DNA of 53,299 nucleotides from a virus. Positions within the stretch are counted from its first letter, which is position 1; the number at the start of each line of letters is the position of its first letter. The notes under the pieces were generated by a model, which was not told where the DNA came from, did no database searches, and worked only from the letters and a program-made list of their open reading frames with translations. The position numbers and the translations under genes were made by a program. Of the stretch, positions 1 to 53,299 are shown piece after piece. The DNA is taken from the IMG/VR virus record IMGVR_UViG_3300033145_000217, positions 1 through 53,299 of that record. One strand, given 5' to 3'.

Positions 1-917
1 ATGCTACTCTTTTAGGTGGTACGGCAGGTGACTATGTCATCCTTCATTCAGTAGGAGGTAACGGTGGTAACGCTATGCACCAACAATTATTTAGTGTCAG
101 AGATGCTACTGGAGTAAATTGGTATACACAACGCTTAAGGGATGGTATTAGAGTTGATAGTGAATTTGCAACACCTACAACAGCCAAGACTTGGTGGGAG
201 CGTGACCCTCAAGATAATGTTCAAAGTTGGGGAAATGCTGCGAGTACTTATATGACTATAAATGGCGGTAATGTTGGTATTGGAACAACTAGTCCAGATG
301 GAAAACTGCACATTGTACCTAATGCAGACCCAGCCTTAGTTCTTGGTAGAGCATATTCCAACCCTACTATTGTAGCATCTGGTGGTGGAGATTCAGCATA
401 TTTAATAATGGATAGTGATGGGGCATATGTAAGTATTAATCATTATGCAACTGATGATGTTGTGTTGGTTAATGGTGGAGGTAAGGTGGGTATCAATGAG
501 CGTAATCCAAGTTACAAGCTCGATGTTAATGGTACTGGAAGATTCACGGGTAATCTATATTCCAGCGCTGAGATTACATCATACGCTTCAGACCGCAGAC
601 TCAAGACAAATATACAGGTTATTAAAGACCCGATTGGCATACTCTACAAAACCGAAGGCGTTACGTTCGACTGGAGAGATGATGTAGAATCATATGGGTT
701 TAAACCAAGTAGAAAATCAGAGACAGGCTTTATTGCACAGAGCTTACAGAAAGCTATGGTCGAGGCGGTTGCGCCCGCGCCATTTGATCATGACGAATAT
801 GGTAATTCTAAGTCTGGAAAGAATTTCCTTACTACTAAACCAGAGAAGCTTATCCCCGTCTTAGTGGAAGCAATAAAAGTTCTGAATGAAAGAATAGTTC
901 AACTTGAAAATAGATAA
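1..917 (+). CDS. Tail fibre/spike C-terminal part with S74 intramolecular chaperone (5' partial)
   Basis: The frame is open from base 3 through the first internal ATG at 75, so the true start lies upstream and only the C-terminal part is here. Glycine-rich stretches with a VGIGTTSPDGKLHI-type motif are typical of trimeric beta-rich fibres. The last ~110 residues are a Peptidase_S74 (endosialidase-type) chaperone. It contains SDRRLK, whose Ser (codon 588-590) and Lys five residues later correspond to the catalytic Ser/Lys dyad of this family. Known family behaviour is that the chaperone trimerises the fibre and then cuts itself off just before that Ser. A C-terminal helix ending in VLNERIVQLENR suits a trimeric coiled coil. 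Probable role: host-recognition fibre. Confidence is high for the S74 domain and moderate for receptor-binding function. Confidence 0.88.
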   Translation, partial: ATLLGGTAGDYVILHSVGGNGGNAMHQQLFSVRDATGVNWYTQRLRDGIRVDSEFATPTTAKTWWERDPQDNVQSWGNAASTYMTINGGNVGIGTTSPDGKLHIVPNADPALVLGRAYSNPTIVASGGGDSAYLIMDSDGAYVSINHYATDDVVLVNGGGKVGINERNPSYKLDVNGTGRFTGNLYSSAEITSYASDRRLKTNIQVIKDPIGILYKTEGVTFDWRDDVESYGFKPSRKSETGFIAQSLQKAMVEAVAPAPFDHDEYGNSKSGKNFLTTKPEKLIPVLVEAIKVLNERIVQLENR

Positions 918-920
918 GAT

Positions 921-1970
921 ATGGCATTGGCATCAACAAACATAACGCCAATAAAAGCTAACGTAGAACTTGGCTCACCATTTTACATTACAAGCAATTT
1001 AAGCGTGAAAGATGTGTGTGAAGTGACTGGTCAGAATAGATTCTCATTCTACGGCCCTTGGCATTTGAAGACAGATACTAATAAGGTCTGTCAAGTAGAT
1101 TATGGGACAAGCAATTATAGATTAGGTGACTTCAGGTTATATAATCATAGCACAACCTCAACTGGGATACCGAAGGGTGCAGATGATTTTGAACAGAAAT
1201 ACACAAGTTCTACCGCTACTGTAGTTCTTGTTTCTTATGTTTATAATATGAACGTTCTTGACGCATTAAGTAATGCATACTCAACGTCAGCTTTAAGAAT
1301 TTGCTCTAAATTCTACACAACAAGTGCCGCTAGAACAGCCGGAACCAGTCCCGCGAAGACTGATATACAGACCCTTGGTTGGGGTACAAGCTCTCTAGCT
1401 GGTCATATAAGAACAGCTACAAGTAAGGCTTCTAGCCAACAGCTCAAGACAATTACGGGTGTTCCGATTACAGCTCCTTATGTAGATACATATATATCTG
1501 ATATCTCTGGAACTAGACTTCTTACTCTTGGCACCGCAATATCTGGTGGATATACAAAATTGTCATTTTGGGAAGATGTACCTCCTTATTTCCAAGGAAG
1601 CCCAGTAAACATCACCCCAGCGCCAGTAACGGGAATGCACACGGCTATTAGCGCGTCTAGCACAAAATGTAATGACGATAGTTCAGTTTCGGTTACGGCT
1701 GGTACCTCTTGGTCTATGACCGTAAGGCTTAAAGGGCAATACTATACTTCTCAATATCTTGTATCAGCCACAAATGCTACAGTCACCTTTAAACTATATA
1801 ACCGATCAAATGCATTGATTGAAACTGATACACAAACCGGAAAGACTTTCAATAATGAATCATCAACAGCATTTAGTGGAACTTTCTCAAATTCGATGGG
1901 TAACGGTTATCATGTTACCGTTGGTGTTAGTTCTGCAACTTTAGGAACGAGGGGTACTGCTTGCCCATAA
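921..1970 (+). CDS. Probable tail/fibre-associated structural protein, unknown family
   Basis: The 349-residue product starts 3 nt after the fibre stop, so it is co-transcribed with it. It is rich in Ser/Thr/Gly/Tyr with alternating beta-type patterns, has no signal peptide or membrane segment, and has few lysines for this genome. That composition fits a beta-rich virion surface protein. The ~130 C-terminal residues read like an immunoglobulin- or lectin-like beta sandwich (repeated short hydrophobic strands such as SVSVTAGTSWSMTVRL). I do not recognise a family. From position beside the fibre gene I infer a receptor-binding accessory, fibre cap or baseplate component. It is followed at once by a promoter for the next transcription unit. 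Confidence 0.6.
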   Translation: MALASTNITPIKANVELGSPFYITSNLSVKDVCEVTGQNRFSFYGPWHLKTDTNKVCQVDYGTSNYRLGDFRLYNHSTTSTGIPKGADDFEQKYTSSTATVVLVSYVYNMNVLDALSNAYSTSALRICSKFYTTSAARTAGTSPAKTDIQTLGWGTSSLAGHIRTATSKASSQQLKTITGVPITAPYVDTYISDISGTRLLTLGTAISGGYTKLSFWEDVPPYFQGSPVNITPAPVTGMHTAISASSTKCNDDSSVSVTAGTSWSMTVRLKGQYYTSQYLVSATNATVTFKLYNRSNALIETDTQTGKTFNNESSTAFSGTFSNSMGNGYHVTVGVSSATLGTRGTACP

Positions 1971-1985
1971 AAACGTTGATTTATA

Positions 1986-2017
1986 TTTGGTATTGTCAGA
2001 AATTTTACTTATCTTTG
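1986..2017 (+). promoter_or_regulatory. Bacteroidetes-type promoter for the dNMP kinase-GroEL-GroES block
   Basis: A -33 element TTTG (1986-1989, followed by GTATTGT) lies 20 nt before a perfect -7 element TATCTTTG (2010-2017). A/T-rich leader DNA (TTAAATTTAATTAT) then runs to the start codon at 2044. The spacing and both elements match the sequence expected for the primary sigma factor of Bacteroidetes. Confidence 0.85.
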
Positions 2018-2043
2018 AAATATTATAAATTAAATTTAATTAT

Positions 2044-2637
2044 ATGAAGAAGAGAAACGTTATCTTCCTTTCTGGATTTAAGAATACGGGGAAAGACACT
2101 GTATCTGAAATGATTAATGAAATGTCATATGATAAATATGATATAATCAGTTTTGCGGATGCAGTAAAAAAAGAGTATTATGATTCCATTGGTATCAAAT
2201 ATGATAAAGGCAATGAGGATCGAACTTTCAAAGAATTACACCGAACTGGAATCATCAGTTACGGTGAATCACAAAAACATCTTTATGGGGCAAATTATTG
2301 GATTGAGAAAGCCCTCGATGATCTTCTTTTTGATAAGGAAAGTGAACGTGGTATTATAGTGCCTGATTGCAGGAGGACTGAGGAAATGTTTTGGTATTTA
2401 GACTTTTTGAATAGTAGTATGCCTAAATATCAATTCATTAGAGATAACTTTATACCGCATTTTTTTATGGTTCATAGGGAGGATGCTGATCTTGAAGATA
2501 AAGATTTTCTTACTCATATTGCTATACGTGTGGCTACTGAGCTTATGTATCTCCCTAACAGGTATATTCCGAATCATGCAACGCTTGATAAATTAAAGGT
2601 TCAAGTAGAAGAAATATATGCCTGTCGCCTAAAATAG
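2044..2637 (+). CDS. Deoxynucleoside monophosphate kinase-like P-loop protein
   Basis: The 197-residue protein opens with a hydrophobic strand and the P-loop GFKNTGKDT (residues 11-19), the GxxxxGKD(S/T) form used by phage dNMP kinases such as T4 gp1 and by related adenylate/dephospho-CoA kinase-like enzymes. A later IIVPDCRRTEE segment resembles the second conserved strand with Asp and Arg of this group. Expected role: phosphorylating dNMPs to dNDPs to supply phage DNA synthesis. It would work with the ribonucleotide reductase encoded on the opposite strand. It is the first gene after a strong promoter, suggesting early expression. The next gene starts 1 nt after its stop. Confidence 0.78.
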   Translation: MKKRNVIFLSGFKNTGKDTVSEMINEMSYDKYDIISFADAVKKEYYDSIGIKYDKGNEDRTFKELHRTGIISYGESQKHLYGANYWIEKALDDLLFDKESERGIIVPDCRRTEEMFWYLDFLNSSMPKYQFIRDNFIPHFFMVHREDADLEDKDFLTHIAIRVATELMYLPNRYIPNHATLDKLKVQVEEIYACRLK

Positions 2638-2638
2638 A

Positions 2639-3079
2639 ATGAGAGAGATATATGTCGAGAAGCAGTTTCAGAAATTTCGGAAGCTTGTTGTGGCAACAAA
2701 GTTTTCCCAAGTTTACAATGGAATAGCGGATGTGGTACTCGGAATGTCCTCTTCTATATCTCTTAGGCTATTGTTTTGGATAATGGAAAAGATGGATGAT
2801 AATAATTTTGTTGTCTTTAGAAAAGCCGAGAAACTTGAATTTATATATGAATGTTATAAAGCTGGATCAGAAAAGAAATCAATAAGTTCAATAAATAGAT
2901 CAGTAAAAGAACTTGTAGATAAAGGTCTTATGGTTTCAATAAATAATGAAGGGGAAAGGCTGGGTAAATTCTTTGTTAATCCCGGTTATTTTTGGAAGAG
3001 TAAGAATCAGCATGAGAGATCAAAAAGAATTAAAGAGTATTATGAATATTTAAAATTTAAAACAAATGAAGCAAATTGA
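2639..3079 (+). CDS. RepL-like winged-helix protein
   Basis: The product has 146 residues. The centre (about residues 80-115) has an S/T-rich recognition-helix pattern (SISSINRSVKELVDKGLM) followed by a two-strand wing ending in GKFFVNPGYFWKS. This layout and the 'vNPxYF(W/K)' ending resemble RepL-type plasmid initiators and related phage winged-helix proteins. It could be a replication initiator or a transcriptional regulator; sequence alone does not decide. Its last 14 nt overlap the start of the GroEL gene, implying translational coupling. Basic residues dominate the C-terminal third, consistent with DNA binding. Confidence 0.6.
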   Translation: MREIYVEKQFQKFRKLVVATKFSQVYNGIADVVLGMSSSISLRLLFWIMEKMDDNNFVVFRKAEKLEFIYECYKAGSEKKSISSINRSVKELVDKGLMVSINNEGERLGKFFVNPGYFWKSKNQHERSKRIKEYYEYLKFKTNEAN

Positions 3080-4622
3080 TTTTAACACAAAGGATAGTAT
3101 TATTAAGTCAGTAAAAAAGCTTGCGTTAGCGGTAGGTTCTACGCTAGGAGCGGGAGGTCGGAATGTTTTAATCCAAGTTGGAGCACAATATGCGATTACT
3201 AAGGACGGTGTAACTGTGGCTAAACAAATTGAATTTGAAGATGAAACTGAGAATGCTGTAGCCCAAATTGTAAAGGAAGCTGCGTCAAGGACAGCGAGAG
3301 ACGCCGGAGACGGAACAACCACTTCGACCGTATTGGTATATGAAATTGTAAAAAGGATTCTTGAAAATGGAGCATTTGATAAATCCAATGTAACAAAAGT
3401 TCGGGCGGGTATCGAAGAAGCTGCTAAAGACTTGGTTGAAATAATCGAGAAAAGCAAAAAAGAAGTAGAGACTGATGATGAGTTAAAGGCTATTGCAACA
3501 ATCTCAGGTAATAATGACGAGCATATTGGCGATATGATGCTTCAGGTATTTAACTCTGTAGGCAAAGAAGGCGCTATTAGGCTTGAAGAAACGTCAATGA
3601 ATGATACAATTATTGATGTGACTAAAGGATGTCAAATAGAATCTGGATATATAAATAAAAATTTCGCTAATAATACCGTAAAACAGATTACTGATTTCAA
3701 GAACCCTGCAATTTTTATTACAGATAAGAAATTTGAAACATCAATAAAAGAACTTGTACCGCCTATTGAAGTGATGATGAAAATGAAACGTCCAATGGTT
3801 ATCATCTGCGGCGGAATGGAGGGCGAACCTCTAGGTACGCTAATGATCAATAAGATGCGAGAAGGGCTTGAAATCGTAGTTATCGAAGCTCCTCACTTTG
3901 GAACGGATCGAATGGATATTCTTGACGACGTTGCAGCCGTAACCGGCGGTACTGTTATGTCAGAAGCGCGAGGATTTGATATTGCTAAGATTAAGGAAAG
4001 TGACTTAGGTACAGCAGATCGCATTATTGTTGATGCAAATGTCACTACAATGCTCGGAAGGGCTGGAACAGATGAGGCCATTGAAGAAAGAGTGGAGTCA
4101 ATTAAAGAGCAGCAAAATGAGGATCGCGAAGGCAATATGGCTTGGAGGTATGAGCAGAGGATGGCTTCACTTACGTCGGGCGTTGGAGTTATTTATGTTG
4201 GGGGTAATTCAGAAATAGAGATGAAGGATATGTATTTCAGACTTGAGGATTCACTATCAGCTACTAAAGCGGCCCTTAATCACGGTTATGTTATAGGCGG
4301 TGGGATGGCTTATTATAAGGCCGCTCAGGAGCTTGAAAAGAGGCGATTTAAGGATCAATCAAGGCGACTTGGCTATATGGCTATGGTTCATGCCGCAAAG
4401 ATGCCTACAGAGTGGATTATGCGTAATGCAGGACATCAAGGAGATATACCTATAGAGCTTGGTTTGCTTGGCTATAATGCTGTGACTTGTAAACTTTCCG
4501 ATATTGAAAAAGATGGAATTATTGATCCGTTCAAAGTTGTTGAATCGTGTATCGGTAATGCTGCATCGGTAGCTGGAATGTTAATAACCACTAATGTCAT
4601 CATTACGGATAAAAAGAAATAA
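3066..4622 (+). CDS. groEL: GroEL-type chaperonin (phage-encoded Hsp60)
   Basis: The 518-residue product aligns along the whole chaperonin fold. The equatorial ATP site has TKDGVTVA (Asp47, equivalent to E. coli Asp52), AGDGTTTST (Asp82, equivalent to Asp87) and LEDSLSATKAAL (Asp395, equivalent to the catalytic Asp398), then YVIGGGMAYY. The apical domain has GYINKNF, a VIEAPHFG segment and LTGGTV-like VTGGTV. The C-terminal AASVAGMLITT block is intact. It is about 30 residues shorter than E. coli GroEL and ends in a Lys-rich tail instead of the usual Gly-Gly-Met repeat. All ATP-site residues I can locate are conserved, so an active folding chamber is likely. The expected substrate is a phage structural or internal protein. 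It overlaps the RepL-like gene by 14 nt and is followed by a GroES-like gene. Confidence 0.95.
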   Translation: MKQIDFNTKDSIIKSVKKLALAVGSTLGAGGRNVLIQVGAQYAITKDGVTVAKQIEFEDETENAVAQIVKEAASRTARDAGDGTTTSTVLVYEIVKRILENGAFDKSNVTKVRAGIEEAAKDLVEIIEKSKKEVETDDELKAIATISGNNDEHIGDMMLQVFNSVGKEGAIRLEETSMNDTIIDVTKGCQIESGYINKNFANNTVKQITDFKNPAIFITDKKFETSIKELVPPIEVMMKMKRPMVIICGGMEGEPLGTLMINKMREGLEIVVIEAPHFGTDRMDILDDVAAVTGGTVMSEARGFDIAKIKESDLGTADRIIVDANVTTMLGRAGTDEAIEERVESIKEQQNEDREGNMAWRYEQRMASLTSGVGVIYVGGNSEIEMKDMYFRLEDSLSATKAALNHGYVIGGGMAYYKAAQELEKRRFKDQSRRLGYMAMVHAAKMPTEWIMRNAGHQGDIPIELGLLGYNAVTCKLSDIEKDGIIDPFKVVESCIGNAASVAGMLITTNVIITDKKK

Positions 4623-4644
4623 AAAAAATTAAATTTATAAAGAT

Positions 4645-4917
4645 ATGTTTGTAGCAAATGGGTTAATTAGAAAAATTTCGATAAATGATCCAAAAACTGG
4701 ATTGACTTATCTGGTTGGACAAAAAATGATGTCTGGAACGTTAACAATTACAGAAATACGACTTGATGTAGATGGAAGTATTGAGCGCGGATATGCGAAG
4801 TATGATATTCTTGTTCGAAAGAATGATTCAAATCATTCAAGGATTTGGAAATCTATAGAGAACATGCCAGTAGCGATTGAATATGAAATTGATGAAGTGA
4901 GATATGTGGAAAACTAG
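4645..4917 (+). CDS. Small unknown protein between the chaperonin genes
   Basis: The 90-residue protein is probably soluble, with alternating strands (IRKISINDPKTGLTYLVG, ITEIRLDVDGSIERGYAKYDILV) and no motif I recognise. It lies between GroEL and the GroES-like gene and overlaps the latter by 14 nt, so it is almost certainly co-translated with them. The position suggests a chaperonin-associated role, but I see no direct evidence. An A/T-rich leader (AAATTAAATTTATAAAG) precedes the start. Confidence 0.6.
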   Translation: MFVANGLIRKISINDPKTGLTYLVGQKMMSGTLTITEIRLDVDGSIERGYAKYDILVRKNDSNHSRIWKSIENMPVAIEYEIDEVRYVEN

Positions 4918-5497
4918 CAATGATAGAGTTATCGTAGAACTCAAGGGGCTGTATGACAACGAGATAAAGGTTGGCGATTTTACAATGAAAGTAGATACTA
5001 TATTCCGTAAGCTACATAACGCCGTACAGGAAGCTACAGTAGTTGCTTGCCCAGATAATAAGGAGATAGAAGTGGGGGATACGGTATTTGTTCATCACTT
5101 TGTAGTAGAAAATGAAAGAATAGTGCCAGTAAAAGATAAGCATTATCGCTGGCTTGAATATAATCAAATATACGCAAGGATGAGAGATGGTATATTAAAG
5201 GCTTTAGGATATTTTGTATTAGTAGAGCCAGTTAAATTCGATGAAGCTAAATTTAAGAATAAAACTGATTCCGGGTTAGTGTTAAGCCGTAAAACGGGAA
5301 CGGAATATGTTGACAGGGTTGGATTTGTGGCTCACGTTGGAGATGAGGCTTTTGAAGCGGGGGTGTCTGTTGGAGACAAAATATTCTTTAATAAGAACTG
5401 TGAATACGAGATTAATATCAATGGTAAGATGTATTACAGAATGGAGAAGCGTGATGTTATTGCGGTAATTGATCCAAATGTTGAATTTACAGTATAA
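4904..5497 (+). CDS. Co-chaperonin with two GroES-like domains in tandem
   Basis: At 197 residues the protein is about twice the size of GroES (~97). The second half (about residues 101-192) follows the GroES pattern closely. It has a first strand YFVLVEPV, a mobile-loop-like segment with SGLVL (residues 123-127, compare GGIVL of E. coli GroES, which binds GroEL), then VGFVAHVGD, VSVGDKIFF, and a final YYRMEKRDVIAVI resembling the GroES 'dIlAiv' strand. The first half (about residues 6-97) repeats the plan more loosely: NDRVIVELKG, ATVVACPD, IEVGDTVFVHH, and YNQIYARM as last strand. No clear IVL tripeptide is visible in the first half. Chloroplast Cpn20 is the known tandem GroES. Expected role: lid for the neighbouring GroEL. 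Confidence 0.82.
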   Translation: MWKTSNDRVIVELKGLYDNEIKVGDFTMKVDTIFRKLHNAVQEATVVACPDNKEIEVGDTVFVHHFVVENERIVPVKDKHYRWLEYNQIYARMRDGILKALGYFVLVEPVKFDEAKFKNKTDSGLVLSRKTGTEYVDRVGFVAHVGDEAFEAGVSVGDKIFFNKNCEYEININGKMYYRMEKRDVIAVIDPNVEFTV

Positions 5498-6054
5498 TGA
5501 AAGAAGAACTAAAGGAATATCTATTAATTAAATATGGAGAAGTGGAGCTTTCGGAGGAAGGCTTCACTATTTCTATTGATAAATTAATAGATTATATTAT
5601 AGAAGTTTACGTTGAAAGGGGAACGGATGCTATATTATTAAACAAAAGGAAAGAGGCTGTTATAATTGAGCTTGGCATTAAGTATGATTCAGATAAAGAT
5701 ATTCTTATGTTAAATAAGAGTAAGACCGTGAGTCGTATAATAACAGATGTCTTACATATAACAGCTAATAGAGAATTTGAATTATACATTAGCGCATTAG
5801 AGGCCACTACGATATTACTTGATATCGTTAGACGACCTATAGACGATACACTTGATGATGACAAGTGGCTTACCGCGTTAAAAGCTAAGAAGCAAGGATT
5901 TAACGATGCGAGAGAATTATTAGATAGCGCAAAGGAAATAGCCGAGCAGATGTTAGGGGCGAGAGAGGCAGACCTTGAAGAACATGTTGAAGAGGCTATA
6001 TTCAAAGAGGGTATGTCGGAGAAGTTGGCTAAGAAAATTTCTATAAAAAAATAA
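5497..6054 (+). CDS. Unknown helical protein upstream of terminase
   Basis: The 185-residue protein starts in a TAATG overlap with the co-chaperonin stop. It is predicted all-helical and strongly charged, with alternating E/K stretches and a C-terminal amphipathic helix (EAIFKEGMSEKLAKKISIKK). No catalytic motif is visible. Its position just before TerL is where small terminase subunits often sit, and its size and helical, charged make-up would suit one. No helix-turn-helix can be identified with confidence, and a promoter separates it from TerL. I leave the function open. Confidence 0.55.
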   Translation: MKEELKEYLLIKYGEVELSEEGFTISIDKLIDYIIEVYVERGTDAILLNKRKEAVIIELGIKYDSDKDILMLNKSKTVSRIITDVLHITANREFELYISALEATTILLDIVRRPIDDTLDDDKWLTALKAKKQGFNDARELLDSAKEIAEQMLGAREADLEEHVEEAIFKEGMSEKLAKKISIKK

Positions 6055-6080
6055 TTAACGGTATACTTATTGATGAAATA

Positions 6081-6100
6081 AATTATTTAGACAAATAATT
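6081..6100. other. A/T inverted repeat overlapping the terminase promoter
   Basis: AATTATTT (6081-6088) and AAATAATT (6093-6100) form perfect 8-bp arms around AGAC. The right arm runs into the -33 element of the next promoter. It lacks a GC stem and a downstream T-run, so it is a better candidate operator than terminator. Confidence 0.5.
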
Positions 6101-6129
6101 GTTATATTGGATTATTTTTTGTATCTTTG
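6098..6129 (+). promoter_or_regulatory. Bacteroidetes-type promoter for terminase and portal
   Basis: The -33-like element ATTG (6098-6101) is separated by 20 nt from a perfect -7 element TATCTTTG (6122-6129). The terminase start follows 22 nt later behind an A/T-rich leader. The -33 box is weaker than in sister promoters, and it overlaps an inverted repeat. Confidence 0.75.
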
Positions 6130-6151
6130 TATATTATACTAATATAATTAT

Positions 6152-8245
6152 ATGCAAGGCGATAATGTACATTGTGTAAAATTAGCCAGCACAACTGGAC
6201 AGATATATAGGGTAGGTGAAATTGATGTTATAATACCTAAGAAGCCAACTGCTAGAAAAATCATCAATAATCAGAAGGTTAAGAAGCATCAGAAATGGAG
6301 CCGTGATCTTTTTATGGGTGATTTCGATATTAATAAATCGGAGGAGAATTACACAGATAAGGATATAAAGTTTATTGAAGAAGACTTCGATAGAAGAATG
6401 AACGGAGTCTGGATAATGATAAACGGAGTAGCAACATGGATTACGGGGCCACATTATTATTATTTAGCTCATTGTAAGATTGACGTTGGATATCCTGATT
6501 ATAGGGATAGAGATAGGAGGTTCTTTTACCACTGGCAAGCGTGTGTGGTTGATGAGTTTTCATATGGTATGTTAATGGTTAAGCACCGTAGAGAGGGTGC
6601 AACATATAAGGGTGCGTCTTTGATTCTTGAGGTTATGACAAGATCATTTAGCTCTACCGGAGGAATAATGAGTAAGACCGGAGCTGACGCAAAAGAGTTC
6701 TTTCACAAGACTGTAAAAATGTTTAGGGGTTTACCTAAATTTTATCAACCAATTATTGCGGGTACAGATAATCCTAAGTCAATGATTGAGTTTGACAAGC
6801 CGGGCGAGCGTATTACTAAGAGGTCACAGAAGGTTAAAATATCAGAAGCTCTGGAAAGTAAGATAGAATGGAAAAATACTGCTGAGAACTCATTTGACTC
6901 ATATAAATTAAAGATAGTAGTACCGGATGAGGGTGGTAAGTGGGATGAGGTAGATGTAAGGCAAAACTGGAGAGTAATGCGGCCAACGCTTACTCAGGGG
7001 CGTAAAATTACCGGAAAAGCTTTTTTCCCATCTACTGTTAATGAGATGAGTCGTAAGGGCGGATCGAACTTCAAGGATATGTTCGATAACAGTGACCCCA
7101 ACGATAGAAACCTCAATAATCAAACAAAAACAGGGTTATACAGATACTTTACCCCTGCTTACGATGGAATGGAAGGTTTTATTGATCAGTTTGGTAAATC
7201 AGTGATTGATACACCAGATAAGCCAGTGTTAGGCATGGATGGTACAATGATTGAAATTGGGGCGAAAGCGTTTCTAGAAAATGAAAGGTTAGCCTTAGTA
7301 AATGATCCTTCTGCACTTGCGGAGTTCAAAAGACAATTTCCGTTCAACATTGATGAAGCATTCATGGTTGAGGTAAAGGATTGTTCATTTAATGTTGAGT
7401 TTCTTTATAGTCAATATGATTGGAATGCAGAACATGCACATAAGATATTAACGCCCGGAGATTTTGTTTGGACTAATGGATTTGGAAGTGAAGTTAAATT
7501 TATCAGTACAAAGTCTGGTAAATGGTTGGTAGCATGGGTTCCCGCTGTTGAGGATCAAAATAAGAAATCATGGAAAAATGGGAGGATGGAACCCGGAAAC
7601 ATGGCTTCGATTAGATCAGGCGTTGACCCTTATGACCACGATAAAACAACAGATGGTAATAAGTCTAACGCTGCTTCATATGTATTTAGGATGTATAATC
7701 CAGTTTACGAAGAAGAATCTAATATGTTTGTTTGTCAGTATATTAACAGACCTCCTACATCATATATTATGTATGAGGATATGTTAAAGCAGAGTCTGTT
7801 TTACGGGTGTCAATTACTTGCTGAGAATAATAAAATTGGTATTATTAACTGGTTTATAGAGAAAGGGTACAAGTCGTATTTAATGAAGAGACCGGAGTTT
7901 ACCAATACGAAATCCAGCGTGAGGCAAAAAACTATGGGTATTCCTACGACTGGAGATAGCGTTAGAGATTCACTTATAGGAGTTATAGAGGAATATGTAT
8001 ATTTCTACGTGGGACACAACATAGAAAAAAACACAATGGGTCTATTGTATTTCAATAGATTAATAACAGACTTATTAAGATTCGAGGCTGATAACTGGAC
8101 AAAATACGATGCTACAGTAGCATGTGGACTCACGTTGTTGGCCGTAAAGAAACATATGAAAAAGCCAATAGATTTAAACAATAAATCCCGACTTGTGCGG
8201 GAATACAAAATAAACGGAACAAAATCAAGATTAATTAGAAGATGA
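6152..8245 (+). CDS. terL: Terminase large subunit (TerL)
   Basis: The 697-residue DNA-packaging motor combines an ATPase and a nuclease. A deviant Walker A, KHRREGATY (residues 144-152), is followed by hydrophobic LKIVVPDEGG (Asp259/Glu260, Walker B plus catalytic Glu). The nuclease half starts near residue 488 with RSGVDPYDHD, the first acidic strand of the RNase H-like terminase nuclease, and acidic DSVRDSLIG and later segments could complete the metal site. The Walker A lacks the usual GK(S/T), as in other terminases where the lysine sits at the motif's start. The length is at the large end for TerL. It overlaps the portal gene by 4 nt (ATGA). Confidence 0.88.
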   Translation: MQGDNVHCVKLASTTGQIYRVGEIDVIIPKKPTARKIINNQKVKKHQKWSRDLFMGDFDINKSEENYTDKDIKFIEEDFDRRMNGVWIMINGVATWITGPHYYYLAHCKIDVGYPDYRDRDRRFFYHWQACVVDEFSYGMLMVKHRREGATYKGASLILEVMTRSFSSTGGIMSKTGADAKEFFHKTVKMFRGLPKFYQPIIAGTDNPKSMIEFDKPGERITKRSQKVKISEALESKIEWKNTAENSFDSYKLKIVVPDEGGKWDEVDVRQNWRVMRPTLTQGRKITGKAFFPSTVNEMSRKGGSNFKDMFDNSDPNDRNLNNQTKTGLYRYFTPAYDGMEGFIDQFGKSVIDTPDKPVLGMDGTMIEIGAKAFLENERLALVNDPSALAEFKRQFPFNIDEAFMVEVKDCSFNVEFLYSQYDWNAEHAHKILTPGDFVWTNGFGSEVKFISTKSGKWLVAWVPAVEDQNKKSWKNGRMEPGNMASIRSGVDPYDHDKTTDGNKSNAASYVFRMYNPVYEEESNMFVCQYINRPPTSYIMYEDMLKQSLFYGCQLLAENNKIGIINWFIEKGYKSYLMKRPEFTNTKSSVRQKTMGIPTTGDSVRDSLIGVIEEYVYFYVGHNIEKNTMGLLYFNRLITDLLRFEADNWTKYDATVACGLTLLAVKKHMKKPIDLNNKSRLVREYKINGTKSRLIRR

Positions 8246-10509
8246 ATATACACAATGGATTTCCAAGCGCTCTTGCTTCTGAAGTAGAAAAGGAAACAAA
8301 AGAATACGGATTACAGTTTATAAGGTCTATGTATAACAAATGGGCTGGAGCAGATGGATCGCTTTTAGATAATAGGATATTAAGGTTTGATACTTTAAGG
8401 AGTTATGCTGGCGGATATCAAGACACAGATCAATACCGAGATTTGCTCAATGTAAAAGGGGATTTATCCTTTGTAAATCTTGATTGGAGTGTTGTTCCTA
8501 TTATTCCTAAATTCGTTGACTTGATTGTAAATAGTATCACAAATTACGAATATTCCATTAAAGCTAATGCCATTGACCCTCTTTCTGTTTCAAAGAGAAA
8601 GAAAAAGGAAATGGAGATGAAAACAAAGATGCTTTCAAAGAATTTCCTTATGGGTCTTCAGGCTGAATCAGGTATCCCAATGCTTGACGATAATGAAGAG
8701 ATTGCAGAAACGGAGGATGAAATTGAATTGTTCATGCAGCTTGGATATAAACAGGCCGCAGAGATTGCTATAGAGCAGGGGCTTACGTTGGCTATGGATA
8801 TAAACGATTGGAAAGAACTTGCTAAAAGAATAGTAAGAGACCTTGTCGTTGTGGGCACTGCCTGCGTTAAGACAGAACTTGACCATCGCGGTGTTATTAT
8901 AAGATATGTAGACCCTTTATATTTCGTTAGTTCAACTCCTTTATCTCCAGATCATAAAGAAATTACTTGGGGCGGGGAACTTAGAAGAGTCACCATCAGC
9001 GCCCTGAAGGATGAGACTGGCAATCAAATTGATGACGTAGAGTGGCGTACTATAGCCGAAAGATTTAAAGGAATGCATGACAATCCAACGTCATTTAATT
9101 CGAGTCCAATAACCACATCATCAGGAACATATTTTGAATACGATAAATTTCTTATTGATGTATTTGATGGCCAATTCAAGGTTCCAAATTCCTTAAAAAC
9201 GGAAAAGAAATATAATAAATACGGTAATTATACTGTATATAAGAAAGAAGATACATATCAAGCTCCAAAGAAAAGTAAATACAAAAGAGATGTTAAGCAA
9301 ACCGATTACGAATGTAAATACTCAGGTAAATGGATTGTTGGCACTGACGTTTTATTTGACTATGGGAAAGCGAAGAATCAAATCAGAGCTAAATCAAGCC
9401 TAAGTAAAACTTACCTTGATTATATAGTATATACCCCCAATTTAAACAGGAAGATTAATCAGTCTTTTTGTGAGCGAATGATACCATTCGGTAATCAAAT
9501 CCAACTTGTCCACTTAAAGCTACAGCAAACAATCGCTAAAGCAAGACCAAAAGGCGTAGCTATTGAGGTCGGTTCAATCGAGAACATACAGAATGGTAAG
9601 GGCGGAACGTTCTCTTCTCTTGAAGTTATTGATATATATGATCAAACTGGTAATTATTTCTTTAGGTATATTGATGATGATGGGCTTCCGAATCAAGCAA
9701 AGCCAATAGCGGAACTTGAAGGTGGGGTAGGGGGAGCTATCAATGAGTTACTTGTAGAATATGATCATAATTTACGCATGTTACGTGATGTATCCGGCAT
9801 CAATGAGGCCAGAGAAGGCAGTATGCCCGATAAGGATTCGGTAGTTGGCGTTGCTAAAATGAACCTTATTGCATCTAATACCGCAACCAAGGGTATTCAT
9901 GATGCATATCTTAATCTATATAAAAGAACTGCTGAGGCGGCAGTGTTAATGATACAAGACCTCGTTTATTATGGTAAACCATATAAGGGATATGTTGGAG
10001 CTATAGGGCAGCATGCTATGGATGTACTCGAAGTATCTAAGGATGTTTCTTTATATGAATTTGGCATAAGTATTGAAGCTGCCCCAGATGAGCGAGAAAG
10101 ACAACAATTAGAGTTCGATATGCGTTCAGCGATAGATCAAAAAGAACTTAGACCTGAGGATGCGTCTATGATTCGTTCTATTAAGAATACTAAGCTTGCA
10201 AATCAGTATATGTTACAAAGGAGAAAGAAATATATGCAAGAGCAAGCCGAAGCTGCTCATAATCAAGCTGTAGATAATGCAGAACAACAAGCTAAAGGCG
10301 CTCAGGCAGCAGCGCAAGCCAAAATACAGGAAGCTCAAGCGTTAAGCGAATTTAAGATGAAAGAGAAAGAACACGAAACACGATTGACTTCTGAAATAAA
10401 TAGACAACTACATGAACAAAAAATGGAACAAATAGCTTTATTAAATGAAGGTAAAGTAGATGTGGTTGAAGCTCAACCAGAAGGTGAAAATAATTCATTT
10501 GAAAAATAA
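8242..10509 (+). CDS. Portal protein
   Basis: The 755-residue protein directly follows and overlaps TerL, the standard place for the portal. Early residues read like a portal clip/wing (VNLDWSVVPIIPKFVDLIVNSITNYEYSI) with long helices, then beta-rich segments such as RRVTISALKDETGNQIDD. From about residue 655 to 745 it becomes a long Gln/Ala/Glu-rich coiled coil, as expected for the portal barrel and C-terminal helices. The large size resembles portals of crAss-like and other Bacteroidetes podoviruses. The expected product is a dodecameric ring at one capsid vertex through which DNA enters. Assignment rests on context and general architecture. Confidence 0.8.
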   Translation: MNIHNGFPSALASEVEKETKEYGLQFIRSMYNKWAGADGSLLDNRILRFDTLRSYAGGYQDTDQYRDLLNVKGDLSFVNLDWSVVPIIPKFVDLIVNSITNYEYSIKANAIDPLSVSKRKKKEMEMKTKMLSKNFLMGLQAESGIPMLDDNEEIAETEDEIELFMQLGYKQAAEIAIEQGLTLAMDINDWKELAKRIVRDLVVVGTACVKTELDHRGVIIRYVDPLYFVSSTPLSPDHKEITWGGELRRVTISALKDETGNQIDDVEWRTIAERFKGMHDNPTSFNSSPITTSSGTYFEYDKFLIDVFDGQFKVPNSLKTEKKYNKYGNYTVYKKEDTYQAPKKSKYKRDVKQTDYECKYSGKWIVGTDVLFDYGKAKNQIRAKSSLSKTYLDYIVYTPNLNRKINQSFCERMIPFGNQIQLVHLKLQQTIAKARPKGVAIEVGSIENIQNGKGGTFSSLEVIDIYDQTGNYFFRYIDDDGLPNQAKPIAELEGGVGGAINELLVEYDHNLRMLRDVSGINEAREGSMPDKDSVVGVAKMNLIASNTATKGIHDAYLNLYKRTAEAAVLMIQDLVYYGKPYKGYVGAIGQHAMDVLEVSKDVSLYEFGISIEAAPDERERQQLEFDMRSAIDQKELRPEDASMIRSIKNTKLANQYMLQRRKKYMQEQAEAAHNQAVDNAEQQAKGAQAAAQAKIQEAQALSEFKMKEKEHETRLTSEINRQLHEQKMEQIALLNEGKVDVVEAQPEGENNSFEK

Positions 10510-10520
10510 TTATCGAAAAG

Positions 10521-10552
10521 TTTGGTAAATCGAAAAATTATTTGTATCTTTG
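10521..10552 (+). promoter_or_regulatory. Bacteroidetes-type promoter for scaffold-like protein and capsid
   Basis: TTTG (10521-10524, followed by GTAAAT) and a perfect TATCTTTG (10545-10552) are separated by exactly 20 nt. A TTAAATTAAATTAA leader follows to the start at 10579. It would give separate, probably high-level expression of the capsid genes. Confidence 0.85.
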
Positions 10553-10578
10553 TATTACTTAAATTAAATTAACAAATT

Positions 10579-11637
10579 ATGATCGTTGAGAACGAAATGA
10601 CTAAACTGCTTGGTTTTACACCAGCAGAGGAAGAAGTACCGGAAGTACCGGAAGTACCGGAAGTACCGGAAGTACCGGAAGTACCGGAAACACCGGAAAC
10701 ACCGGAAGTGCCAGAAGTACCAGAAACACCGGAAGTACCGGAAGTACCGGAAGTACCGGAAGTACCGGAAAAGGTTCTCTTGGCAGAAAACAAAGATATT
10801 AAACCTTTAGACTTCGATCAAAGTTTATCGGAAAAGAGTGGCGGAAGATTTAAAACTTACGCCGATATAGAGGCCGCAATTACAGACGCAGGAGAAAACG
10901 CTTTCGCAACCGATATGGTAAAAAAGCTAAATGAATATGTTAAAAGCGGTGGAAGAACAGATGACTTCCTAAAGACTCAGACTACTAATTTCAAAGAAAT
11001 GAGTGATCTTGAGGCAATTCGGGAACAGTCTATTTTAGAGAATGACGGATTAACCGTCGAAGAAATCAATCTGTTGATTGAAGATGATTATGGGGTAAGT
11101 AAGGATGCAACCGATAAGGTAAAAGCTCTTGCTAGTATCAAAATCAAAAGAGCTGGCGAAGCAGCCAGAAAAGAGTTAGTAAAATATCAAGACAAGTGGG
11201 CTGTTGCTCCTGAACAAACTAGAGAGGATCGTAACGCAGCTTCGCAAAAAGATGTTGAATTATGGAAAAATGAATTATCTGATGCTGTTGATGCAAATGA
11301 AGACATTTCATTTAAGATAGGAGAGGATGATTTTAAATTTGTACCTTCAACTGAAGCGAAGAATATAGTTAAGGAAGGTCATGATCTCAATAAATTTTGG
11401 GATAGGTACAAAGGAGAAGATGGAAAATATGATGTAAATAAATTTGTAAAGGAACGATATATTCTGAACAATTTTGAAGAAATCAAATCAGCCATTGTAA
11501 CTTTTGCCAAAGGACAAGGTACTCAAGATGTAGTTAACGACCTTAAGAACGTTGACCTTATCGGAAAAGACGATAAAAGTGGAGGCGAAACAGGAATTTC
11601 AGTCTTAGACCAAATTGGGAATGCATTATTCTCATAA
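10579..11637 (+). CDS. Putative scaffolding protein with N-terminal (V/T)PE repeat
   Basis: The 352-residue, highly acidic protein sits immediately before the major capsid gene, the usual place for a scaffold. Residues 20-64 are fifteen tripeptides of (V/T)PE, a stiff proline-rich acidic arm. The rest is helical and charged ([43 protein letters not shown]), without enzymatic motifs. Scaffolds are typically acidic, helical and variable, so the match is by type and position. A virion-incorporated head protein is the main alternative. It is 24 nt upstream of the capsid gene and shares its promoter. Confidence 0.65.
10636..10770 (+). repeat. 15 x 9-bp tandem repeat encoding (V/T)PE
   Basis: Nine-base units, mostly GTACCGGAA with ACACCGGAA and GTGCCAGAA variants, are repeated 15 times without interruption: six Val units, two Thr, two Val, one Thr, four Val. 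All are in frame. Unit number can change by slippage without breaking the gene. Confidence 0.97.
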
Positions 11638-11661
11638 TAAACTTTAAAAAAACAGAACAAA

Positions 11662-13116
11662 ATGGCATATTATAGCGCAACTCCGAGTTCAGCTCAGGTT
11701 GTAACAAACGAAAACTATGTCTCTACGGTTAATTACCTTAAAGACATTCACAAGCCAGAAGTAGACCCTACTTTCGTGGCACGCTTTGGCGATCAAGGCA
11801 TCTCAGGACTCATGGACATGATGGGTAACAAGAGAGCTGTATCTCAAAGCAGCTTTACTCACTTCGAGGAAGATAGGGTTCATCAAACAATCACTATTGA
11901 TACCGACGCTGATACTAAAGCAATTACAGGTGGTTATCAAATTCAAATTGATGCATCTGCATATACCGCAAGTGCGTCCTATTCCCCAATCAGACTTAAT
12001 AACATTATTGAGTTTGAAAACGGAGAAGTAGGACTTGTAGCGGCACTCTCTGTTAATGGGGCAGCATTTACTAATGTGCCCGGTTATACAGCTGGCTCAA
12101 CTCCTGCAACCCCAGCCACTGGGCTTATTTTTGCACAAGTATTGACCTATTCTGGTACTGCAACTGATGTTGCTAATATTCCCGGTGTAGCTATCATTAC
12201 TGGTACAGAATTTGCTGAAGGAACAGACCAACCTAAAGGTATGACTCCAAACATAATCAAGTACGATAACAGCGTAATGATTATCAAAGAATCTTACGAA
12301 GTTACTGGTTCTGAAGCAACCAACATGACTTGGATGAAGATTATTGATCCTAAATCTGGAGAATCTGGATACCTTTGGTATATGAAAGGTGAAACAGATA
12401 CCTACCAAAAATTCAATGACTATATGGAACTTCAAATGCTTAACGGTGAAAAAGTAGCCGCAGCAGCAACAGTTCTATCGGGAATTGGAATGAGGGGTAC
12501 TGAAGGTCTTATTGACTTTGCAAAAAGTGGTAACGCGATTCCTTACACAACTTCTTTTGGTGTAGCGGACTTCCGTACAACTACTATTGCCCTTGATAAG
12601 AACAAAGGAGCGATGGAGAACACTTGCTGGTCAGGTTTATCAGTTAGTTTAGACATTGACGATAACTTCCGTGATTATTTCGGTGGTTCTACTAATAACG
12701 GTGGAGCTTCTTTCGGAATTTTCGAAGGTGGAGCTGAAAAGGCTGTTCAAATGGGATTCAAATCTTTCCAATACGGGGGATACACTTTCCACAAGAAGTC
12801 TTACAAGGCGTTCAATGATACTACACTCTTAGGTTTCGAAGACTCTGCAAGCGCAGACTCTAAGTATCGTACCGCGATGCTAGTCGTACCGGGAGATAGT
12901 CAAACAGATGCTAAATCTCGTGAAAGTATTCCTTCTCTGAGTATTCGTTACAAAGAAGCAGGAGACTATTCAAGGGAAATGGAACACTGGTTAACAGGTA
13001 GTGCAGTTCTACAGAACAAAACAAGTGGAGAAGACGTTCTGAAGTCCAACTATCGTACAGAACGCGGTTTCGAGGGATTTGCAAATAACCGTTATGCTTG
13101 GATTACTAAAGCGTAA
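11662..13116 (+). CDS. Major capsid protein
   Basis: The 484-residue protein lies in the classic place after the scaffold-like gene and before a strong terminator. The N-terminal arm (SSAQVVTNENYVSTVNYLKD), an E-loop-like segment, the alternating alpha/beta pattern and the C-terminal GFANNRYAWITKA resemble HK97-fold capsid proteins of Bacteroidetes podoviruses. Codon use in this gene is the least AT-biased around, with more C-ending codons than its neighbours, as expected for the most highly translated virion gene. No protease gene or obvious cleavage site is visible nearby. Identity rests on context, size and overall pattern. Confidence 0.83.
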   Translation: MAYYSATPSSAQVVTNENYVSTVNYLKDIHKPEVDPTFVARFGDQGISGLMDMMGNKRAVSQSSFTHFEEDRVHQTITIDTDADTKAITGGYQIQIDASAYTASASYSPIRLNNIIEFENGEVGLVAALSVNGAAFTNVPGYTAGSTPATPATGLIFAQVLTYSGTATDVANIPGVAIITGTEFAEGTDQPKGMTPNIIKYDNSVMIIKESYEVTGSEATNMTWMKIIDPKSGESGYLWYMKGETDTYQKFNDYMELQMLNGEKVAAAATVLSGIGMRGTEGLIDFAKSGNAIPYTTSFGVADFRTTTIALDKNKGAMENTCWSGLSVSLDIDDNFRDYFGGSTNNGGASFGIFEGGAEKAVQMGFKSFQYGGYTFHKKSYKAFNDTTLLGFEDSASADSKYRTAMLVVPGDSQTDAKSRESIPSLSIRYKEAGDYSREMEHWLTGSAVLQNKTSGEDVLKSNYRTERGFEGFANNRYAWITKA

Positions 13117-13128
13117 TTATTCTATACA

Positions 13129-13163
13129 GCAGGAGGGCTTCGGCCTTCTTGCTTTTTCTTTTT
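13129..13163 (+). terminator. Rho-independent terminator after the capsid gene
   Basis: GCAGGAGGGC and GCCTTCTTGC pair through a stable TTCG tetraloop, with wobble pairs in the stem, followed by TTTTTCTTTTT. It lies 13 nt after the capsid stop and ends the scaffold-capsid transcript. Confidence 0.93.
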
Positions 13164-13191
13164 AAGTAAACTCAATTTAATTATATATAAT

Positions 13192-14001
13192 ATGAATAAA
13201 TCAATTAACATTGGTTCCAACGCAGGCGTTGTGAAGCCAATAATTTTCAAACTTACACACAAAAATAACAGTCCAGCAACAGAGGGAAGGTTTTATCCCG
13301 GAATACAAGGAGTACCATCGGAAGATGTAATTTTTGATTCAGTTAGTAAAAAAACAATTCCAATTCGATTCTCTGCTAATGAGGAATCAATCGTGAAGAA
13401 AGAGCAGCCCACATATGTGGAGTTAACTAATATTATGTTCACAAATGGTTCGCTTCGGGTATATGAAGATCAGCCTAATCTACTTAAGTATTTAAGGTCT
13501 TGTAATTGGAATAAAAGTAATAAGAACAGGGTTAAAGGTAAAGCCCATATCTTTTACGAGTATAACCCAGAAGCAGTAGCGGCGCAAGCAATCGAAGACG
13601 AGGAACTTGAAATTGATGCACGACACGCAGCTAAAACTATGGACTTTGACGATCTTCTGTCATTGGCTATTGGAGTTGGAATGAACACAGATAGATCGGC
13701 TAAAGAGGTAAGGCATGATATGATGCAGTTTGCTAAAGCCAAACCAAGAGAATTTCTCGAAGCGATGGATGATCCTAAAGTCAAAAGACGAGTAGAAATA
13801 CTTGAAGCTATTGAACTTGGTATTCTAAGAAAAGAACAGAGGGCTATTTATATAAAGGAAACTCTGGGGGACGTGTCAATTCACGTTGTTCCGGTAGGGC
13901 AAGATCCACTTCTGAGTTTTGTAGAAGCTACACTATCAACTAAAGAGGGAGAAGACGCTTGGAAAAAAGTAGAAAAAAAGCGCAAGAAACTTCTAGGGTA
14001 A
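13192..14001 (+). CDS. Capsid-adjacent unknown protein
   Basis: The 269-residue protein appears to have two parts. The first ~115 residues are beta-rich (SINIGSNAGVVKPIIFKLTH, VELTNIMFTNGSLRVYED). They are followed by an Ala/Glu-rich helix (AVAAQAIEDEELEIDARHAA) and a basic helical C-terminus (EDAWKKVEKKRKKLLG). I do not recognise a family. The position between capsid and neck genes, flanked by two terminators, suggests a head decoration or completion protein or an assembly factor. No promoter is obvious within the short upstream gap, so it may depend on read-through past the capsid terminator. Confidence 0.6.
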   Translation: MNKSINIGSNAGVVKPIIFKLTHKNNSPATEGRFYPGIQGVPSEDVIFDSVSKKTIPIRFSANEESIVKKEQPTYVELTNIMFTNGSLRVYEDQPNLLKYLRSCNWNKSNKNRVKGKAHIFYEYNPEAVAAQAIEDEELEIDARHAAKTMDFDDLLSLAIGVGMNTDRSAKEVRHDMMQFAKAKPREFLEAMDDPKVKRRVEILEAIELGILRKEQRAIYIKETLGDVSIHVVPVGQDPLLSFVEATLSTKEGEDAWKKVEKKRKKLLG

Positions 14002-14026
14002 TCGTTTGATAAACTTATATACAGAA

Positions 14027-14054
14027 GGGGTGTAAAATTACATCCCTTTTTTTT
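14027..14054 (+). terminator. Rho-independent terminator
   Basis: GGGGTGTAA pairs with TTACATCCC (one G-T wobble) around a very small A-rich loop, followed by eight T residues. It ends transcription of the capsid-adjacent gene directly before a new promoter. Confidence 0.88.
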
Positions 14055-14061
14055 GTTTTAA

Positions 14062-14093
14062 TTTGGTATTGTGAATTATTTTTAGTATATTTG
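14062..14093 (+). promoter_or_regulatory. Bacteroidetes-type promoter for membrane and neck genes
   Basis: TTTG (14062-14065, followed by GTATTGT) and a consensus-fitting -7 TATATTTG (14086-14093) are separated by 20 nt. It directly follows a terminator, so it defines a new transcription unit running from the two membrane genes into the neck and tail genes. Confidence 0.85.
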
Positions 14094-14130
14094 CAAATAA
14101 GCTGTGGAAATGATTTTATAACAAAATATT

Positions 14131-14388
14131 ATGGGAGAAATAATGAAGAGTGAGATGAGATTACCGTCATGGGCAGTGACAGTATTGGTGACAATAATAA
14201 TGACAATGATGGGCCTCTTACTTAACGCCAGCACTAGAGTTGCTAAAGTGGAATCATGTTCAGAAACTAATAAGGCAAATATAGATTATCTCAATGAACA
14301 TAAAGCTAATCAAGAAAAAATGGAAGACACTTATAATGCTGTATTAAGGTTGGAAAAGAAATTCGATAATTATGCCAAAGAAAATTAG
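14131..14388 (+). CDS. Small single-pass membrane protein, holin/spanin candidate
   Basis: The 85-residue protein has one strongly hydrophobic segment near residues 13-31 (WAVTVLVTIIMTMMGLLLN), then a charged region with heptad character to the C-terminus (NIDYLNEHKANQEKMEDTYNAVLRLEKKF). This N-in, C-out single-span layout fits small phage holins or inner-membrane spanin subunits. It overlaps the following membrane protein by 17 nt. The location between capsid and neck genes is unusual for lysis genes. The assignment is by topology only. Confidence 0.6.
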   Translation: MGEIMKSEMRLPSWAVTVLVTIIMTMMGLLLNASTRVAKVESCSETNKANIDYLNEHKANQEKMEDTYNAVLRLEKKFDNYAKEN

Positions 14389-14602
14389 AAAAATAGGCTT
14401 TCTTGAAGAAGCGGAAGGCGTAGCGAGTTCGATAAGATTAATATTCACGATAGGATCATTTTGGAATATGGTAGTATGCACGTACCTAGTTCTTACGGGA
14501 GCTGGATATTTAGCTTTAATAGCTACATTCACGACAGTAGAAAGCGCTTTACTTGGTATGAAACTAGGCCAAAAGCATATGGAAACAACAAATTATAAAT
14601 AA
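14372..14602 (+). CDS. Small two-span membrane protein, holin candidate
   Basis: The 76-residue protein has a basic N-terminus (PKKIRKIGF) and two hydrophobic stretches, about residues 21-42 and 43-60 (MVVCTYLVLTGAGYLALIATF). It ends with a polar tail. It overlaps both neighbours: 17 nt with the preceding membrane gene, and a 1-nt TAATG junction with the next structural gene. Two small membrane proteins in tandem resemble a holin/antiholin pair, but they could instead be virion membrane components. Confidence 0.58.
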   Translation: MPKKIRKIGFLEEAEGVASSIRLIFTIGSFWNMVVCTYLVLTGAGYLALIATFTTVESALLGMKLGQKHMETTNYK

Positions 14603-15234
14603 TGGGAGCTTTAAGCGTAGATAAAGTATTCAGATTTGTACAATTCGTAGCAAATAAAGAGTCTCGCGGTTGGGTCTCTCCTGATGAATTTAACATTTCG
14701 GCAGAACTTGCTCAGATAGCAGTATATAGTAGGTTAGAGAATTATTTCCTTGTCAACAAGAAGGTACATAGCGACATGCGACCATTCTTATCATATGCTA
14801 CGATTGCAGATGCAACTCCAAGAGTTTTCCCCATTGATTTTAGACAATTGATTGGGGGTAGGGTTATAGGATCAAACATTGAGGTTCCTGAATTAACACA
14901 AGCTGAATTAAACCCACTTTTAAATAGTTCATTTTTAGCTCCTTCAGATGCACACCCGAAATGTGTAGTAAGGAATGATGGAATACAAATCTATCCAAGT
15001 ACAATGGTGACCGATATAAGTATCGAGTATGTTTCTAAATTATCAACAGCGCCACTTTGGAATTATACCACAGCAAGTAGTAGGCCAATATATGATGAGT
15101 CAGGATCAATTCAATTTGAGTTTGAGGATAATCTGTTTCAAGAGATAGCAATGTATATATTGGCTAATATAGGTATGAACTTAAAAGAAGAATCAGTTAC
15201 GCAATACGGAATGGCATTTAACGGACAAAAATAA
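14602..15234 (+). CDS. Neck/ring structural protein 1
   Basis: The 210-residue protein opens with a helical region (KVFRFVQFVANKESRGWVSP) that I associate with small structural proteins of Bacteroidetes podoviruses. It is followed by beta-rich segments, then a C-terminal helix after an acidic strand (QFEFEDNLFQEIAMYILANIGM). Three consecutive proteins of 200-230 residues lie between the head genes and the large tail hub. They match the set of neck 'ring' or head-to-tail adaptor proteins. It joins the next gene through a TAATG overlap. Function is inferred from size and order. Confidence 0.62.
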   Translation: MGALSVDKVFRFVQFVANKESRGWVSPDEFNISAELAQIAVYSRLENYFLVNKKVHSDMRPFLSYATIADATPRVFPIDFRQLIGGRVIGSNIEVPELTQAELNPLLNSSFLAPSDAHPKCVVRNDGIQIYPSTMVTDISIEYVSKLSTAPLWNYTTASSRPIYDESGSIQFEFEDNLFQEIAMYILANIGMNLKEESVTQYGMAFNGQK

Positions 15235-15854
15235 TGGCAACAAGCAAGAAACAAATAGCTGAGCAAGCAATGAGAATCCTCTCAGGAGGTCATCTAAAGC
15301 CCGACAGGACGATTGATATACGAGAGGTGATGCTGAACCTAGATCAGGTCAGAGATGAGCTTGTAAGGGAGTCTACAAAGAATAATATTAAATTGGGCGC
15401 ATATAAAGTAGATGATGATTACTTAACATTCACGGATGTATTAACAGTATCGGCTGCTGGAGTAAATGGATTAAAATTTATAACTATTACCACTGACATT
15501 ATATCTCTTCCTTTTGGATTAGGTTTGTATCAAGTGTCTCCAATTGATGATTTAGAAAATATTTTTCATATAACCGAACCGGGTGCCGTAGGGATGTATT
15601 CTGGAAGTCAGGCGTTAGAAAATAGCGGTATAGTTTACTGTTGGAAAATCGGTGATGTTGTATATTTTAAGAATCTTCCAGCAGCCATTACAGAAGTGGT
15701 CGCCATGATTGCTGCAAGTTCAAGGGAGATAGGTGAACTTGATTCTTTTCCAGTACCGCCAGATGTGGAAGATTTACTACTTAAGAGATTATTAGCTACA
15801 TTTGGAATCGAACAACAACAACCTCATGATGAAATCGAGGATGGTATAAAATAA
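15234..15854 (+). CDS. Neck/ring structural protein 2
   Basis: The product has 206 residues. The helical N-terminus (KKQIAEQAMRILSGGHLKP, then IREVMLNLDQVRDELVRE) resembles the opening of phage head-completion and adaptor proteins in which two helices pack against the portal. A beta-rich middle and a C-terminal helix (VEDLLLKRLLATFGI) follow. It starts in a TAATG overlap with the preceding ring-like gene, so their products are probably made in stoichiometric amounts. No enzyme motif is present. The family is not recognised with certainty. Confidence 0.62.
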   Translation: MATSKKQIAEQAMRILSGGHLKPDRTIDIREVMLNLDQVRDELVRESTKNNIKLGAYKVDDDYLTFTDVLTVSAAGVNGLKFITITTDIISLPFGLGLYQVSPIDDLENIFHITEPGAVGMYSGSQALENSGIVYCWKIGDVVYFKNLPAAITEVVAMIAASSREIGELDSFPVPPDVEDLLLKRLLATFGIEQQQPHDEIEDGIK

Positions 15855-15859
15855 TAAAT

Positions 15860-16558
15860 ATGTATATATCAGTAGACCAAATAGTTACAAACTTGATTGC
15901 AGAACAGGGTCACCTTACAACCCATGATCATTTAAGGCTATTACATATAGCCAATAGAGGTTTAAAGGAATTAACGTTCGATATATTAGGTTCTACTAAA
16001 GTAGTGAATCTAACTACGGATAGCTCTTTACGCGTAGACCTTCCTGATGACTTCTTAGATTATATATTCATAGGGATTATTAATAATGACTATATACTTG
16101 AGACATTGGGTGCAAGTGATGAAATTCCTTTAGTTGGAGATGTAAATGATTTAACTAATTTTGACGAAAAGTATTATTCCTTTAATGGAGGCTTATTCGG
16201 AGTTGGCGGAGGGCAAAATGATAATGGATATTATTCACCGAATATTGACATAGAAAATAATCAGCTTGTATTGTCATCCTTTGAAGTAGGATCAACTATA
16301 TATCTTAAATACATATCTGATGGTAGAGCTACAGATGGTTTAACCGTTATTCATCCATATGCTGAAGAAGCTTTAATGTCTTGGATTTACTGGAAATCTA
16401 TTCAAAGGAGTAGGCACTTCGCTCAAAGCGAAAAACAAGCCGCCAGAGCAGATTATTATAATGATAAAAGATTAGCAAAAGCAAGGTTGAAGTCTTTCAC
16501 AAAAGAAGAGGCTCTACAGCAGTTCAGAAAATCATTTAAGCAATCCCCTAAACTCTAA
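15860..16558 (+). CDS. Neck/tail tubular protein, ring protein 3
   Basis: The 232-residue protein starts with helical SVDQIVTNLIAEQG and a LLHIANRGLKELTFDILGST segment, as seen in T7 gp11-like and crAss-like ring proteins. A beta-rich core is followed by the characteristic VIHPYAEEALMSWIYWKSIQ and a long basic helix with repeated Ala/Arg. That C-terminal pattern is the best evidence for a tail tubular or adaptor protein. Expected role: part of the neck that seals the portal and connects it to the tail hub. It lies 3 nt before the large tail protein. Confidence 0.68.
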   Translation: MYISVDQIVTNLIAEQGHLTTHDHLRLLHIANRGLKELTFDILGSTKVVNLTTDSSLRVDLPDDFLDYIFIGIINNDYILETLGASDEIPLVGDVNDLTNFDEKYYSFNGGLFGVGGGQNDNGYYSPNIDIENNQLVLSSFEVGSTIYLKYISDGRATDGLTVIHPYAEEALMSWIYWKSIQRSRHFAQSEKQAARADYYNDKRLAKARLKSFTKEEALQQFRKSFKQSPKL

Positions 16559-16561
16559 AGA

Positions 16562-19500
16562 ATGTCACAAATATCTGATATAAAAATATTTAATAAGGGA
16601 ATGAATAAAGACGTAGACGCTAGGGCTTTGCAGCCCGGTGAATATGTGGATGCTCAAAACTTCATGAATTCGAACTATGCCGACTCAGCAGTGGATGTTG
16701 CAACGAATTATAATGGCGTATACGATCATGAAGTTGGCGTTGGTGCTGATCGTATACTTGGATTATTTAAAGATAATTTTAATGATGATTTGTACTATTT
16801 CATTGCTGGTATTGCTGGTGTTGATAGGATTTCAAAATTTACTCTGTCCACAAATACGGTATCGGATATTGTTTCAAGTTCATTTTTGGGATTCACAACA
16901 AATACTGTTATTAAATCATTGATTGTTACTCAAGGAATCCTTATCTGGACTGATGGTGAAAATGAGATTGGTATGTATGACACAAATGTTACATACGGAA
17001 CTTTAACCGCCGATATGCTTACATTAGCGCAAGTCACACCGCTCGAAGCACCATTATTAATTTTGGAGTCAGATACAACTTATCGAACAAATAATATTAC
17101 CGGAAAGTTTTTTCAGTTTAAATATAGGTTTATCTTTAAAAATAAAATGAAATCGCTATTCTCGCCTATTAGTGATGTTGCGTATTCTATAGACGATTAC
17201 ACAGACCCAGTATTACTTGCTGGCGTTTCAAGTACCGTAAACGCTATTAATATTTACATGAGTGGTGCAAATTCTAACGGACTCGTTGAATCTATAGAGA
17301 TAGCGGCGCGATCAGGCAACGATGGCGACTTTTTTATTATAAAAGAAATAGATGTTGACTCAACATTTTTAGACGGTGGATATCAAGTATATAAGTTCTT
17401 TAATGACGGATTATATCCTTCTATATCGCTAGAGGAGTCAAATCAAATATCAGATGACATTCCGAAAACTGCTGGGACTTTAGTGTTTTCAAATAATAGG
17501 ATAATAACTGGAAATAATCGAATTGGATTTTATGATGTTGATGTAGATTATGATTTAGAGGTAATTTATGCTGATGCATCGGCTGGTGGAGTTAAGAGAA
17601 TAGATACGAGTGTTCTTTCGCCGGGTAATACTAGGTTAGGGATGAATAATGTTGGTGAGTTTACTACATTAATGAATGCTCAATTCGGTTTACCATCTAA
17701 GGGTGATATAGTTACCGTTTCCGGTAAAAGCGTCACAGGTGGCGGCGTTCCTAACGATTACTCGTATCCATTTGGTTATGTAATATATAATGTTCAATTT
17801 GGGGATTCTTGGGATACAGTCTACACGGCTTTTACGACACCCGAATGGTACCAATCATATCCAGATAGATTCATGTCAATTGAAGAGATTAGTACAAATA
17901 ACGCACCACCAAGTACAGGTAACGATGCGTTTATTATTACATCCACAACTGGTTCTCATGAAAAGACATTTAAGAGTGGAGCATGGTATAATGTAGGTCT
18001 TCAATATCAAGATAAGTACGGAAGAACTAATGGAGTGCAAACTCAGAAAGAGTCGAAAGTTTATATTAAAACATTAGGAGAGAGGAATTTAACAGCGGGA
18101 TCATATGTAGACGCAGGAGCCGCAACTATTAAGGTTACTATAAATAACGCAATGCCCTCATGGGCGGAGTCTGTAAAGGTTGTGTATTCAAGGGCCAATG
18201 TATATGATCAGTCTATACAGATCGCCACGAGAGGTGCTGCTAATCAGGTTGGTTCTGATGTAAACGTAGTCCTTGATATTGGCTCTATTGCTGAATGGAA
18301 TAATAATAACGGTGGGAATCTTGGGTATGTTTGGGAGAAAGGAGATAAGATAAGAGTACTTACAGCAACGTATTCCACTCCATCCGCCCCGGAAGATAAT
18401 CTTACGGATTGGGCTAGGGGATTAATGGAGGCTGAGATTGTTGGCGTAGAGCCTACCGGGGGCGTGACTACCGGTGGGTATGCTATTGTAATACCATCAT
18501 TAGATGGACTTGACCAGTCTGAAACGAGAGGGTTTCTTGCTAATGGTTCTATAATAGAGATATTTAGACCAAGTAAAGAACTTGAAACGTCTCAGTCTAT
18601 TTATACCGAAGCAAGCTTTATTCTCGATTCGGATATAATTATAACTGGTGATGCTTACTTAAAGAGCCGTTATAACTTTCCATACTCGAATGGCTCTGAT
18701 GTATATGATATAATATTTGAAAGTTATGATATATCAGACTATTCAGATTCAGAGCATTATGATAAGGGAAGACCTACGGCAATTATAAATCAAGAGGAGA
18801 GTCAAAGAATAGCTACATTAATGTATTCTGAGGTGATTATTCCAAATACGGATATAAATAAGTTAAACCGTTTTTATTCAGATAAGAATTACGAAGAATA
18901 CGATAAGAACTTCGGTTCAATTATTCACCTCCATAACGAAGGAGATCATATTCTCATGATGCAACAGGACAAAGTGTCTAAAGTATATGTTGATAAGTCC
19001 GTTATGTATGACGGAAAAGGTAACAATCAGATACTTAGCACACAAAAGAGAGTCCTGTCTGAAGCTGTTCAGTATTCTGGAATATATGGAATACACGATT
19101 ATAGATCATTCCAAGCTATTGGGAATAGACGCTACTGGCTTGACGCATCTCGCGGTGTAGTCTTGAGATTGGCAGCAAATGGTATCGAAGAGATTTCCAG
19201 ATACGGCATGAGGGGTTGGTTCTCAAATGCATGTAAAAGTTTACTCCAAATTTCTAATAAAGCTGTATATGGTATTTATGATATCAATAATGATGCGTAC
19301 ATAATTTCATTTGATAATGAATGTAAGGTTCTTTCGTTTGATGAAAAGGATAATAAGTGGACTACATTTATAACTTTATTCAAGCCTAAGTATTCATCGT
19401 ATATTAATAATAGGACATTCTTTATTCAGACAGATGACCTGTTCGAGATGAACTATGTAGGCATAGATAAAAACATAAAAAGTAATTCAAGTGGCGCGTT

Positions 19501-19870
19501 TGGATCGGCAGTAGCAACCACTGTTCAGTTTCCATCGAATATAGAACCTACGATATTGAAAAATTACTTCGGTATTCATATCAATGGCTCTCACCCTCTG
19601 GATGTTACGATAGATACCGAAGCTTTATATGGCGGTATTAATCAGCAGTCATCATTAAATACGCTTGATTTTACTCAGAAAGAGCAGGAGTGGCATGCGT
19701 CTTTTCTTCGTGATATTAATACACCAAACTTTGTCCTTGCCGATAAAGCCATCCTTGAAGGTGACACTATTAAAGGGTTTCATGCAAATATTAAATTGAC
19801 ACTTCCGGTAGCAGTAGCTCAACAGAACATGAGGCTTAGATTCGCTAAGATCATAGTTTCTAGGGGGTAA
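16562..19870 (+). CDS. Large tail hub/nozzle protein ('muzzle' or P22 gp10-like)
   Basis: The 1,102-residue protein begins with FNKGMNKDVDARALQPGEYVDAQNF, a start I associate with tail stabilisation or nozzle proteins (P22 gp10/T7 gp12-like, called muzzle in crAss-like phages). Repeated beta segments of 40-60 residues throughout suit a propeller-like tail tip. Examples are TNNRTFFIQTDDLFEMNYVG-type and NRIITGNNRIGFYDVDVDYD-type strands. No membrane segment or enzyme motif is visible. Its place after three ring-like genes and before internal-protein genes fits. It would form the distal tail tube and hold fibres. Confidence 0.75.
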   Translation: MSQISDIKIFNKGMNKDVDARALQPGEYVDAQNFMNSNYADSAVDVATNYNGVYDHEVGVGADRILGLFKDNFNDDLYYFIAGIAGVDRISKFTLSTNTVSDIVSSSFLGFTTNTVIKSLIVTQGILIWTDGENEIGMYDTNVTYGTLTADMLTLAQVTPLEAPLLILESDTTYRTNNITGKFFQFKYRFIFKNKMKSLFSPISDVAYSIDDYTDPVLLAGVSSTVNAINIYMSGANSNGLVESIEIAARSGNDGDFFIIKEIDVDSTFLDGGYQVYKFFNDGLYPSISLEESNQISDDIPKTAGTLVFSNNRIITGNNRIGFYDVDVDYDLEVIYADASAGGVKRIDTSVLSPGNTRLGMNNVGEFTTLMNAQFGLPSKGDIVTVSGKSVTGGGVPNDYSYPFGYVIYNVQFGDSWDTVYTAFTTPEWYQSYPDRFMSIEEISTNNAPPSTGNDAFIITSTTGSHEKTFKSGAWYNVGLQYQDKYGRTNGVQTQKESKVYIKTLGERNLTAGSYVDAGAATIKVTINNAMPSWAESVKVVYSRANVYDQSIQIATRGAANQVGSDVNVVLDIGSIAEWNNNNGGNLGYVWEKGDKIRVLTATYSTPSAPEDNLTDWARGLMEAEIVGVEPTGGVTTGGYAIVIPSLDGLDQSETRGFLANGSIIEIFRPSKELETSQSIYTEASFILDSDIIITGDAYLKSRYNFPYSNGSDVYDIIFESYDISDYSDSEHYDKGRPTAIINQEESQRIATLMYSEVIIPNTDINKLNRFYSDKNYEEYDKNFGSIIHLHNEGDHILMMQQDKVSKVYVDKSVMYDGKGNNQILSTQKRVLSEAVQYSGIYGIHDYRSFQAIGNRRYWLDASRGVVLRLAANGIEEISRYGMRGWFSNACKSLLQISNKAVYGIYDINNDAYIISFDNECKVLSFDEKDNKWTTFITLFKPKYSSYINNRTFFIQTDDLFEMNYVGIDKNIKSNSSGAFGSAVATTVQFPSNIEPTILKNYFGIHINGSHPLDVTIDTEALYGGINQQSSLNTLDFTQKEQEWHASFLRDINTPNFVLADKAILEGDTIKGFHANIKLTLPVAVAQQNMRLRFAKIIVSRG

Positions 19871-19873
19871 AAA

Positions 19874-19905
19874 TTAGGAATTCTCGATTATTTTACTTAT
19901 ATTTG
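19874..19905 (+). promoter_or_regulatory. Bacteroidetes-type promoter for internal virion proteins
   Basis: TTAG (19874-19877, followed by GAATTCT) lies 20 nt before TATATTTG (19898-19905), which fully fits TAnnTTTG. The next start is at 19931. The TTAGGAATT version of the -33 box recurs on the opposite strand at 42257 and 45197. Confidence 0.82.
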
Positions 19906-19930
19906 TAATAATTTTAAAACAAGATAAAGA

Positions 19931-20629
19931 ATGAGTTTAGCAGCAATAGCAACAGGAGTCCAAGCGGCGATAGGATTAGGACAAACTATAGCCGGGATGG
20001 TTAAGAAAAAGCCTATCATACCAGAGGCGGATGTTCCAGATGAGGTATTCCAAAATATGACGGACGCTGAGTATTGGTCGTATATTGGTATGCCACCAGA
20101 ACAAAGACAAAGGGCTGTAGAGGACATTCAAAGGGCTGGCTCTTCCGCATTATCACAATCGAGTTCGCGTAAAGGTGGGCTAGGAATGGTATCTCAAATA
20201 GCTCAAGGACAGTCTAATAGCTATAGGAGCTTGTCTGAGATGGATACTAATATGAGGTATAGGAATATTAACAGGTTATACGGAGCTAGAGATAGGATGG
20301 CCACTGAAAAAAATAGAGTCGATGAGATAAATAGAAATATAGCATATGACGAGAGAGACCAACGTAATCAACTTATTGGCGCTGGTATGCAAAATGTTAT
20401 GGGGGCTTTCGGTACCACCAGTCTACTTGATGCTAATGCAGATGAAGGTGGAGAAGGCAGTAGCACTTGGTTTGGGAGGAGGAAGACTGCCAAGGCGGAA
20501 TTCGCTCAAAAGACAGCACCGGGAGCGATAAAAGTTCCAGATTTATGGCATAATAAAAAAGATACGTATGATCCTATGGGGTCATTTGTATCTCAAAATA
20601 ATTTTGGAAGCTTATTAAAAAATAGATAA
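19931..20629 (+). CDS. Putative internal virion/ejection protein 1
   Basis: The 232-residue protein begins with a weakly hydrophobic, Gly/Ala-rich amphipathic segment (SLAAIATGVQAAIGLGQTIAGM) and becomes mostly helical, with Gln/Arg/Asn-rich stretches. This resembles small internal 'cargo' proteins of podoviruses that precede larger ones and insert into the host membrane during DNA ejection. It shares a TAATG junction with the next gene and heads a three-gene unit that ends in a giant protein. No catalytic motif is seen, and the role is inferred from order. Confidence 0.58.
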   Translation: MSLAAIATGVQAAIGLGQTIAGMVKKKPIIPEADVPDEVFQNMTDAEYWSYIGMPPEQRQRAVEDIQRAGSSALSQSSSRKGGLGMVSQIAQGQSNSYRSLSEMDTNMRYRNINRLYGARDRMATEKNRVDEINRNIAYDERDQRNQLIGAGMQNVMGAFGTTSLLDANADEGGEGSSTWFGRRKTAKAEFAQKTAPGAIKVPDLWHNKKDTYDPMGSFVSQNNFGSLLKNR

Positions 20630-22302
20630 TGATTACAGCAACCACACCAACATCAGCAGGATTTGCACAAGTGTTTGATACTTCAGGTTTAGCACAAGCT
20701 GATACAGCAGCAAGGCAAAAGAAGCGTGATAGATTTGAGAAGAATATAAAGGAGTTTGATTCTGGTCAAGTTTGGTATAGAGATATACCTGAGTTTACTA
20801 ATAAGACGAACAAATATTATAAATTCATGTCTGATAATTATGATAAGATTTCAAATAAATCAAGAAATCTTGACACGTGGTATGAAATGAAGTCGATGGA
20901 GGGTGATCTTGCGAATTTCGTTGTATCATCTAAAGCTATGGGACAAATGGTAGATAAAGCCTCTAAGTTAATGTTAGATAAACCTGATCTTTATGATAAT
21001 CAAGCTAATCAAGATTTAATTGATGGGCAGATAACTGGTTCTGCTTATGGAGGTTTAGCTAAAGGATATGCAACTGGTGAAGCTCATAATAGTTCGTTTA
21101 TGAAGAATTTCAATAGGAATATTCAGATTGACACTGACGACCTTCAAAAAAGAATGCAAAAGTTTGGTACACCTAATATTGAAAAATCACAAATAGCAAC
21201 TATATCTGGAAGAAGAAAATCTTCACAATACAAATACGATTATGATCTTGAAGGTATAAGCGGAGCATTAGATGAAATGTGGAAGAACGGCTACACAGCA
21301 GATAACAGTTTTGTTTCCAGTGCTGACCTACAAAGAAAATATGGTAATTTCGAAGAATTTGCGGAAGTAGCAACAAGTGGATTACCGGAATATACAGACC
21401 CTAAAGAGTTTACAGAGCCAAGTGAAAGCGATGGAAGTAACAAGGCTAATTATCAATGGCAAGTTTCCGCACAACCATCCGGTACAAGAGCTAAAGCTCA
21501 ACATACTGTTAACGTAGTAACGCCAAAGAAAAAAATTGGAGTGACAATAGCTGGTAAAAAAATAGGCCTAACTACAAGGAAAGAAAGAACAACCCCAACA
21601 ACTGTACCTTATGTATTTACCCCAGCATCAAATGGTAACGTAGATGTGTACGGAACTAAATCAGTATTTAAGAGAAAGGCCGGAGTGCATGGTGGATGGG
21701 ATATGAGGGATAATAAATGGTCGGAGACAAATCTTACTGATGATAACCTTTCTCAATTAACAAATGTTGATAACGGATTTTTAGCTACATCGCCGATTTT
21801 CTTTCCAAGCTTAACCATGAAAGATGATCAAGGTAAACCCGTTAAACTGGATAATTATACGGCTGTAAAAGGTTCAGCAATGAGTCAGGAAATGATTAAT
21901 GCCATTGATGCGGGGGGAGTTAGTTATGTTGATGAGAATGGTGAAAATCAACCACTATCAAGGGATACAAATGTATCTGAACACATATGGCAGGGTGCTA
22001 TAGCATACTCACGTAACGCATCATACGCAAGTGGATTCGATATTTCAAACTCATTATCTTATATGAACTCACTTACAGGAAAGCAATATAGAAGCATTGC
22101 AGAACCTTGGGATGAATATAAACATGACGTTCAAATGAGTGATCAACAAAGAGATGATATAGAGAGGGAACTTGCAAAATACGATGTACAAGACCACTTC
22201 GATCAACCTATATCTGTAGTTGATCCTGAAACCGGAGAGTTAGACTATGATAAATTAGATGAATTGAGTCGAAAAAACGCAAATGCAAACAAAGATAAAT
22301 AA
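20629..22302 (+). CDS. Putative internal virion/cargo protein 2
   Basis: The 557-residue protein is hydrophilic, with helical Lys/Asp/Asn-rich N-terminal and middle regions (QKKRDRFEKNIKEFDSGQVWYRD) and a mixed C-terminus ending in a charged helix (DYDKLDELSRKNANANKDK). No membrane segment or enzyme motif is visible. Its neighbours are a small internal-type protein and a 2,276-residue protein. This trio resembles the ejection or cargo protein set placed after the tail hub in crAss-like podoviruses. I do not recognise the family itself. Confidence 0.58.
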   Translation: MITATTPTSAGFAQVFDTSGLAQADTAARQKKRDRFEKNIKEFDSGQVWYRDIPEFTNKTNKYYKFMSDNYDKISNKSRNLDTWYEMKSMEGDLANFVVSSKAMGQMVDKASKLMLDKPDLYDNQANQDLIDGQITGSAYGGLAKGYATGEAHNSSFMKNFNRNIQIDTDDLQKRMQKFGTPNIEKSQIATISGRRKSSQYKYDYDLEGISGALDEMWKNGYTADNSFVSSADLQRKYGNFEEFAEVATSGLPEYTDPKEFTEPSESDGSNKANYQWQVSAQPSGTRAKAQHTVNVVTPKKKIGVTIAGKKIGLTTRKERTTPTTVPYVFTPASNGNVDVYGTKSVFKRKAGVHGGWDMRDNKWSETNLTDDNLSQLTNVDNGFLATSPIFFPSLTMKDDQGKPVKLDNYTAVKGSAMSQEMINAIDAGGVSYVDENGENQPLSRDTNVSEHIWQGAIAYSRNASYASGFDISNSLSYMNSLTGKQYRSIAEPWDEYKHDVQMSDQQRDDIERELAKYDVQDHFDQPISVVDPETGELDYDKLDELSRKNANANKDK

Positions 22303-22313
22303 ATAAAATATAA

Positions 22314-25300
22314 ATGGCAAAAATCATAGACGATCCTCAAAAGGAAACCGGACTGCCAACTTACCCTCAAGAATTTTCAGACGAAGTAAAAGCTGGCGCT
22401 AAGAATCTAGCATCACACGGCGTTCATAAAGACCAGATTTTAGGTTGGATGACTGAGAAGTACAAGAGGTATAACAACGAGCATAAAGGTAGTGATGTGC
22501 AATACGAAGAAAAACCTGAATGGGCTGAAAGTTCTCGTATTGAAATGAAGAACACGAAAAAGAAACGTGGTCTGATTAATAGGATTGGTCGTGGGTTAAG
22601 TACTATACAAGTTATACCAACTGTAGGTGGTGTTCGTTTTTTTAATCCACTTAAAGGTGAAGATAAGGAAGATAAGGACGTTATTAATGAGGACATGGTT
22701 AATAAAACTGACGAAAGAGTTCAGGGTTTATTAAACAAAGAGGGGCGTAGAGATGGTTCAATAGATGTTAAAGAACATATAGAAGAAACAAGGAAAGTGC
22801 TAGCTACCGAATTTAATTCTTCAGGCCATAGAACTCAACGGTATAATAATGAGATTCTTATGGAAGAAGCTTATTCGGAAGTAATCGCAAAAGAATTTAG
22901 AGAAAGACTTGTAAATATTGAAAAAGAAACCGGTATAAGTAAAGCTGATATAATTCTTACTGATCCTAAAAAGATTAAGAAGATGAAGAAGCAGTATAGG
23001 GATATGGGCTATACTGGTGTAATGGTTGATCGAGCATTTGATAAGGTATTATATGAAGATAAACGTGAAACGTTTGCTGAAGAGTATGATAACTCTATTA
23101 TAAAAAATAACGATCGAAAAGTACTTGAGCAAAATCGTGAGGCAATAGGTGGTAGTCTATATAATAGCTACAAAGAAAGAGCTGAAGGTAGATTCAATCC
23201 AAATGAACTTGATAGAATGCAAGCTAACATACGCCTTGAGGAGCTACGCACACAAAAAGCTGATCCTAAAACTATAAAAGCAGTTGAGGATGAAATAGCT
23301 GTATTGGATGACTTATTAGGTGAGGACAAGACAGAAAAAGCCGCAAGACATACTGTGTCTTATGCTACTGCTGTATATATGCCCGGAGGTATGTCAACTC
23401 CATCTGCTGTTAAAGTTGGTACTGAAGAATATGAAAATGAAGTATTCTATAGATTCTATAATAAGGACGGTACTAAAATAATGCGTGGAGATGAAACTCA
23501 AGATGAAATTGAGCATGAGCAATCTGTAACTGAAATCATTAAAGCCAACAAAGAAATTAACGATTTGCCAGAAAAGCTTCTACAAGAGGGTATTAAGTCT
23601 GAAAAGATTCTACTTATTCTTGAGCAAAAACTTGCTGATATAGATAAAAAATTCTCCGATTACCAAGAAGCTAAAACTTTAACAGTATACGGTACTTCAA
23701 AACAAAAAGAGGAAGGATTAGACCCTGAAGCTCTTAAAGCTTTTGATAGAGCCAACGAATATAAAAGAACCAGAGCTTTGATCTCTGAAGAAATTCGTCA
23801 GGAAAATATCAGGTCTGAAGCTGTATCAAGGATGTATTTACTAAACCAAAACGTAGCTCTCGAAGATAGAAACCTTAAAACCCTTACAGGATTAGGCGCT
23901 GCCACTATTCGCGATATTAATATAATGCCATTTAAAAGTAATCCAAACCCATCTATAGAACAGGTGAGGGCTTATGTTAATCCTATATATGAGGAACTGG
24001 GTATTGAAATGGATTCAAAAGAATATAAAGCGACAGTTAATACTTTAACTACTGATATAATAGAAGGTGGAGCGCATCTTACTGATATAGCAATCAAAAT
24101 GATGCTGCTTGATAAAGTTGGATTTGCTGGTGTCACAAAGTTTTTTGATCTTATAGGTAAAGGCGGAGTTGTTTATAAAGCTGGCGCAGGGCTTTTCAAA
24201 ATGGGAATAGAAGAAGTTAAATTCAGAGCGGTTGGTGGTGATCCCGGAACCGGCGCAGCTTTCTATGCCGCAAACAGCTTAATCCCTAATATCAAATTTA
24301 GTAAAAAATGGCTTGATGTTATTGTAAACGGATACATGAAAAGTTCTGTAGGTATGGCCGGAGCTATTGAAGGTGCATCATTGATCGAGTCCGGTATACA
24401 CGCAGCGGCAAAGGATGATGATGTTATCCGTGAAATGACAGAAACATTTGGGCCTACTGAGGAGTGGCAAAGAAGAGTTCTTGTTAATGTTTTATCAGCT
24501 ACTCCTTTTGGTATTAAAGGAATGTACGCAAGAGGCGCTATGCCTATGGTTGATCCTGCAAAATTAAGGAAGATTGCAACCGATGTGGAAAATAACGGCA
24601 AACATGATGCATCCGCTCAACTTAAATCAATGGCAGCAACCCTTGGAGATACTAAAGTATACGAAGCCTATAAAAAAGGACAACACAAAGTTGCCAGATT
24701 GAAAGCCAATAATAGGTATGACAGGTCTGATAATATGGAGGATATTAATAAGAAATATGAGGAGCTTGTAAGTGAAGAGGGGCAAAATGACGCTTTGCAA
24801 AATCCCGGTATTTCAGCTATACTTGGAAAATATGATAATGTAAAAGTTGAATTTGACGCAAGGGAATACGCGGGAAAAATTAAAACCTTAAGATTGAACG
24901 GATTCGAAGTAACTGAAAAAACTTCCCCAGCTACTATTGATACGAAATATGCCGAAATTATACGTAAAAGTAACGATTTTAAATCAGACATTAAAGAGAG
25001 TATTCCGCCCGAATCTGAAACAGAAAATATAATAGACGTTAAGCCTAAAGCTAAAGCCATTGAATACGAGTCGGAAAATAAAGTGAGAGCTGCCAGAAAA
25101 GGTATAGAGTCCATAGTTAAAGATGTTGAATGGAAAAAGGCTATCAAGGGGCCAGCAAAACATATAGCTAAGACCATTAAAGCGTTGAAGGCTAAGATAG
25201 ATGGAGAGGCAAGTGCTGGAGTTGAAAGACCAGATGTTAAACTTAAAGTGGAGGAAACGAAGGATGGTAAATTTACAGTCACCCAACAAGAAGGAGAGAA

Positions 25301-28300
25301 AACTGAGTTTAAATCAAAGGAGAAAGCTGAACAATTTATCAAAGACTTTGAACTCCTTACGGGAGGCGAAAGAACTTTTGAAGAGCAAAAAAGAATTACA
25401 AACGAAAAACAAGGCAAAAGCGAAGAGAGGGTTGAGACGTTTGATGAAATTATAGAAAGATTCTCAGGCTTAAAGAATGGAACCAGAGAACTTGATGCTA
25501 TGGTTAATATGCTTTTTGAGGCGGAAAAAGGCGAAGCTGTTAAGATTGCTAGTAAGATAGAGGATATAGTTCATAAGGTTGAAGTTATGTCAAGACCTAA
25601 AGTTGGCACTGCTGAGGCTGTTACGAGAAGCCCAAACCAAGGGCAAGCTGCCGTATCAAGGTACGCTGACTTCAGAGGTAATCTTATTGCCTATAAGCGT
25701 GGCCAAAGAGAAGGACGTACAGACCTTACGGAAAGAGCTAATGAAGTATATGACTATATCAAAACAAGAATGTCATCGAAGTTAGTAGAGAAGATTCTCA
25801 CTGCTACTGAAGTTAAATCACTAGCAAAGCCTCTGCCTAAAAATGCAAGCACCAAGGATGTGTTAGCAAGGATTGAGAAAATGGAAAAACTATTCCAAAA
25901 GCTTGAGACAAGACAATTTAGAGCTGATATACTAAAGAAACTAAGAGGTCTTTCTCCAAAAGTTGTCGGTGCTAATTTAGTAGAAACTAAAGTTGGAGAG
26001 ATAGGCGGATCAGAGATACTTACTGCTGACATCCTATTCAAAAATAACATTGAGGGCGCTGAGAGTGTAACGGCTAAACTTAATACTCTTAGAAAAAACT
26101 TCAAAGAGGGTGAATTTGGTATAGATTTTATAGACGCTCATATTAATGCACTTAGATGGACAGGTAGCAGGGAGCTTGCTATGGAACGTCAAGCTCAACT
26201 AGAGGCTGAGTCAGTTAAAAGAGAGCTTAGTTTGTCCGAAAAAATGGAGTATGAGCTTCTTGGTCTTACTGATGGTTCAAAAATGAACAACATTGATGCT
26301 CTAAGGGCCAAGGAGACTATAGATGAAATAGAAAGATCAGGAAGACTTGTTCAAGAGAGAGTTAATGAATCCAAAAAGATAATTAATTCTATAAATATAG
26401 AGGAAGGTCTTGTATCTCTTAATGCCGATCCAAAAAAGATTAAAGAACAGGCCCAAATCAATCCTAATAAACCGGGATTTGGCGAAGCTGTAATCCAAAA
26501 AATTAAGGATGCGTCTAAATATGTAGGAACATCTCATGAAAGTTTTATTACGATGATGGAGATGTTAAGCTCTAACGATCCCAACAGAGAAGGGCCTTGG
26601 GACGGATTCTTCCATACTATATCTAAGGATTTTCACCGTTCAAGGGAGAGAGAAACTGCTGAAAAGAATAGAATGCTTAACACTATGAGAGAGGAACTTC
26701 AGGTTATAACTGGACTTAAAGGTAAGAAGTTTGATAAATGGTCTAAGCGTAATTCTAAAAAGGTTCATCCTTTCGTATATGACATTGCTAACGAGGTACA
26801 GGAGGTAGGTAATGGTATAACGGTAGACCAAGCCGCGAGATACTGGCAACTACTCCACAATAAAGCCACCTACCCGTTATGGGCTAAAAGAGGTTTTGGG
26901 GTTAAAGGTGAAAAGTTTACTGAGGTTGAAGGAAAGAGACTTATGGATGCTTTAGAGGATTTCGTTGTTACTAATAACGGAGATAAAAAAGCTCTTGAAG
27001 TTGCGAAATACCAAATGGATAAATACGCTGAACTATACAGAGATGTAAACGAGGTATATTCAAGTCAACACGGTATAGACCTTGGATATACGTTTAATTA
27101 TGTTCCAATTGTATTTGAGCAGGGTATTATTCTTGACGCTAAAGGTAGAGAGATTTCATTGGACTCAGAGAATAATATGCTTGATCGCAGCTCAGAAACT
27201 AGAGTAGCCTCTTCAGCGCCAGTATTTACTAAGGCTACTCAAAGAAGCGGAAGTATTAAGCTTGATCTTAGTAAAGGCAGTGAAGAGGTGTTCGTTGACT
27301 ATTTAAGTCATGCTATGCATTATAAACACTTCCAAGAACCACTTAGAAGAGCTGATAATGTACTTAATGACAGTAAGATAAAGAAAGCCATTCAAGGTAA
27401 GTATGGAGAAAAGGCAGGTAAATATGTAAGCGATGTGATAGCAAAATCACTTAAAGATATAGGTGCCGATGCAGCAGGAGGAACTAAGATTAAATGGCTT
27501 GCTACATTGAAAAATAAGTTCACCGTTGCAAACCTTGGGGCTAACGTGATTCTACTGCCAAAACAGTTGATGTCCGTTGATGCATATAGAGCTGGATTAC
27601 AGAGTCCAGCGGAAGAAGCATTATTCACTAAGCATTTAATGTCGTTTATGGTAGATGGTTGGGGTGCTATGGGGGAATTGAATCGTTCTGAGATGATGGT
27701 AAATCGTGCTGCTGGACATTCATATAACAAGGAATTACTTGAGATGCAGAAAAAGGCCGCTAAACTATATAAAGTTGGGAAGCTAAGACCGGGAAATCTT
27801 AATGAAGGACTTTTATTTGCTACTAAACTTGGTGATAGAACTGCTATCTTAATAGGTGGTCAAGCTTTATATAGAACTAAACAAGCAACATATAGAGCTG
27901 AAGGAATGAGTGAATCGGCGGCTAAACAAAAAGCATATGAAGACGTCGTTACATTCACTAAACTTACTCAGCAATCAGGTAATATTGAAGATTTAGGTCA
28001 TATTCAAAGGTCTGGTACTTTAGGTAAATATGCTACTCTATTCCAAAATACACCACAACAGTATTATAGAGTGGAAATAGCAGCTATTAGAAATGGCGCT
28101 AATGCTGCTAGGAGAAATAAGAACAAAGATATTACGCCTGAAGAAAGAGAGAGAAACAAAACAACTATAAGACGATCCGCAAGGGACTTTGCTATTTATC
28201 ACTTTATACTACCTATGACTTTTCGTGCGGCATCTCAAGGGTTCTATCTAGGAGGGGATGATAAAGGAAGAGATAGATTTATTAATGATGAAGGACAAAT

Positions 28301-29144
28301 AGTTACATCCGCCCTTGGCAGTTTCGCATATCCATTCATGTTAGGTGATGTAATGACAAATATCCTCAGTCTTGCGATTACGGGACACTCATTTAAAACC
28401 GAAATAGGTGGCGTTGCTCAAGATGTTATATCAGGAACGGAAGAAATGGTAAAAACGGCGATAGATATATTTCAGGCTGAAGAGTTTCAATTTGAATGGG
28501 CGAGAATTATGGATGGAACATCGGCTATAACTTGGGCTGATATTATGAATGTATTAGGAACTGGTGCCGAATACGCTGGAATACCTTGGAGATCGCCCGC
28601 TTTAATAGTTAAAGGAATATCCGATTATCGTAATTACAAGACTGAGGATATTCGTTCATGGTTTGGGTATAGCTCTGGAGTTATGGGTCATTATGATAGA
28701 AGCCCTCAGTTTAATACTATGGCTCCTTATTTTGGCTCAGAGGAAGGTATCGAGCCGTTTTTAGCTAAAATGAGATTACATACAGACCCAGATTATTATG
28801 AAGCGAATCAAGAAAAATGGAGAAAAGAATTTCGATTATATAATCATTTCGGTGGATATAATGATGATGTAAATTATCTGTATACTCTTTCTAAAACAAA
28901 TAAACACAGAGCTAAGTATCTACGTTCTATACGTGATGGTAAAATACCTTTCGGAGCGCCTATATCTATAGGGGACTTGGTTCGGGCTTCCAAGCCTCCC
29001 ATGAATCCTGCTCAATATAATGCATTTCAAACGGAGCTTCTTGAGTTTGGAGTAATAACAAAAGAAGTTATAACTGAAATGAATGCTCAAGATATTGGAT
29101 ATAAAAAAGAAATAGTTCCAGAGTTTAGAAAAACTGGTAGATAA
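22314..29144 (+). CDS. Giant (2,276-residue) internal virion polyvalent-type protein
   Basis: This is the largest gene in the window. The N-terminal ~550 residues are Lys/Glu-rich helices. A weakly hydrophobic, Gly/Ala-rich zone lies around residues 590-760 (TKFFDLIGKGGVVYKAGAGL, MAGAIEGASLIESGIHAAA). Long charged helices fill about 780-1500. The C-terminal third has a region around 1,770-1,990 with NVILLPKQLMSVDAY, then GTLGKYATLFQNTPQQYYR and IYHFILPMTFRAASQGF. That 'FQNTPxQYxR' region is typical of very large phage structural or polyvalent proteins thought to be packaged in the virion and to interact with membranes. I see no RNA polymerase DxDGD motif and no lysozyme or protease signature. 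Likely role: ejected internal protein that helps DNA cross the envelope. Enzymatic domains may be hidden. Confidence 0.68.
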   Translation: MAKIIDDPQKETGLPTYPQEFSDEVKAGAKNLASHGVHKDQILGWMTEKYKRYNNEHKGSDVQYEEKPEWAESSRIEMKNTKKKRGLINRIGRGLSTIQVIPTVGGVRFFNPLKGEDKEDKDVINEDMVNKTDERVQGLLNKEGRRDGSIDVKEHIEETRKVLATEFNSSGHRTQRYNNEILMEEAYSEVIAKEFRERLVNIEKETGISKADIILTDPKKIKKMKKQYRDMGYTGVMVDRAFDKVLYEDKRETFAEEYDNSIIKNNDRKVLEQNREAIGGSLYNSYKERAEGRFNPNELDRMQANIRLEELRTQKADPKTIKAVEDEIAVLDDLLGEDKTEKAARHTVSYATAVYMPGGMSTPSAVKVGTEEYENEVFYRFYNKDGTKIMRGDETQDEIEHEQSVTEIIKANKEINDLPEKLLQEGIKSEKILLILEQKLADIDKKFSDYQEAKTLTVYGTSKQKEEGLDPEALKAFDRANEYKRTRALISEEIRQENIRSEAVSRMYLLNQNVALEDRNLKTLTGLGAATIRDINIMPFKSNPNPSIEQVRAYVNPIYEELGIEMDSKEYKATVNTLTTDIIEGGAHLTDIAIKMMLLDKVGFAGVTKFFDLIGKGGVVYKAGAGLFKMGIEEVKFRAVGGDPGTGAAFYAANSLIPNIKFSKKWLDVIVNGYMKSSVGMAGAIEGASLIESGIHAAAKDDDVIREMTETFGPTEEWQRRVLVNVLSATPFGIKGMYARGAMPMVDPAKLRKIATDVENNGKHDASAQLKSMAATLGDTKVYEAYKKGQHKVARLKANNRYDRSDNMEDINKKYEELVSEEGQNDALQNPGISAILGKYDNVKVEFDAREYAGKIKTLRLNGFEVTEKTSPATIDTKYAEIIRKSNDFKSDIKESIPPESETENIIDVKPKAKAIEYESENKVRAARKGIESIVKDVEWKKAIKGPAKHIAKTIKALKAKIDGEASAGVERPDVKLKVEETKDGKFTVTQQEGEKTEFKSKEKAEQFIKDFELLTGGERTFEEQKRITNEKQGKSEERVETFDEIIERFSGLKNGTRELDAMVNMLFEAEKGEAVKIASKIEDIVHKVEVMSRPKVGTAEAVTRSPNQGQAAVSRYADFRGNLIAYKRGQREGRTDLTERANEVYDYIKTRMSSKLVEKILTATEVKSLAKPLPKNASTKDVLARIEKMEKLFQKLETRQFRADILKKLRGLSPKVVGANLVETKVGEIGGSEILTADILFKNNIEGAESVTAKLNTLRKNFKEGEFGIDFIDAHINALRWTGSRELAMERQAQLEAESVKRELSLSEKMEYELLGLTDGSKMNNIDALRAKETIDEIERSGRLVQERVNESKKIINSINIEEGLVSLNADPKKIKEQAQINPNKPGFGEAVIQKIKDASKYVGTSHESFITMMEMLSSNDPNREGPWDGFFHTISKDFHRSRERETAEKNRMLNTMREELQVITGLKGKKFDKWSKRNSKKVHPFVYDIANEVQEVGNGITVDQAARYWQLLHNKATYPLWAKRGFGVKGEKFTEVEGKRLMDALEDFVVTNNGDKKALEVAKYQMDKYAELYRDVNEVYSSQHGIDLGYTFNYVPIVFEQGIILDAKGREISLDSENNMLDRSSETRVASSAPVFTKATQRSGSIKLDLSKGSEEVFVDYLSHAMHYKHFQEPLRRADNVLNDSKIKKAIQGKYGEKAGKYVSDVIAKSLKDIGADAAGGTKIKWLATLKNKFTVANLGANVILLPKQLMSVDAYRAGLQSPAEEALFTKHLMSFMVDGWGAMGELNRSEMMVNRAAGHSYNKELLEMQKKAAKLYKVGKLRPGNLNEGLLFATKLGDRTAILIGGQALYRTKQATYRAEGMSESAAKQKAYEDVVTFTKLTQQSGNIEDLGHIQRSGTLGKYATLFQNTPQQYYRVEIAAIRNGANAARRNKNKDITPEERERNKTTIRRSARDFAIYHFILPMTFRAASQGFYLGGDDKGRDRFINDEGQIVTSALGSFAYPFMLGDVMTNILSLAITGHSFKTEIGGVAQDVISGTEEMVKTAIDIFQAEEFQFEWARIMDGTSAITWADIMNVLGTGAEYAGIPWRSPALIVKGISDYRNYKTEDIRSWFGYSSGVMGHYDRSPQFNTMAPYFGSEEGIEPFLAKMRLHTDPDYYEANQEKWRKEFRLYNHFGGYNDDVNYLYTLSKTNKHRAKYLRSIRDGKIPFGAPISIGDLVRASKPPMNPAQYNAFQTELLEFGVITKEVITEMNAQDIGYKKEIVPEFRKTGR

Positions 29145-29176
29145 TTTGGTAGTCTCGAATATTTTGTTTATATTCG
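29145..29176 (+). promoter_or_regulatory. Bacteroidetes-type promoter for amidase-HNH-exonuclease genes
   Basis: TTTG (29145-29148, followed by GTAGTCT) begins immediately after the giant-protein stop and lies 20 nt before TATATTCG (29169-29176), one base off TAnnTTTG. A TTAAATTAA leader leads to the start at 29201. Confidence 0.8.
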
Positions 29177-29200
29177 CTTAAATTAAAAATCAAGAATAAT

Positions 29201-29794
29201 ATGAAAAAACTTGGCCATTTATGGATTCACTGTAGCGCGACACCAGAGGGAAGGGACATTCAAGTAGGGGATATAGAACAATGGCATAAGTCGCCAAAAG
29301 ACAACCCCGATGGATCGGTTATATATTTAGGAAAAAGATACAAAGATAGGAGTGATCTTCCTGATGATAAATTGAACGGAAGACCGATATTCGATCTACA
29401 CGGTAGAGGATGGAGAGGTGGCGGATATAATGATGTTTTATTACTTAATGGAAACATTGATAACATGACACCTTTCAATCAGGATGATCAAGTCGATCCT
29501 TGGGAAATAGCCAACGGAGCTAAAGGATGGAACAATCGCTCACGACACCTTTGCTATATAGGCGGACTACGCGAAGAGGTTATAGACGATTATTGGGAAC
29601 CGGCGGATACACGAACTCCACGTCAAATATACAACATGGAGGTATACGTTAGGTATATGATTATGAGACACCCAGATATTAAGGTTGGTGGTCATAATCA
29701 AATTTCAGGAAAATTTTGTCCCTGTTTTGACGTACCAGAATGGTTAGAAAGCCTAAATATAGATAAAAAGAATATATATAATGACAGCAAGTAA
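29201..29794 (+). CDS. N-acetylmuramoyl-L-alanine amidase (T7 lysozyme-like endolysin)
   Basis: The 197-residue Amidase_2-type enzyme cuts the bond between MurNAc and the stem peptide. WIHCSAT supplies the first zinc ligand (His10). GRGWRGGGYND is the family's substrate strand. GHNQISGKFCPCFD supplies His165, catalytic Lys171 and Cys173, with the same spacing as His122/Lys128/Cys130 of T7 lysozyme. There is no signal peptide, so it would need a holin to reach the wall. It is about 40 residues longer than T7 lysozyme, with an insertion around residues 90-130. It overlaps the HNH gene by 14 nt. Confidence 0.93.
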   Translation: MKKLGHLWIHCSATPEGRDIQVGDIEQWHKSPKDNPDGSVIYLGKRYKDRSDLPDDKLNGRPIFDLHGRGWRGGGYNDVLLLNGNIDNMTPFNQDDQVDPWEIANGAKGWNNRSRHLCYIGGLREEVIDDYWEPADTRTPRQIYNMEVYVRYMIMRHPDIKVGGHNQISGKFCPCFDVPEWLESLNIDKKNIYNDSK

Positions 29795-30095
29795 AAGAAA
29801 CAGAATGGCCGGAAATGGCAAAAACACAAGAGCCAAATCTAACGAAAGCACTGGTCGTGACTATACTTATGATAAGGCATACCAAAAACGCAAAAAAGCA
29901 AAAACGGGGAAAAATGCCAGAAATAAGGCAAGGCAGGAAGGTTTAAAAACGGGGAGAGTTAAATTAGGAGATGGTAAGGATATTGATCATAAGAAACCGT
30001 TGGCTAAAGGCGGATCAAAATCATTGAAAAACACCAGAGTTATATCAGCAAGTAAAAATAGAGCACTAGCCAATAAGAAAACAAAAAAGAAATAA
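29781..30095 (+). CDS. Small basic HNH-like nuclease
   Basis: The 104-residue protein is rich in Lys/Arg. The first ~60 residues are an unstructured basic region. Residues 65-94 carry an HNH-type core: DIDHKKPLAKGGS (Asp69-His70), then NTRV (Asn84) and SKNR (Asn93). The cysteines of zinc-bearing HNH proteins are absent. Such short free-standing HNH proteins can assist packaging, act as homing-type nucleases or degrade host DNA. The amidase gene overlaps its start, so a packaging-only role is not favoured by position. Activity is not certain. Confidence 0.75.
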   Translation: MTASKRNRMAGNGKNTRAKSNESTGRDYTYDKAYQKRKKAKTGKNARNKARQEGLKTGRVKLGDGKDIDHKKPLAKGGSKSLKNTRVISASKNRALANKKTKKK

Positions 30096-30096
30096 T

Positions 30097-30993
30097 ATGA
30101 AGATATATGGTGAAAGATTGAGATTATCCCCAAACGAGGTAGAGGTTGTGAGGAATTACAGAAAATCAGGAATAGAAACAGTATACGAACAGTCAAAACC
30201 AAAATTAGAAGCACCAAAAATTTTATTATTAGATATAGAAACAGCTCCACTTTCAGCATTCCTATGGAGATTAAAAACCGAATATGTTAATACAAGTATG
30301 TTACAAAATTCTAACTGGTGGATATTATCATGGTCTGCTAAATGGCTTTTTAATAACGAAATGATGCATGATGTAGTCACTGGAAAAGAGGCCATTGAAG
30401 AAGATGATGGAAGAATTGCTCTATCATTATGGGCATTAGTTAACGAGGCGGACATCTGCGTAACACACAATGGCAAAAACTTTGACCATAGAATGATGAA
30501 CATGAGATGGATGATGCACGGTTTCATGCCCCCTACACCTTATAAGGTTATTGACACATTTCAGGTTGCACGAAGTAATTTCTTATTTCCAAGTTATAAA
30601 CTTGACTACATCGCTAAAGAAATTGGTGTTGGCATGAAGGTTAAGCATGAAGGATTTGGAATGTGGAAGAAGTGTCTCACAGGAAATGAAGACTCTCTTA
30701 ATCAAATGATGGTATATAACGATGGAGACGTCAAGATTATGGAAGATATATATTTAGTATTCAGGCCTTGGATAAAGAACCATCCGAATATTGGGGTTTA
30801 TGCAGAAAACGAAACACCAGTTTGTTCTGCTTGCGGTAGTAGCAACCTCAAAGAAGATGGTGTATATAGAACCAACATTAGTGTATTTAAAAACTTTAGA
30901 TGCATGGATTGTGGTTCGCCACATAATAGACAAAGACAGAATAGTTTACCTAAAGACTTAAGAAAGAAACTGTTAAGCGGAATACCCGGATAG
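30097..30993 (+). CDS. DEDDy 3'-5' exonuclease with C-terminal zinc ribbon
   Basis: The 298-residue protein has an RNase H-like exonuclease core: LLLDIETAP (Asp46, Glu48; motif I), THNGKNFD (motif II), DTFQVA and YNDGD (Tyr207 to Asp211, the YxxxD of the DEDDy class; motif III). No polymerase domain follows. Instead, about residues 243-270 hold CSACG and CMDCGS, a four-cysteine zinc ribbon, and a short basic tail. A small helical N-terminal region precedes the core. It resembles stand-alone PolB-type proofreading exonucleases found in phages. Possible roles are host DNA degradation, end processing or proofreading in trans. It starts 1 nt after the HNH gene stop. Confidence 0.85.
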   Translation: MKIYGERLRLSPNEVEVVRNYRKSGIETVYEQSKPKLEAPKILLLDIETAPLSAFLWRLKTEYVNTSMLQNSNWWILSWSAKWLFNNEMMHDVVTGKEAIEEDDGRIALSLWALVNEADICVTHNGKNFDHRMMNMRWMMHGFMPPTPYKVIDTFQVARSNFLFPSYKLDYIAKEIGVGMKVKHEGFGMWKKCLTGNEDSLNQMMVYNDGDVKIMEDIYLVFRPWIKNHPNIGVYAENETPVCSACGSSNLKEDGVYRTNISVFKNFRCMDCGSPHNRQRQNSLPKDLRKKLLSGIPG

Positions 30994-31019
30994 AAAAATA
31001 TTATAAACAAACAGAAATT

Positions 31020-31208
31020 ATGAGTAAAACAAGATTTATTACACAAAAAGTAATTGTAGCGCTACTTATGGTAGCAAGCTTCGTAACGTTAGTACCATTT
31101 TTCGTTATGATTATTGAACACCTTGTCTGGATAAAAGAAGCAGACGACTCTCTACTTAATGCACTTGTAGGTGCAGTTACCACAAAATATTCAGATATAG
31201 ATATATAG
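31020..31208 (+). CDS. Small membrane protein
   Basis: The 62-residue protein has a basic start (SKTRFITQK) and one long or two short hydrophobic segments (residues 11-36, VIVALLMVASFVTLVPFFVMIIEHLVW), then an acidic tail. It is the last plus-strand gene before the convergence point and could be a holin serving the amidase three genes upstream. No family is recognised. Confidence 0.55.
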   Translation: MSKTRFITQKVIVALLMVASFVTLVPFFVMIIEHLVWIKEADDSLLNALVGAVTTKYSDIDI

Positions 31209-31226
31209 GATATAGTAAAGAAAAGA

Positions 31227-31253
31227 GGGGGGGGGGTGAAGCCCCCTTTTTTT
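31227..31253. terminator. Bidirectional hairpin terminator between convergent halves
   Basis: A run of ten G (31227-31236), a TGAAG loop, five C and seven T form a GC hairpin with a U-tract on the plus strand. On the minus strand the A/T-rich flank (TCTTTTC) gives a weaker tract. The minus-strand gene's TAA stop lies inside the T-run, so both halves end here. Confidence 0.88.
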
Positions 31254-31767
31254 ATACTCTGTTATGAAGATATGCTTTTTCCATATATCCATAGAACACA
31301 TATACAAAATCCTGCATCCATTGATATGGCGTGATTCTTCTCCATAGCCAATATAGATTTGGCTTGCCAAGCAAAGCCCTCCTAAAAGCCCATTTATCGG
31401 GTAAATTGAATATTTTAATACTAGGCTTATGCTTTTCAATCAAATAAGTACAACCCAAATGATCGGCACAGCAATAAGCCATAATCCAAGGGTCTTGTGT
31501 CATATCTAAGCGACTATGATTCCCGGATTTTATAAAGTCATCTATTTTTATAGGCCATCTAACACCAAGCTCAAGAGCTACAAACACCTTCTCTAGAGCT
31601 AAATGCGCCCAAATTGACTGGTCATCCCTATCTATTATCTCTCTGCATGTGTTATACAGTAAATCTCCATTACCATCTCCTTCGCAATAATAGAATAGAT
31701 CAAACCTTACCTTTGGTTTTGCTGTATGCCCAGCTCTAAGTTTTTCCCATTTGATTAAGTCTATCAT
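31252..31767 (-). CDS. Unknown protein, 171 residues
   Basis: I chose the start at 31767, which forms an ATGA overlap with the upstream gene. The longer reading from 31827 would run 60 nt into that gene. The protein is Trp/Tyr/Asp-rich (FDLFYYCEGDGNGDLLYNTC, SGNHSRLDMTQDPWIMAYCC). The aromatic, acidic clusters look like a globular enzyme rather than a structural protein. I do not recognise a family and see no standard nucleotide-binding or metal motif. It is the last gene of the minus-strand half and ends in the bidirectional terminator. Confidence 0.6.
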   Translation of the reverse strand: MIDLIKWEKLRAGHTAKPKVRFDLFYYCEGDGNGDLLYNTCREIIDRDDQSIWAHLALEKVFVALELGVRWPIKIDDFIKSGNHSRLDMTQDPWIMAYCCADHLGCTYLIEKHKPSIKIFNLPDKWAFRRALLGKPNLYWLWRRITPYQWMQDFVYVFYGYMEKAYLHNRV

Positions 31768-32417
31768 TGCGTTAATCCTCCAATTATATATCCAGTAGCA
31801 AATGATACAGGAGCTGTTATAAACCATTTTTCATACCACTTCCTCGGAACTACAACCGTATAAGCCGTTACTCCGGTAGTTATCATACATGGATTAGTAT
31901 TTCGTATATCAAACGCTTGCTCAGTCTTCCACAGACTCACCTTCCGCTTCCCTAGAACGATATCTTGTCTATTCTCTATAGTTAGGTTACTCAAGGCTAA
32001 TAGTCCATTAGTGGCGCTTATATTAAGCGACAAGCATTTATTTATTATATTTATAGTCGTATCTTTATCTATATATACTGGGAAAGGAACCAAAATAGAA
32101 TCTATTTTAATTACTGTCTCTATTTTTACAACGGCGGCAGCGGCTTTATACTTCTTTGTAAGCTCTTTTTGTATGGAGTCAGATTCTAAAGCAGTTTTAA
32201 GCTCGTTCCTTGTGAGTTGTATAAGATTATCCTTATAAATAATCATGCTGTCATATTTACTTATAAATTCAATATGTTCTGTATTAAGTGCATGATAGTT
32301 GTTTTCCCATATTTTAACATCTTCTTTTATTGATAATATGTTGAAAAACATAAAAACCGCTATTATAGCCATTATAATAGTCCATATATTTATTTTTAAA
32401 TCGAAATTTACATTCAT
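31764..32417 (-). CDS. Membrane-anchored coiled-coil protein, spanin-like topology
   Basis: The 217-residue protein has an N-terminal transmembrane helix (residues ~10-27, IWTIIMAIIAVFMFFNILSI), then a coiled-coil stretch to about residue 90, a short beta region, and a C-terminal weakly hydrophobic GY-rich end (PVSFATGYIIGGL). The layout is common in Bacteroidetes phages and suits an inner-membrane spanin or an envelope tether. The start at 32417 forms an ATGA overlap with the HAD gene; an ATG 9 nt upstream (32426) is possible. The downstream gene also begins in an ATGA overlap. Confidence 0.62.
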   Translation of the reverse strand: MNVNFDLKINIWTIIMAIIAVFMFFNILSIKEDVKIWENNYHALNTEHIEFISKYDSMIIYKDNLIQLTRNELKTALESDSIQKELTKKYKAAAAVVKIETVIKIDSILVPFPVYIDKDTTINIINKCLSLNISATNGLLALSNLTIENRQDIVLGKRKVSLWKTEQAFDIRNTNPCMITTGVTAYTVVVPRKWYEKWFITAPVSFATGYIIGGLTQ

Positions 32418-32971
32418 GGTTTCCAAGGTTTGAATTTAAGTATTTGATCTACAGAGAAAAAATTACCTGTAAATACCATACATCTATCGTCAATTAAAAT
32501 ATGTGACGATGGTTTATGTTCTGGAAATGATATTTTTAATAAAACATCATGTTCCATTCCGTAGTCCATTAAAAAGGTTTTCATTGCCTTGATGCCGCCT
32601 TCTTGGTGATTTCTTGAAGAGAATATACAGATATGCATCTGCTCCGATCTAATAAGCTCGGTTAACCAATCAATAGACGTATATATTTTATCTGTCCTCT
32701 GAAGCGTCTTACTCACAGGAGCGTCAACGATATTGTCAGCGCCCGTCCATCCACTTGTGTAATTGTGTATAACACCGTCAAAATCAATAGCGACGATCGG
32801 CTTGCCATCCCAAGGGGGATAAGAATAATCACTAGGCACTTCAGAATATGAGTCTACAACGCCAATAAAATCTTCCTTTTCTGGAGCTGTAAAATAAACA
32901 AAAGTCTCCACCTCTTTTTTCTCTTTTCTTATTCCAAAGAAAATTAATAGTTTATTTATTATTTTTCGCAT
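32414..32971 (-). CDS. HAD-superfamily phosphatase-like protein
   Basis: The 185-residue protein has IVAIDFDGVIHNY (the DxDGx(V/T) motif with nucleophile Asp about residue 62) and IFSSRN (motif II Ser). HILIDDRCMVF supplies the closing acidic pair of a HAD fold. A 60-residue, Lys/Glu-rich extension with a hydrophobic start precedes it. Such phage proteins may be nucleotidases or 3'-phosphatases acting in nucleotide or RNA repair; the exact substrate cannot be read from sequence. It overlaps the previous gene by 20 nt and the next by 4 nt. Confidence 0.78.
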   Translation of the reverse strand: MRKIINKLLIFFGIRKEKKEVETFVYFTAPEKEDFIGVVDSYSEVPSDYSYPPWDGKPIVAIDFDGVIHNYTSGWTGADNIVDAPVSKTLQRTDKIYTSIDWLTELIRSEQMHICIFSSRNHQEGGIKAMKTFLMDYGMEHDVLLKISFPEHKPSSHILIDDRCMVFTGNFFSVDQILKFKPWKP

Positions 32972-33278
32972 TTGTTATCCTCCATTTTTTAATTAAACTT
33001 GTTTTAGCCACAGAATCTCCCACTTGTTTACGTGATGAAAGCTCTATCTTTTTTATCCTCTTATTTTGTAATCCATTCTCAGCTATAATCATATCAATAC
33101 CAAGATCATGCTGATTGTAGCAATAAACGGTATAACCAAAGGCAAAATCCCCTTCCCTTCCATATTCAATTTTATATGAAATCATATAGATTCCATTAGG
33201 ATTTTCAATCATATCCCTGCTAACTTCAACCTCTATATCAAATTTAGAAAGGTGTAATCCTTTACGCTTATCTACCAT
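32952..33278 (-). CDS. Unknown small protein, 108 residues
   Basis: The beta-rich, charged protein (FDIEVEVSRDMIENPNGIYM, FAFGYTVYCYN) ends in a basic tail. It overlaps both neighbours (7 nt upstream, 20 nt downstream), indicating tight translational coupling within the operon. No family or motif is recognised. Confidence 0.55.
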   Translation of the reverse strand: MVDKRKGLHLSKFDIEVEVSRDMIENPNGIYMISYKIEYGREGDFAFGYTVYCYNQHDLGIDMIIAENGLQNKRIKKIELSSRKQVGDSVAKTSLIKKWRITNAKNNK

Positions 33279-33622
33279 TCCATATACTCCTTCCGTCTTA
33301 ATTCATTTGGGCATTTATTAAAAACACTCTTTGGAACTATAGCTAAAGCATTTAGACTTTTATAATCATTTTTATAGTAAACAACATATCTACTTTCACG
33401 GCTCCGATTAACCTGACGAGCAGCATGCGTGGGTATAAATCCATCAAGATACTCCCTTGTAAGAGAATCCTCTCTCCAAGTAGCCTCTGCTAAAAGGAAC
33501 CTTTCAAAAGGCGTAAGCCTAACCCTTAAGGGAGTCTCCATTTGAGACTCCTTTAATAGAGATACCCCCTCTTTAAACCTTTTAGGGATATTCTTTACCA
33601 CGTTTCCGATCTTTATTTTCAT
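33272..33622 (-). CDS. Unknown small protein, 116 residues
   Basis: The basic protein (KIGNVVKNIPKRFKEG, LRVRLTPFERFLLAEATWRE) is probably mixed alpha/beta. The many Arg/Lys residues may suit nucleic-acid binding, but no defined fold is recognised. It begins 2 nt after the preceding gene's stop and overlaps the next gene by 7 nt. Confidence 0.55.
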   Translation of the reverse strand: MKIKIGNVVKNIPKRFKEGVSLLKESQMETPLRVRLTPFERFLLAEATWREDSLTREYLDGFIPTHAARQVNRSRESRYVVYYKNDYKSLNALAIVPKSVFNKCPNELRRKEYMEW

Positions 33623-33624
33623 AT

Positions 33625-33879
33625 CTAATCGCTAAGGTTGTCGATAAATGCAGCAATCTTTTCTGCTCTATTCTTATAAACGGCAACCTTAGATTTCATT
33701 AAGATTTCCTTTGTCTGATACTCAAGTTTCTTAAGTTGAGCTTTATCAGCCTCATTTTGAGCGGCTTTCTCAGCAGCCTCGGCTGAACTCTGGATGTTTG
33801 AAATAACACCAAATGCTGAATTATAACTACTCTCTGCTGCTGCTAATTTGCTTTGAAATACTGTTGTTACGTTTTTCAT
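33625..33879 (-). CDS. Small helical, alanine-rich protein
   Basis: With the start at 33879, which follows an A/T-rich leader (AAATTAAATTAAAAATT) and clears the upstream small gene, the product has 84 residues. A longer reading from 33927 would overlap that gene by 22 nt. It is nearly all helix with Ala/Lys/Glu heptads (SSAEAAEKAAQNEADKAQLK), so a coiled coil is likely. There is no membrane segment. Function unknown. Confidence 0.55.
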   Translation of the reverse strand: MKNVTTVFQSKLAAAESSYNSAFGVISNIQSSAEAAEKAAQNEADKAQLKKLEYQTKEILMKSKVAVYKNRAEKIAAFIDNLSD

Positions 33880-33905
33880 AATTTTTAATTTAATTTGATT
33901 AATGT

Positions 33906-34058
33906 TTATACTTGTGATATTTTCCATTTTTTAGATAATGTAATAGCGAATTCATCAAGATCATCAGGAGCATTAATTCCTTTGTAATTATCCCACGCAA
34001 CTGTCCATTTTCTAAACTCCCCAATCATACTTTTGATGTTGTTTTGATTTTTTGTCAT
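33906..34058 (-). CDS. Short unknown protein, 50 residues
   Basis: This short reading frame is the first after the minus-strand promoter at 34102-34071. It starts 13 nt below the -7 element behind an A-rich leader. The product is polar with Trp residues (GEFRKWTVAWDNYKGINAP) and no membrane segment. Its codon use resembles that of its neighbours. It is plausible as a real gene because it exactly fills the promoter-to-next-gene interval. Confidence 0.55.
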   Translation of the reverse strand: MTKNQNNIKSMIGEFRKWTVAWDNYKGINAPDDLDEFAITLSKKWKISQV

Positions 34059-34070
34059 TATATTTATTTT

Positions 34071-34102
34071 TAAAGATAAATAAAATTTTTTATAATACCA
34101 AA
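34071..34102 (-). promoter_or_regulatory. Bacteroidetes-type promoter on the minus strand
   Basis: Read on the minus strand, TTTG (34102-34099, followed by GTATTAT) is 20 nt before TATCTTTA (34078-34071), one base off TAnnTTTG. It starts just after the ribonucleotide reductase stop and drives the terminal run of small, HAD and membrane genes. Confidence 0.78.
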
Positions 34103-34112
34103 TATATTATAA

Positions 34113-35840
34113 CTAAGAACCGCAAGTTCCCCCTTTCCCACTCAATTCACAGATATCTATAAATTCCTCTGAAAACTCTTTGCCCTCTTTCCCGCCAACA
34201 TCAGAATACGGCACCGCTGTAATTGGTTGTCCGCCTCTCGATCCATCTGGATAACATGTAAACCCTCTTAATCTATGAGCGTATTTAAGTAGAATTTTAG
34301 CAAACATCCTAACCTTACTATCGTTATTCCATTCAGAACCCCATGATTCAAGATTTATTGTAGAACTAATAGCTTGATCTACATAATCTTGTATATCAGC
34401 TTGAAACTTGATTCTTCTCTCTGGGTCTTTAGCTAAATCTAAAGAAGTTTCAATTGAATCTGGTTCAATCCCATATTCATTGATTAGAACCTTAGAGGTT
34501 CCATCAATTACATACTGATACATCCATTTATCTTTTCCATTCAAGTATCTCCTTTTATATGCAACTGCAAATAACGGTTCAATACCAGTGGTGGTAGATG
34601 TTAAAATTCCAATACTTCCGGTCGGTGCAATAGCTCTGTAAGCTATAGGTCTCGATATCCCTATTTTATCTGCCATTTCATTAGCAGCTCTTTCACTTTC
34701 GTTTTTATAAACAGAAAGCCATTCCTTCAATTCATCAACAACCTCATATCTATATCCTCTTTTTAACAACCACTCATGAACACCCATCAATCCAAGACCT
34801 AATCTGTGATTTTTTTCTCTAACACGGTATACTTTTTCATATGGTAATTGCGCAACGAGAGTTCCGAATAGTAAAAATTGACTACCAAGCCTAACCGCCT
34901 CTTTAAACTCTTCTATCGTTTCTATTCGACTCATATTAATTGATCCAAGGTTACAAACGTCAGAATCATCTTCAGATGACACCTCCCCGCAAGCGTTTCT
35001 CAGTGTCTCTTTTTCTTTGTCAAAAAAATTGAAACTCATTCCCGGTTCTCCGCTAACCAAAGCTCTACGTACATTTTCAATATAGATTTTCGGTAAATCC
35101 ATGAATGATAGTTCCGATCCCCTTCCGAGATTCATTTTAATTGCATCTATATCTGATTGATAGACCCGTTCCAAGAAATCATTATCGTAATTAACAGATA
35201 TATTTGTCATATCTAATGCAGCCGGAAAATTAAAGTCTTTCTCTTTTAAGTAAGCGATCGTAGCTTTTTCCCCATTCTCAGTAAAGACACCATTAACTAC
35301 GATTTCATTCCAAGCTTTAGCTTTAATAAAATCGTGAATATCATTGTGTTGCCAATTAAGAGATGCGTAAATTGCAGACCTACGGCTTCCGCCTTGCATT
35401 ACATTACGCCCTATTTCATTAATCATATACATTTTAGGGATAGGCCCGGAAGCGTATCCTCCGGTTTTAGAAATAGGGCTACCAGATGGTCTGTAAACGC
35501 TATAATCAATTCCTATTCCTCCTCCGGTCATGAGGGCACTTTCAGATTTCCAAGAAAGATTCGCCCAATCTTCTCTTGTGTCAAATTCAGCCTTTAATAA
35601 AAAGCAATTATTATAGAATTTATTTGGTCTACCGGCATAATATAAATACCTACCGCCCGCAACGAATTTCATCTCCTTATGAAGCTCAATTAAAGCACTC
35701 TTATCATTATCTGGCATCCTACTGTCTACCACCTCATTTATTAAGGTTTGAGATAATTTATCCCAAGTCTCAGCATGTTCATGCATATATTTATTTATAA
35801 ATACACGCTCTCCGATTTCTGTTCTAAAAGGTTTATTCAT
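34113..35840 (-). CDS. nrdJ: Class II (B12-dependent) ribonucleotide reductase
   Basis: The 575-residue enzyme makes deoxyribonucleotides for phage replication. Key sites are GGRYLYYAG and NNCFLL (first redox Cys), the active-site NACGE (Asn-x-Cys-x-Glu, about residues 279-283) and VCNLGSIN with the partner Cys. APTGSIGILTSTTTGIEPLF and RGFTCYPDGSRGGQPI are typical of adenosylcobalamin-dependent NrdJ. No N-terminal ATP-cone is present, and no small subunit or activase is visible in the window. The C-terminal redox tail has only two Cys (CELSGKGGTCG), one near the very end. It is shorter than many class II enzymes (~700). It starts in a TAATG overlap with a small membrane protein. Confidence 0.88.
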   Translation of the reverse strand: MNKPFRTEIGERVFINKYMHEHAETWDKLSQTLINEVVDSRMPDNDKSALIELHKEMKFVAGGRYLYYAGRPNKFYNNCFLLKAEFDTREDWANLSWKSESALMTGGGIGIDYSVYRPSGSPISKTGGYASGPIPKMYMINEIGRNVMQGGSRRSAIYASLNWQHNDIHDFIKAKAWNEIVVNGVFTENGEKATIAYLKEKDFNFPAALDMTNISVNYDNDFLERVYQSDIDAIKMNLGRGSELSFMDLPKIYIENVRRALVSGEPGMSFNFFDKEKETLRNACGEVSSEDDSDVCNLGSINMSRIETIEEFKEAVRLGSQFLLFGTLVAQLPYEKVYRVREKNHRLGLGLMGVHEWLLKRGYRYEVVDELKEWLSVYKNESERAANEMADKIGISRPIAYRAIAPTGSIGILTSTTTGIEPLFAVAYKRRYLNGKDKWMYQYVIDGTSKVLINEYGIEPDSIETSLDLAKDPERRIKFQADIQDYVDQAISSTINLESWGSEWNNDSKVRMFAKILLKYAHRLRGFTCYPDGSRGGQPITAVPYSDVGGKEGKEFSEEFIDICELSGKGGTCGS

Positions 35841-35989
35841 TATAATGTGTTATCTATTAAGAATTTAGTAAAAATGTATAAGCCAAGGAATAGACCGAGA
35901 TCAACAAATAATCTACCAATTACTCTATCCCTCAAAGCTCTCATTACAATCCATGTTATTATAATAATCATATATACTACAAGTATCAT
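35840..35989 (-). CDS. Small hydrophobic protein, holin-like, 49 residues
   Basis: The reading frame is linked at both ends: an ATGA overlap with the glucosaminidase stop and a TAATG overlap with the NrdJ start. The product has two hydrophobic spans (residues ~2-16, ILVVYMIIIITWIVM, and ~29-43, LGLFLGLYIFTKFLI) separated by a basic turn (RALRDRVIGR). The topology and adjacency to a cell-wall hydrolase make a holin role plausible; there is no direct proof. It fills an apparent gap between two larger genes. Confidence 0.65.
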   Translation of the reverse strand: MILVVYMIIIITWIVMRALRDRVIGRLFVDLGLFLGLYIFTKFLIDNTL

Positions 35990-36543
35990 CCTAACCCCAC
36001 GTTTTTTTCTATATATTTAAGTTTCTGTATGTACGATTTACATTTCGCATACCCGACTGATTTCAGGAATGCGTAGTAGTCTTTCTCACCGTTATACATG
36101 TTTTCCTGCCACATTGCGTAGTCAAGGATAGATAGTACAAAATCAGTATACTGTGCATGTCCTCGACTCGTTCCAATCGCAGTCGTTTTTCTAACCCTTG
36201 GCATTCTCATACCAAAAAGATTATTGTTCTCTGTACAGATAATACTTTTTAAATTACCCGTTTCAAGATATATTTGCTGCATTACTATTTCCTTGTGTTG
36301 AACACCGAATTCTTCCATCCAATATTCTATATTATCCCAATTAAGCTCTCGCCTTTGAATAGAATCTAATCGAATATCACGTTGTTCAATCTCATGCAGT
36401 AAGGAATCTTTTTCAAGCTTAAATTCAAGTTTAAATAATGCTATATTTTTTTCATAAAGCAACTCTGTATTGTGTTGTTGCATCCACATAAGCACTATAA
36501 TAATGAAAGCTCCAAAAAGAGATTGAATATCATATTTTCTCAT
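35986..36543 (-). CDS. Membrane-anchored glucosaminidase-like cell-wall hydrolase
   Basis: The 185-residue protein starts with a transmembrane signal-anchor (residues ~8-22, SLFGAFIIIVLMWMQ), then a coiled-coil linker to about residue 68. The catalytic domain has the endo-beta-N-acetylglucosaminidase pattern: VMQQIYLETGNLKS (Glu94 as the likely acid), NNNLFGM and a C-terminal helix pair ending in a YAKCKSYIQKLK segment. The family cuts peptidoglycan glycan strands. A signal-anchor arrangement resembles SAR-type lysins or an ejection-assisting muralytic protein. It starts 2 nt after the primase-helicase stop and overlaps a small holin-like gene. Confidence 0.85.
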   Translation of the reverse strand: MRKYDIQSLFGAFIIIVLMWMQQHNTELLYEKNIALFKLEFKLEKDSLLHEIEQRDIRLDSIQRRELNWDNIEYWMEEFGVQHKEIVMQQIYLETGNLKSIICTENNNLFGMRMPRVRKTTAIGTSRGHAQYTDFVLSILDYAMWQENMYNGEKDYYAFLKSVGYAKCKSYIQKLKYIEKNVGLG

Positions 36544-36545
36544 AT

Positions 36546-38363
36546 TTAGAATTTTAAGTTAGGGCTAATCTCTAATTGAGTAGCCGGAGAAGGGATTAAC
36601 CAATTACGGGCATCCCATCCATTTTTGTTTATTTCCTCTATTGATTGATACCTACCATTATCTGTATTATATTTAAGTACGCAAACACCCTGTTTTCCGA
36701 GATGTTCAAATTTACATTTATTAATGTACACTTCAACCGTTTGCCCCTCAAAGTTTCTATAAACTGTTATACCAAAGTCGGCTTTATTATAAAAGTTAGC
36801 CGATCCTGATATATCATAAAGGTCTGGTACGTTTACTTTTCTAGTCTCTGGGTCTTTCTGCATCTTTGTTGGATGCGCAACTAAGAATATGTGAAGGTCT
36901 TCAGCCCTCTTAAATTGATTTAAAGTAGATAAATGGTCGTTAATATCCTCGGTGCTTGTCATGCCTCCCTTGTCTATTTCCGTCCAAGGATCAATAACTA
37001 GAGCATCAACGCCATAACGTCTTACGGCATCACGGGCTATATTAAGGATATTCCTCAGTGAATAATTTTCATCTTCAGGGTAAATCCATACGAAATGTTT
37101 ATTAACAAAATCCAATCCCATATCAATTTCTTGTCGGGTCATATTGTTAAAATGTTTTCCTATAACCTTCGACATCAATCTAGTGACATGAAGTTGTATC
37201 GGAAAGCTTTCGGGCGAAAATAAAGCTATTACCCAGTCGTGTTCTACAGCAAGCCTAACTGTAAGATCATCAAGGAATACTGTTTTTCCATGTGTAGGTA
37301 CTCCCGTTATGATTGTAAGTCTAGCTTTGTCTGCACTGTATAGTTCACGAAAATTCTCGCTGCCGACTTGTGCACCCGGTTTTAACCCTCCCTCATCGCG
37401 CATCTTATAAATATCATGTGCTAAATCTCTCGCCTCAGTTATATCTTTAAGCGGAACGGGTTCTGCTAGATCAAAGGAGTTAAATAGCGCTAACTTTCCC
37501 TCCTTCATCAGCAGTTCATTTGGATCATTACATCCCTTAAAATCAACACCGTGACACCTATATTCGCCAAGTCGTCTTGTTAACTCGGCTTTCAAGGCAT
37601 TACCCGGATCGTCGTCATCGGTTGCAATCACAATCTTACTTAGTGGCTTGTATCCATTCTTAGTTCGCCACACATTATCAAATAGCTCATAACTATTTGT
37701 TAAATAATCTAAATTCATGGAGCCTTGTGCCGCTCCATTAGGTACTGATATAACGTTCGATATATTTGCTTCGATATAGGATGCTGCATCGACTTCACCT
37801 TCAACGATTACTACGCTATCTATATCTCTATCCAATAAACAATCTTGGTTATAAAATATAAGCTTCGCACCTGACTCAAACTTGAAATGTTTTCTTCCAT
37901 CACGATACTTTACATTTACGAGTGTCTCGTTGAAGAAATAATTGAAGTTGATAGTGCCAGCTTCCTTCTTAATTTGCGGCATCCATGAAACACCGCTTGT
38001 AATCCTTAACTTTTTTAGAGTGGCAATAGATATACCACGTTTTTCAAACCAGCCAGATACTTTCTCGCTGATATTGTAATTTATCGTTTGCTTTGGGAGT
38101 TTGTAATTCTTAGTGGATTCAATTTTAGATATATTTCCCTTAAATCTATCTATTACCCAATTCATCCCACATCTATGACAATTAGCCACGCCATTAACAG
38201 CATCAACAGACAGGTCTTTCTGGGTAGACTTACCGGGACTATGAGTACCGGAACAGTTAGGACATAACGCCTTCTGCTTGCCTTTAGTCTCATTAACCTC
38301 AATGCCAAGTTCAGCCCAAGAATCACCTATTATAGTTCTTCCGTCTTTTGATGTTTTAACCAT
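36546..38363 (-). CDS. Bifunctional primase-helicase (T7 gp4-like)
   Basis: The 605-residue replicative enzyme has three parts. The zinc motif CPNC (Cys34/37) and CHRC (Cys62/65) binds template DNA. A TOPRIM primase region follows, with VVIVEGEVDAASY (Glu of motif I) and VIATDDDDPGN (the DxD cluster). The C-terminal RecA-like DnaB-type helicase has Walker A GVPTHGKTVFLDD (near residue 355) and Walker B DALVIDPWTEID. Length and order match T7 gene 4 and the primase-helicases of other podoviruses. It would unwind the fork and prime lagging strands. No DNA polymerase gene is visible in this window. Confidence 0.92.
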   Translation of the reverse strand: MVKTSKDGRTIIGDSWAELGIEVNETKGKQKALCPNCSGTHSPGKSTQKDLSVDAVNGVANCHRCGMNWVIDRFKGNISKIESTKNYKLPKQTINYNISEKVSGWFEKRGISIATLKKLRITSGVSWMPQIKKEAGTINFNYFFNETLVNVKYRDGRKHFKFESGAKLIFYNQDCLLDRDIDSVVIVEGEVDAASYIEANISNVISVPNGAAQGSMNLDYLTNSYELFDNVWRTKNGYKPLSKIVIATDDDDPGNALKAELTRRLGEYRCHGVDFKGCNDPNELLMKEGKLALFNSFDLAEPVPLKDITEARDLAHDIYKMRDEGGLKPGAQVGSENFRELYSADKARLTIITGVPTHGKTVFLDDLTVRLAVEHDWVIALFSPESFPIQLHVTRLMSKVIGKHFNNMTRQEIDMGLDFVNKHFVWIYPEDENYSLRNILNIARDAVRRYGVDALVIDPWTEIDKGGMTSTEDINDHLSTLNQFKRAEDLHIFLVAHPTKMQKDPETRKVNVPDLYDISGSANFYNKADFGITVYRNFEGQTVEVYINKCKFEHLGKQGVCVLKYNTDNGRYQSIEEINKNGWDARNWLIPSPATQLEISPNLKF

Positions 38364-38365
38364 AT

Positions 38366-38581
38366 TTAATTTTTATTCCTTAAGTAATCATCATCTGTAA
38401 TTATATTTTTAGAAATTAATAAATTATGCCATTTCTTTGCAGATGTAAAAACAAGTTGCATCATCTCTTTAGCGTCTTCCTCTATATATTCCATTGCTTC
38501 TTCTTTAGTCATCTCGCCCATGCCTATTTTTATCCCATAGTTAAGAATTTCTTCGGCTAATATTTCTTTAAATTCATTCAT
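38366..38581 (-). CDS. Unknown acidic helical protein, 71 residues
   Basis: Helical and acidic (KEILAEEILNYGIKIG, EEAMEYIEEDAKEMMQL), with no motif recognised. It starts directly after the phosphoesterase gene's stop and ends 2 nt before the primase-helicase gene, so it belongs to the replication operon. It may be a small accessory protein. Confidence 0.58.
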   Translation of the reverse strand: MNEFKEILAEEILNYGIKIGMGEMTKEEAMEYIEEDAKEMMQLVFTSAKKWHNLLISKNIITDDDYLRNKN

Positions 38582-39154
38582 TTATTTTAAATTTTGTCTT
38601 GTAATTATCTCTTTTACTGTATCATATGAAATAGGAGAAAATTCATGAACATCAACACCAACGTCTAACTGATTGGGCGTTACAGGCGTATTTTTTTTAT
38701 TAGAGAACTTGCCATGTACATGTCCATACAACTGCCATGAACCCCTATGTGATTGATACCAGCTTATCATCGGATAATGACATAGCGTTATTTTTTGGCC
38801 ATCTGTTATTTCCTCATCACCTTCGATTATTATATCTGCCAATGGCGTAACGATCTCGAATTCATCATATGTAATATTTTTATCATGATTACCCTCAATT
38901 AATATTTTATGGCCATTTAGTTCATTAAGATAAGATTTCCAAGTATTTTTTGATCCAAAACAAAAATCGCCAAGAATAAACACCTTATCATCCTCTTCTA
39001 TACGCTCATTCCAGTTGATTATAATTTCTTTGTCCATTTCGTTTATATTGGAAAATGGTCTGTTACAATATTTTATTACATTTGCATGATTCAAATGTGT
39101 ATCTGCTATGAACCATACATTATCTACAGTTATATTTATTTTTATTTTTTTCAT
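38582..39154 (-). CDS. Calcineurin-like metallophosphoesterase
   Basis: The 190-residue protein has the full metal-binding signature in order: FIADTHLNH (Asp-x-His), VFILGDFCFG (Gly-Asp), IEGNHDKN (Gly-Asn-His-Asp), LCHYPM and YGHVHG. It uses two metal ions to hydrolyse phosphoesters. Candidates include nucleotide or RNA 2',3'-cyclic phosphodiester or polynucleotide hydrolysis. It overlaps the upstream gene by 1 nt (TAATG). Its presence in the replication operon, with RtcB and a HAD phosphatase on the same strand, could point to nucleic-acid end repair, but no substrate can be read off. Confidence 0.9.
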   Translation of the reverse strand: MKKIKINITVDNVWFIADTHLNHANVIKYCNRPFSNINEMDKEIIINWNERIEEDDKVFILGDFCFGSKNTWKSYLNELNGHKILIEGNHDKNITYDEFEIVTPLADIIIEGDEEITDGQKITLCHYPMISWYQSHRGSWQLYGHVHGKFSNKKNTPVTPNQLDVGVDVHEFSPISYDTVKEIITRQNLK

Positions 39155-39426
39155 TATAACATTATTTCTTTTAATTCAAGTAATTTTACATCAACCACGC
39201 CATAAGCTGAGTTTTCTCCTGCTGGAATATATTTCGCAAGAGTCTCAAGACCGTCTAAGTGACCGTAAAGGGAATATGCTGAATATTCTTTCTTCTGCTC
39301 ATCCGTTGTGGTTAACATTTCGGCTATAACGGGTCTGATAGCAATTAAGTCCTTTTCGCTTATTTCCTGTATTTCCTTAGACTTCGTTCCGTCGAAATCT
39401 AAACTTGTAAATAGATATTTCTGCAT
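39154..39426 (-). CDS. Unknown protein, 90 residues
   Basis: Mixed alpha/beta protein (KYLFTSLDFDGTKSKEIQEI, LYGHLDGLETLAKYIPAG). The DFDGT string superficially resembles a HAD motif, but there is no partner motif and the protein is too short. It overlaps the metallophosphoesterase start by 1 nt and lies 5 nt after the replication-loader-like gene. Function unknown. Confidence 0.55.
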   Translation of the reverse strand: MQKYLFTSLDFDGTKSKEIQEISEKDLIAIRPVIAEMLTTTDEQKKEYSAYSLYGHLDGLETLAKYIPAGENSAYGVVDVKLLELKEIML

Positions 39427-39431
39427 ATATG

Positions 39432-39962
39432 TTAATCTAATCTTGTGAAGAAGCCACTTTCCGCAGCTTCAAATTGTTGTTTAGTTATACGTCTTTTATT
39501 GCCACTTGAATCGACTACGTATATCATATTGTCATTCATTGATTTAAGCCTCAACGCTTGGTTAAGGTAACCCTCAAATTTAGAGGCATTAAATATCGTT
39601 GATGGACGCAGATATTGCGACATTGTTAAATCGTTTTTCCATTTTGAGTAGATAGTTTCAATAACAAGGAACATCTCATTGATAGTGTTTCCATCGTTTA
39701 ATCTTGCGCGTATAAGTCTCCTGTGTCCTTCTGTTTTTAATTTATACGTAGAACCCCATACCTTATTCATTTTAAGTATAATCTCATCAATAAGAGCCTC
39801 TTTTATAACGTCTTTTTCAGGTTCTAAGCTACGTTTTAATAATTGTTGTAAGTCTTTAGTCAAGTGCCCTATGGAGGACTCATTAAGACAGAGAACAGAG
39901 CGACCCCCGATTTCGGCAGGGATCGCATTATCTCTTATCAGCTTATCTATTTCAGCTTTCAT
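39432..39962 (-). CDS. Replication protein with conserved phage C-terminal domain (loader-like)
   Basis: The 176-residue protein has a C-terminal half resembling the conserved phage replisome-organiser C-terminal domain. The pattern is EGHRRLIRARLNDGNTINEM, a Trp-containing helix (IETIYSKWKNDLTM) and SQYLRPSTIFNASKFEGYLNQ. The 'YLRPxT(I/L)F...KFexYLn' core is the giveaway. In other phages this domain sits in DnaT/replisome-organiser proteins that help load helicase. An N-terminal helical region precedes it. It lies between SSB and primase-helicase genes, which fits that job. Confidence 0.75.
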   Translation of the reverse strand: MKAEIDKLIRDNAIPAEIGGRSVLCLNESSIGHLTKDLQQLLKRSLEPEKDVIKEALIDEIILKMNKVWGSTYKLKTEGHRRLIRARLNDGNTINEMFLVIETIYSKWKNDLTMSQYLRPSTIFNASKFEGYLNQALRLKSMNDNMIYVVDSSGNKRRITKQQFEAAESGFFTRLD

Positions 39963-39996
39963 TTAGTAAATATCTATCTCCGTTGCATCACACTTG

Positions 39997-40362
39997 TTAA
40001 AAGGGTAAATCTGTATCCTCATCATCCGCAGGTGGAGCAGCTCCCTGAGGTTCAACTTCAATAGTTGGTGAGTCTGGTATACCAGTACCCTTTTCAACTA
40101 TACTAACCTTCCAAGCGTTGATTGACGGATAATGCTTACCTTGATACTCATTACTTCTTAGGTTAATACTAACTCTAACCTTATCTCCAACGGCCATAGC
40201 GTCAAAGATAGCAAGATTCTTTTGAGAAGCATCAATAGGAATATGCTGCTCAAAATCTCCCGGCTCAATAGTCAATAGAATTGTCTTCTTCTTAAATGAA
40301 CCTTCATTAAATTCTTGAAGCCCTCCGATTTCTTTAATAATTCCCTCTAATTCCAAATTCAT
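39997..40362 (-). CDS. ssb: Single-stranded DNA-binding protein (DUF3127-like)
   Basis: The 121-residue protein has an OB-fold-like pattern (LEGIIKEIGGLQEFNEG, FKKKTILLTIEPGDFEQHI, GDKVRVSINLRSNEYQGKHY, INAWKVSIVEK). A disordered Pro/Ala-rich linker and an acidic tip DEDTDLPF follow. The acidic, hydrophobic C-terminal tip is the typical partner-binding signal of bacterial SSBs. The body resembles DUF3127, common in Bacteroidetes phages, rather than E. coli SSB. It lies between the loader-like and winged-helix genes in the replication module. Confidence 0.82.
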   Translation of the reverse strand: MNLELEGIIKEIGGLQEFNEGSFKKKTILLTIEPGDFEQHIPIDASQKNLAIFDAMAVGDKVRVSINLRSNEYQGKHYPSINAWKVSIVEKGTGIPDSPTIEVEPQGAAPPADDEDTDLPF

Positions 40363-40367
40363 AATTA

Positions 40368-40667
40368 TTATTTTAAATAGTTAATAAATGCCCTTACAGT
40401 ATCCCGGCCTTTTTGTGTTATAGAATACATTCTACATAAACCTTTAAATGAATTCTCAGTCCTTGACACCTTTATGTAATTATGTTCTTTCATCTTCTTA
40501 AGTGAGGTTACAACTGTGTACCTCGATAAAACTAACGTGTATATTAAATCGTCAATACCCATCCACATCTCATCTCCAAGCGCAAGGAGTACTTTTAAGT
40601 CGTGTCTTGTCATCCCTGTTTCTTTTGCGAAATCGTAGACAGCTCTTGTATATCCTCCTATTTTCAT
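40368..40667 (-). CDS. MarR-like winged-helix protein
   Basis: The 99-residue protein is a small winged helix. Helices run through residues 5-60 (MTRHDLKVLLALGDEMWMG, LSRYTVVTSLKKMKEHNYIKV), and a wing with SRTENSFKGLCRMYSIT leads to a last helix (QKGRDTVRAFINYL). It is probably a DNA-binding regulator of its own operon or a recombination accessory. It overlaps the nuclease gene by 4 nt (ATGA). It starts with MKIGGYTRAVYDFAKE. Confidence 0.68.
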   Translation of the reverse strand: MKIGGYTRAVYDFAKETGMTRHDLKVLLALGDEMWMGIDDLIYTLVLSRYTVVTSLKKMKEHNYIKVSRTENSFKGLCRMYSITQKGRDTVRAFINYLK

Positions 40668-41488
40668 TTCATATCGCTTTGGTTTCTTAGTCCTAAGATT
40701 TTAACCTGCTTAATACTTGGCACTTCCGTTTTCCATACGCAAGTTTCACGCATAGGACACTTCATGCATCTTTTCATCTCAGGTCTCGCCTCAAGATTAT
40801 CTATGTCTCCTAAAAACGCTCTGATAACCTTGATTTCTTTCTCAAGAGCCTCCATCACATCATCGAAATTCTCGATTTCAATCTCCCACATATCATGGTC
40901 AATCTCATTCTTAGGTGAATGTAGAGCATAAAAGAACGGAACATCGTAAACTCCTTTCTCTTTCCAATACACATACTTGTAAAAGATAGGCTGAATCGTC
41001 AGCTTATGCCTATACGTATATGTCTCAGGAGTCCAGCCCATAGGATGCCACTTATCACCCAACAACCCGGAGAATTTAAGATCAAGGATCGCCACATCAT
41101 GTTCTGGTGTAGTCACCAATGCATCCGTTATAATTTTTAAGTCTCCGTGAGTTATGACGGTTCCCGTATCAATTATCTCAAATCCATGTGCATAAAGCAT
41201 CTTTATAAAGTTGGCAGCTTGGACGGAAGCTCTTTTAGAGTCAGCGGTAAGCAGTCCTTTTGTGGTTAGAATAGCAGGAGGAACCTCTCCATCTCTTGTC
41301 TTCTGTCCTGTAGATAAATATTCAAAGTAATTACCGAGTTTCATAGAATCAGAAGGTTCCTTGTCGTACTTATACAGAATATCAACATCCCTTAATTGAA
41401 CACCACATGCACCTTCGTACAGGTATGCCCAAATGTTTTTAATAAGGGATTGACTAATATTGACATTATCCTTTCCTTTAACCTTCAT
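40664..41488 (-). CDS. Cas4/RecB-like PD-(D/E)XK exonuclease, possible Fe-S protein
   Basis: The 274-residue protein carries HDVAILDLKFSG, the Asp-x-Lys catalytic strand of the PD-(D/E)XK fold. At the C-terminus (residues ~241-252) it has RCMKCPMRETCVW, three Cys that with an N-terminal Cys (YEGACGVQ) could form the 4Fe-4S site of Cas4/AddB-type nucleases. It is adjacent to, and overlaps by 11 nt, the annealing-protein gene. This makes a nuclease-annealase pair for phage recombination. Not a CRISPR gene: no array or other cas genes occur here. Confidence 0.8.
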   Translation of the reverse strand: MKVKGKDNVNISQSLIKNIWAYLYEGACGVQLRDVDILYKYDKEPSDSMKLGNYFEYLSTGQKTRDGEVPPAILTTKGLLTADSKRASVQAANFIKMLYAHGFEIIDTGTVITHGDLKIITDALVTTPEHDVAILDLKFSGLLGDKWHPMGWTPETYTYRHKLTIQPIFYKYVYWKEKGVYDVPFFYALHSPKNEIDHDMWEIEIENFDDVMEALEKEIKVIRAFLGDIDNLEARPEMKRCMKCPMRETCVWKTEVPSIKQVKILGLRNQSDMK

Positions 41489-42200
41489 TTTCTGTTTCTT
41501 TTACGTCATTAACCGCTTTTGCTTCTTTCGCTTGTTTACCATATTTACCGATAGCGGCTTTAAATCCTTTAACGTTGTGGAGTTGTGGATTATCCTTCCA
41601 TAGTCCCATAACATCATCAGGCATTCCAAGCTTTGCGGCTTTCAGCGCGGTAGACTTAATGACTTTAGCTTGAGCCTCAAGTTCTTTCATCTTCTTATCC
41701 ATTTCATCTTGAGCGGCAGCATTGTTCTTTTTAGCTGCTTCCTCATTCTTCTTAACTGCCTCACCTTTAACCGTGTTAACATATTTATTATCATCCCACA
41801 TCCCCAAAAATACATCCGCATTGAAACCAAGCTTAGATAAACCTTTCGTCAGGGCATCGGTTGCAACCTTCTTCACGCATTCATCATCAAGCCTACCGTT
41901 ATTATTATGGGTGGCGATTGAAGAAGAAATTCCAAACACATAAACGTTTCCATCGGCTTCATCGTCCTCCCACCAAAATTCAGCCTTATAAAGCAGAAGT
42001 CCATCCACACCCGGAACGTTATAAAAATTCTCATGTCTCACCCCCCATCCTTTACCGATAGGCCCGAATACCTCCGTAGCCCTCTTAATCTGATGTTGTG
42101 CATTGATAGCGTTGAACTTACGCCCGAAAGAAACCTCTTTAATTGAGGCTGGATCACTTTTTTGAACTTGATCCCAAATGTTCATGTTTTTATCACTCAT
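41478..42200 (-). CDS. Single-strand annealing protein (Rad52/Sak/ERF-like)
   Basis: The 240-residue protein has a conserved core in residues ~1-130 (KEVSFGRKFNAINAQHQIKRA, GPIGKGWGVRHENFYNVPGV, and DDECVKKVATDALTKGLSKLGFN). The last segment, 'aTDAlkKglsklGf(n)aDvf', is typical of phage annealing proteins of the Rad52-like superfamily. The C-terminal ~90 residues are Lys/Glu/Ala-rich, a flexible helical tail. It would anneal complementary strands with help from the neighbouring nuclease and SSB. It is the first gene of the replication-recombination unit, with its own promoter immediately upstream. Confidence 0.85.
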   Translation of the reverse strand: MSDKNMNIWDQVQKSDPASIKEVSFGRKFNAINAQHQIKRATEVFGPIGKGWGVRHENFYNVPGVDGLLLYKAEFWWEDDEADGNVYVFGISSSIATHNNNGRLDDECVKKVATDALTKGLSKLGFNADVFLGMWDDNKYVNTVKGEAVKKNEEAAKKNNAAAQDEMDKKMKELEAQAKVIKSTALKAAKLGMPDDVMGLWKDNPQLHNVKGFKAAIGKYGKQAKEAKAVNDVKETENEG

Positions 42201-42225
42201 CTTCTATTAAATTTAGTTAATATTG

Positions 42226-42257
42226 CGAAGTTAATTCTTATTAATGACAATTCCTAA
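42226..42257 (-). promoter_or_regulatory. Bacteroidetes-type promoter for the recombination-replication operon
   Basis: On the minus strand TTAG (42257-42254, followed by GAATTGT) lies 20 nt before TAACTTCG (42233-42226), which differs from TAnnTTTG by one base. Its -33 box overlaps the stop of the preceding gene. It drives the annealing protein, nuclease, SSB and helicase genes. Confidence 0.78.
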
Positions 42258-42727
42258 TTTATAGACAATATATTTGATATATTAACCATACTTGGATGAA
42301 ATTCATTATATTTAACCATGTTAGGCTCGTTATTTATTATTGTTGTATCTGTGAGCACGCTGAAAACCGGATTGTGATAGTTCGTTATCCTCACAAGATT
42401 ATCCTCGTAATATATCACTACTCCTTTTGATTCCTCTCCATTTTTATCGTAGTAAAGAAGCTTATGAGTATATGTAAATGCTATAACATTCTCATCCTGT
42501 CCCTCTATAATGCTTTTAACAAATTCAGGAATTATTATTACGGATTGTATCGCGTAATCAAGGGTATTACCACATGTTAATATATATAATATTGAGGGTA
42601 ATGTGTCTATTCCATAAATAGCAAGGTTTTCATTCACTTTACCAACTGTATATGATTTGAAGTTTTTAATCATCAAAAGATCAGATACAGCTACCCTCGT
42701 TAATTTTTCTTTATTATGATATCTCAT
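42254..42727 (-). CDS. Unknown protein, 157 residues
   Basis: Beta-rich hydrophilic protein without signal peptide (RVAVSDLLMIKNFKSYTVGK, YYEDNLVRITNYHNPVFSV). The C-terminal half has repeated hydrophobic strands and a Tyr-rich surface, which could be a small ligand-binding domain. No catalytic motif is recognised. Its stop codon lies in the next promoter's -33 box. The 77-nt gap upstream shows no clear promoter. Confidence 0.58.
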   Translation of the reverse strand: MRYHNKEKLTRVAVSDLLMIKNFKSYTVGKVNENLAIYGIDTLPSILYILTCGNTLDYAIQSVIIIPEFVKSIIEGQDENVIAFTYTHKLLYYDKNGEESKGVVIYYEDNLVRITNYHNPVFSVLTDTTIINNEPNMVKYNEFHPSMVNISNILSIN

Positions 42728-42804
42728 TATTTAAATATAAAACAATTGGTTTTCATATCATTCTATCAAAGTTGGAGCTTGTTTTCATCCATAGTTTCTA
42801 TTGT

Positions 42805-43185
42805 TTAAAATCGTTCAAAGTAGAATACAACATTGAGATTGGTTTCTGTAACCAACCCGTATCTTTTAGCAATCTTATATTGAGTTGAATCCCTGTTTAA
42901 TGAAGTGATGAATCCTTTGATCAGATTACGGAAATCTTCAAGACTCATTGAATGTTTATTGATATTACAGCTTGGACATGATGGCATTTGGTTTTCGATG
43001 GTCAGCCTCTCAGGGTGTTCATACGTCCCATCATGTACATATTTGGTCTTAGCTGTATTCCACTTCATATTTCTGCGAACAGGAAGTAGTTCATCAACGT
43101 GCCACCCCTTTTGAAGCTCACATCCACAATAAGCACATCGACCATTATACTTTGAATAAATTAATTCCCGATCCTTTGCTTTCAT
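42805..43185 (-). CDS. HNH endonuclease with zinc-binding cysteines
   Basis: The 126-residue protein is a classic C4 HNH module: CAYCG (Cys17/20), HVDELLP (His29, Asp31), NQMPSCPSCNINKHS (Asn65, Cys70/73, His78). The pattern is that of HNH nucleases related to McrA and to mobile phage nucleases. It is complete, so likely active. It is a free-standing gene with no intron or split neighbour visible. Roles could be homing, host DNA cleavage or recombination. The C-terminal ~45 residues are helical then hydrophobic (NLNVVFYFERF). Confidence 0.9.
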   Translation of the reverse strand: MKAKDRELIYSKYNGRCAYCGCELQKGWHVDELLPVRRNMKWNTAKTKYVHDGTYEHPERLTIENQMPSCPSCNINKHSMSLEDFRNLIKGFITSLNRDSTQYKIAKRYGLVTETNLNVVFYFERF

Positions 43186-43208
43186 CTCTTATTATTTAGT
43201 TGATGGGG

Positions 43209-43346
43209 TTAAAAATCAAGTTCCTTTGATAATTGATTATATCTATCGGCGTCCTTTTGTGTCCATCCATAAGATGCTTTTTTCTCTAAAAGGTCTTCCA
43301 TTTCCTGTTTGGCTTCACGCTCCCATATGTCTCTATAAATACTCAT
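43209..43346 (-). CDS. Short unknown protein, 45 residues
   Basis: Acidic helical peptide (YRDIWEREAKQEMEDLLEKK) starting in an ATGA overlap with the upstream gene's stop. The overlap style and codon use equal those of its neighbours, so translation is likely. Function unknown. Confidence 0.55.
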   Translation of the reverse strand: MSIYRDIWEREAKQEMEDLLEKKASYGWTQKDADRYNQLSKELDF

Positions 43347-43672
43347 TCCTCCCCCTCCTCTCCATAAATAAGATCGTGAATGGCTTGAGCTATTCTGTTT
43401 ACTAACTCATCATGATGCCCTTCTAATTCATTGATTTCATTAGCATCCAATCCGGTTATATCCAATGGCTGTAAGTGTATATTAATAATATCCTCAATCT
43501 TCCCTACACTCATCTCCACAGGTTCAAGCCACCAATCCATACTGTATTTTTGTATAGTTACGTTAGTTTCAAGGGTTATCTCTTGGTCGTCATCATTACC
43601 AGAATAGACAACACCCCCATCTTTCGGTAACCTTTCGCTGCATTGTGCCTTTCTGAATAGTTCTGTTTTCAT
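43343..43672 (-). CDS. Unknown acidic protein, 109 residues
   Basis: Strongly acidic (pI low) protein with GNDDDQEITLETNVT and a helical C-terminus (GHHDELVNRIAQAIHDLIYG). It starts in an ATGA overlap with the preceding gene and ends in one with the next. No family recognised. Short acidic phage proteins are sometimes DNA mimics or anti-defence proteins, but nothing specific supports that here. Confidence 0.55.
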   Translation of the reverse strand: MKTELFRKAQCSERLPKDGGVVYSGNDDDQEITLETNVTIQKYSMDWWLEPVEMSVGKIEDIINIHLQPLDITGLDANEINELEGHHDELVNRIAQAIHDLIYGEEGEE

Positions 43673-44175
43673 GGTTTCTTATTTAGTTGTTTGATAGCAG
43701 CCTTAAAACTCGGCTTACTCATTACGCTACGATTAGGGGCGTATTTTTGCCATAGTTCGTCAATCTGTTCATTACTCACAGGCCGCACCCCTCGTGCAGC
43801 TTTGTATCCATCAATATATCCAACTTCAAGCCCACACCTTGACTGGCTTCCATCCTTTTCATTGGGTAATATTTCCTTTGAATATTCCTCTGCCATTTTG
43901 TCAAGCTCTTCCTCAGTTATGGTATGTGCAGAATTTGCACTTTGCTCTTTTAGCCGTGCAAAGCCGTCGGGGTGTGATATAGATATAATTGCATCTACTA
44001 TATATTCAGCACTAAAATCCGTCGATCTCATAGAGCTTTTAACAACATCTAATAAGGTGTCTCTTGTCCATCCTTCTGTACTCACCTCTTCATTATCCAT
44101 AACAATCTCTCCCTCAGTTATGGCATGTGCAGAATTTGCACTTTGCTTTCGGAGGTGTGGAGTTCTTTTTCCCAT
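43669..44175 (-). CDS. Unknown protein with internal QSANSAH duplication
   Basis: The 168-residue protein contains KQSANSAHAITEGE (about residues 10-23) and again EQSANSAHTITEEE (about residues 77-90), encoded by a DNA direct repeat. Between them lies a charged helical stretch (GWTRDTLLDVVKSSMRSTDF). The start at 44175 overlaps the upstream gene by 58 nt. An alternative start at codon 26 (44100), behind a GGGAGAG element, would drop the first repeat and begin 17 nt after the upstream stop. I keep the longer form with doubt. The C-terminal SNEQIDELWQKYAPNRS region resembles small helical DNA-associated phage domains. Function unknown. Confidence 0.55.
   Translation of the reverse strand: MGKRTPHLRKQSANSAHAITEGEIVMDNEEVSTEGWTRDTLLDVVKSSMRSTDFSAEYIVDAIISISHPDGFARLKEQSANSAHTITEEELDKMAEEYSKEILPNEKDGSQSRCGLEVGYIDGYKAARGVRPVSNEQIDELWQKYAPNRSVMSKPSFKAAIKQLNKKP
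43911..44147. repeat. Pair of 36-bp direct repeats 201 bp apart
   Basis: Copies at 43911-43946 and 44112-44147 agree at 35 of 36 positions (difference at 43923/44124). The 201-bp offset keeps the same reading frame. Each copy contains GTGCA-GAATT-TGCAC, an inverted repeat with 5-bp arms. Confidence 0.9.
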
Positions 44176-44774
44176 GATTTATTAAAATCATAAATAGCCA
44201 AAATCGGAGATTTTCCAAACCCAGCCACACCACTCTGTAAATCTTTACCCCAAAGCACACACCACATATCACCATCTATAAAGATTTCTGGCTTAAGAAG
44301 TGCCACCAAGTTGTATTCTTCAGATTCAATAAGTCGATTCATGATGGACTGATGTTGAATGTCCGCATCACCATGTAACCGACTGGCTAATTCTCTTGAA
44401 TTTTGATCGTTTAACATAATCTGTATATTTTCAATATTTGCATATTCTTTGCAATGAGTAATAAGATGATATTTCAGGCCTATTAGATCAAAGCCACCAT
44501 CTCCACAAAACGGGCAAGCTATCTCACTCACCCCCTCAGAGTACAGGGAGTCGATAAATTGCTTCAATTCTTCGATCTTACCCTTACCAAACTCAGCACC
44601 AGTAGATGTTTTCCACCATCCATCATTATCATCACAATCATTCTTATCAATGCCCTTAAACATGCGGGTGGTTGAATCTTCAATCAGTTCGCGTCTATCC
44701 TTGAGTGAGGCGTCCCAAGAAAATCTATTTACGAGTTGATTCAGTATTGCAATAATATCCTGCTTCGTTTTCAT
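44118..44774 (-). CDS. C2H2 zinc-finger protein of unknown role
   Basis: The 218-residue protein has a central classic zinc finger: CPFC (Cys87/90) followed by 12 residues to His103 and 3 more to His107. The N-terminal ~80 residues are helical. The C-terminal region (NRLIESEEYNLVALLKPEI, GKSPILAIYDFNKSWEKEL) reads like a small domain seen in several phage proteins. A nucleic-acid-binding or regulatory role is likely but unproven. Its 3' end is shared with the next gene by overlap through one copy of a direct repeat. It starts in an ATGA overlap with a possible 17-codon gene. Confidence 0.7.
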   Translation of the reverse strand: MKTKQDIIAILNQLVNRFSWDASLKDRRELIEDSTTRMFKGIDKNDCDDNDGWWKTSTGAEFGKGKIEELKQFIDSLYSEGVSEIACPFCGDGGFDLIGLKYHLITHCKEYANIENIQIMLNDQNSRELASRLHGDADIQHQSIMNRLIESEEYNLVALLKPEIFIDGDMWCVLWGKDLQSGVAGFGKSPILAIYDFNKSWEKELHTSESKVQILHMP

Positions 44775-44824
44775 GGTTTCTTCTTTTTATTTTTCATCGC
44801 TTGTTTTAATAGTCCCGCTTTCAT
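44771..44824 (-). CDS. Possible 17-residue leader peptide or mini-gene
   Basis: ATG at 44824 opens a 17-codon frame of basic composition (MKAGLLKQAMKNKKKKP) whose stop forms ATGA with the zinc-finger gene start. It follows an AAATAAATTAAA leader. It may couple translation of the next gene instead of making a functional peptide. Confidence 0.35.
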   Translation of the reverse strand: MKAGLLKQAMKNKKKKP

Positions 44825-44836
44825 TTTAATTTATTT

Positions 44837-45130
44837 TTATGAATAACTCCAAGTAAATCCGCCCGCACTTTTTAATGTTCCTCCACACGCTCTTGATATG
44901 CTGCTTATTGCTATTCCTGTTTCCTCTGATGCATTCTGCATTGAGAAATATCGCTTTATTTTACCACTAGGTGATAGTTGCTTAACCCCTCTTGCTCTGC
45001 GCGCCTTCATTCCATTTGCCATGATACCCATAACTTCTTTGTCACATTCTGTACAGGTTACATCTTCACTGGGACTAAGGAGACAACCACACAATAAGCA
45101 GAAGTCTCTGGTAGTTATTTGATCATCCAT
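44837..45130 (-). CDS. Zinc-ribbon plus NUMOD1-like DNA-binding protein
   Basis: The 97-residue protein has an N-terminal zinc ribbon CLLCGC (Cys11/14/16) with TCTEC (Cys26/29). A basic linker follows, then a helix-turn-helix of the NUMOD1 kind (KRYFSMQNASEETGIAISSI, then SRACGGTLKSAGGFTW). NUMOD modules usually accompany homing endonucleases. Here none is fused, although an HNH gene lies ~1.7 kb downstream on the same strand. It could be a stand-alone DNA-binding remnant or a regulator. It has its own promoter directly upstream. Confidence 0.72.
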   Translation of the reverse strand: MDDQITTRDFCLLCGCLLSPSEDVTCTECDKEVMGIMANGMKARRARGVKQLSPSGKIKRYFSMQNASEETGIAISSISRACGGTLKSAGGFTWSYS

Positions 45131-45166
45131 ATGATTTTTTTTATAACTTTAAGTTTTAATTGTTTG

Positions 45167-45197
45167 TAAAGGTAATTATTTAATTTGTATTTCCTAA
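45167..45197 (-). promoter_or_regulatory. Bacteroidetes-type promoter for the NUMOD-like gene
   Basis: On the minus strand TTAG (45197-45194, followed by GAAATAC) lies 19 nt before TACCTTTA (45174-45167), one mismatch to TAnnTTTG. The -33 box overlaps the stop of the preceding small membrane gene. Confidence 0.65.
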
Positions 45198-45373
45198 TTT
45201 ATTTCTATCTTTTTTTTAGGTGAGAATATCCAGCATAGTATCATTCCGGCTAAAGGACTTGTTACTACGCATAGCAACACAGCCCACCAAAAATCTATCT
45301 TTCTGTTTTTAGCGCCAAAGTGTGCAAATAATAATGCTAATCCAATCCAGATAATCCATGTGAGTGCTTCCAT
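45194..45373 (-). CDS. Small two-span membrane protein, 59 residues
   Basis: The product has two hydrophobic spans, EALTWIIWIGLALLFAHF (residues ~2-19) and WWAVLLCVVTSPLAGMILCW (~29-48), joined by a basic GAKNRKID loop. A lysine tail follows. It resembles the widespread small 'R/K-I-x-FWxA' membrane proteins of Bacteroidetes, often of unknown role; immunity or holin-like functions have been proposed for such proteins. It lies alone between two promoters in a ~520-nt stretch that otherwise holds only one other short gene. Confidence 0.68.
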   Translation of the reverse strand: MEALTWIIWIGLALLFAHFGAKNRKIDFWWAVLLCVVTSPLAGMILCWIFSPKKKIEIN

Positions 45374-45402
45374 TTTTGTTTCTTTTATTATTTCTTTTTT
45401 TT

Positions 45403-45450
45403 ATATCAGTATATTGATATTTATTCATTGAATAGTCTATTCATTGAATA
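45403..45450. promoter_or_regulatory. Tandem palindromic operators in a promoter leader
   Basis: Two identical 13-bp sites TATTCATTGAATA (45422-45434 and 45438-45450), each a perfect 6-bp palindrome around a central base, are spaced 3 bp apart. A third imperfectly related site, ATATCA-N6-TGATAT (45403-45420), adjoins. All lie between the -7 element of the minus-strand promoter and the membrane-gene start, as expected for a repressor target. Confidence 0.6.
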
Positions 45451-45467
45451 TATATAAACTTATATAA

Positions 45468-45498
45468 AGAATATATCATAATATTTTACAATTCCAAA
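45468..45498 (-). promoter_or_regulatory. Candidate promoter for the small membrane gene
   Basis: TTTG (45498-45495, followed by GAATTGT, as in sister promoters) lies 19 nt before TATATTCT (45475-45468), two mismatches to TAnnTTTG. The near-identical -33 context supports it; the -7 box is weak, as is common for regulated promoters. Confidence 0.55.
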
Positions 45499-45647
45499 TC
45501 TTTTACTTGATTTCTTAAATTTCTACCAAGTTCTGCATCGTTAGGATACTCATCTACAAACTTTTGCAGGGTATCTATTATTAAACCACGAATCCATACT
45601 TGGTTCTTATCAATATTGTCTATTTCTAATGATTTTTTTAAGTTCAT
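45486..45647 (-). CDS. Short unknown protein, 53 residues
   Basis: Charged, helical product (KKSLEIDNIDKNQVWIRG, DTLQKFVDEYPNDAEL) with no cysteines and no membrane segment. It starts 3 nt after the RtcB stop, so it is probably co-translated. Its 3' end overlaps the -33 element of the next promoter. Function unknown. Confidence 0.58.
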   Translation of the reverse strand: MNLKKSLEIDNIDKNQVWIRGLIIDTLQKFVDEYPNDAELGRNLRNQVKDLEL

Positions 45648-45650
45648 ATC

Positions 45651-46823
45651 TTATCCTTTTACAACTGCCAAAGGGGTCAGTTTTTTGATTATCTTTACTA
45701 AATCAGACTGATTATCCATAACGGTATCAATGTCTTTATATGCACCCGGAGCCTCATCAAGATCGCTCTCAGATACCATACCGTGAATAATTCCATCCAT
45801 CTTTTTCATCTCTATGTCAAAATCAAGCTCTTTTTTAGCTTGGTTCCTTCCCATATTTCGACCTGCTCCATGTGAACATGACATAAAACTCTCAGGATTA
45901 CCGAGTCCTTCTACGATATATGAACTTGTACCCTGCGATCCCGGTACGATACCAATCTCTCCTTTTTTGGCTGACGTAGCTCCCTTTCTGTGAACCATAA
46001 CATTCTCCCCGAAATGGTTCTCCATCCTAGCATAATTATGGGCAATGTTTATGGTATCAGTCCACTCCATGTCATCAATGAACGAATCTATTATTAACAC
46101 TATTGTTCGTAGCATAACATGCCTATTCATCTCAGCCCAATCTACACAATACTGCATCGCCTCCATGTATGCCATACCTTCATCTGTTGATAGTGGTAGG
46201 TATGCTAAGTCATGAGATGGCGGTGTGCCTGATTTCCACTGCTCATTTTTTAACTTTGCCACACCATTGAATATACCAGCAATAGTATGTCCTAAATTCC
46301 TACTACCTGAGTGAATCATAATACCAACCTTACCTTGGTCATCCTCTTGAATCTCAATAAAATGATTACCACTGCCAAGAGTCCCTATTTGTTTAGCTGA
46401 TTTTTCACCTAAACTATTACTCTTATATAACATAGACTGAATAAAATTCACATGTTGAGGTATATCAGGCATGGTAGCTATCGACTTCTCATGCGACTTG
46501 AATCCTACAGGAACTTTATGTTTTATAGCAGTTATTATATCTTTCAAATACGGTTCGAATTCCTCTCTTGTTTTGCTTGTTCCCTGATACAACATTCCAC
46601 ACCCAATATCAACGCCAACTGCATTTGGGATTACATATCCTTTTGCAGCCATAACGCCACCAATAGGCATACCATACCCTTGATGAGTGTCAGGCATAAG
46701 CGCAATATGTTTAAATGAGAATGGTAGACTAGCCAAGTTCTTAGCTTGGTCGATTGCTCCTTGATCCACGTCTTCGAGCCACATCTTTATCGGGATACGC
46801 CCGGAACTAATTACTTTTTTCAT
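45651..46823 (-). CDS. rtcB: RtcB-type RNA ligase
   Basis: The 390-residue enzyme joins RNA 2',3'-cyclic phosphate (or 3'-phosphate) ends to 5'-OH ends using GTP and Mn2+. Conserved blocks are MPDTHQGYGMPIGGV, VGVDIGCGM (Cys75, metal ligand), GSGNHFIEI, HSGSRNLGH, NIAHNYA and HRKGATSA. GSQGTSSYIV and SHGAGR (the guanylylated His) complete the set. The length equals short bacterial RtcB (~400). All landmark residues are present, so it should be active. A phage use is repair of tRNA or other RNA cut by host anticodon nucleases or toxins. Partners such as archease or tRNA genes are not visible. Its mRNA leader is A/T-rich. Confidence 0.95.
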   Translation of the reverse strand: MKKVISSGRIPIKMWLEDVDQGAIDQAKNLASLPFSFKHIALMPDTHQGYGMPIGGVMAAKGYVIPNAVGVDIGCGMLYQGTSKTREEFEPYLKDIITAIKHKVPVGFKSHEKSIATMPDIPQHVNFIQSMLYKSNSLGEKSAKQIGTLGSGNHFIEIQEDDQGKVGIMIHSGSRNLGHTIAGIFNGVAKLKNEQWKSGTPPSHDLAYLPLSTDEGMAYMEAMQYCVDWAEMNRHVMLRTIVLIIDSFIDDMEWTDTINIAHNYARMENHFGENVMVHRKGATSAKKGEIGIVPGSQGTSSYIVEGLGNPESFMSCSHGAGRNMGRNQAKKELDFDIEMKKMDGIIHGMVSESDLDEAPGAYKDIDTVMDNQSDLVKIIKKLTPLAVVKG

Positions 46824-46833
46824 ATGTTTAATT

Positions 46834-46986
46834 TTATGTTAATGCTTCTGACACTTCTATGTAGTATCCATTCGGATGTTTACGCTCCGCTATTGATGTA
46901 GCTTGGAGAATATTACCAGCCTTTACAGGTTCATAAAAGCTTTTCTCTGTCGATATAGCTTCAAAGTACGCTAAAAAATAACTCAT
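46834..46986 (-). CDS. Short unknown protein, 50 residues
   Basis: Mixed polar protein (SYFLAYFEAISTEKSFYEP, AERKHPNGYYIEVSEALT). It begins in an ATGA overlap with the preceding gene's stop, and RtcB begins 10 nt after its end. The arrangement and codon use make it a real operon member; no function can be named. Confidence 0.58.
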   Translation of the reverse strand: MSYFLAYFEAISTEKSFYEPVKAGNILQATSIAERKHPNGYYIEVSEALT

Positions 46987-47159
46987 GGTTCTAAATTATA
47001 TGTTTCAAAATAATATTCTGTATCGCAGGAATTATTTTTCTCGGAAAGCTCCGCTACCCTAACTCTTGCGGATTTCTCAGTTTCGTATATAGTAACCACC
47101 TCTTTATAAGTTCCGTGATAATCCACACTTTCAGCTTCAATTACAAGATACACTTTCAT
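46983..47159 (-). CDS. Short unknown protein, 58 residues
   Basis: The start at 47159 lies 4 nt after the HD-protein stop; a longer reading from 47183 would overlap that gene by 20 nt, so I prefer the shorter. The product (KVYLVIEAESVDYHGTYKEV) is a small beta-alpha protein with the look of a domain that binds another protein. Function unknown. Confidence 0.55.
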   Translation of the reverse strand: MKVYLVIEAESVDYHGTYKEVVTIYETEKSARVRVAELSEKNNSCDTEYYFETYNLEP

Positions 47160-47163
47160 AGTT

Positions 47164-47679
47164 TCATACTTTTGGAATTTCACCTACAAATGCTTTTCTT
47201 AACTCTAAAAAACCTTTTAAAATAGCTGGCGTAAATGTGATACCTTTCGTTATTCCCATTAAAAATTTAGCATTCTCCTTCCTGTATATATTATACATCC
47301 TCTCGTTATACGTGTAAGAGTGCCTTACATTGGCTATTCTATCACATAACTTAACGAGAATTGCATCAGGATTGGCGCTTATCTTGGGATACGTCCTGTC
47401 TTTACGCTCTTTCCTTGTCTTGCCAAGTTCATCCGTCACATCATATACTACGTCTGCAATCTTCTCTCCTGCAAAACATTTTATATCGTTATATGATAGT
47501 GGTGTATCTTCAAGTATATCGTGTAATGCACACGCAATTTGGATGTCTTCATCGTAACCGAGTTCCATTGCAACAGTTACGGTTTGTTTTATATGATTGA
47601 AGTATGGAAAAGATCCATACATTTGATTTTTGTGATACATCCTTGCGTATTCTAGCGCGATTCCTACCATTGTTTTCAT
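47164..47679 (-). CDS. HD-domain (p)ppGpp hydrolase-like protein (MESH1/SpoT-type)
   Basis: The 171-residue single-domain enzyme matches the hydrolase half of SpoT/Rel and stand-alone MESH1. Metal ligands His29 (PYFNHI), His53-Asp54 (ALHDILEDT) and Asp113 (VKLCDRIANVRH) are in order, with the catalytic Glu57-Asp58 of HDxxED. The size is close to MESH1 (~180 residues). No synthetase domain is attached. Expected reaction: removal of pyrophosphate from ppGpp/pppGpp or from NADPH-like substrates in some relatives. During infection this would lower the stringent-response alarmone and keep host synthesis high. It begins 5 nt after the preceding gene. Confidence 0.85.
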   Translation of the reverse strand: MKTMVGIALEYARMYHKNQMYGSFPYFNHIKQTVTVAMELGYDEDIQIACALHDILEDTPLSYNDIKCFAGEKIADVVYDVTDELGKTRKERKDRTYPKISANPDAILVKLCDRIANVRHSYTYNERMYNIYRKENAKFLMGITKGITFTPAILKGFLELRKAFVGEIPKV

Positions 47680-47684
47680 GTTTG

Positions 47685-47966
47685 TTATTTTATGATTATA
47701 TAACCCTTATCTGATATTACATCATCATTAAAGCGTTGTTGAAAATCTATTAGACTCATTTTATCAACATCTTTGTGGTGAATTATAGCTAATTCAAATA
47801 AGTCATCATCAGTCCAAAATATTTCATGTATTTCTTTCGTAATATACTCTGGACTTAAATAATATACATAGAGCTTTGGGGTTGCTATTTTCCCGCATGG
47901 ATTATTCTGAGTCATCATTTCACAGTTATTTGTGATATTATTAGCGTCTCTATAATAATCTCCCAT
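47685..47966 (-). CDS. Unknown protein, 93 residues, after radical SAM
   Basis: The start at 47966 is the TAATG overlap with the radical SAM stop; a GTG 6 nt upstream is possible but less likely. The product has one Cys-containing stretch (NNCEMMTQNNPCGKIA), a Tyr-rich middle (LYVYYLSPEYITKEIHEI) and acidic Asp/Phe-rich strands. Tight coupling to the radical SAM gene makes it a possible partner or substrate-binding protein. There is no visible leader/core layout, so I do not call it a precursor peptide. Confidence 0.55.
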   Translation of the reverse strand: MGDYYRDANNITNNCEMMTQNNPCGKIATPKLYVYYLSPEYITKEIHEIFWTDDDLFELAIIHHKDVDKMSLIDFQQRFNDDVISDKGYIIIK

Positions 47967-48493
47967 TACCACATGTTTTTAAGCTTCCTAATTTCTTCAT
48001 TTACAGGTAACGGACAATCTTCAATCCACTCAATATTATCCTTGATCCTCCATAAACTGTCGTCCTGCATATATACCTCAATGCCTTTGAATACGTTGAG
48101 TCTGAGGGTTTTATTGTTATCTTGAATCCACCTCTTACGCCTGAGAAGCCAGAAGTTAAGACGGTTAAAGTCATCAACATCTGCTTGTTCGTGCAGTGTG
48201 ATAGTGATGCCATTGACGTACCTGAGTAACATCTCAATCCATCTCCTGTCGTATTGAGCTGTATACAGTATTATCTTAGCATCTGAATTTTGTTTTTTAA
48301 TTTCATTTGCTAACTGTCCTGTTTTATAAGGATGAAGTAACAACTCCCCGCCTGTTAGGATAACATGATTATAAGGGGTAAAATCATTATTAAACAGATC
48401 AATATTGTCCTCCCGGAAAGCATCCTGCTTATTACAGCATCCCACGCAATTCCTGTTGCACTTATATGTACAAATCAATCTAAGTTTTTTCAT
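47966..48493 (-). CDS. Small radical SAM protein
   Basis: The 175-residue protein has the radical SAM cluster CNRNCVGC (Cys12, Cys16, Cys19; CxxxCxxC) and an SAM-binding ILTGGELLLHP (Gly48-Gly49-Glu50). This is short for the superfamily (~200 residues or more for a full barrel), closer to activase- or QueE-like members. After the core (residues ~1-125) the C-terminal ~50 residues are charged. Possible roles: activating an anaerobic enzyme, base modification or peptide modification. The neighbouring ATP-grasp and peptidase genes are why I flag it. A small membrane gene overlaps its start by 14 nt. Confidence 0.88.
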   Translation of the reverse strand: MKKLRLICTYKCNRNCVGCCNKQDAFREDNIDLFNNDFTPYNHVILTGGELLLHPYKTGQLANEIKKQNSDAKIILYTAQYDRRWIEMLLRYVNGITITLHEQADVDDFNRLNFWLLRRKRWIQDNNKTLRLNVFKGIEVYMQDDSLWRIKDNIEWIEDCPLPVNEEIRKLKNMW

Positions 48494-48587
48494 TTCTCTT
48501 ATCTTTTTGTTCCTTTTTAGCTAACCTGTACGCAACGTATGTAATAAGCGATACGAGCGTAACGACTGTAATTAAAAATTCTCCCAT
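48480..48587 (-). CDS. Short single-span membrane peptide, 35 residues
   Basis: The frame from 48587 encodes one hydrophobic span (EFLITVVTLVSLITYVAY), then a basic tail (RLAKKEQKDKRNEK). It starts 2 nt after the ATP-grasp stop and overlaps the radical SAM start by 14 nt. Such overlap suggests coupled translation. It may be a leader or a small holin-type peptide. Confidence 0.45.
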   Translation of the reverse strand: MGEFLITVVTLVSLITYVAYRLAKKEQKDKRNEKT

Positions 48588-48589
48588 GA

Positions 48590-49447
48590 TTATTTGATTA
48601 AAAGTTTTACAATAATATCCGCAACGTCCATATTAAGCTTATCTTCAGCTCTATCGAATCTTGGACTGTAATTAGCTTCGATAATAAAAGTGTTTCCATC
48701 AGCGTCTAAGCCAATGTCATAGCCAACAATTCCCTGTCTCCTTACGCAATATTCGCTATCTAACGCCCGTACCATAGCTTTCCGTACCTTGTCTGGTACA
48801 AACGTGGCCTTACGTTTAGTTCCCTTTCTTGCAACATTCCTCTTACTCGCAACATATACAACTTGCGGCCTAGAAAAATCTTCAATTCCATATGGGTGAA
48901 GATTAACAACAAGTACCCTGCATTCGTGCTCAAATGGGATGTACTTCTGAATTATTACGTGTCCTTCGTTCTCATCATAAGCTTCAAGGTATTCATCATA
49001 TGTGTTACACACTTTAACTCCGCGACAATACTTCCCGTCAATCGGTTTTACAATTACCGGATACTCAATAGGCTGTGAGTCTGGGTTATATGGTATATAG
49101 GTTGGAATACCACCATTAAACTGTGTGCGCTCCATACTTGATGTTGACTTGTCTCCGATTGATCTACGCAGCCTATCTAATCCGTCAACAATTAAACACC
49201 CATTAGTTTTGAGGGCTGTTGCAAGGCGATAAATTTCACTCCTATTTGGATAAGTTGTCCGGCACAGCATATGAGTAGCGTCGGATATATCAATTCCACC
49301 CGAAAGTATGATAGTGCCCTCATTGGTGGAAAGATAGGACATCTTTGTTAAGTCAGGCTCAATAATTTCGAAGTCATTATTGAATAGTGCGACTCGCATT
49401 AAGTTGCCCGTCTTGGTATTACCTGAAATAAATACAATCTTTTTCAT
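48590..49447 (-). CDS. ATP-grasp ligase (RimK-like)
   Basis: The 285-residue protein has the ATP-grasp layout. The N-terminal ~90 residues form a Rossmann-like preATP domain (KKIVFISGNTKTGNLMRVAL). IEYPVIVKPIDGKYCRGVKV supplies the Lys and Gly-rich loop, and HVIIQKYIPFEHECRVLVV the adenine pocket and Arg. GYDIGLDADGNTFIIEANYSP ends in Glu-Ala-Asn, which coordinates Mg2+. The family joins a carboxylate to an amine using ATP: peptide bonds, Glu tails, graspetide rings. The substrate is not evident. Adjacent genes: a small radical SAM protein downstream and a metallopeptidase two genes upstream. Confidence 0.88.
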   Translation of the reverse strand: MKKIVFISGNTKTGNLMRVALFNNDFEIIEPDLTKMSYLSTNEGTIILSGGIDISDATHMLCRTTYPNRSEIYRLATALKTNGCLIVDGLDRLRRSIGDKSTSSMERTQFNGGIPTYIPYNPDSQPIEYPVIVKPIDGKYCRGVKVCNTYDEYLEAYDENEGHVIIQKYIPFEHECRVLVVNLHPYGIEDFSRPQVVYVASKRNVARKGTKRKATFVPDKVRKAMVRALDSEYCVRRQGIVGYDIGLDADGNTFIIEANYSPRFDRAEDKLNMDVADIIVKLLIK

Positions 49448-49451
49448 TTTG

Positions 49452-49706
49452 TTATTTGTTAAATTTTTTAACTAATTTTTTCATTGATCTTTTCATGTCC
49501 TTGTTATATAAGCGTTCATATTGAAGCACCGTGTCCCTGTGTCCTACATGCGGAGTTGTGCAGATTCGAATAACTTTTTCGCCTAAATGCGCCCGAACCT
49601 TACTAACAACTTCTTTGCTGGTTAATCGAGGTACAGCTTTGTCCTTATATAGTAGATAGCCTCCACCGCGATATGATAATCCCTCTAAGCCTTTGGTTTT
49701 TTTCAT
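49452..49706 (-). CDS. Unknown basic protein, 84 residues
   Basis: Small Lys/Arg-rich protein with a Gly-rich stretch (GLSYRGGGYLLYKDKAVP), a SKEVVSKVRAHLGEKV helix and a basic end (SMKKLVKKFNK). It sits directly upstream of the ATP-grasp gene (4-nt gap) and after the peptidase gene. It could be an accessory or a carrier protein for the ligase, or unrelated. No established family is recognised. Confidence 0.55.
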   Translation of the reverse strand: MKKTKGLEGLSYRGGGYLLYKDKAVPRLTSKEVVSKVRAHLGEKVIRICTTPHVGHRDTVLQYERLYNKDMKRSMKKLVKKFNK

Positions 49707-49717
49707 AATATTTTGTT

Positions 49718-51238
49718 TTAAAATGGTGGTAACTCAGACTTTTTTTCAAAACTGCCCCAGCTACCGAGATGATCAGCGCTTTCGTACATACCCTCAATAC
49801 CAAATATTTTCTCATAATATAATACCGTATGACCATGATCATAATGAAGTGTTGCTGATATATTCTTAATGATCTCGTCAGGTATTAGGCCATCCGTAAA
49901 CTCTTGAAACGAGTAACTGTATAAAAAAAGCGCATTATCAATTTGTTTTCGTGCTTGTTGTGATTCAGCATATTTAAGATCAGTGTCACATCCATGTTGA
50001 TGATATGTTTTTATTGACGTTTCTTCCTTGGCAGCAGCGTCTTCGGCATCCGAAATCATTTGTTGATTTGCAGTCCTTTCAGCCAGATCATCCCAATACT
50101 CGTCATTAGTTTGAGTCGCTCTATCTCCTTTATCTTGGAATTCTTCAAATTCAATTTGCGCTTCCTCCTTAATAGTTTTTGGCAGAGGACATTGATCTTT
50201 AGGAGCAATCATTTTTGAGGACTTAAGGTTGTCCGGTTTTTTACAGAAGTGACGAGCCTTCAGTCCGGTTCCTTCGTAATATAGCAGATTGCCGAAGTAA
50301 TCTCTCCATTCAAAGCATCCATAAAAGGTGTTCCATATTCTTATAAGATTACCGACATATACAGCATCATTATTATATCTAGCATTATTATACCCAATAT
50401 TATTATACCCAGTATCATTGTTGATATTCCTAGCTGGATCACCAAATCCTATATGCTTAATTTGTTTTACTATTGGTTTTGGTTTTGGAAGTGTATGCGG
50501 ATATTTAACGCCTCCCTTTTCGGAAATCATTTTAAACAGTAAGCTGAGAGCGTTATTTGCATCTTCCAACACAATAACCTCTTGCGATGAATGCGGGAAG
50601 TAGTATCCACTCCCTATATTAACGCCAGAAACACCAACACCTCTACGATGAAGAGTGGACACATCAGTGGTGGTCGACTGAGATGTTTGTACCAGTTCAA
50701 ATGATTCGGCTATTGGCGTCATGTCATTAAGGAATTCTTTAGATGCCATTGAGGCCGTAATAAAGTCAATATTGTCTCGCCTGTCAAGTTGTGCCATCCA
50801 GTTAGCTTTAGCAAATCTTTCGAGTGGCGCTCTATTTGATCCAACACATCCCACTTCTTCTTCCACAAAGAATGCCACCGATATATTATCGAAGTTTGTG
50901 AGGGCTGATAGTGCTCCCCAGATACCAACTTTATCATCACCACCAACGCCATATTGCTTCATCGTTTTCATATCAAAAGCAAAATAGAACTCACCATTAA
51001 AAAATGATTTAACATTCTTATTAACTTGATGAACTGTATCGAGATGAGCTAAAATAAATGGTCTACCTTTTCTCATATCCCCCTTATTGCAATAGAGATT
51101 ACCTTTTTGGTCATTTGTAACCTTAAGGCCAAGTTCATTCCTTATGTAGGATCGAACAAATTTCTTCATTCGTTTTTCCTGCCCAGTCTTAGATTGAATT
51201 TCTAAAATTCTTTCTAATAATTTTTTATATTTCTCCAT
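49718..51238 (-). CDS. M20/M42-type zinc metallopeptidase with long C-terminal extension
   Basis: The 506-residue protein has a full di-zinc peptidase set. LAHLDTV supplies His65/Asp67, GVGGDDKVGI the bridging Asp (101), and FFVEEEVGCVGS the catalytic and metal Glu (126/127). AQLDRRD (Asp152) and PHSSQEV (His216) complete it. The catalytic domain ends near residue 245 and is short because the usual dimerisation insertion is reduced. It is followed by three Gly/Tyr-Asn repeats (residues 276-290) and ~215 residues with no recognisable family, including acidic EEFQDKGDRATQTNDEYW. Family members are aminopeptidases or deacylases. Expected to be active; the extension may bring substrate or partner specificity. 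Confidence 0.85.
   Translation of the reverse strand: MEKYKKLLERILEIQSKTGQEKRMKKFVRSYIRNELGLKVTNDQKGNLYCNKGDMRKGRPFILAHLDTVHQVNKNVKSFFNGEFYFAFDMKTMKQYGVGGDDKVGIWGALSALTNFDNISVAFFVEEEVGCVGSNRAPLERFAKANWMAQLDRRDNIDFITASMASKEFLNDMTPIAESFELVQTSQSTTTDVSTLHRRGVGVSGVNIGSGYYFPHSSQEVIVLEDANNALSLLFKMISEKGGVKYPHTLPKPKPIVKQIKHIGFGDPARNINNDTGYNNIGYNNARYNNDAVYVGNLIRIWNTFYGCFEWRDYFGNLLYYEGTGLKARHFCKKPDNLKSSKMIAPKDQCPLPKTIKEEAQIEFEEFQDKGDRATQTNDEYWDDLAERTANQQMISDAEDAAAKEETSIKTYHQHGCDTDLKYAESQQARKQIDNALFLYSYSFQEFTDGLIPDEIIKNISATLHYDHGHTVLYYEKIFGIEGMYESADHLGSWGSFEKKSELPPF
50369..50413. repeat. Three 15-bp repeats within the peptidase gene
   Basis: Three adjacent 15-bp units at 50369-50383, 50384-50398 and 50399-50413 each begin ATTATTATA on the plus strand. 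On the coding strand they encode TGYNN, IGYNN and ARYNN at the junction of the catalytic domain and the extension. Confidence 0.9.
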
Positions 51239-51251
51239 ATATATTTGATTT

Positions 51252-53048
51252 TTATTGCCAATCTATTGATGTTTTAATTGTATTAGTTTCCCTTGCTTTT
51301 TTCGTTTTCTTTTCAAAAAATTCCCTGATGCCTTTTTGGTCATTTATATCGAATAATACCTTTTTCCCATTGATTTCTACAGTTACAAGTTTTCCCGCCT
51401 GATCTATTTTTGGCATTATATTCTCACCCTTTGAATTGAATGTGAGCCTAACGTCTTTCTTATTCTTGAAATAATATTCATTATGCCACTTGTTTGTGCA
51501 AAATTCACAAGCGAGTTCGGAATCACCCGATTCTATATGTGCATAAATCTGACGACTCTTAACTGATATTATATTACAATTGGAGCATCTCGATATTATA
51601 GCTTGAGCGCCGGTTCCGGGTGAGTGCTCCGAGCCTGGAACCTCAATAGATGATAGTTGCAACTTTGCGTAATTCTTGCTTTTTGATATTACGCTAAAAT
51701 GTTTGAACGTATCGAAGTACGGTACCTTTCTGTTCACTTTACCAAACGAAAGTTTTGACACCAAAGTTTTATAATGTGTTACCGGATCATCGTTATTGTT
51801 GCCATTTGTTAATTCATAACTTCCTGCTGATTGGCTTTTTCTCCAATAATATCCCTTCTTTTTAGCCCAATTTCTTATTGAATATATAAAATCTTCAGAG
51901 CCATAAATTCTATCCACAAATGTAAATTCATCTGTGTATTCCGAGGTCAGTTTATTTTGTTTCAGTGCCTTCCACATTAATGCTCTGCCAATTAACTTTT
52001 CATCTTCAACCGCATACATAACACTTACACCCGTAAGGTTATTGTAGAATTTAGACTGATTTGCACAAGTGTATGATCTTCTGTTTTCTTTATTCATACA
52101 TGAATTACCGAGCGTACCAATGCCGCTGGGTGCAGATGGAGTGCCGTATATACTCTCAATGTCGGTAGTTTCTTTTAAGTCGTATTCCCTTGGCAATAGT
52201 TGACCGGCAATTATTTCCCATAGACGAGCGGCTCCTTTGTCCATGTAATAATTCAATTGTTCATATGTTAAATTAAATTCACTGCTGGAGTCATAGTCAC
52301 GCATAAACTCCCGCTTACTCTTTCTTTTTTGTTTTTCAAAATCAGTTGATGATATTATTCTCCCTAAAAGATCTTCATGTTCAGTTTCTCCAAAAACGGA
52401 AAAAGCTTTTATATTAAATAATTGTTGGACGATTTTGCTTGGTTTCGTGCTCTGCTTATTAAGGTTCCAGTAGTCGTGATTTGTTTCCATCTTATCGCAG
52501 AATTTTATACCATCCTCAAGGGTTATATAATTAAATTTATTTGGAATGGACTGGAGTGCTAATACATCAAATAACACACCTTCACTTTGTTGGGCTTGAA
52601 GTGCGCTTATTGTTTTTTGAAATTCAAAGTTGAACCTATACTCTTTTTTTGTATCACTACCATTATGATCATTAAGCTTAAGGCTGAATGCGCATGTTTT
52701 GTTTAAAGCTGAACGTCTTAAGTCTATGCTTTTGTCAATCCATAAAGGATCATGAAATGAGCCGTATTTACTAAATGCTTTTATAAATTTATTCACCCAC
52801 ATTTTATAATCTTCAGTGAGCATGCTCATTGCACTAATAGCAAGATGCGAGTTTTCTAGATCATACTCCCTATTTCCCAACATTTTTTTCATAAAAACAT
52901 CAATATTGTCCTTCCCTAAAATACGGGCCAACCAAAACTCCATATAGTTGTTTCCATATGCGAAAAGTTCAATTGAATACATTGTTTTTTCAAAAGAAAT
53001 CAATGTGGTAACGCCACTTTTTTCTTTAAATACTTTAAACGTTTTCAT
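51252..53048 (-). CDS. Unknown 598-residue protein with zinc ribbon
   Basis: The N-terminal ~330 residues are mostly helical and polar (SFEKTMYSIELFAYGNNYME, DYKMWVNKFIKAFSKYGSFH). A middle region resembles an uncharacterised phage family: GIGTLGNSCMN, GVSVMYAVEDEKLIGRALMW, FVDRIYGSEDF and WAKKKGYYWRKSQ. A four-Cys zinc ribbon, CSNC ... CEFC, lies around residues 484-513, followed by a C-terminal beta region. Repeated LIGRA and DRIYG motifs suggest a defined globular domain, but I cannot give the reaction. Position beside the metallopeptidase suggests a shared pathway. It starts in an ATGA overlap with a small gene. Confidence 0.65.
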   Translation of the reverse strand: MKTFKVFKEKSGVTTLISFEKTMYSIELFAYGNNYMEFWLARILGKDNIDVFMKKMLGNREYDLENSHLAISAMSMLTEDYKMWVNKFIKAFSKYGSFHDPLWIDKSIDLRRSALNKTCAFSLKLNDHNGSDTKKEYRFNFEFQKTISALQAQQSEGVLFDVLALQSIPNKFNYITLEDGIKFCDKMETNHDYWNLNKQSTKPSKIVQQLFNIKAFSVFGETEHEDLLGRIISSTDFEKQKRKSKREFMRDYDSSSEFNLTYEQLNYYMDKGAARLWEIIAGQLLPREYDLKETTDIESIYGTPSAPSGIGTLGNSCMNKENRRSYTCANQSKFYNNLTGVSVMYAVEDEKLIGRALMWKALKQNKLTSEYTDEFTFVDRIYGSEDFIYSIRNWAKKKGYYWRKSQSAGSYELTNGNNNDDPVTHYKTLVSKLSFGKVNRKVPYFDTFKHFSVISKSKNYAKLQLSSIEVPGSEHSPGTGAQAIISRCSNCNIISVKSRQIYAHIESGDSELACEFCTNKWHNEYYFKNKKDVRLTFNSKGENIMPKIDQAGKLVTVEINGKKVLFDINDQKGIREFFEKKTKKARETNTIKTSIDWQ

Positions 53049-53236
53049 GTTAATTGATTTTTTTTATTTATAAAATTTGTTTGTTTTAATATTGCAGCTC
53101 TTATTTCCTCGGTATTATCATTATATTGTAGTATTTCAGATATTTCATCCAGTCCCAGCATCCTATAGACAGGAATAATCTCATTGTTACCATCTCGTAA
53201 CTCTGCAAGGTTCCTTATGATTTCTTTTACACACAT
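53045..53236 (-). CDS. Small unknown protein, 63 residues
   Basis: Charged helical protein (KEIIRNLAELRDGNNEIIP, DEISEILQYNDNTEEIRAA) starting near the window edge. Its stop overlaps the start of the 598-residue protein gene (ATGA), so the two are co-translated. No recognised motif. Confidence 0.55.
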   Translation of the reverse strand: MCVKEIIRNLAELRDGNNEIIPVYRMLGLDEISEILQYNDNTEEIRAAILKQTNFINKKNQLT

Positions 53237-53299
53237 ATCAAGTGTTTTATAAGTGGGATTTTAATGCGTATGAGGCTCTTATCGTAGCCCCCTGCTGAT
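53227..53299 (-). CDS. Possible C-terminal fragment of an upstream gene (edge)
   Basis: One minus-strand frame is open from the window edge to a TAA at 53227-53229, ending in SAGGYDKSLIRIKIP-like residues. It overlaps the start of the next gene by 10 nt. A second minus-strand frame is also open to the edge (stop at about 53248-53253), so which one is coding is not certain. Confidence 0.3.
   Translation of the reverse strand, partial: SAGGYDKSLIRIKIPLIKHLICV

Follow-up and report, generated by a model that had tools for sequence, protein, structure and literature searches.

Lids built from tandem GroES folds have been described, in the literature that we searched, from plastids and apicoplasts. 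The Cpn20 proteins of these organelles consist of two GroES folds joined head to tail in about 195 residues, with a mobile loop in each half, and they raise the question of how such a protein is matched to a seven-fold ring. PDB entry 7ekq, which covers the chloroplast lid, names Cpn20 for two of its chains and Cpn11 for one. The remaining subunit of that lid is presumably one CPN23 chain. Answers to the stoichiometric question exist: concatamers in which six to eight GroES domains are joined are functional with GroEL, and Plasmodium falciparum Cpn20 substitutes for GroES in Escherichia coli (both reviewed in PMC5780408). An even number of domains is hence no obstacle.

Phages contribute chaperonin components of their own. 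T4 gp31 is a single-domain, phage-encoded GroES fold whose partner is the host GroEL. It is built without roof loops and is the precedent for a phage lid that folds a capsid protein (PMC6318259). The phages EL, OBP and AR9 encode GroEL homologues, and these chaperonins function without a co-chaperonin (PMC9598537). Among the gut Crassvirales, crAss001 has a GroES-type gene, gp15, upstream of the large terminase gene (TerL). In phages of Cellulophaga and Flavobacterium, chaperonin cpn10 is one of the Pervagoviridae core genes (Bartlau et al., PMC8776804), and GroEL and GroES homologues have been noted in Panino (PMC11590407). Of 78 environmental genomes with a relationship to phi38:1, 36 were reported to encode GroEL (PMC5332604), and the phi38:1 GroEL itself has been seen in infected cells by mass spectrometry (PMC13288928).

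Here we analyze a viral locus in which a GroEL gene lies beside a gene for a tandem GroES protein. That observation, made in the original prediction, is confirmed; the interpretation offered with it is partly supported.

The window and its gene run

The window, by which we mean the whole stretch of DNA analyzed, is a linear virus record of 53.3 kb. It carries terminase, portal and crAss-like capsid genes (Pfam, PHROG), and its phage is related to the crAss-like phages. On the plus strand, from 2044 to 8245, genes follow one another without large gaps from a kinase-like gene through the large terminase gene (Table 1). The chaperonin genes had been placed at 3066 to 5497, and these limits are right. 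At 3066, 4904 and 5497 a gene begins before the one ahead of it has ended, as would fit coupled translation; the 3' end of the 90-residue gene overlaps the start of the tandem GroES gene by 14 nt. The kinase-like gene is the first of this operon-like run, and a related kinase holds the same position in the related locus L006 (ORF 1261-1953). The 146-residue gene likewise overlaps the GroEL start by 14 nt, and a 168-residue ORF takes its place in L006. The 185-residue protein encoded after the tandem GroES is related to ORFs of about 95 to 105 residues that precede TerL and, weakly, to an N-terminal extension of longer TerL proteins. The window contains no tRNA genes, and a promoter scan of it gave results near chance level.

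Table 1. Genes and protein segments of the run from the kinase-like gene to the large terminase gene
Feature	Position	Strand	Basis
Deoxynucleoside monophosphate kinase-like protein, 197 aa	2044..2637	+	PHROG 139 E 6.4e-21; Pfam P-mevalo_kinase, DNMK
146-aa protein, possibly replication-initiator-like	2639..3079	+	Weak Pfam RepL match, E 0.036
Phage GroEL (group I chaperonin), 518 aa	3066..4622	+	Pfam, PHROG, NCBIfam, residue checks, trees
90-aa family A7 protein, conserved partner of tandem GroES	4645..4917	+	Alignment, model, gene neighborhood
Predicted tandem-domain co-chaperonin, two GroES folds, 197 aa	4904..5497	+	Profiles, AlphaFold, Foldseek
Predicted N-terminal GroES-like half, residues 1-95	4904..5188	+	DSSP, pLDDT, profiles; ordered hairpin, no IVL-type loop
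C-terminal GroES half with mobile loop, residues 96-197	5189..5494	+	Pfam Cpn10; C-half profile against PDB GroES
Mobile-loop core KTDSGLVL, C half, residues 120-127	5261..5284	+	Alignment with E. coli GroES
185-aa terminase-linked protein, candidate small terminase subunit	5497..6054	+	Relatives at terminase
Terminase large subunit, 697 aa, anchor of conserved block	6152..8245	+	phrog_6681 E 3.6e-125; tree

The phage GroEL

The equatorial, intermediate and apical domains of the window GroEL are full-length: residues 20 to 517 match Pfam Cpn60_TCP1 (E 1.2e-46), and the protein matches phrog_5725 (E 2e-121). With 445 bits it passes the cut-off of NCBIfam PRK00013 (397); its 446 bits against the equivalog model TIGR02348 fall below the cut-off of 582, which marks it as a divergent member. 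All 15 ATP-site positions that were checked are identical to those of E. coli GroEL, D52, D87 and D398 included, and the GGM tail is absent, both as had been predicted. In our comparison set that tail is present in 73 of 79 bacterial and 29 of 80 viral GroELs.

The apical groove for substrate and GroES is mostly hydrophobic (Y199Y, F204F, L234V, L237I, L259L, V263M and V264I), the exception being Y203N. Inter-ring positions that are conserved in bacteria are replaced (R452E, E461Q and S463D), and salt-bridge residues of the E. coli type are missing (D83R, K327A and R197S), in both alignments. K105, A108 and A109, on which the alignments disagree, were left out of the residue comparison. The replaced inter-ring and salt-bridge residues could reflect a single ring or an altered allostery; they specify no particular oligomer.

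The closest bacterial GroELs, from Flavobacteriaceae, are about 42% identical to the window protein, and in GroEL trees the window groups with L006. Recent capture of the gene from a host is ruled out by that distance and by the long branch on which the window protein stands. One tree suggested that two phage GroEL groups, the window with L006 and phi38:1 with elemo, Panino and Manatee, had been acquired independently; a mixture model, however, left a single clade acceptable (AU p 0.30), and independent acquisition is not claimed here. The EL, OBP and AR9 chaperonins are, like the window protein, phage-encoded GroEL homologues, but its scores are far higher against canonical bacterial GroELs. 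A co-chaperonin gene lies next to its own, which speaks against co-chaperonin independence in its case.

Phage GroEL had been taken to be rare. It is not: 286 of 50,697 phage records contain a match, and a query with the GroEL alignment matches at least 593 stretches of viral contigs. A query with the single protein found no relatives in genomes or viral contigs, whereas the alignment query did find them.

The predicted tandem co-chaperonin

Pfam Cpn10 matches residues 99 to 189 of the 197-residue protein (E 1.4e-11, cut-off passed), and a family profile of the C half finds solved GroES chains in the PDB (E 7e-10). The family phrog_13932 ("co-chaperonin GroES") spans both halves (E 1.1e-20, residues 8 to 189 of 197) and also matches the N half alone (E 1.9e-6). 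In hhalign, the N-half profile aligned with the C-half profile at 92.9% and with a GroES profile at 82.5%, against 1% for an unrelated control. Among the N halves of 54 relatives, two weakly match Cpn10 and six the single-domain family phrog_3188. AlphaFold, supplied with 61 sequences, predicted two beta domains (pLDDT 88.5, pTM 0.83). The best PDB match over both halves in Foldseek was Chlamydomonas chloroplast Cpn20 (7ekq_R, E 2.3e-8, 212 columns), and single GroES chains came next. The superposition on Cpn20 (TM 0.55, rmsd 7.9) indicates that the relative placing of the two domains differs or is uncertain. From profiles and model together, we conclude that the protein is predicted to be two GroES folds head to tail, the N half being a divergent GroES, as the original prediction had proposed with Cpn20 as its likeness. 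Of the two outcomes named there as refuting the proposal, a single GroES fold with an unrelated N-terminal domain and a first half with no Cpn10 match at all, neither was obtained.

The two halves differ in their loops. The mobile-loop motif SGLVL is confined to the C half, and the N half has no IVL-type motif, a point on which the alignments agree with the original prediction. At the place of the loop the N half has a short ordered hairpin, residues 20 to 29 (DSSP, pLDDT). Model confidence is low (64 and 61) in the residue blocks covering 111 to 130, which is what a mobile loop should show. Both roof segments are short: the C half has 8 residues there and the N half 5, compared with 15 for the E. 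coli protein and, in most bacteria, 10 or 15.

Across the family, the C-half loop is recognizable in 28 of 54 members, and its SG-hydrophobic form is kept at each of the three loci where GroEL is adjacent (the window, L006 and L026). In several relatives and in the Baltivirus proteins it is instead the N half that carries a loop, SGLEL or SGVEL, so different phages have lost the loop from different halves. A strict SG-type pattern is missing from both halves in 19 of the 54; many failures of the pattern are G-to-D changes in which the hydrophobic residues are retained. In phi38:1, elemo, Panino and Manatee the loop of the tandem protein is degenerate.

Cpn20 and the window protein share their length and predicted layout, and the same stoichiometric question applies to both. 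The puzzle raised by the original prediction has known answers in the concatamers of six to eight domains. The two proteins are only about 18% identical in the structural alignment, and the window protein, unlike Cpn20, is phage-encoded, lies beside a terminase gene and has a mobile loop in one half only. The tandem form likely arose separately from plastid Cpn20, the likeness claimed here being one of architecture. T4 gp31 resembles the window protein in that a phage encodes it and in its GroES fold, whose roof is shortened or absent, and differs in its single domain; the relation between the two is weak (phrog_931, E 0.0017; 1g31 in Foldseek, E 0.032).

The conserved block before the terminase

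A scan with terminase proteins yielded 80 loci; once the window and L006 were added, 65 had at least 1.5 kb before the terminase. In 58 of these 65, the 3.5 kb upstream of TerL contain a tandem GroES gene. The belief that a tandem GroES would be rarer even than a phage GroEL is not supported: the protein is common among these phages and is a member of a known family, phrog_13932. Members from Cellulophaga and Flavobacterium phages (Pervagoviridae, Elemovirus and Pachyviridae) share the family along their full length and are 20 to 27% identical to the window protein; in phi38:1, elemo and Panino they are encoded in the same place before TerL.

A GroEL next to the block is seen at three loci only: the window, L006 and L026, the last of which has a fragment of it at the end of the contig. 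GroEL, the small gene, the tandem GroES and the terminase are contiguous in the window, and their order is identical in L006. In the terminase tree, the window, L006, L026 and L025 form one clade (support 100). GroEL is missing from 23 of 24 longer contigs, that of L006 being the exception, although these contigs are fragments in which absence is not proof. Two complete Baltivirus genomes encode the tandem GroES and a single-domain GroES and no GroEL. Taken with the contigs, they point to use of the host's GroEL, on which most phages of this group appear to rely. Four phages, phi38:1, elemo, Panino and Manatee, are arranged differently: the tandem protein stands before the terminase, and both GroEL and a single-domain GroES are encoded elsewhere in the genome. 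In crAss001 the single-domain GroES precedes the terminase by four genes, which suggests that the tandem form may be younger than the association of a GroES with the terminase.

The small gene encodes a family, here called A7, whose alignment conserves IRKI, YxVGQ, LWK and IEYD and whose model is confident (pLDDT 86). It has no Pfam match and no consistent PHROG match, and its fold has no significant match in the PDB (best E 0.32). A weak similarity links it to one set of uncharacterized phage proteins (best E 1.6e-4). A third GroES it is not: hhalign aligned it to GroES at 1%. The 90-residue gene had been proposed as a possible third component beside GroEL and its co-chaperonin. It is not specific to that pair, as an A7 gene precedes the tandem GroES at all 57 loci whose full-length tandem gene had enough upstream sequence, nearly all of them without GroEL nearby; in 45 of the 57 the two genes overlap or are separated by at most 30 nt. 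The same small gene is found upstream of the tandem GroES before TerL in phi38:1, elemo and Panino, and the family is unmatched among the neighbors of gp15 in crAss001. Its presence with or without GroEL assigns A7 to the GroES-terminase block rather than to GroEL. The A7 protein may be a third component of the chaperonin system. We conclude that the tandem GroES and the small gene are a standing fixture beside the packaging gene in a large group of uncultured phages.

Discussion

On balance, we consider it probable that the tandem protein is a phage lid of the Cpn20 kind, which caps the phage GroEL here and host GroEL elsewhere and serves the folding of head or packaging proteins. From the genes and their arrangement we infer how such a device would be assembled and how it would have arisen. 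Three or four tandem chains, each with one working mobile loop, would cap the seven-fold ring of the neighboring phage GroEL; alternatively, three tandem chains and one host GroES would supply seven domains. The closed chamber would fold late proteins of the phage; head or packaging proteins encoded in this very block are the most plausible clients, and the T4 capsid precedent and the position of the block both point to them. The original prediction had suggested the capsid or the 2,276-residue protein as a possible client. The tandem lid and its 90-residue partner would have come first, as core members of the terminase block, working with host GroEL; the phage GroEL would later have joined or moved into the block in an ancestor of the window, L006 and L026.

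Several observations count against the protein being a lid. With the N-half loop lost, a ring of window proteins would carry only three or four loops. In phi38:1, elemo, Panino and Manatee, a degenerate loop is combined with a separate single-domain GroES, so that in these phages the tandem protein may serve as something other than a lid. Y203N, together with D83R, K327A and R197S, in the window GroEL also weighs on this side. That no other GroES is detectable in the window counts for the lid reading, but the record is linear and may be incomplete, which leaves room for a separate single-domain GroES beyond its ends.

Might the tandem protein then be a GroES fold that no longer acts as a lid and has been repurposed for head assembly or DNA packaging, for example as an accessory of the terminase or portal? 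Its association is with the terminase and not with GroEL, as the 58 of 65 loci and the longer contigs lacking GroEL illustrate, and repurposing would suit the four phages that have a degenerate loop and a single-domain GroES of their own near GroEL, as well as the 19 family members with a strict loop in neither half. Yet the C-half loop persists in more than half of the family, including every locus with an adjacent GroEL, others keep an N-half SGLEL or SGVEL, and the G-to-D changes preserve the hydrophobic residues. In phi18:3, moreover, the virion proteins are annotated from mass spectrometry and the tandem GroES only from sequence similarity. We regard repurposing as unlikely. Two separate adaptations, a phage GroEL that needs no co-chaperonin and a tandem GroES that redirects host GroEL, would have precedents in EL, OBP and AR9 (PMC9598537); the replaced inter-ring residues might suit a single ring, and most relatives have the tandem GroES with no detected phage GroEL. 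This we judge improbable, because the two genes adjoin in one run, L006 has the same order, GroEL stands beside the lid gene in three loci, and most apical positions that contact GroES remain hydrophobic.

That only the second half is a GroES and the first an unrelated domain is highly improbable. The window N half alone has no Pfam match, and the N-half profile retrieved no PDB chain by sequence, which would fit such a domain; but phrog_13932 covers both halves, the N-half profile matches both GroES and the C half, a loop of GroES type is present in the N halves of relatives, and the model has two domains that match Cpn20 over 212 columns.

Returning to the tandem lid, a wider proposal can be offered tentatively, as possible rather than probable: a device for folding late proteins, composed of the tandem lid, an obligate partner from the undescribed A7 family and a borrowed or own GroEL, would be core to a large crAss-related group of environmental phages. 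In phages with a single-domain GroES of their own, the lid would be mixed, its seven domains coming from three tandem chains and one single chain, and would be convergent with the chloroplast lid of Cpn11, Cpn20 and Cpn23. In the open-licence literature we found no description of the tandem architecture, the constant small partner or the link to the terminase.

A phage family with the architecture of Cpn20 would provide an independent test of even-numbered lids on seven-fold rings. The window offers a compact system for expression, its three genes spanning about 2.4 kb, and phages that encode a GroEL can naturally be compared with phages that do not. The near-constant place of the tandem GroES and its small partner before the terminase points to a step in folding for which host GroES alone does not suffice these phages.

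Viral GroELs and GroES genes outside the window

The window GroEL clustered with the GroELs of six compared viral loci (L213, L242, L268, L271, L272 and L275) in one tree (99); this clustering was unconfirmed under the mixture model. These six GroELs have unrelated phage surroundings, and no GroES was detected near them.

The gut crAss phage crAss001 (L290) carries, four genes upstream of its terminase, a single-domain GroES with the loop TTGGII (gp15, 7411-7821), which is annotated as a "putative 10kDa chaperonin." The complete genomes of Cellulophaga phages phi18:3 (L023) and phi19:3 (L024) each hold two GroES-type genes, one tandem and one single, and GroEL is absent from both.

Other genes of the window

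Additional features of the window
Feature	Position	Strand	Location
185-aa protein	5497-6054	+	between tandem GroES and terminase
352-aa protein	10579-11637		directly upstream of capsid gene
2,276-aa protein	22314-29144
Ribonucleotide reductase gene	34113-35840	-
DNA primase/helicase gene	36546-38363	-
RtcB-like RNA ligase gene	45651-46823	-

The 2,276-aa protein had no PHROG match. A run of PEV/PET repeats lies close to the N terminus of the 352-aa protein. The 185-aa protein is related to ORFs of ~95 to 105 aa that occupy its position in other loci. It is also weakly similar to the N-terminal extension of the 876- to 879-aa terminases of the isolated relatives elemo, phi38:1 and Panino. Judged from sequence, it is a candidate small terminase subunit, one that may at times be fused to the large subunit.
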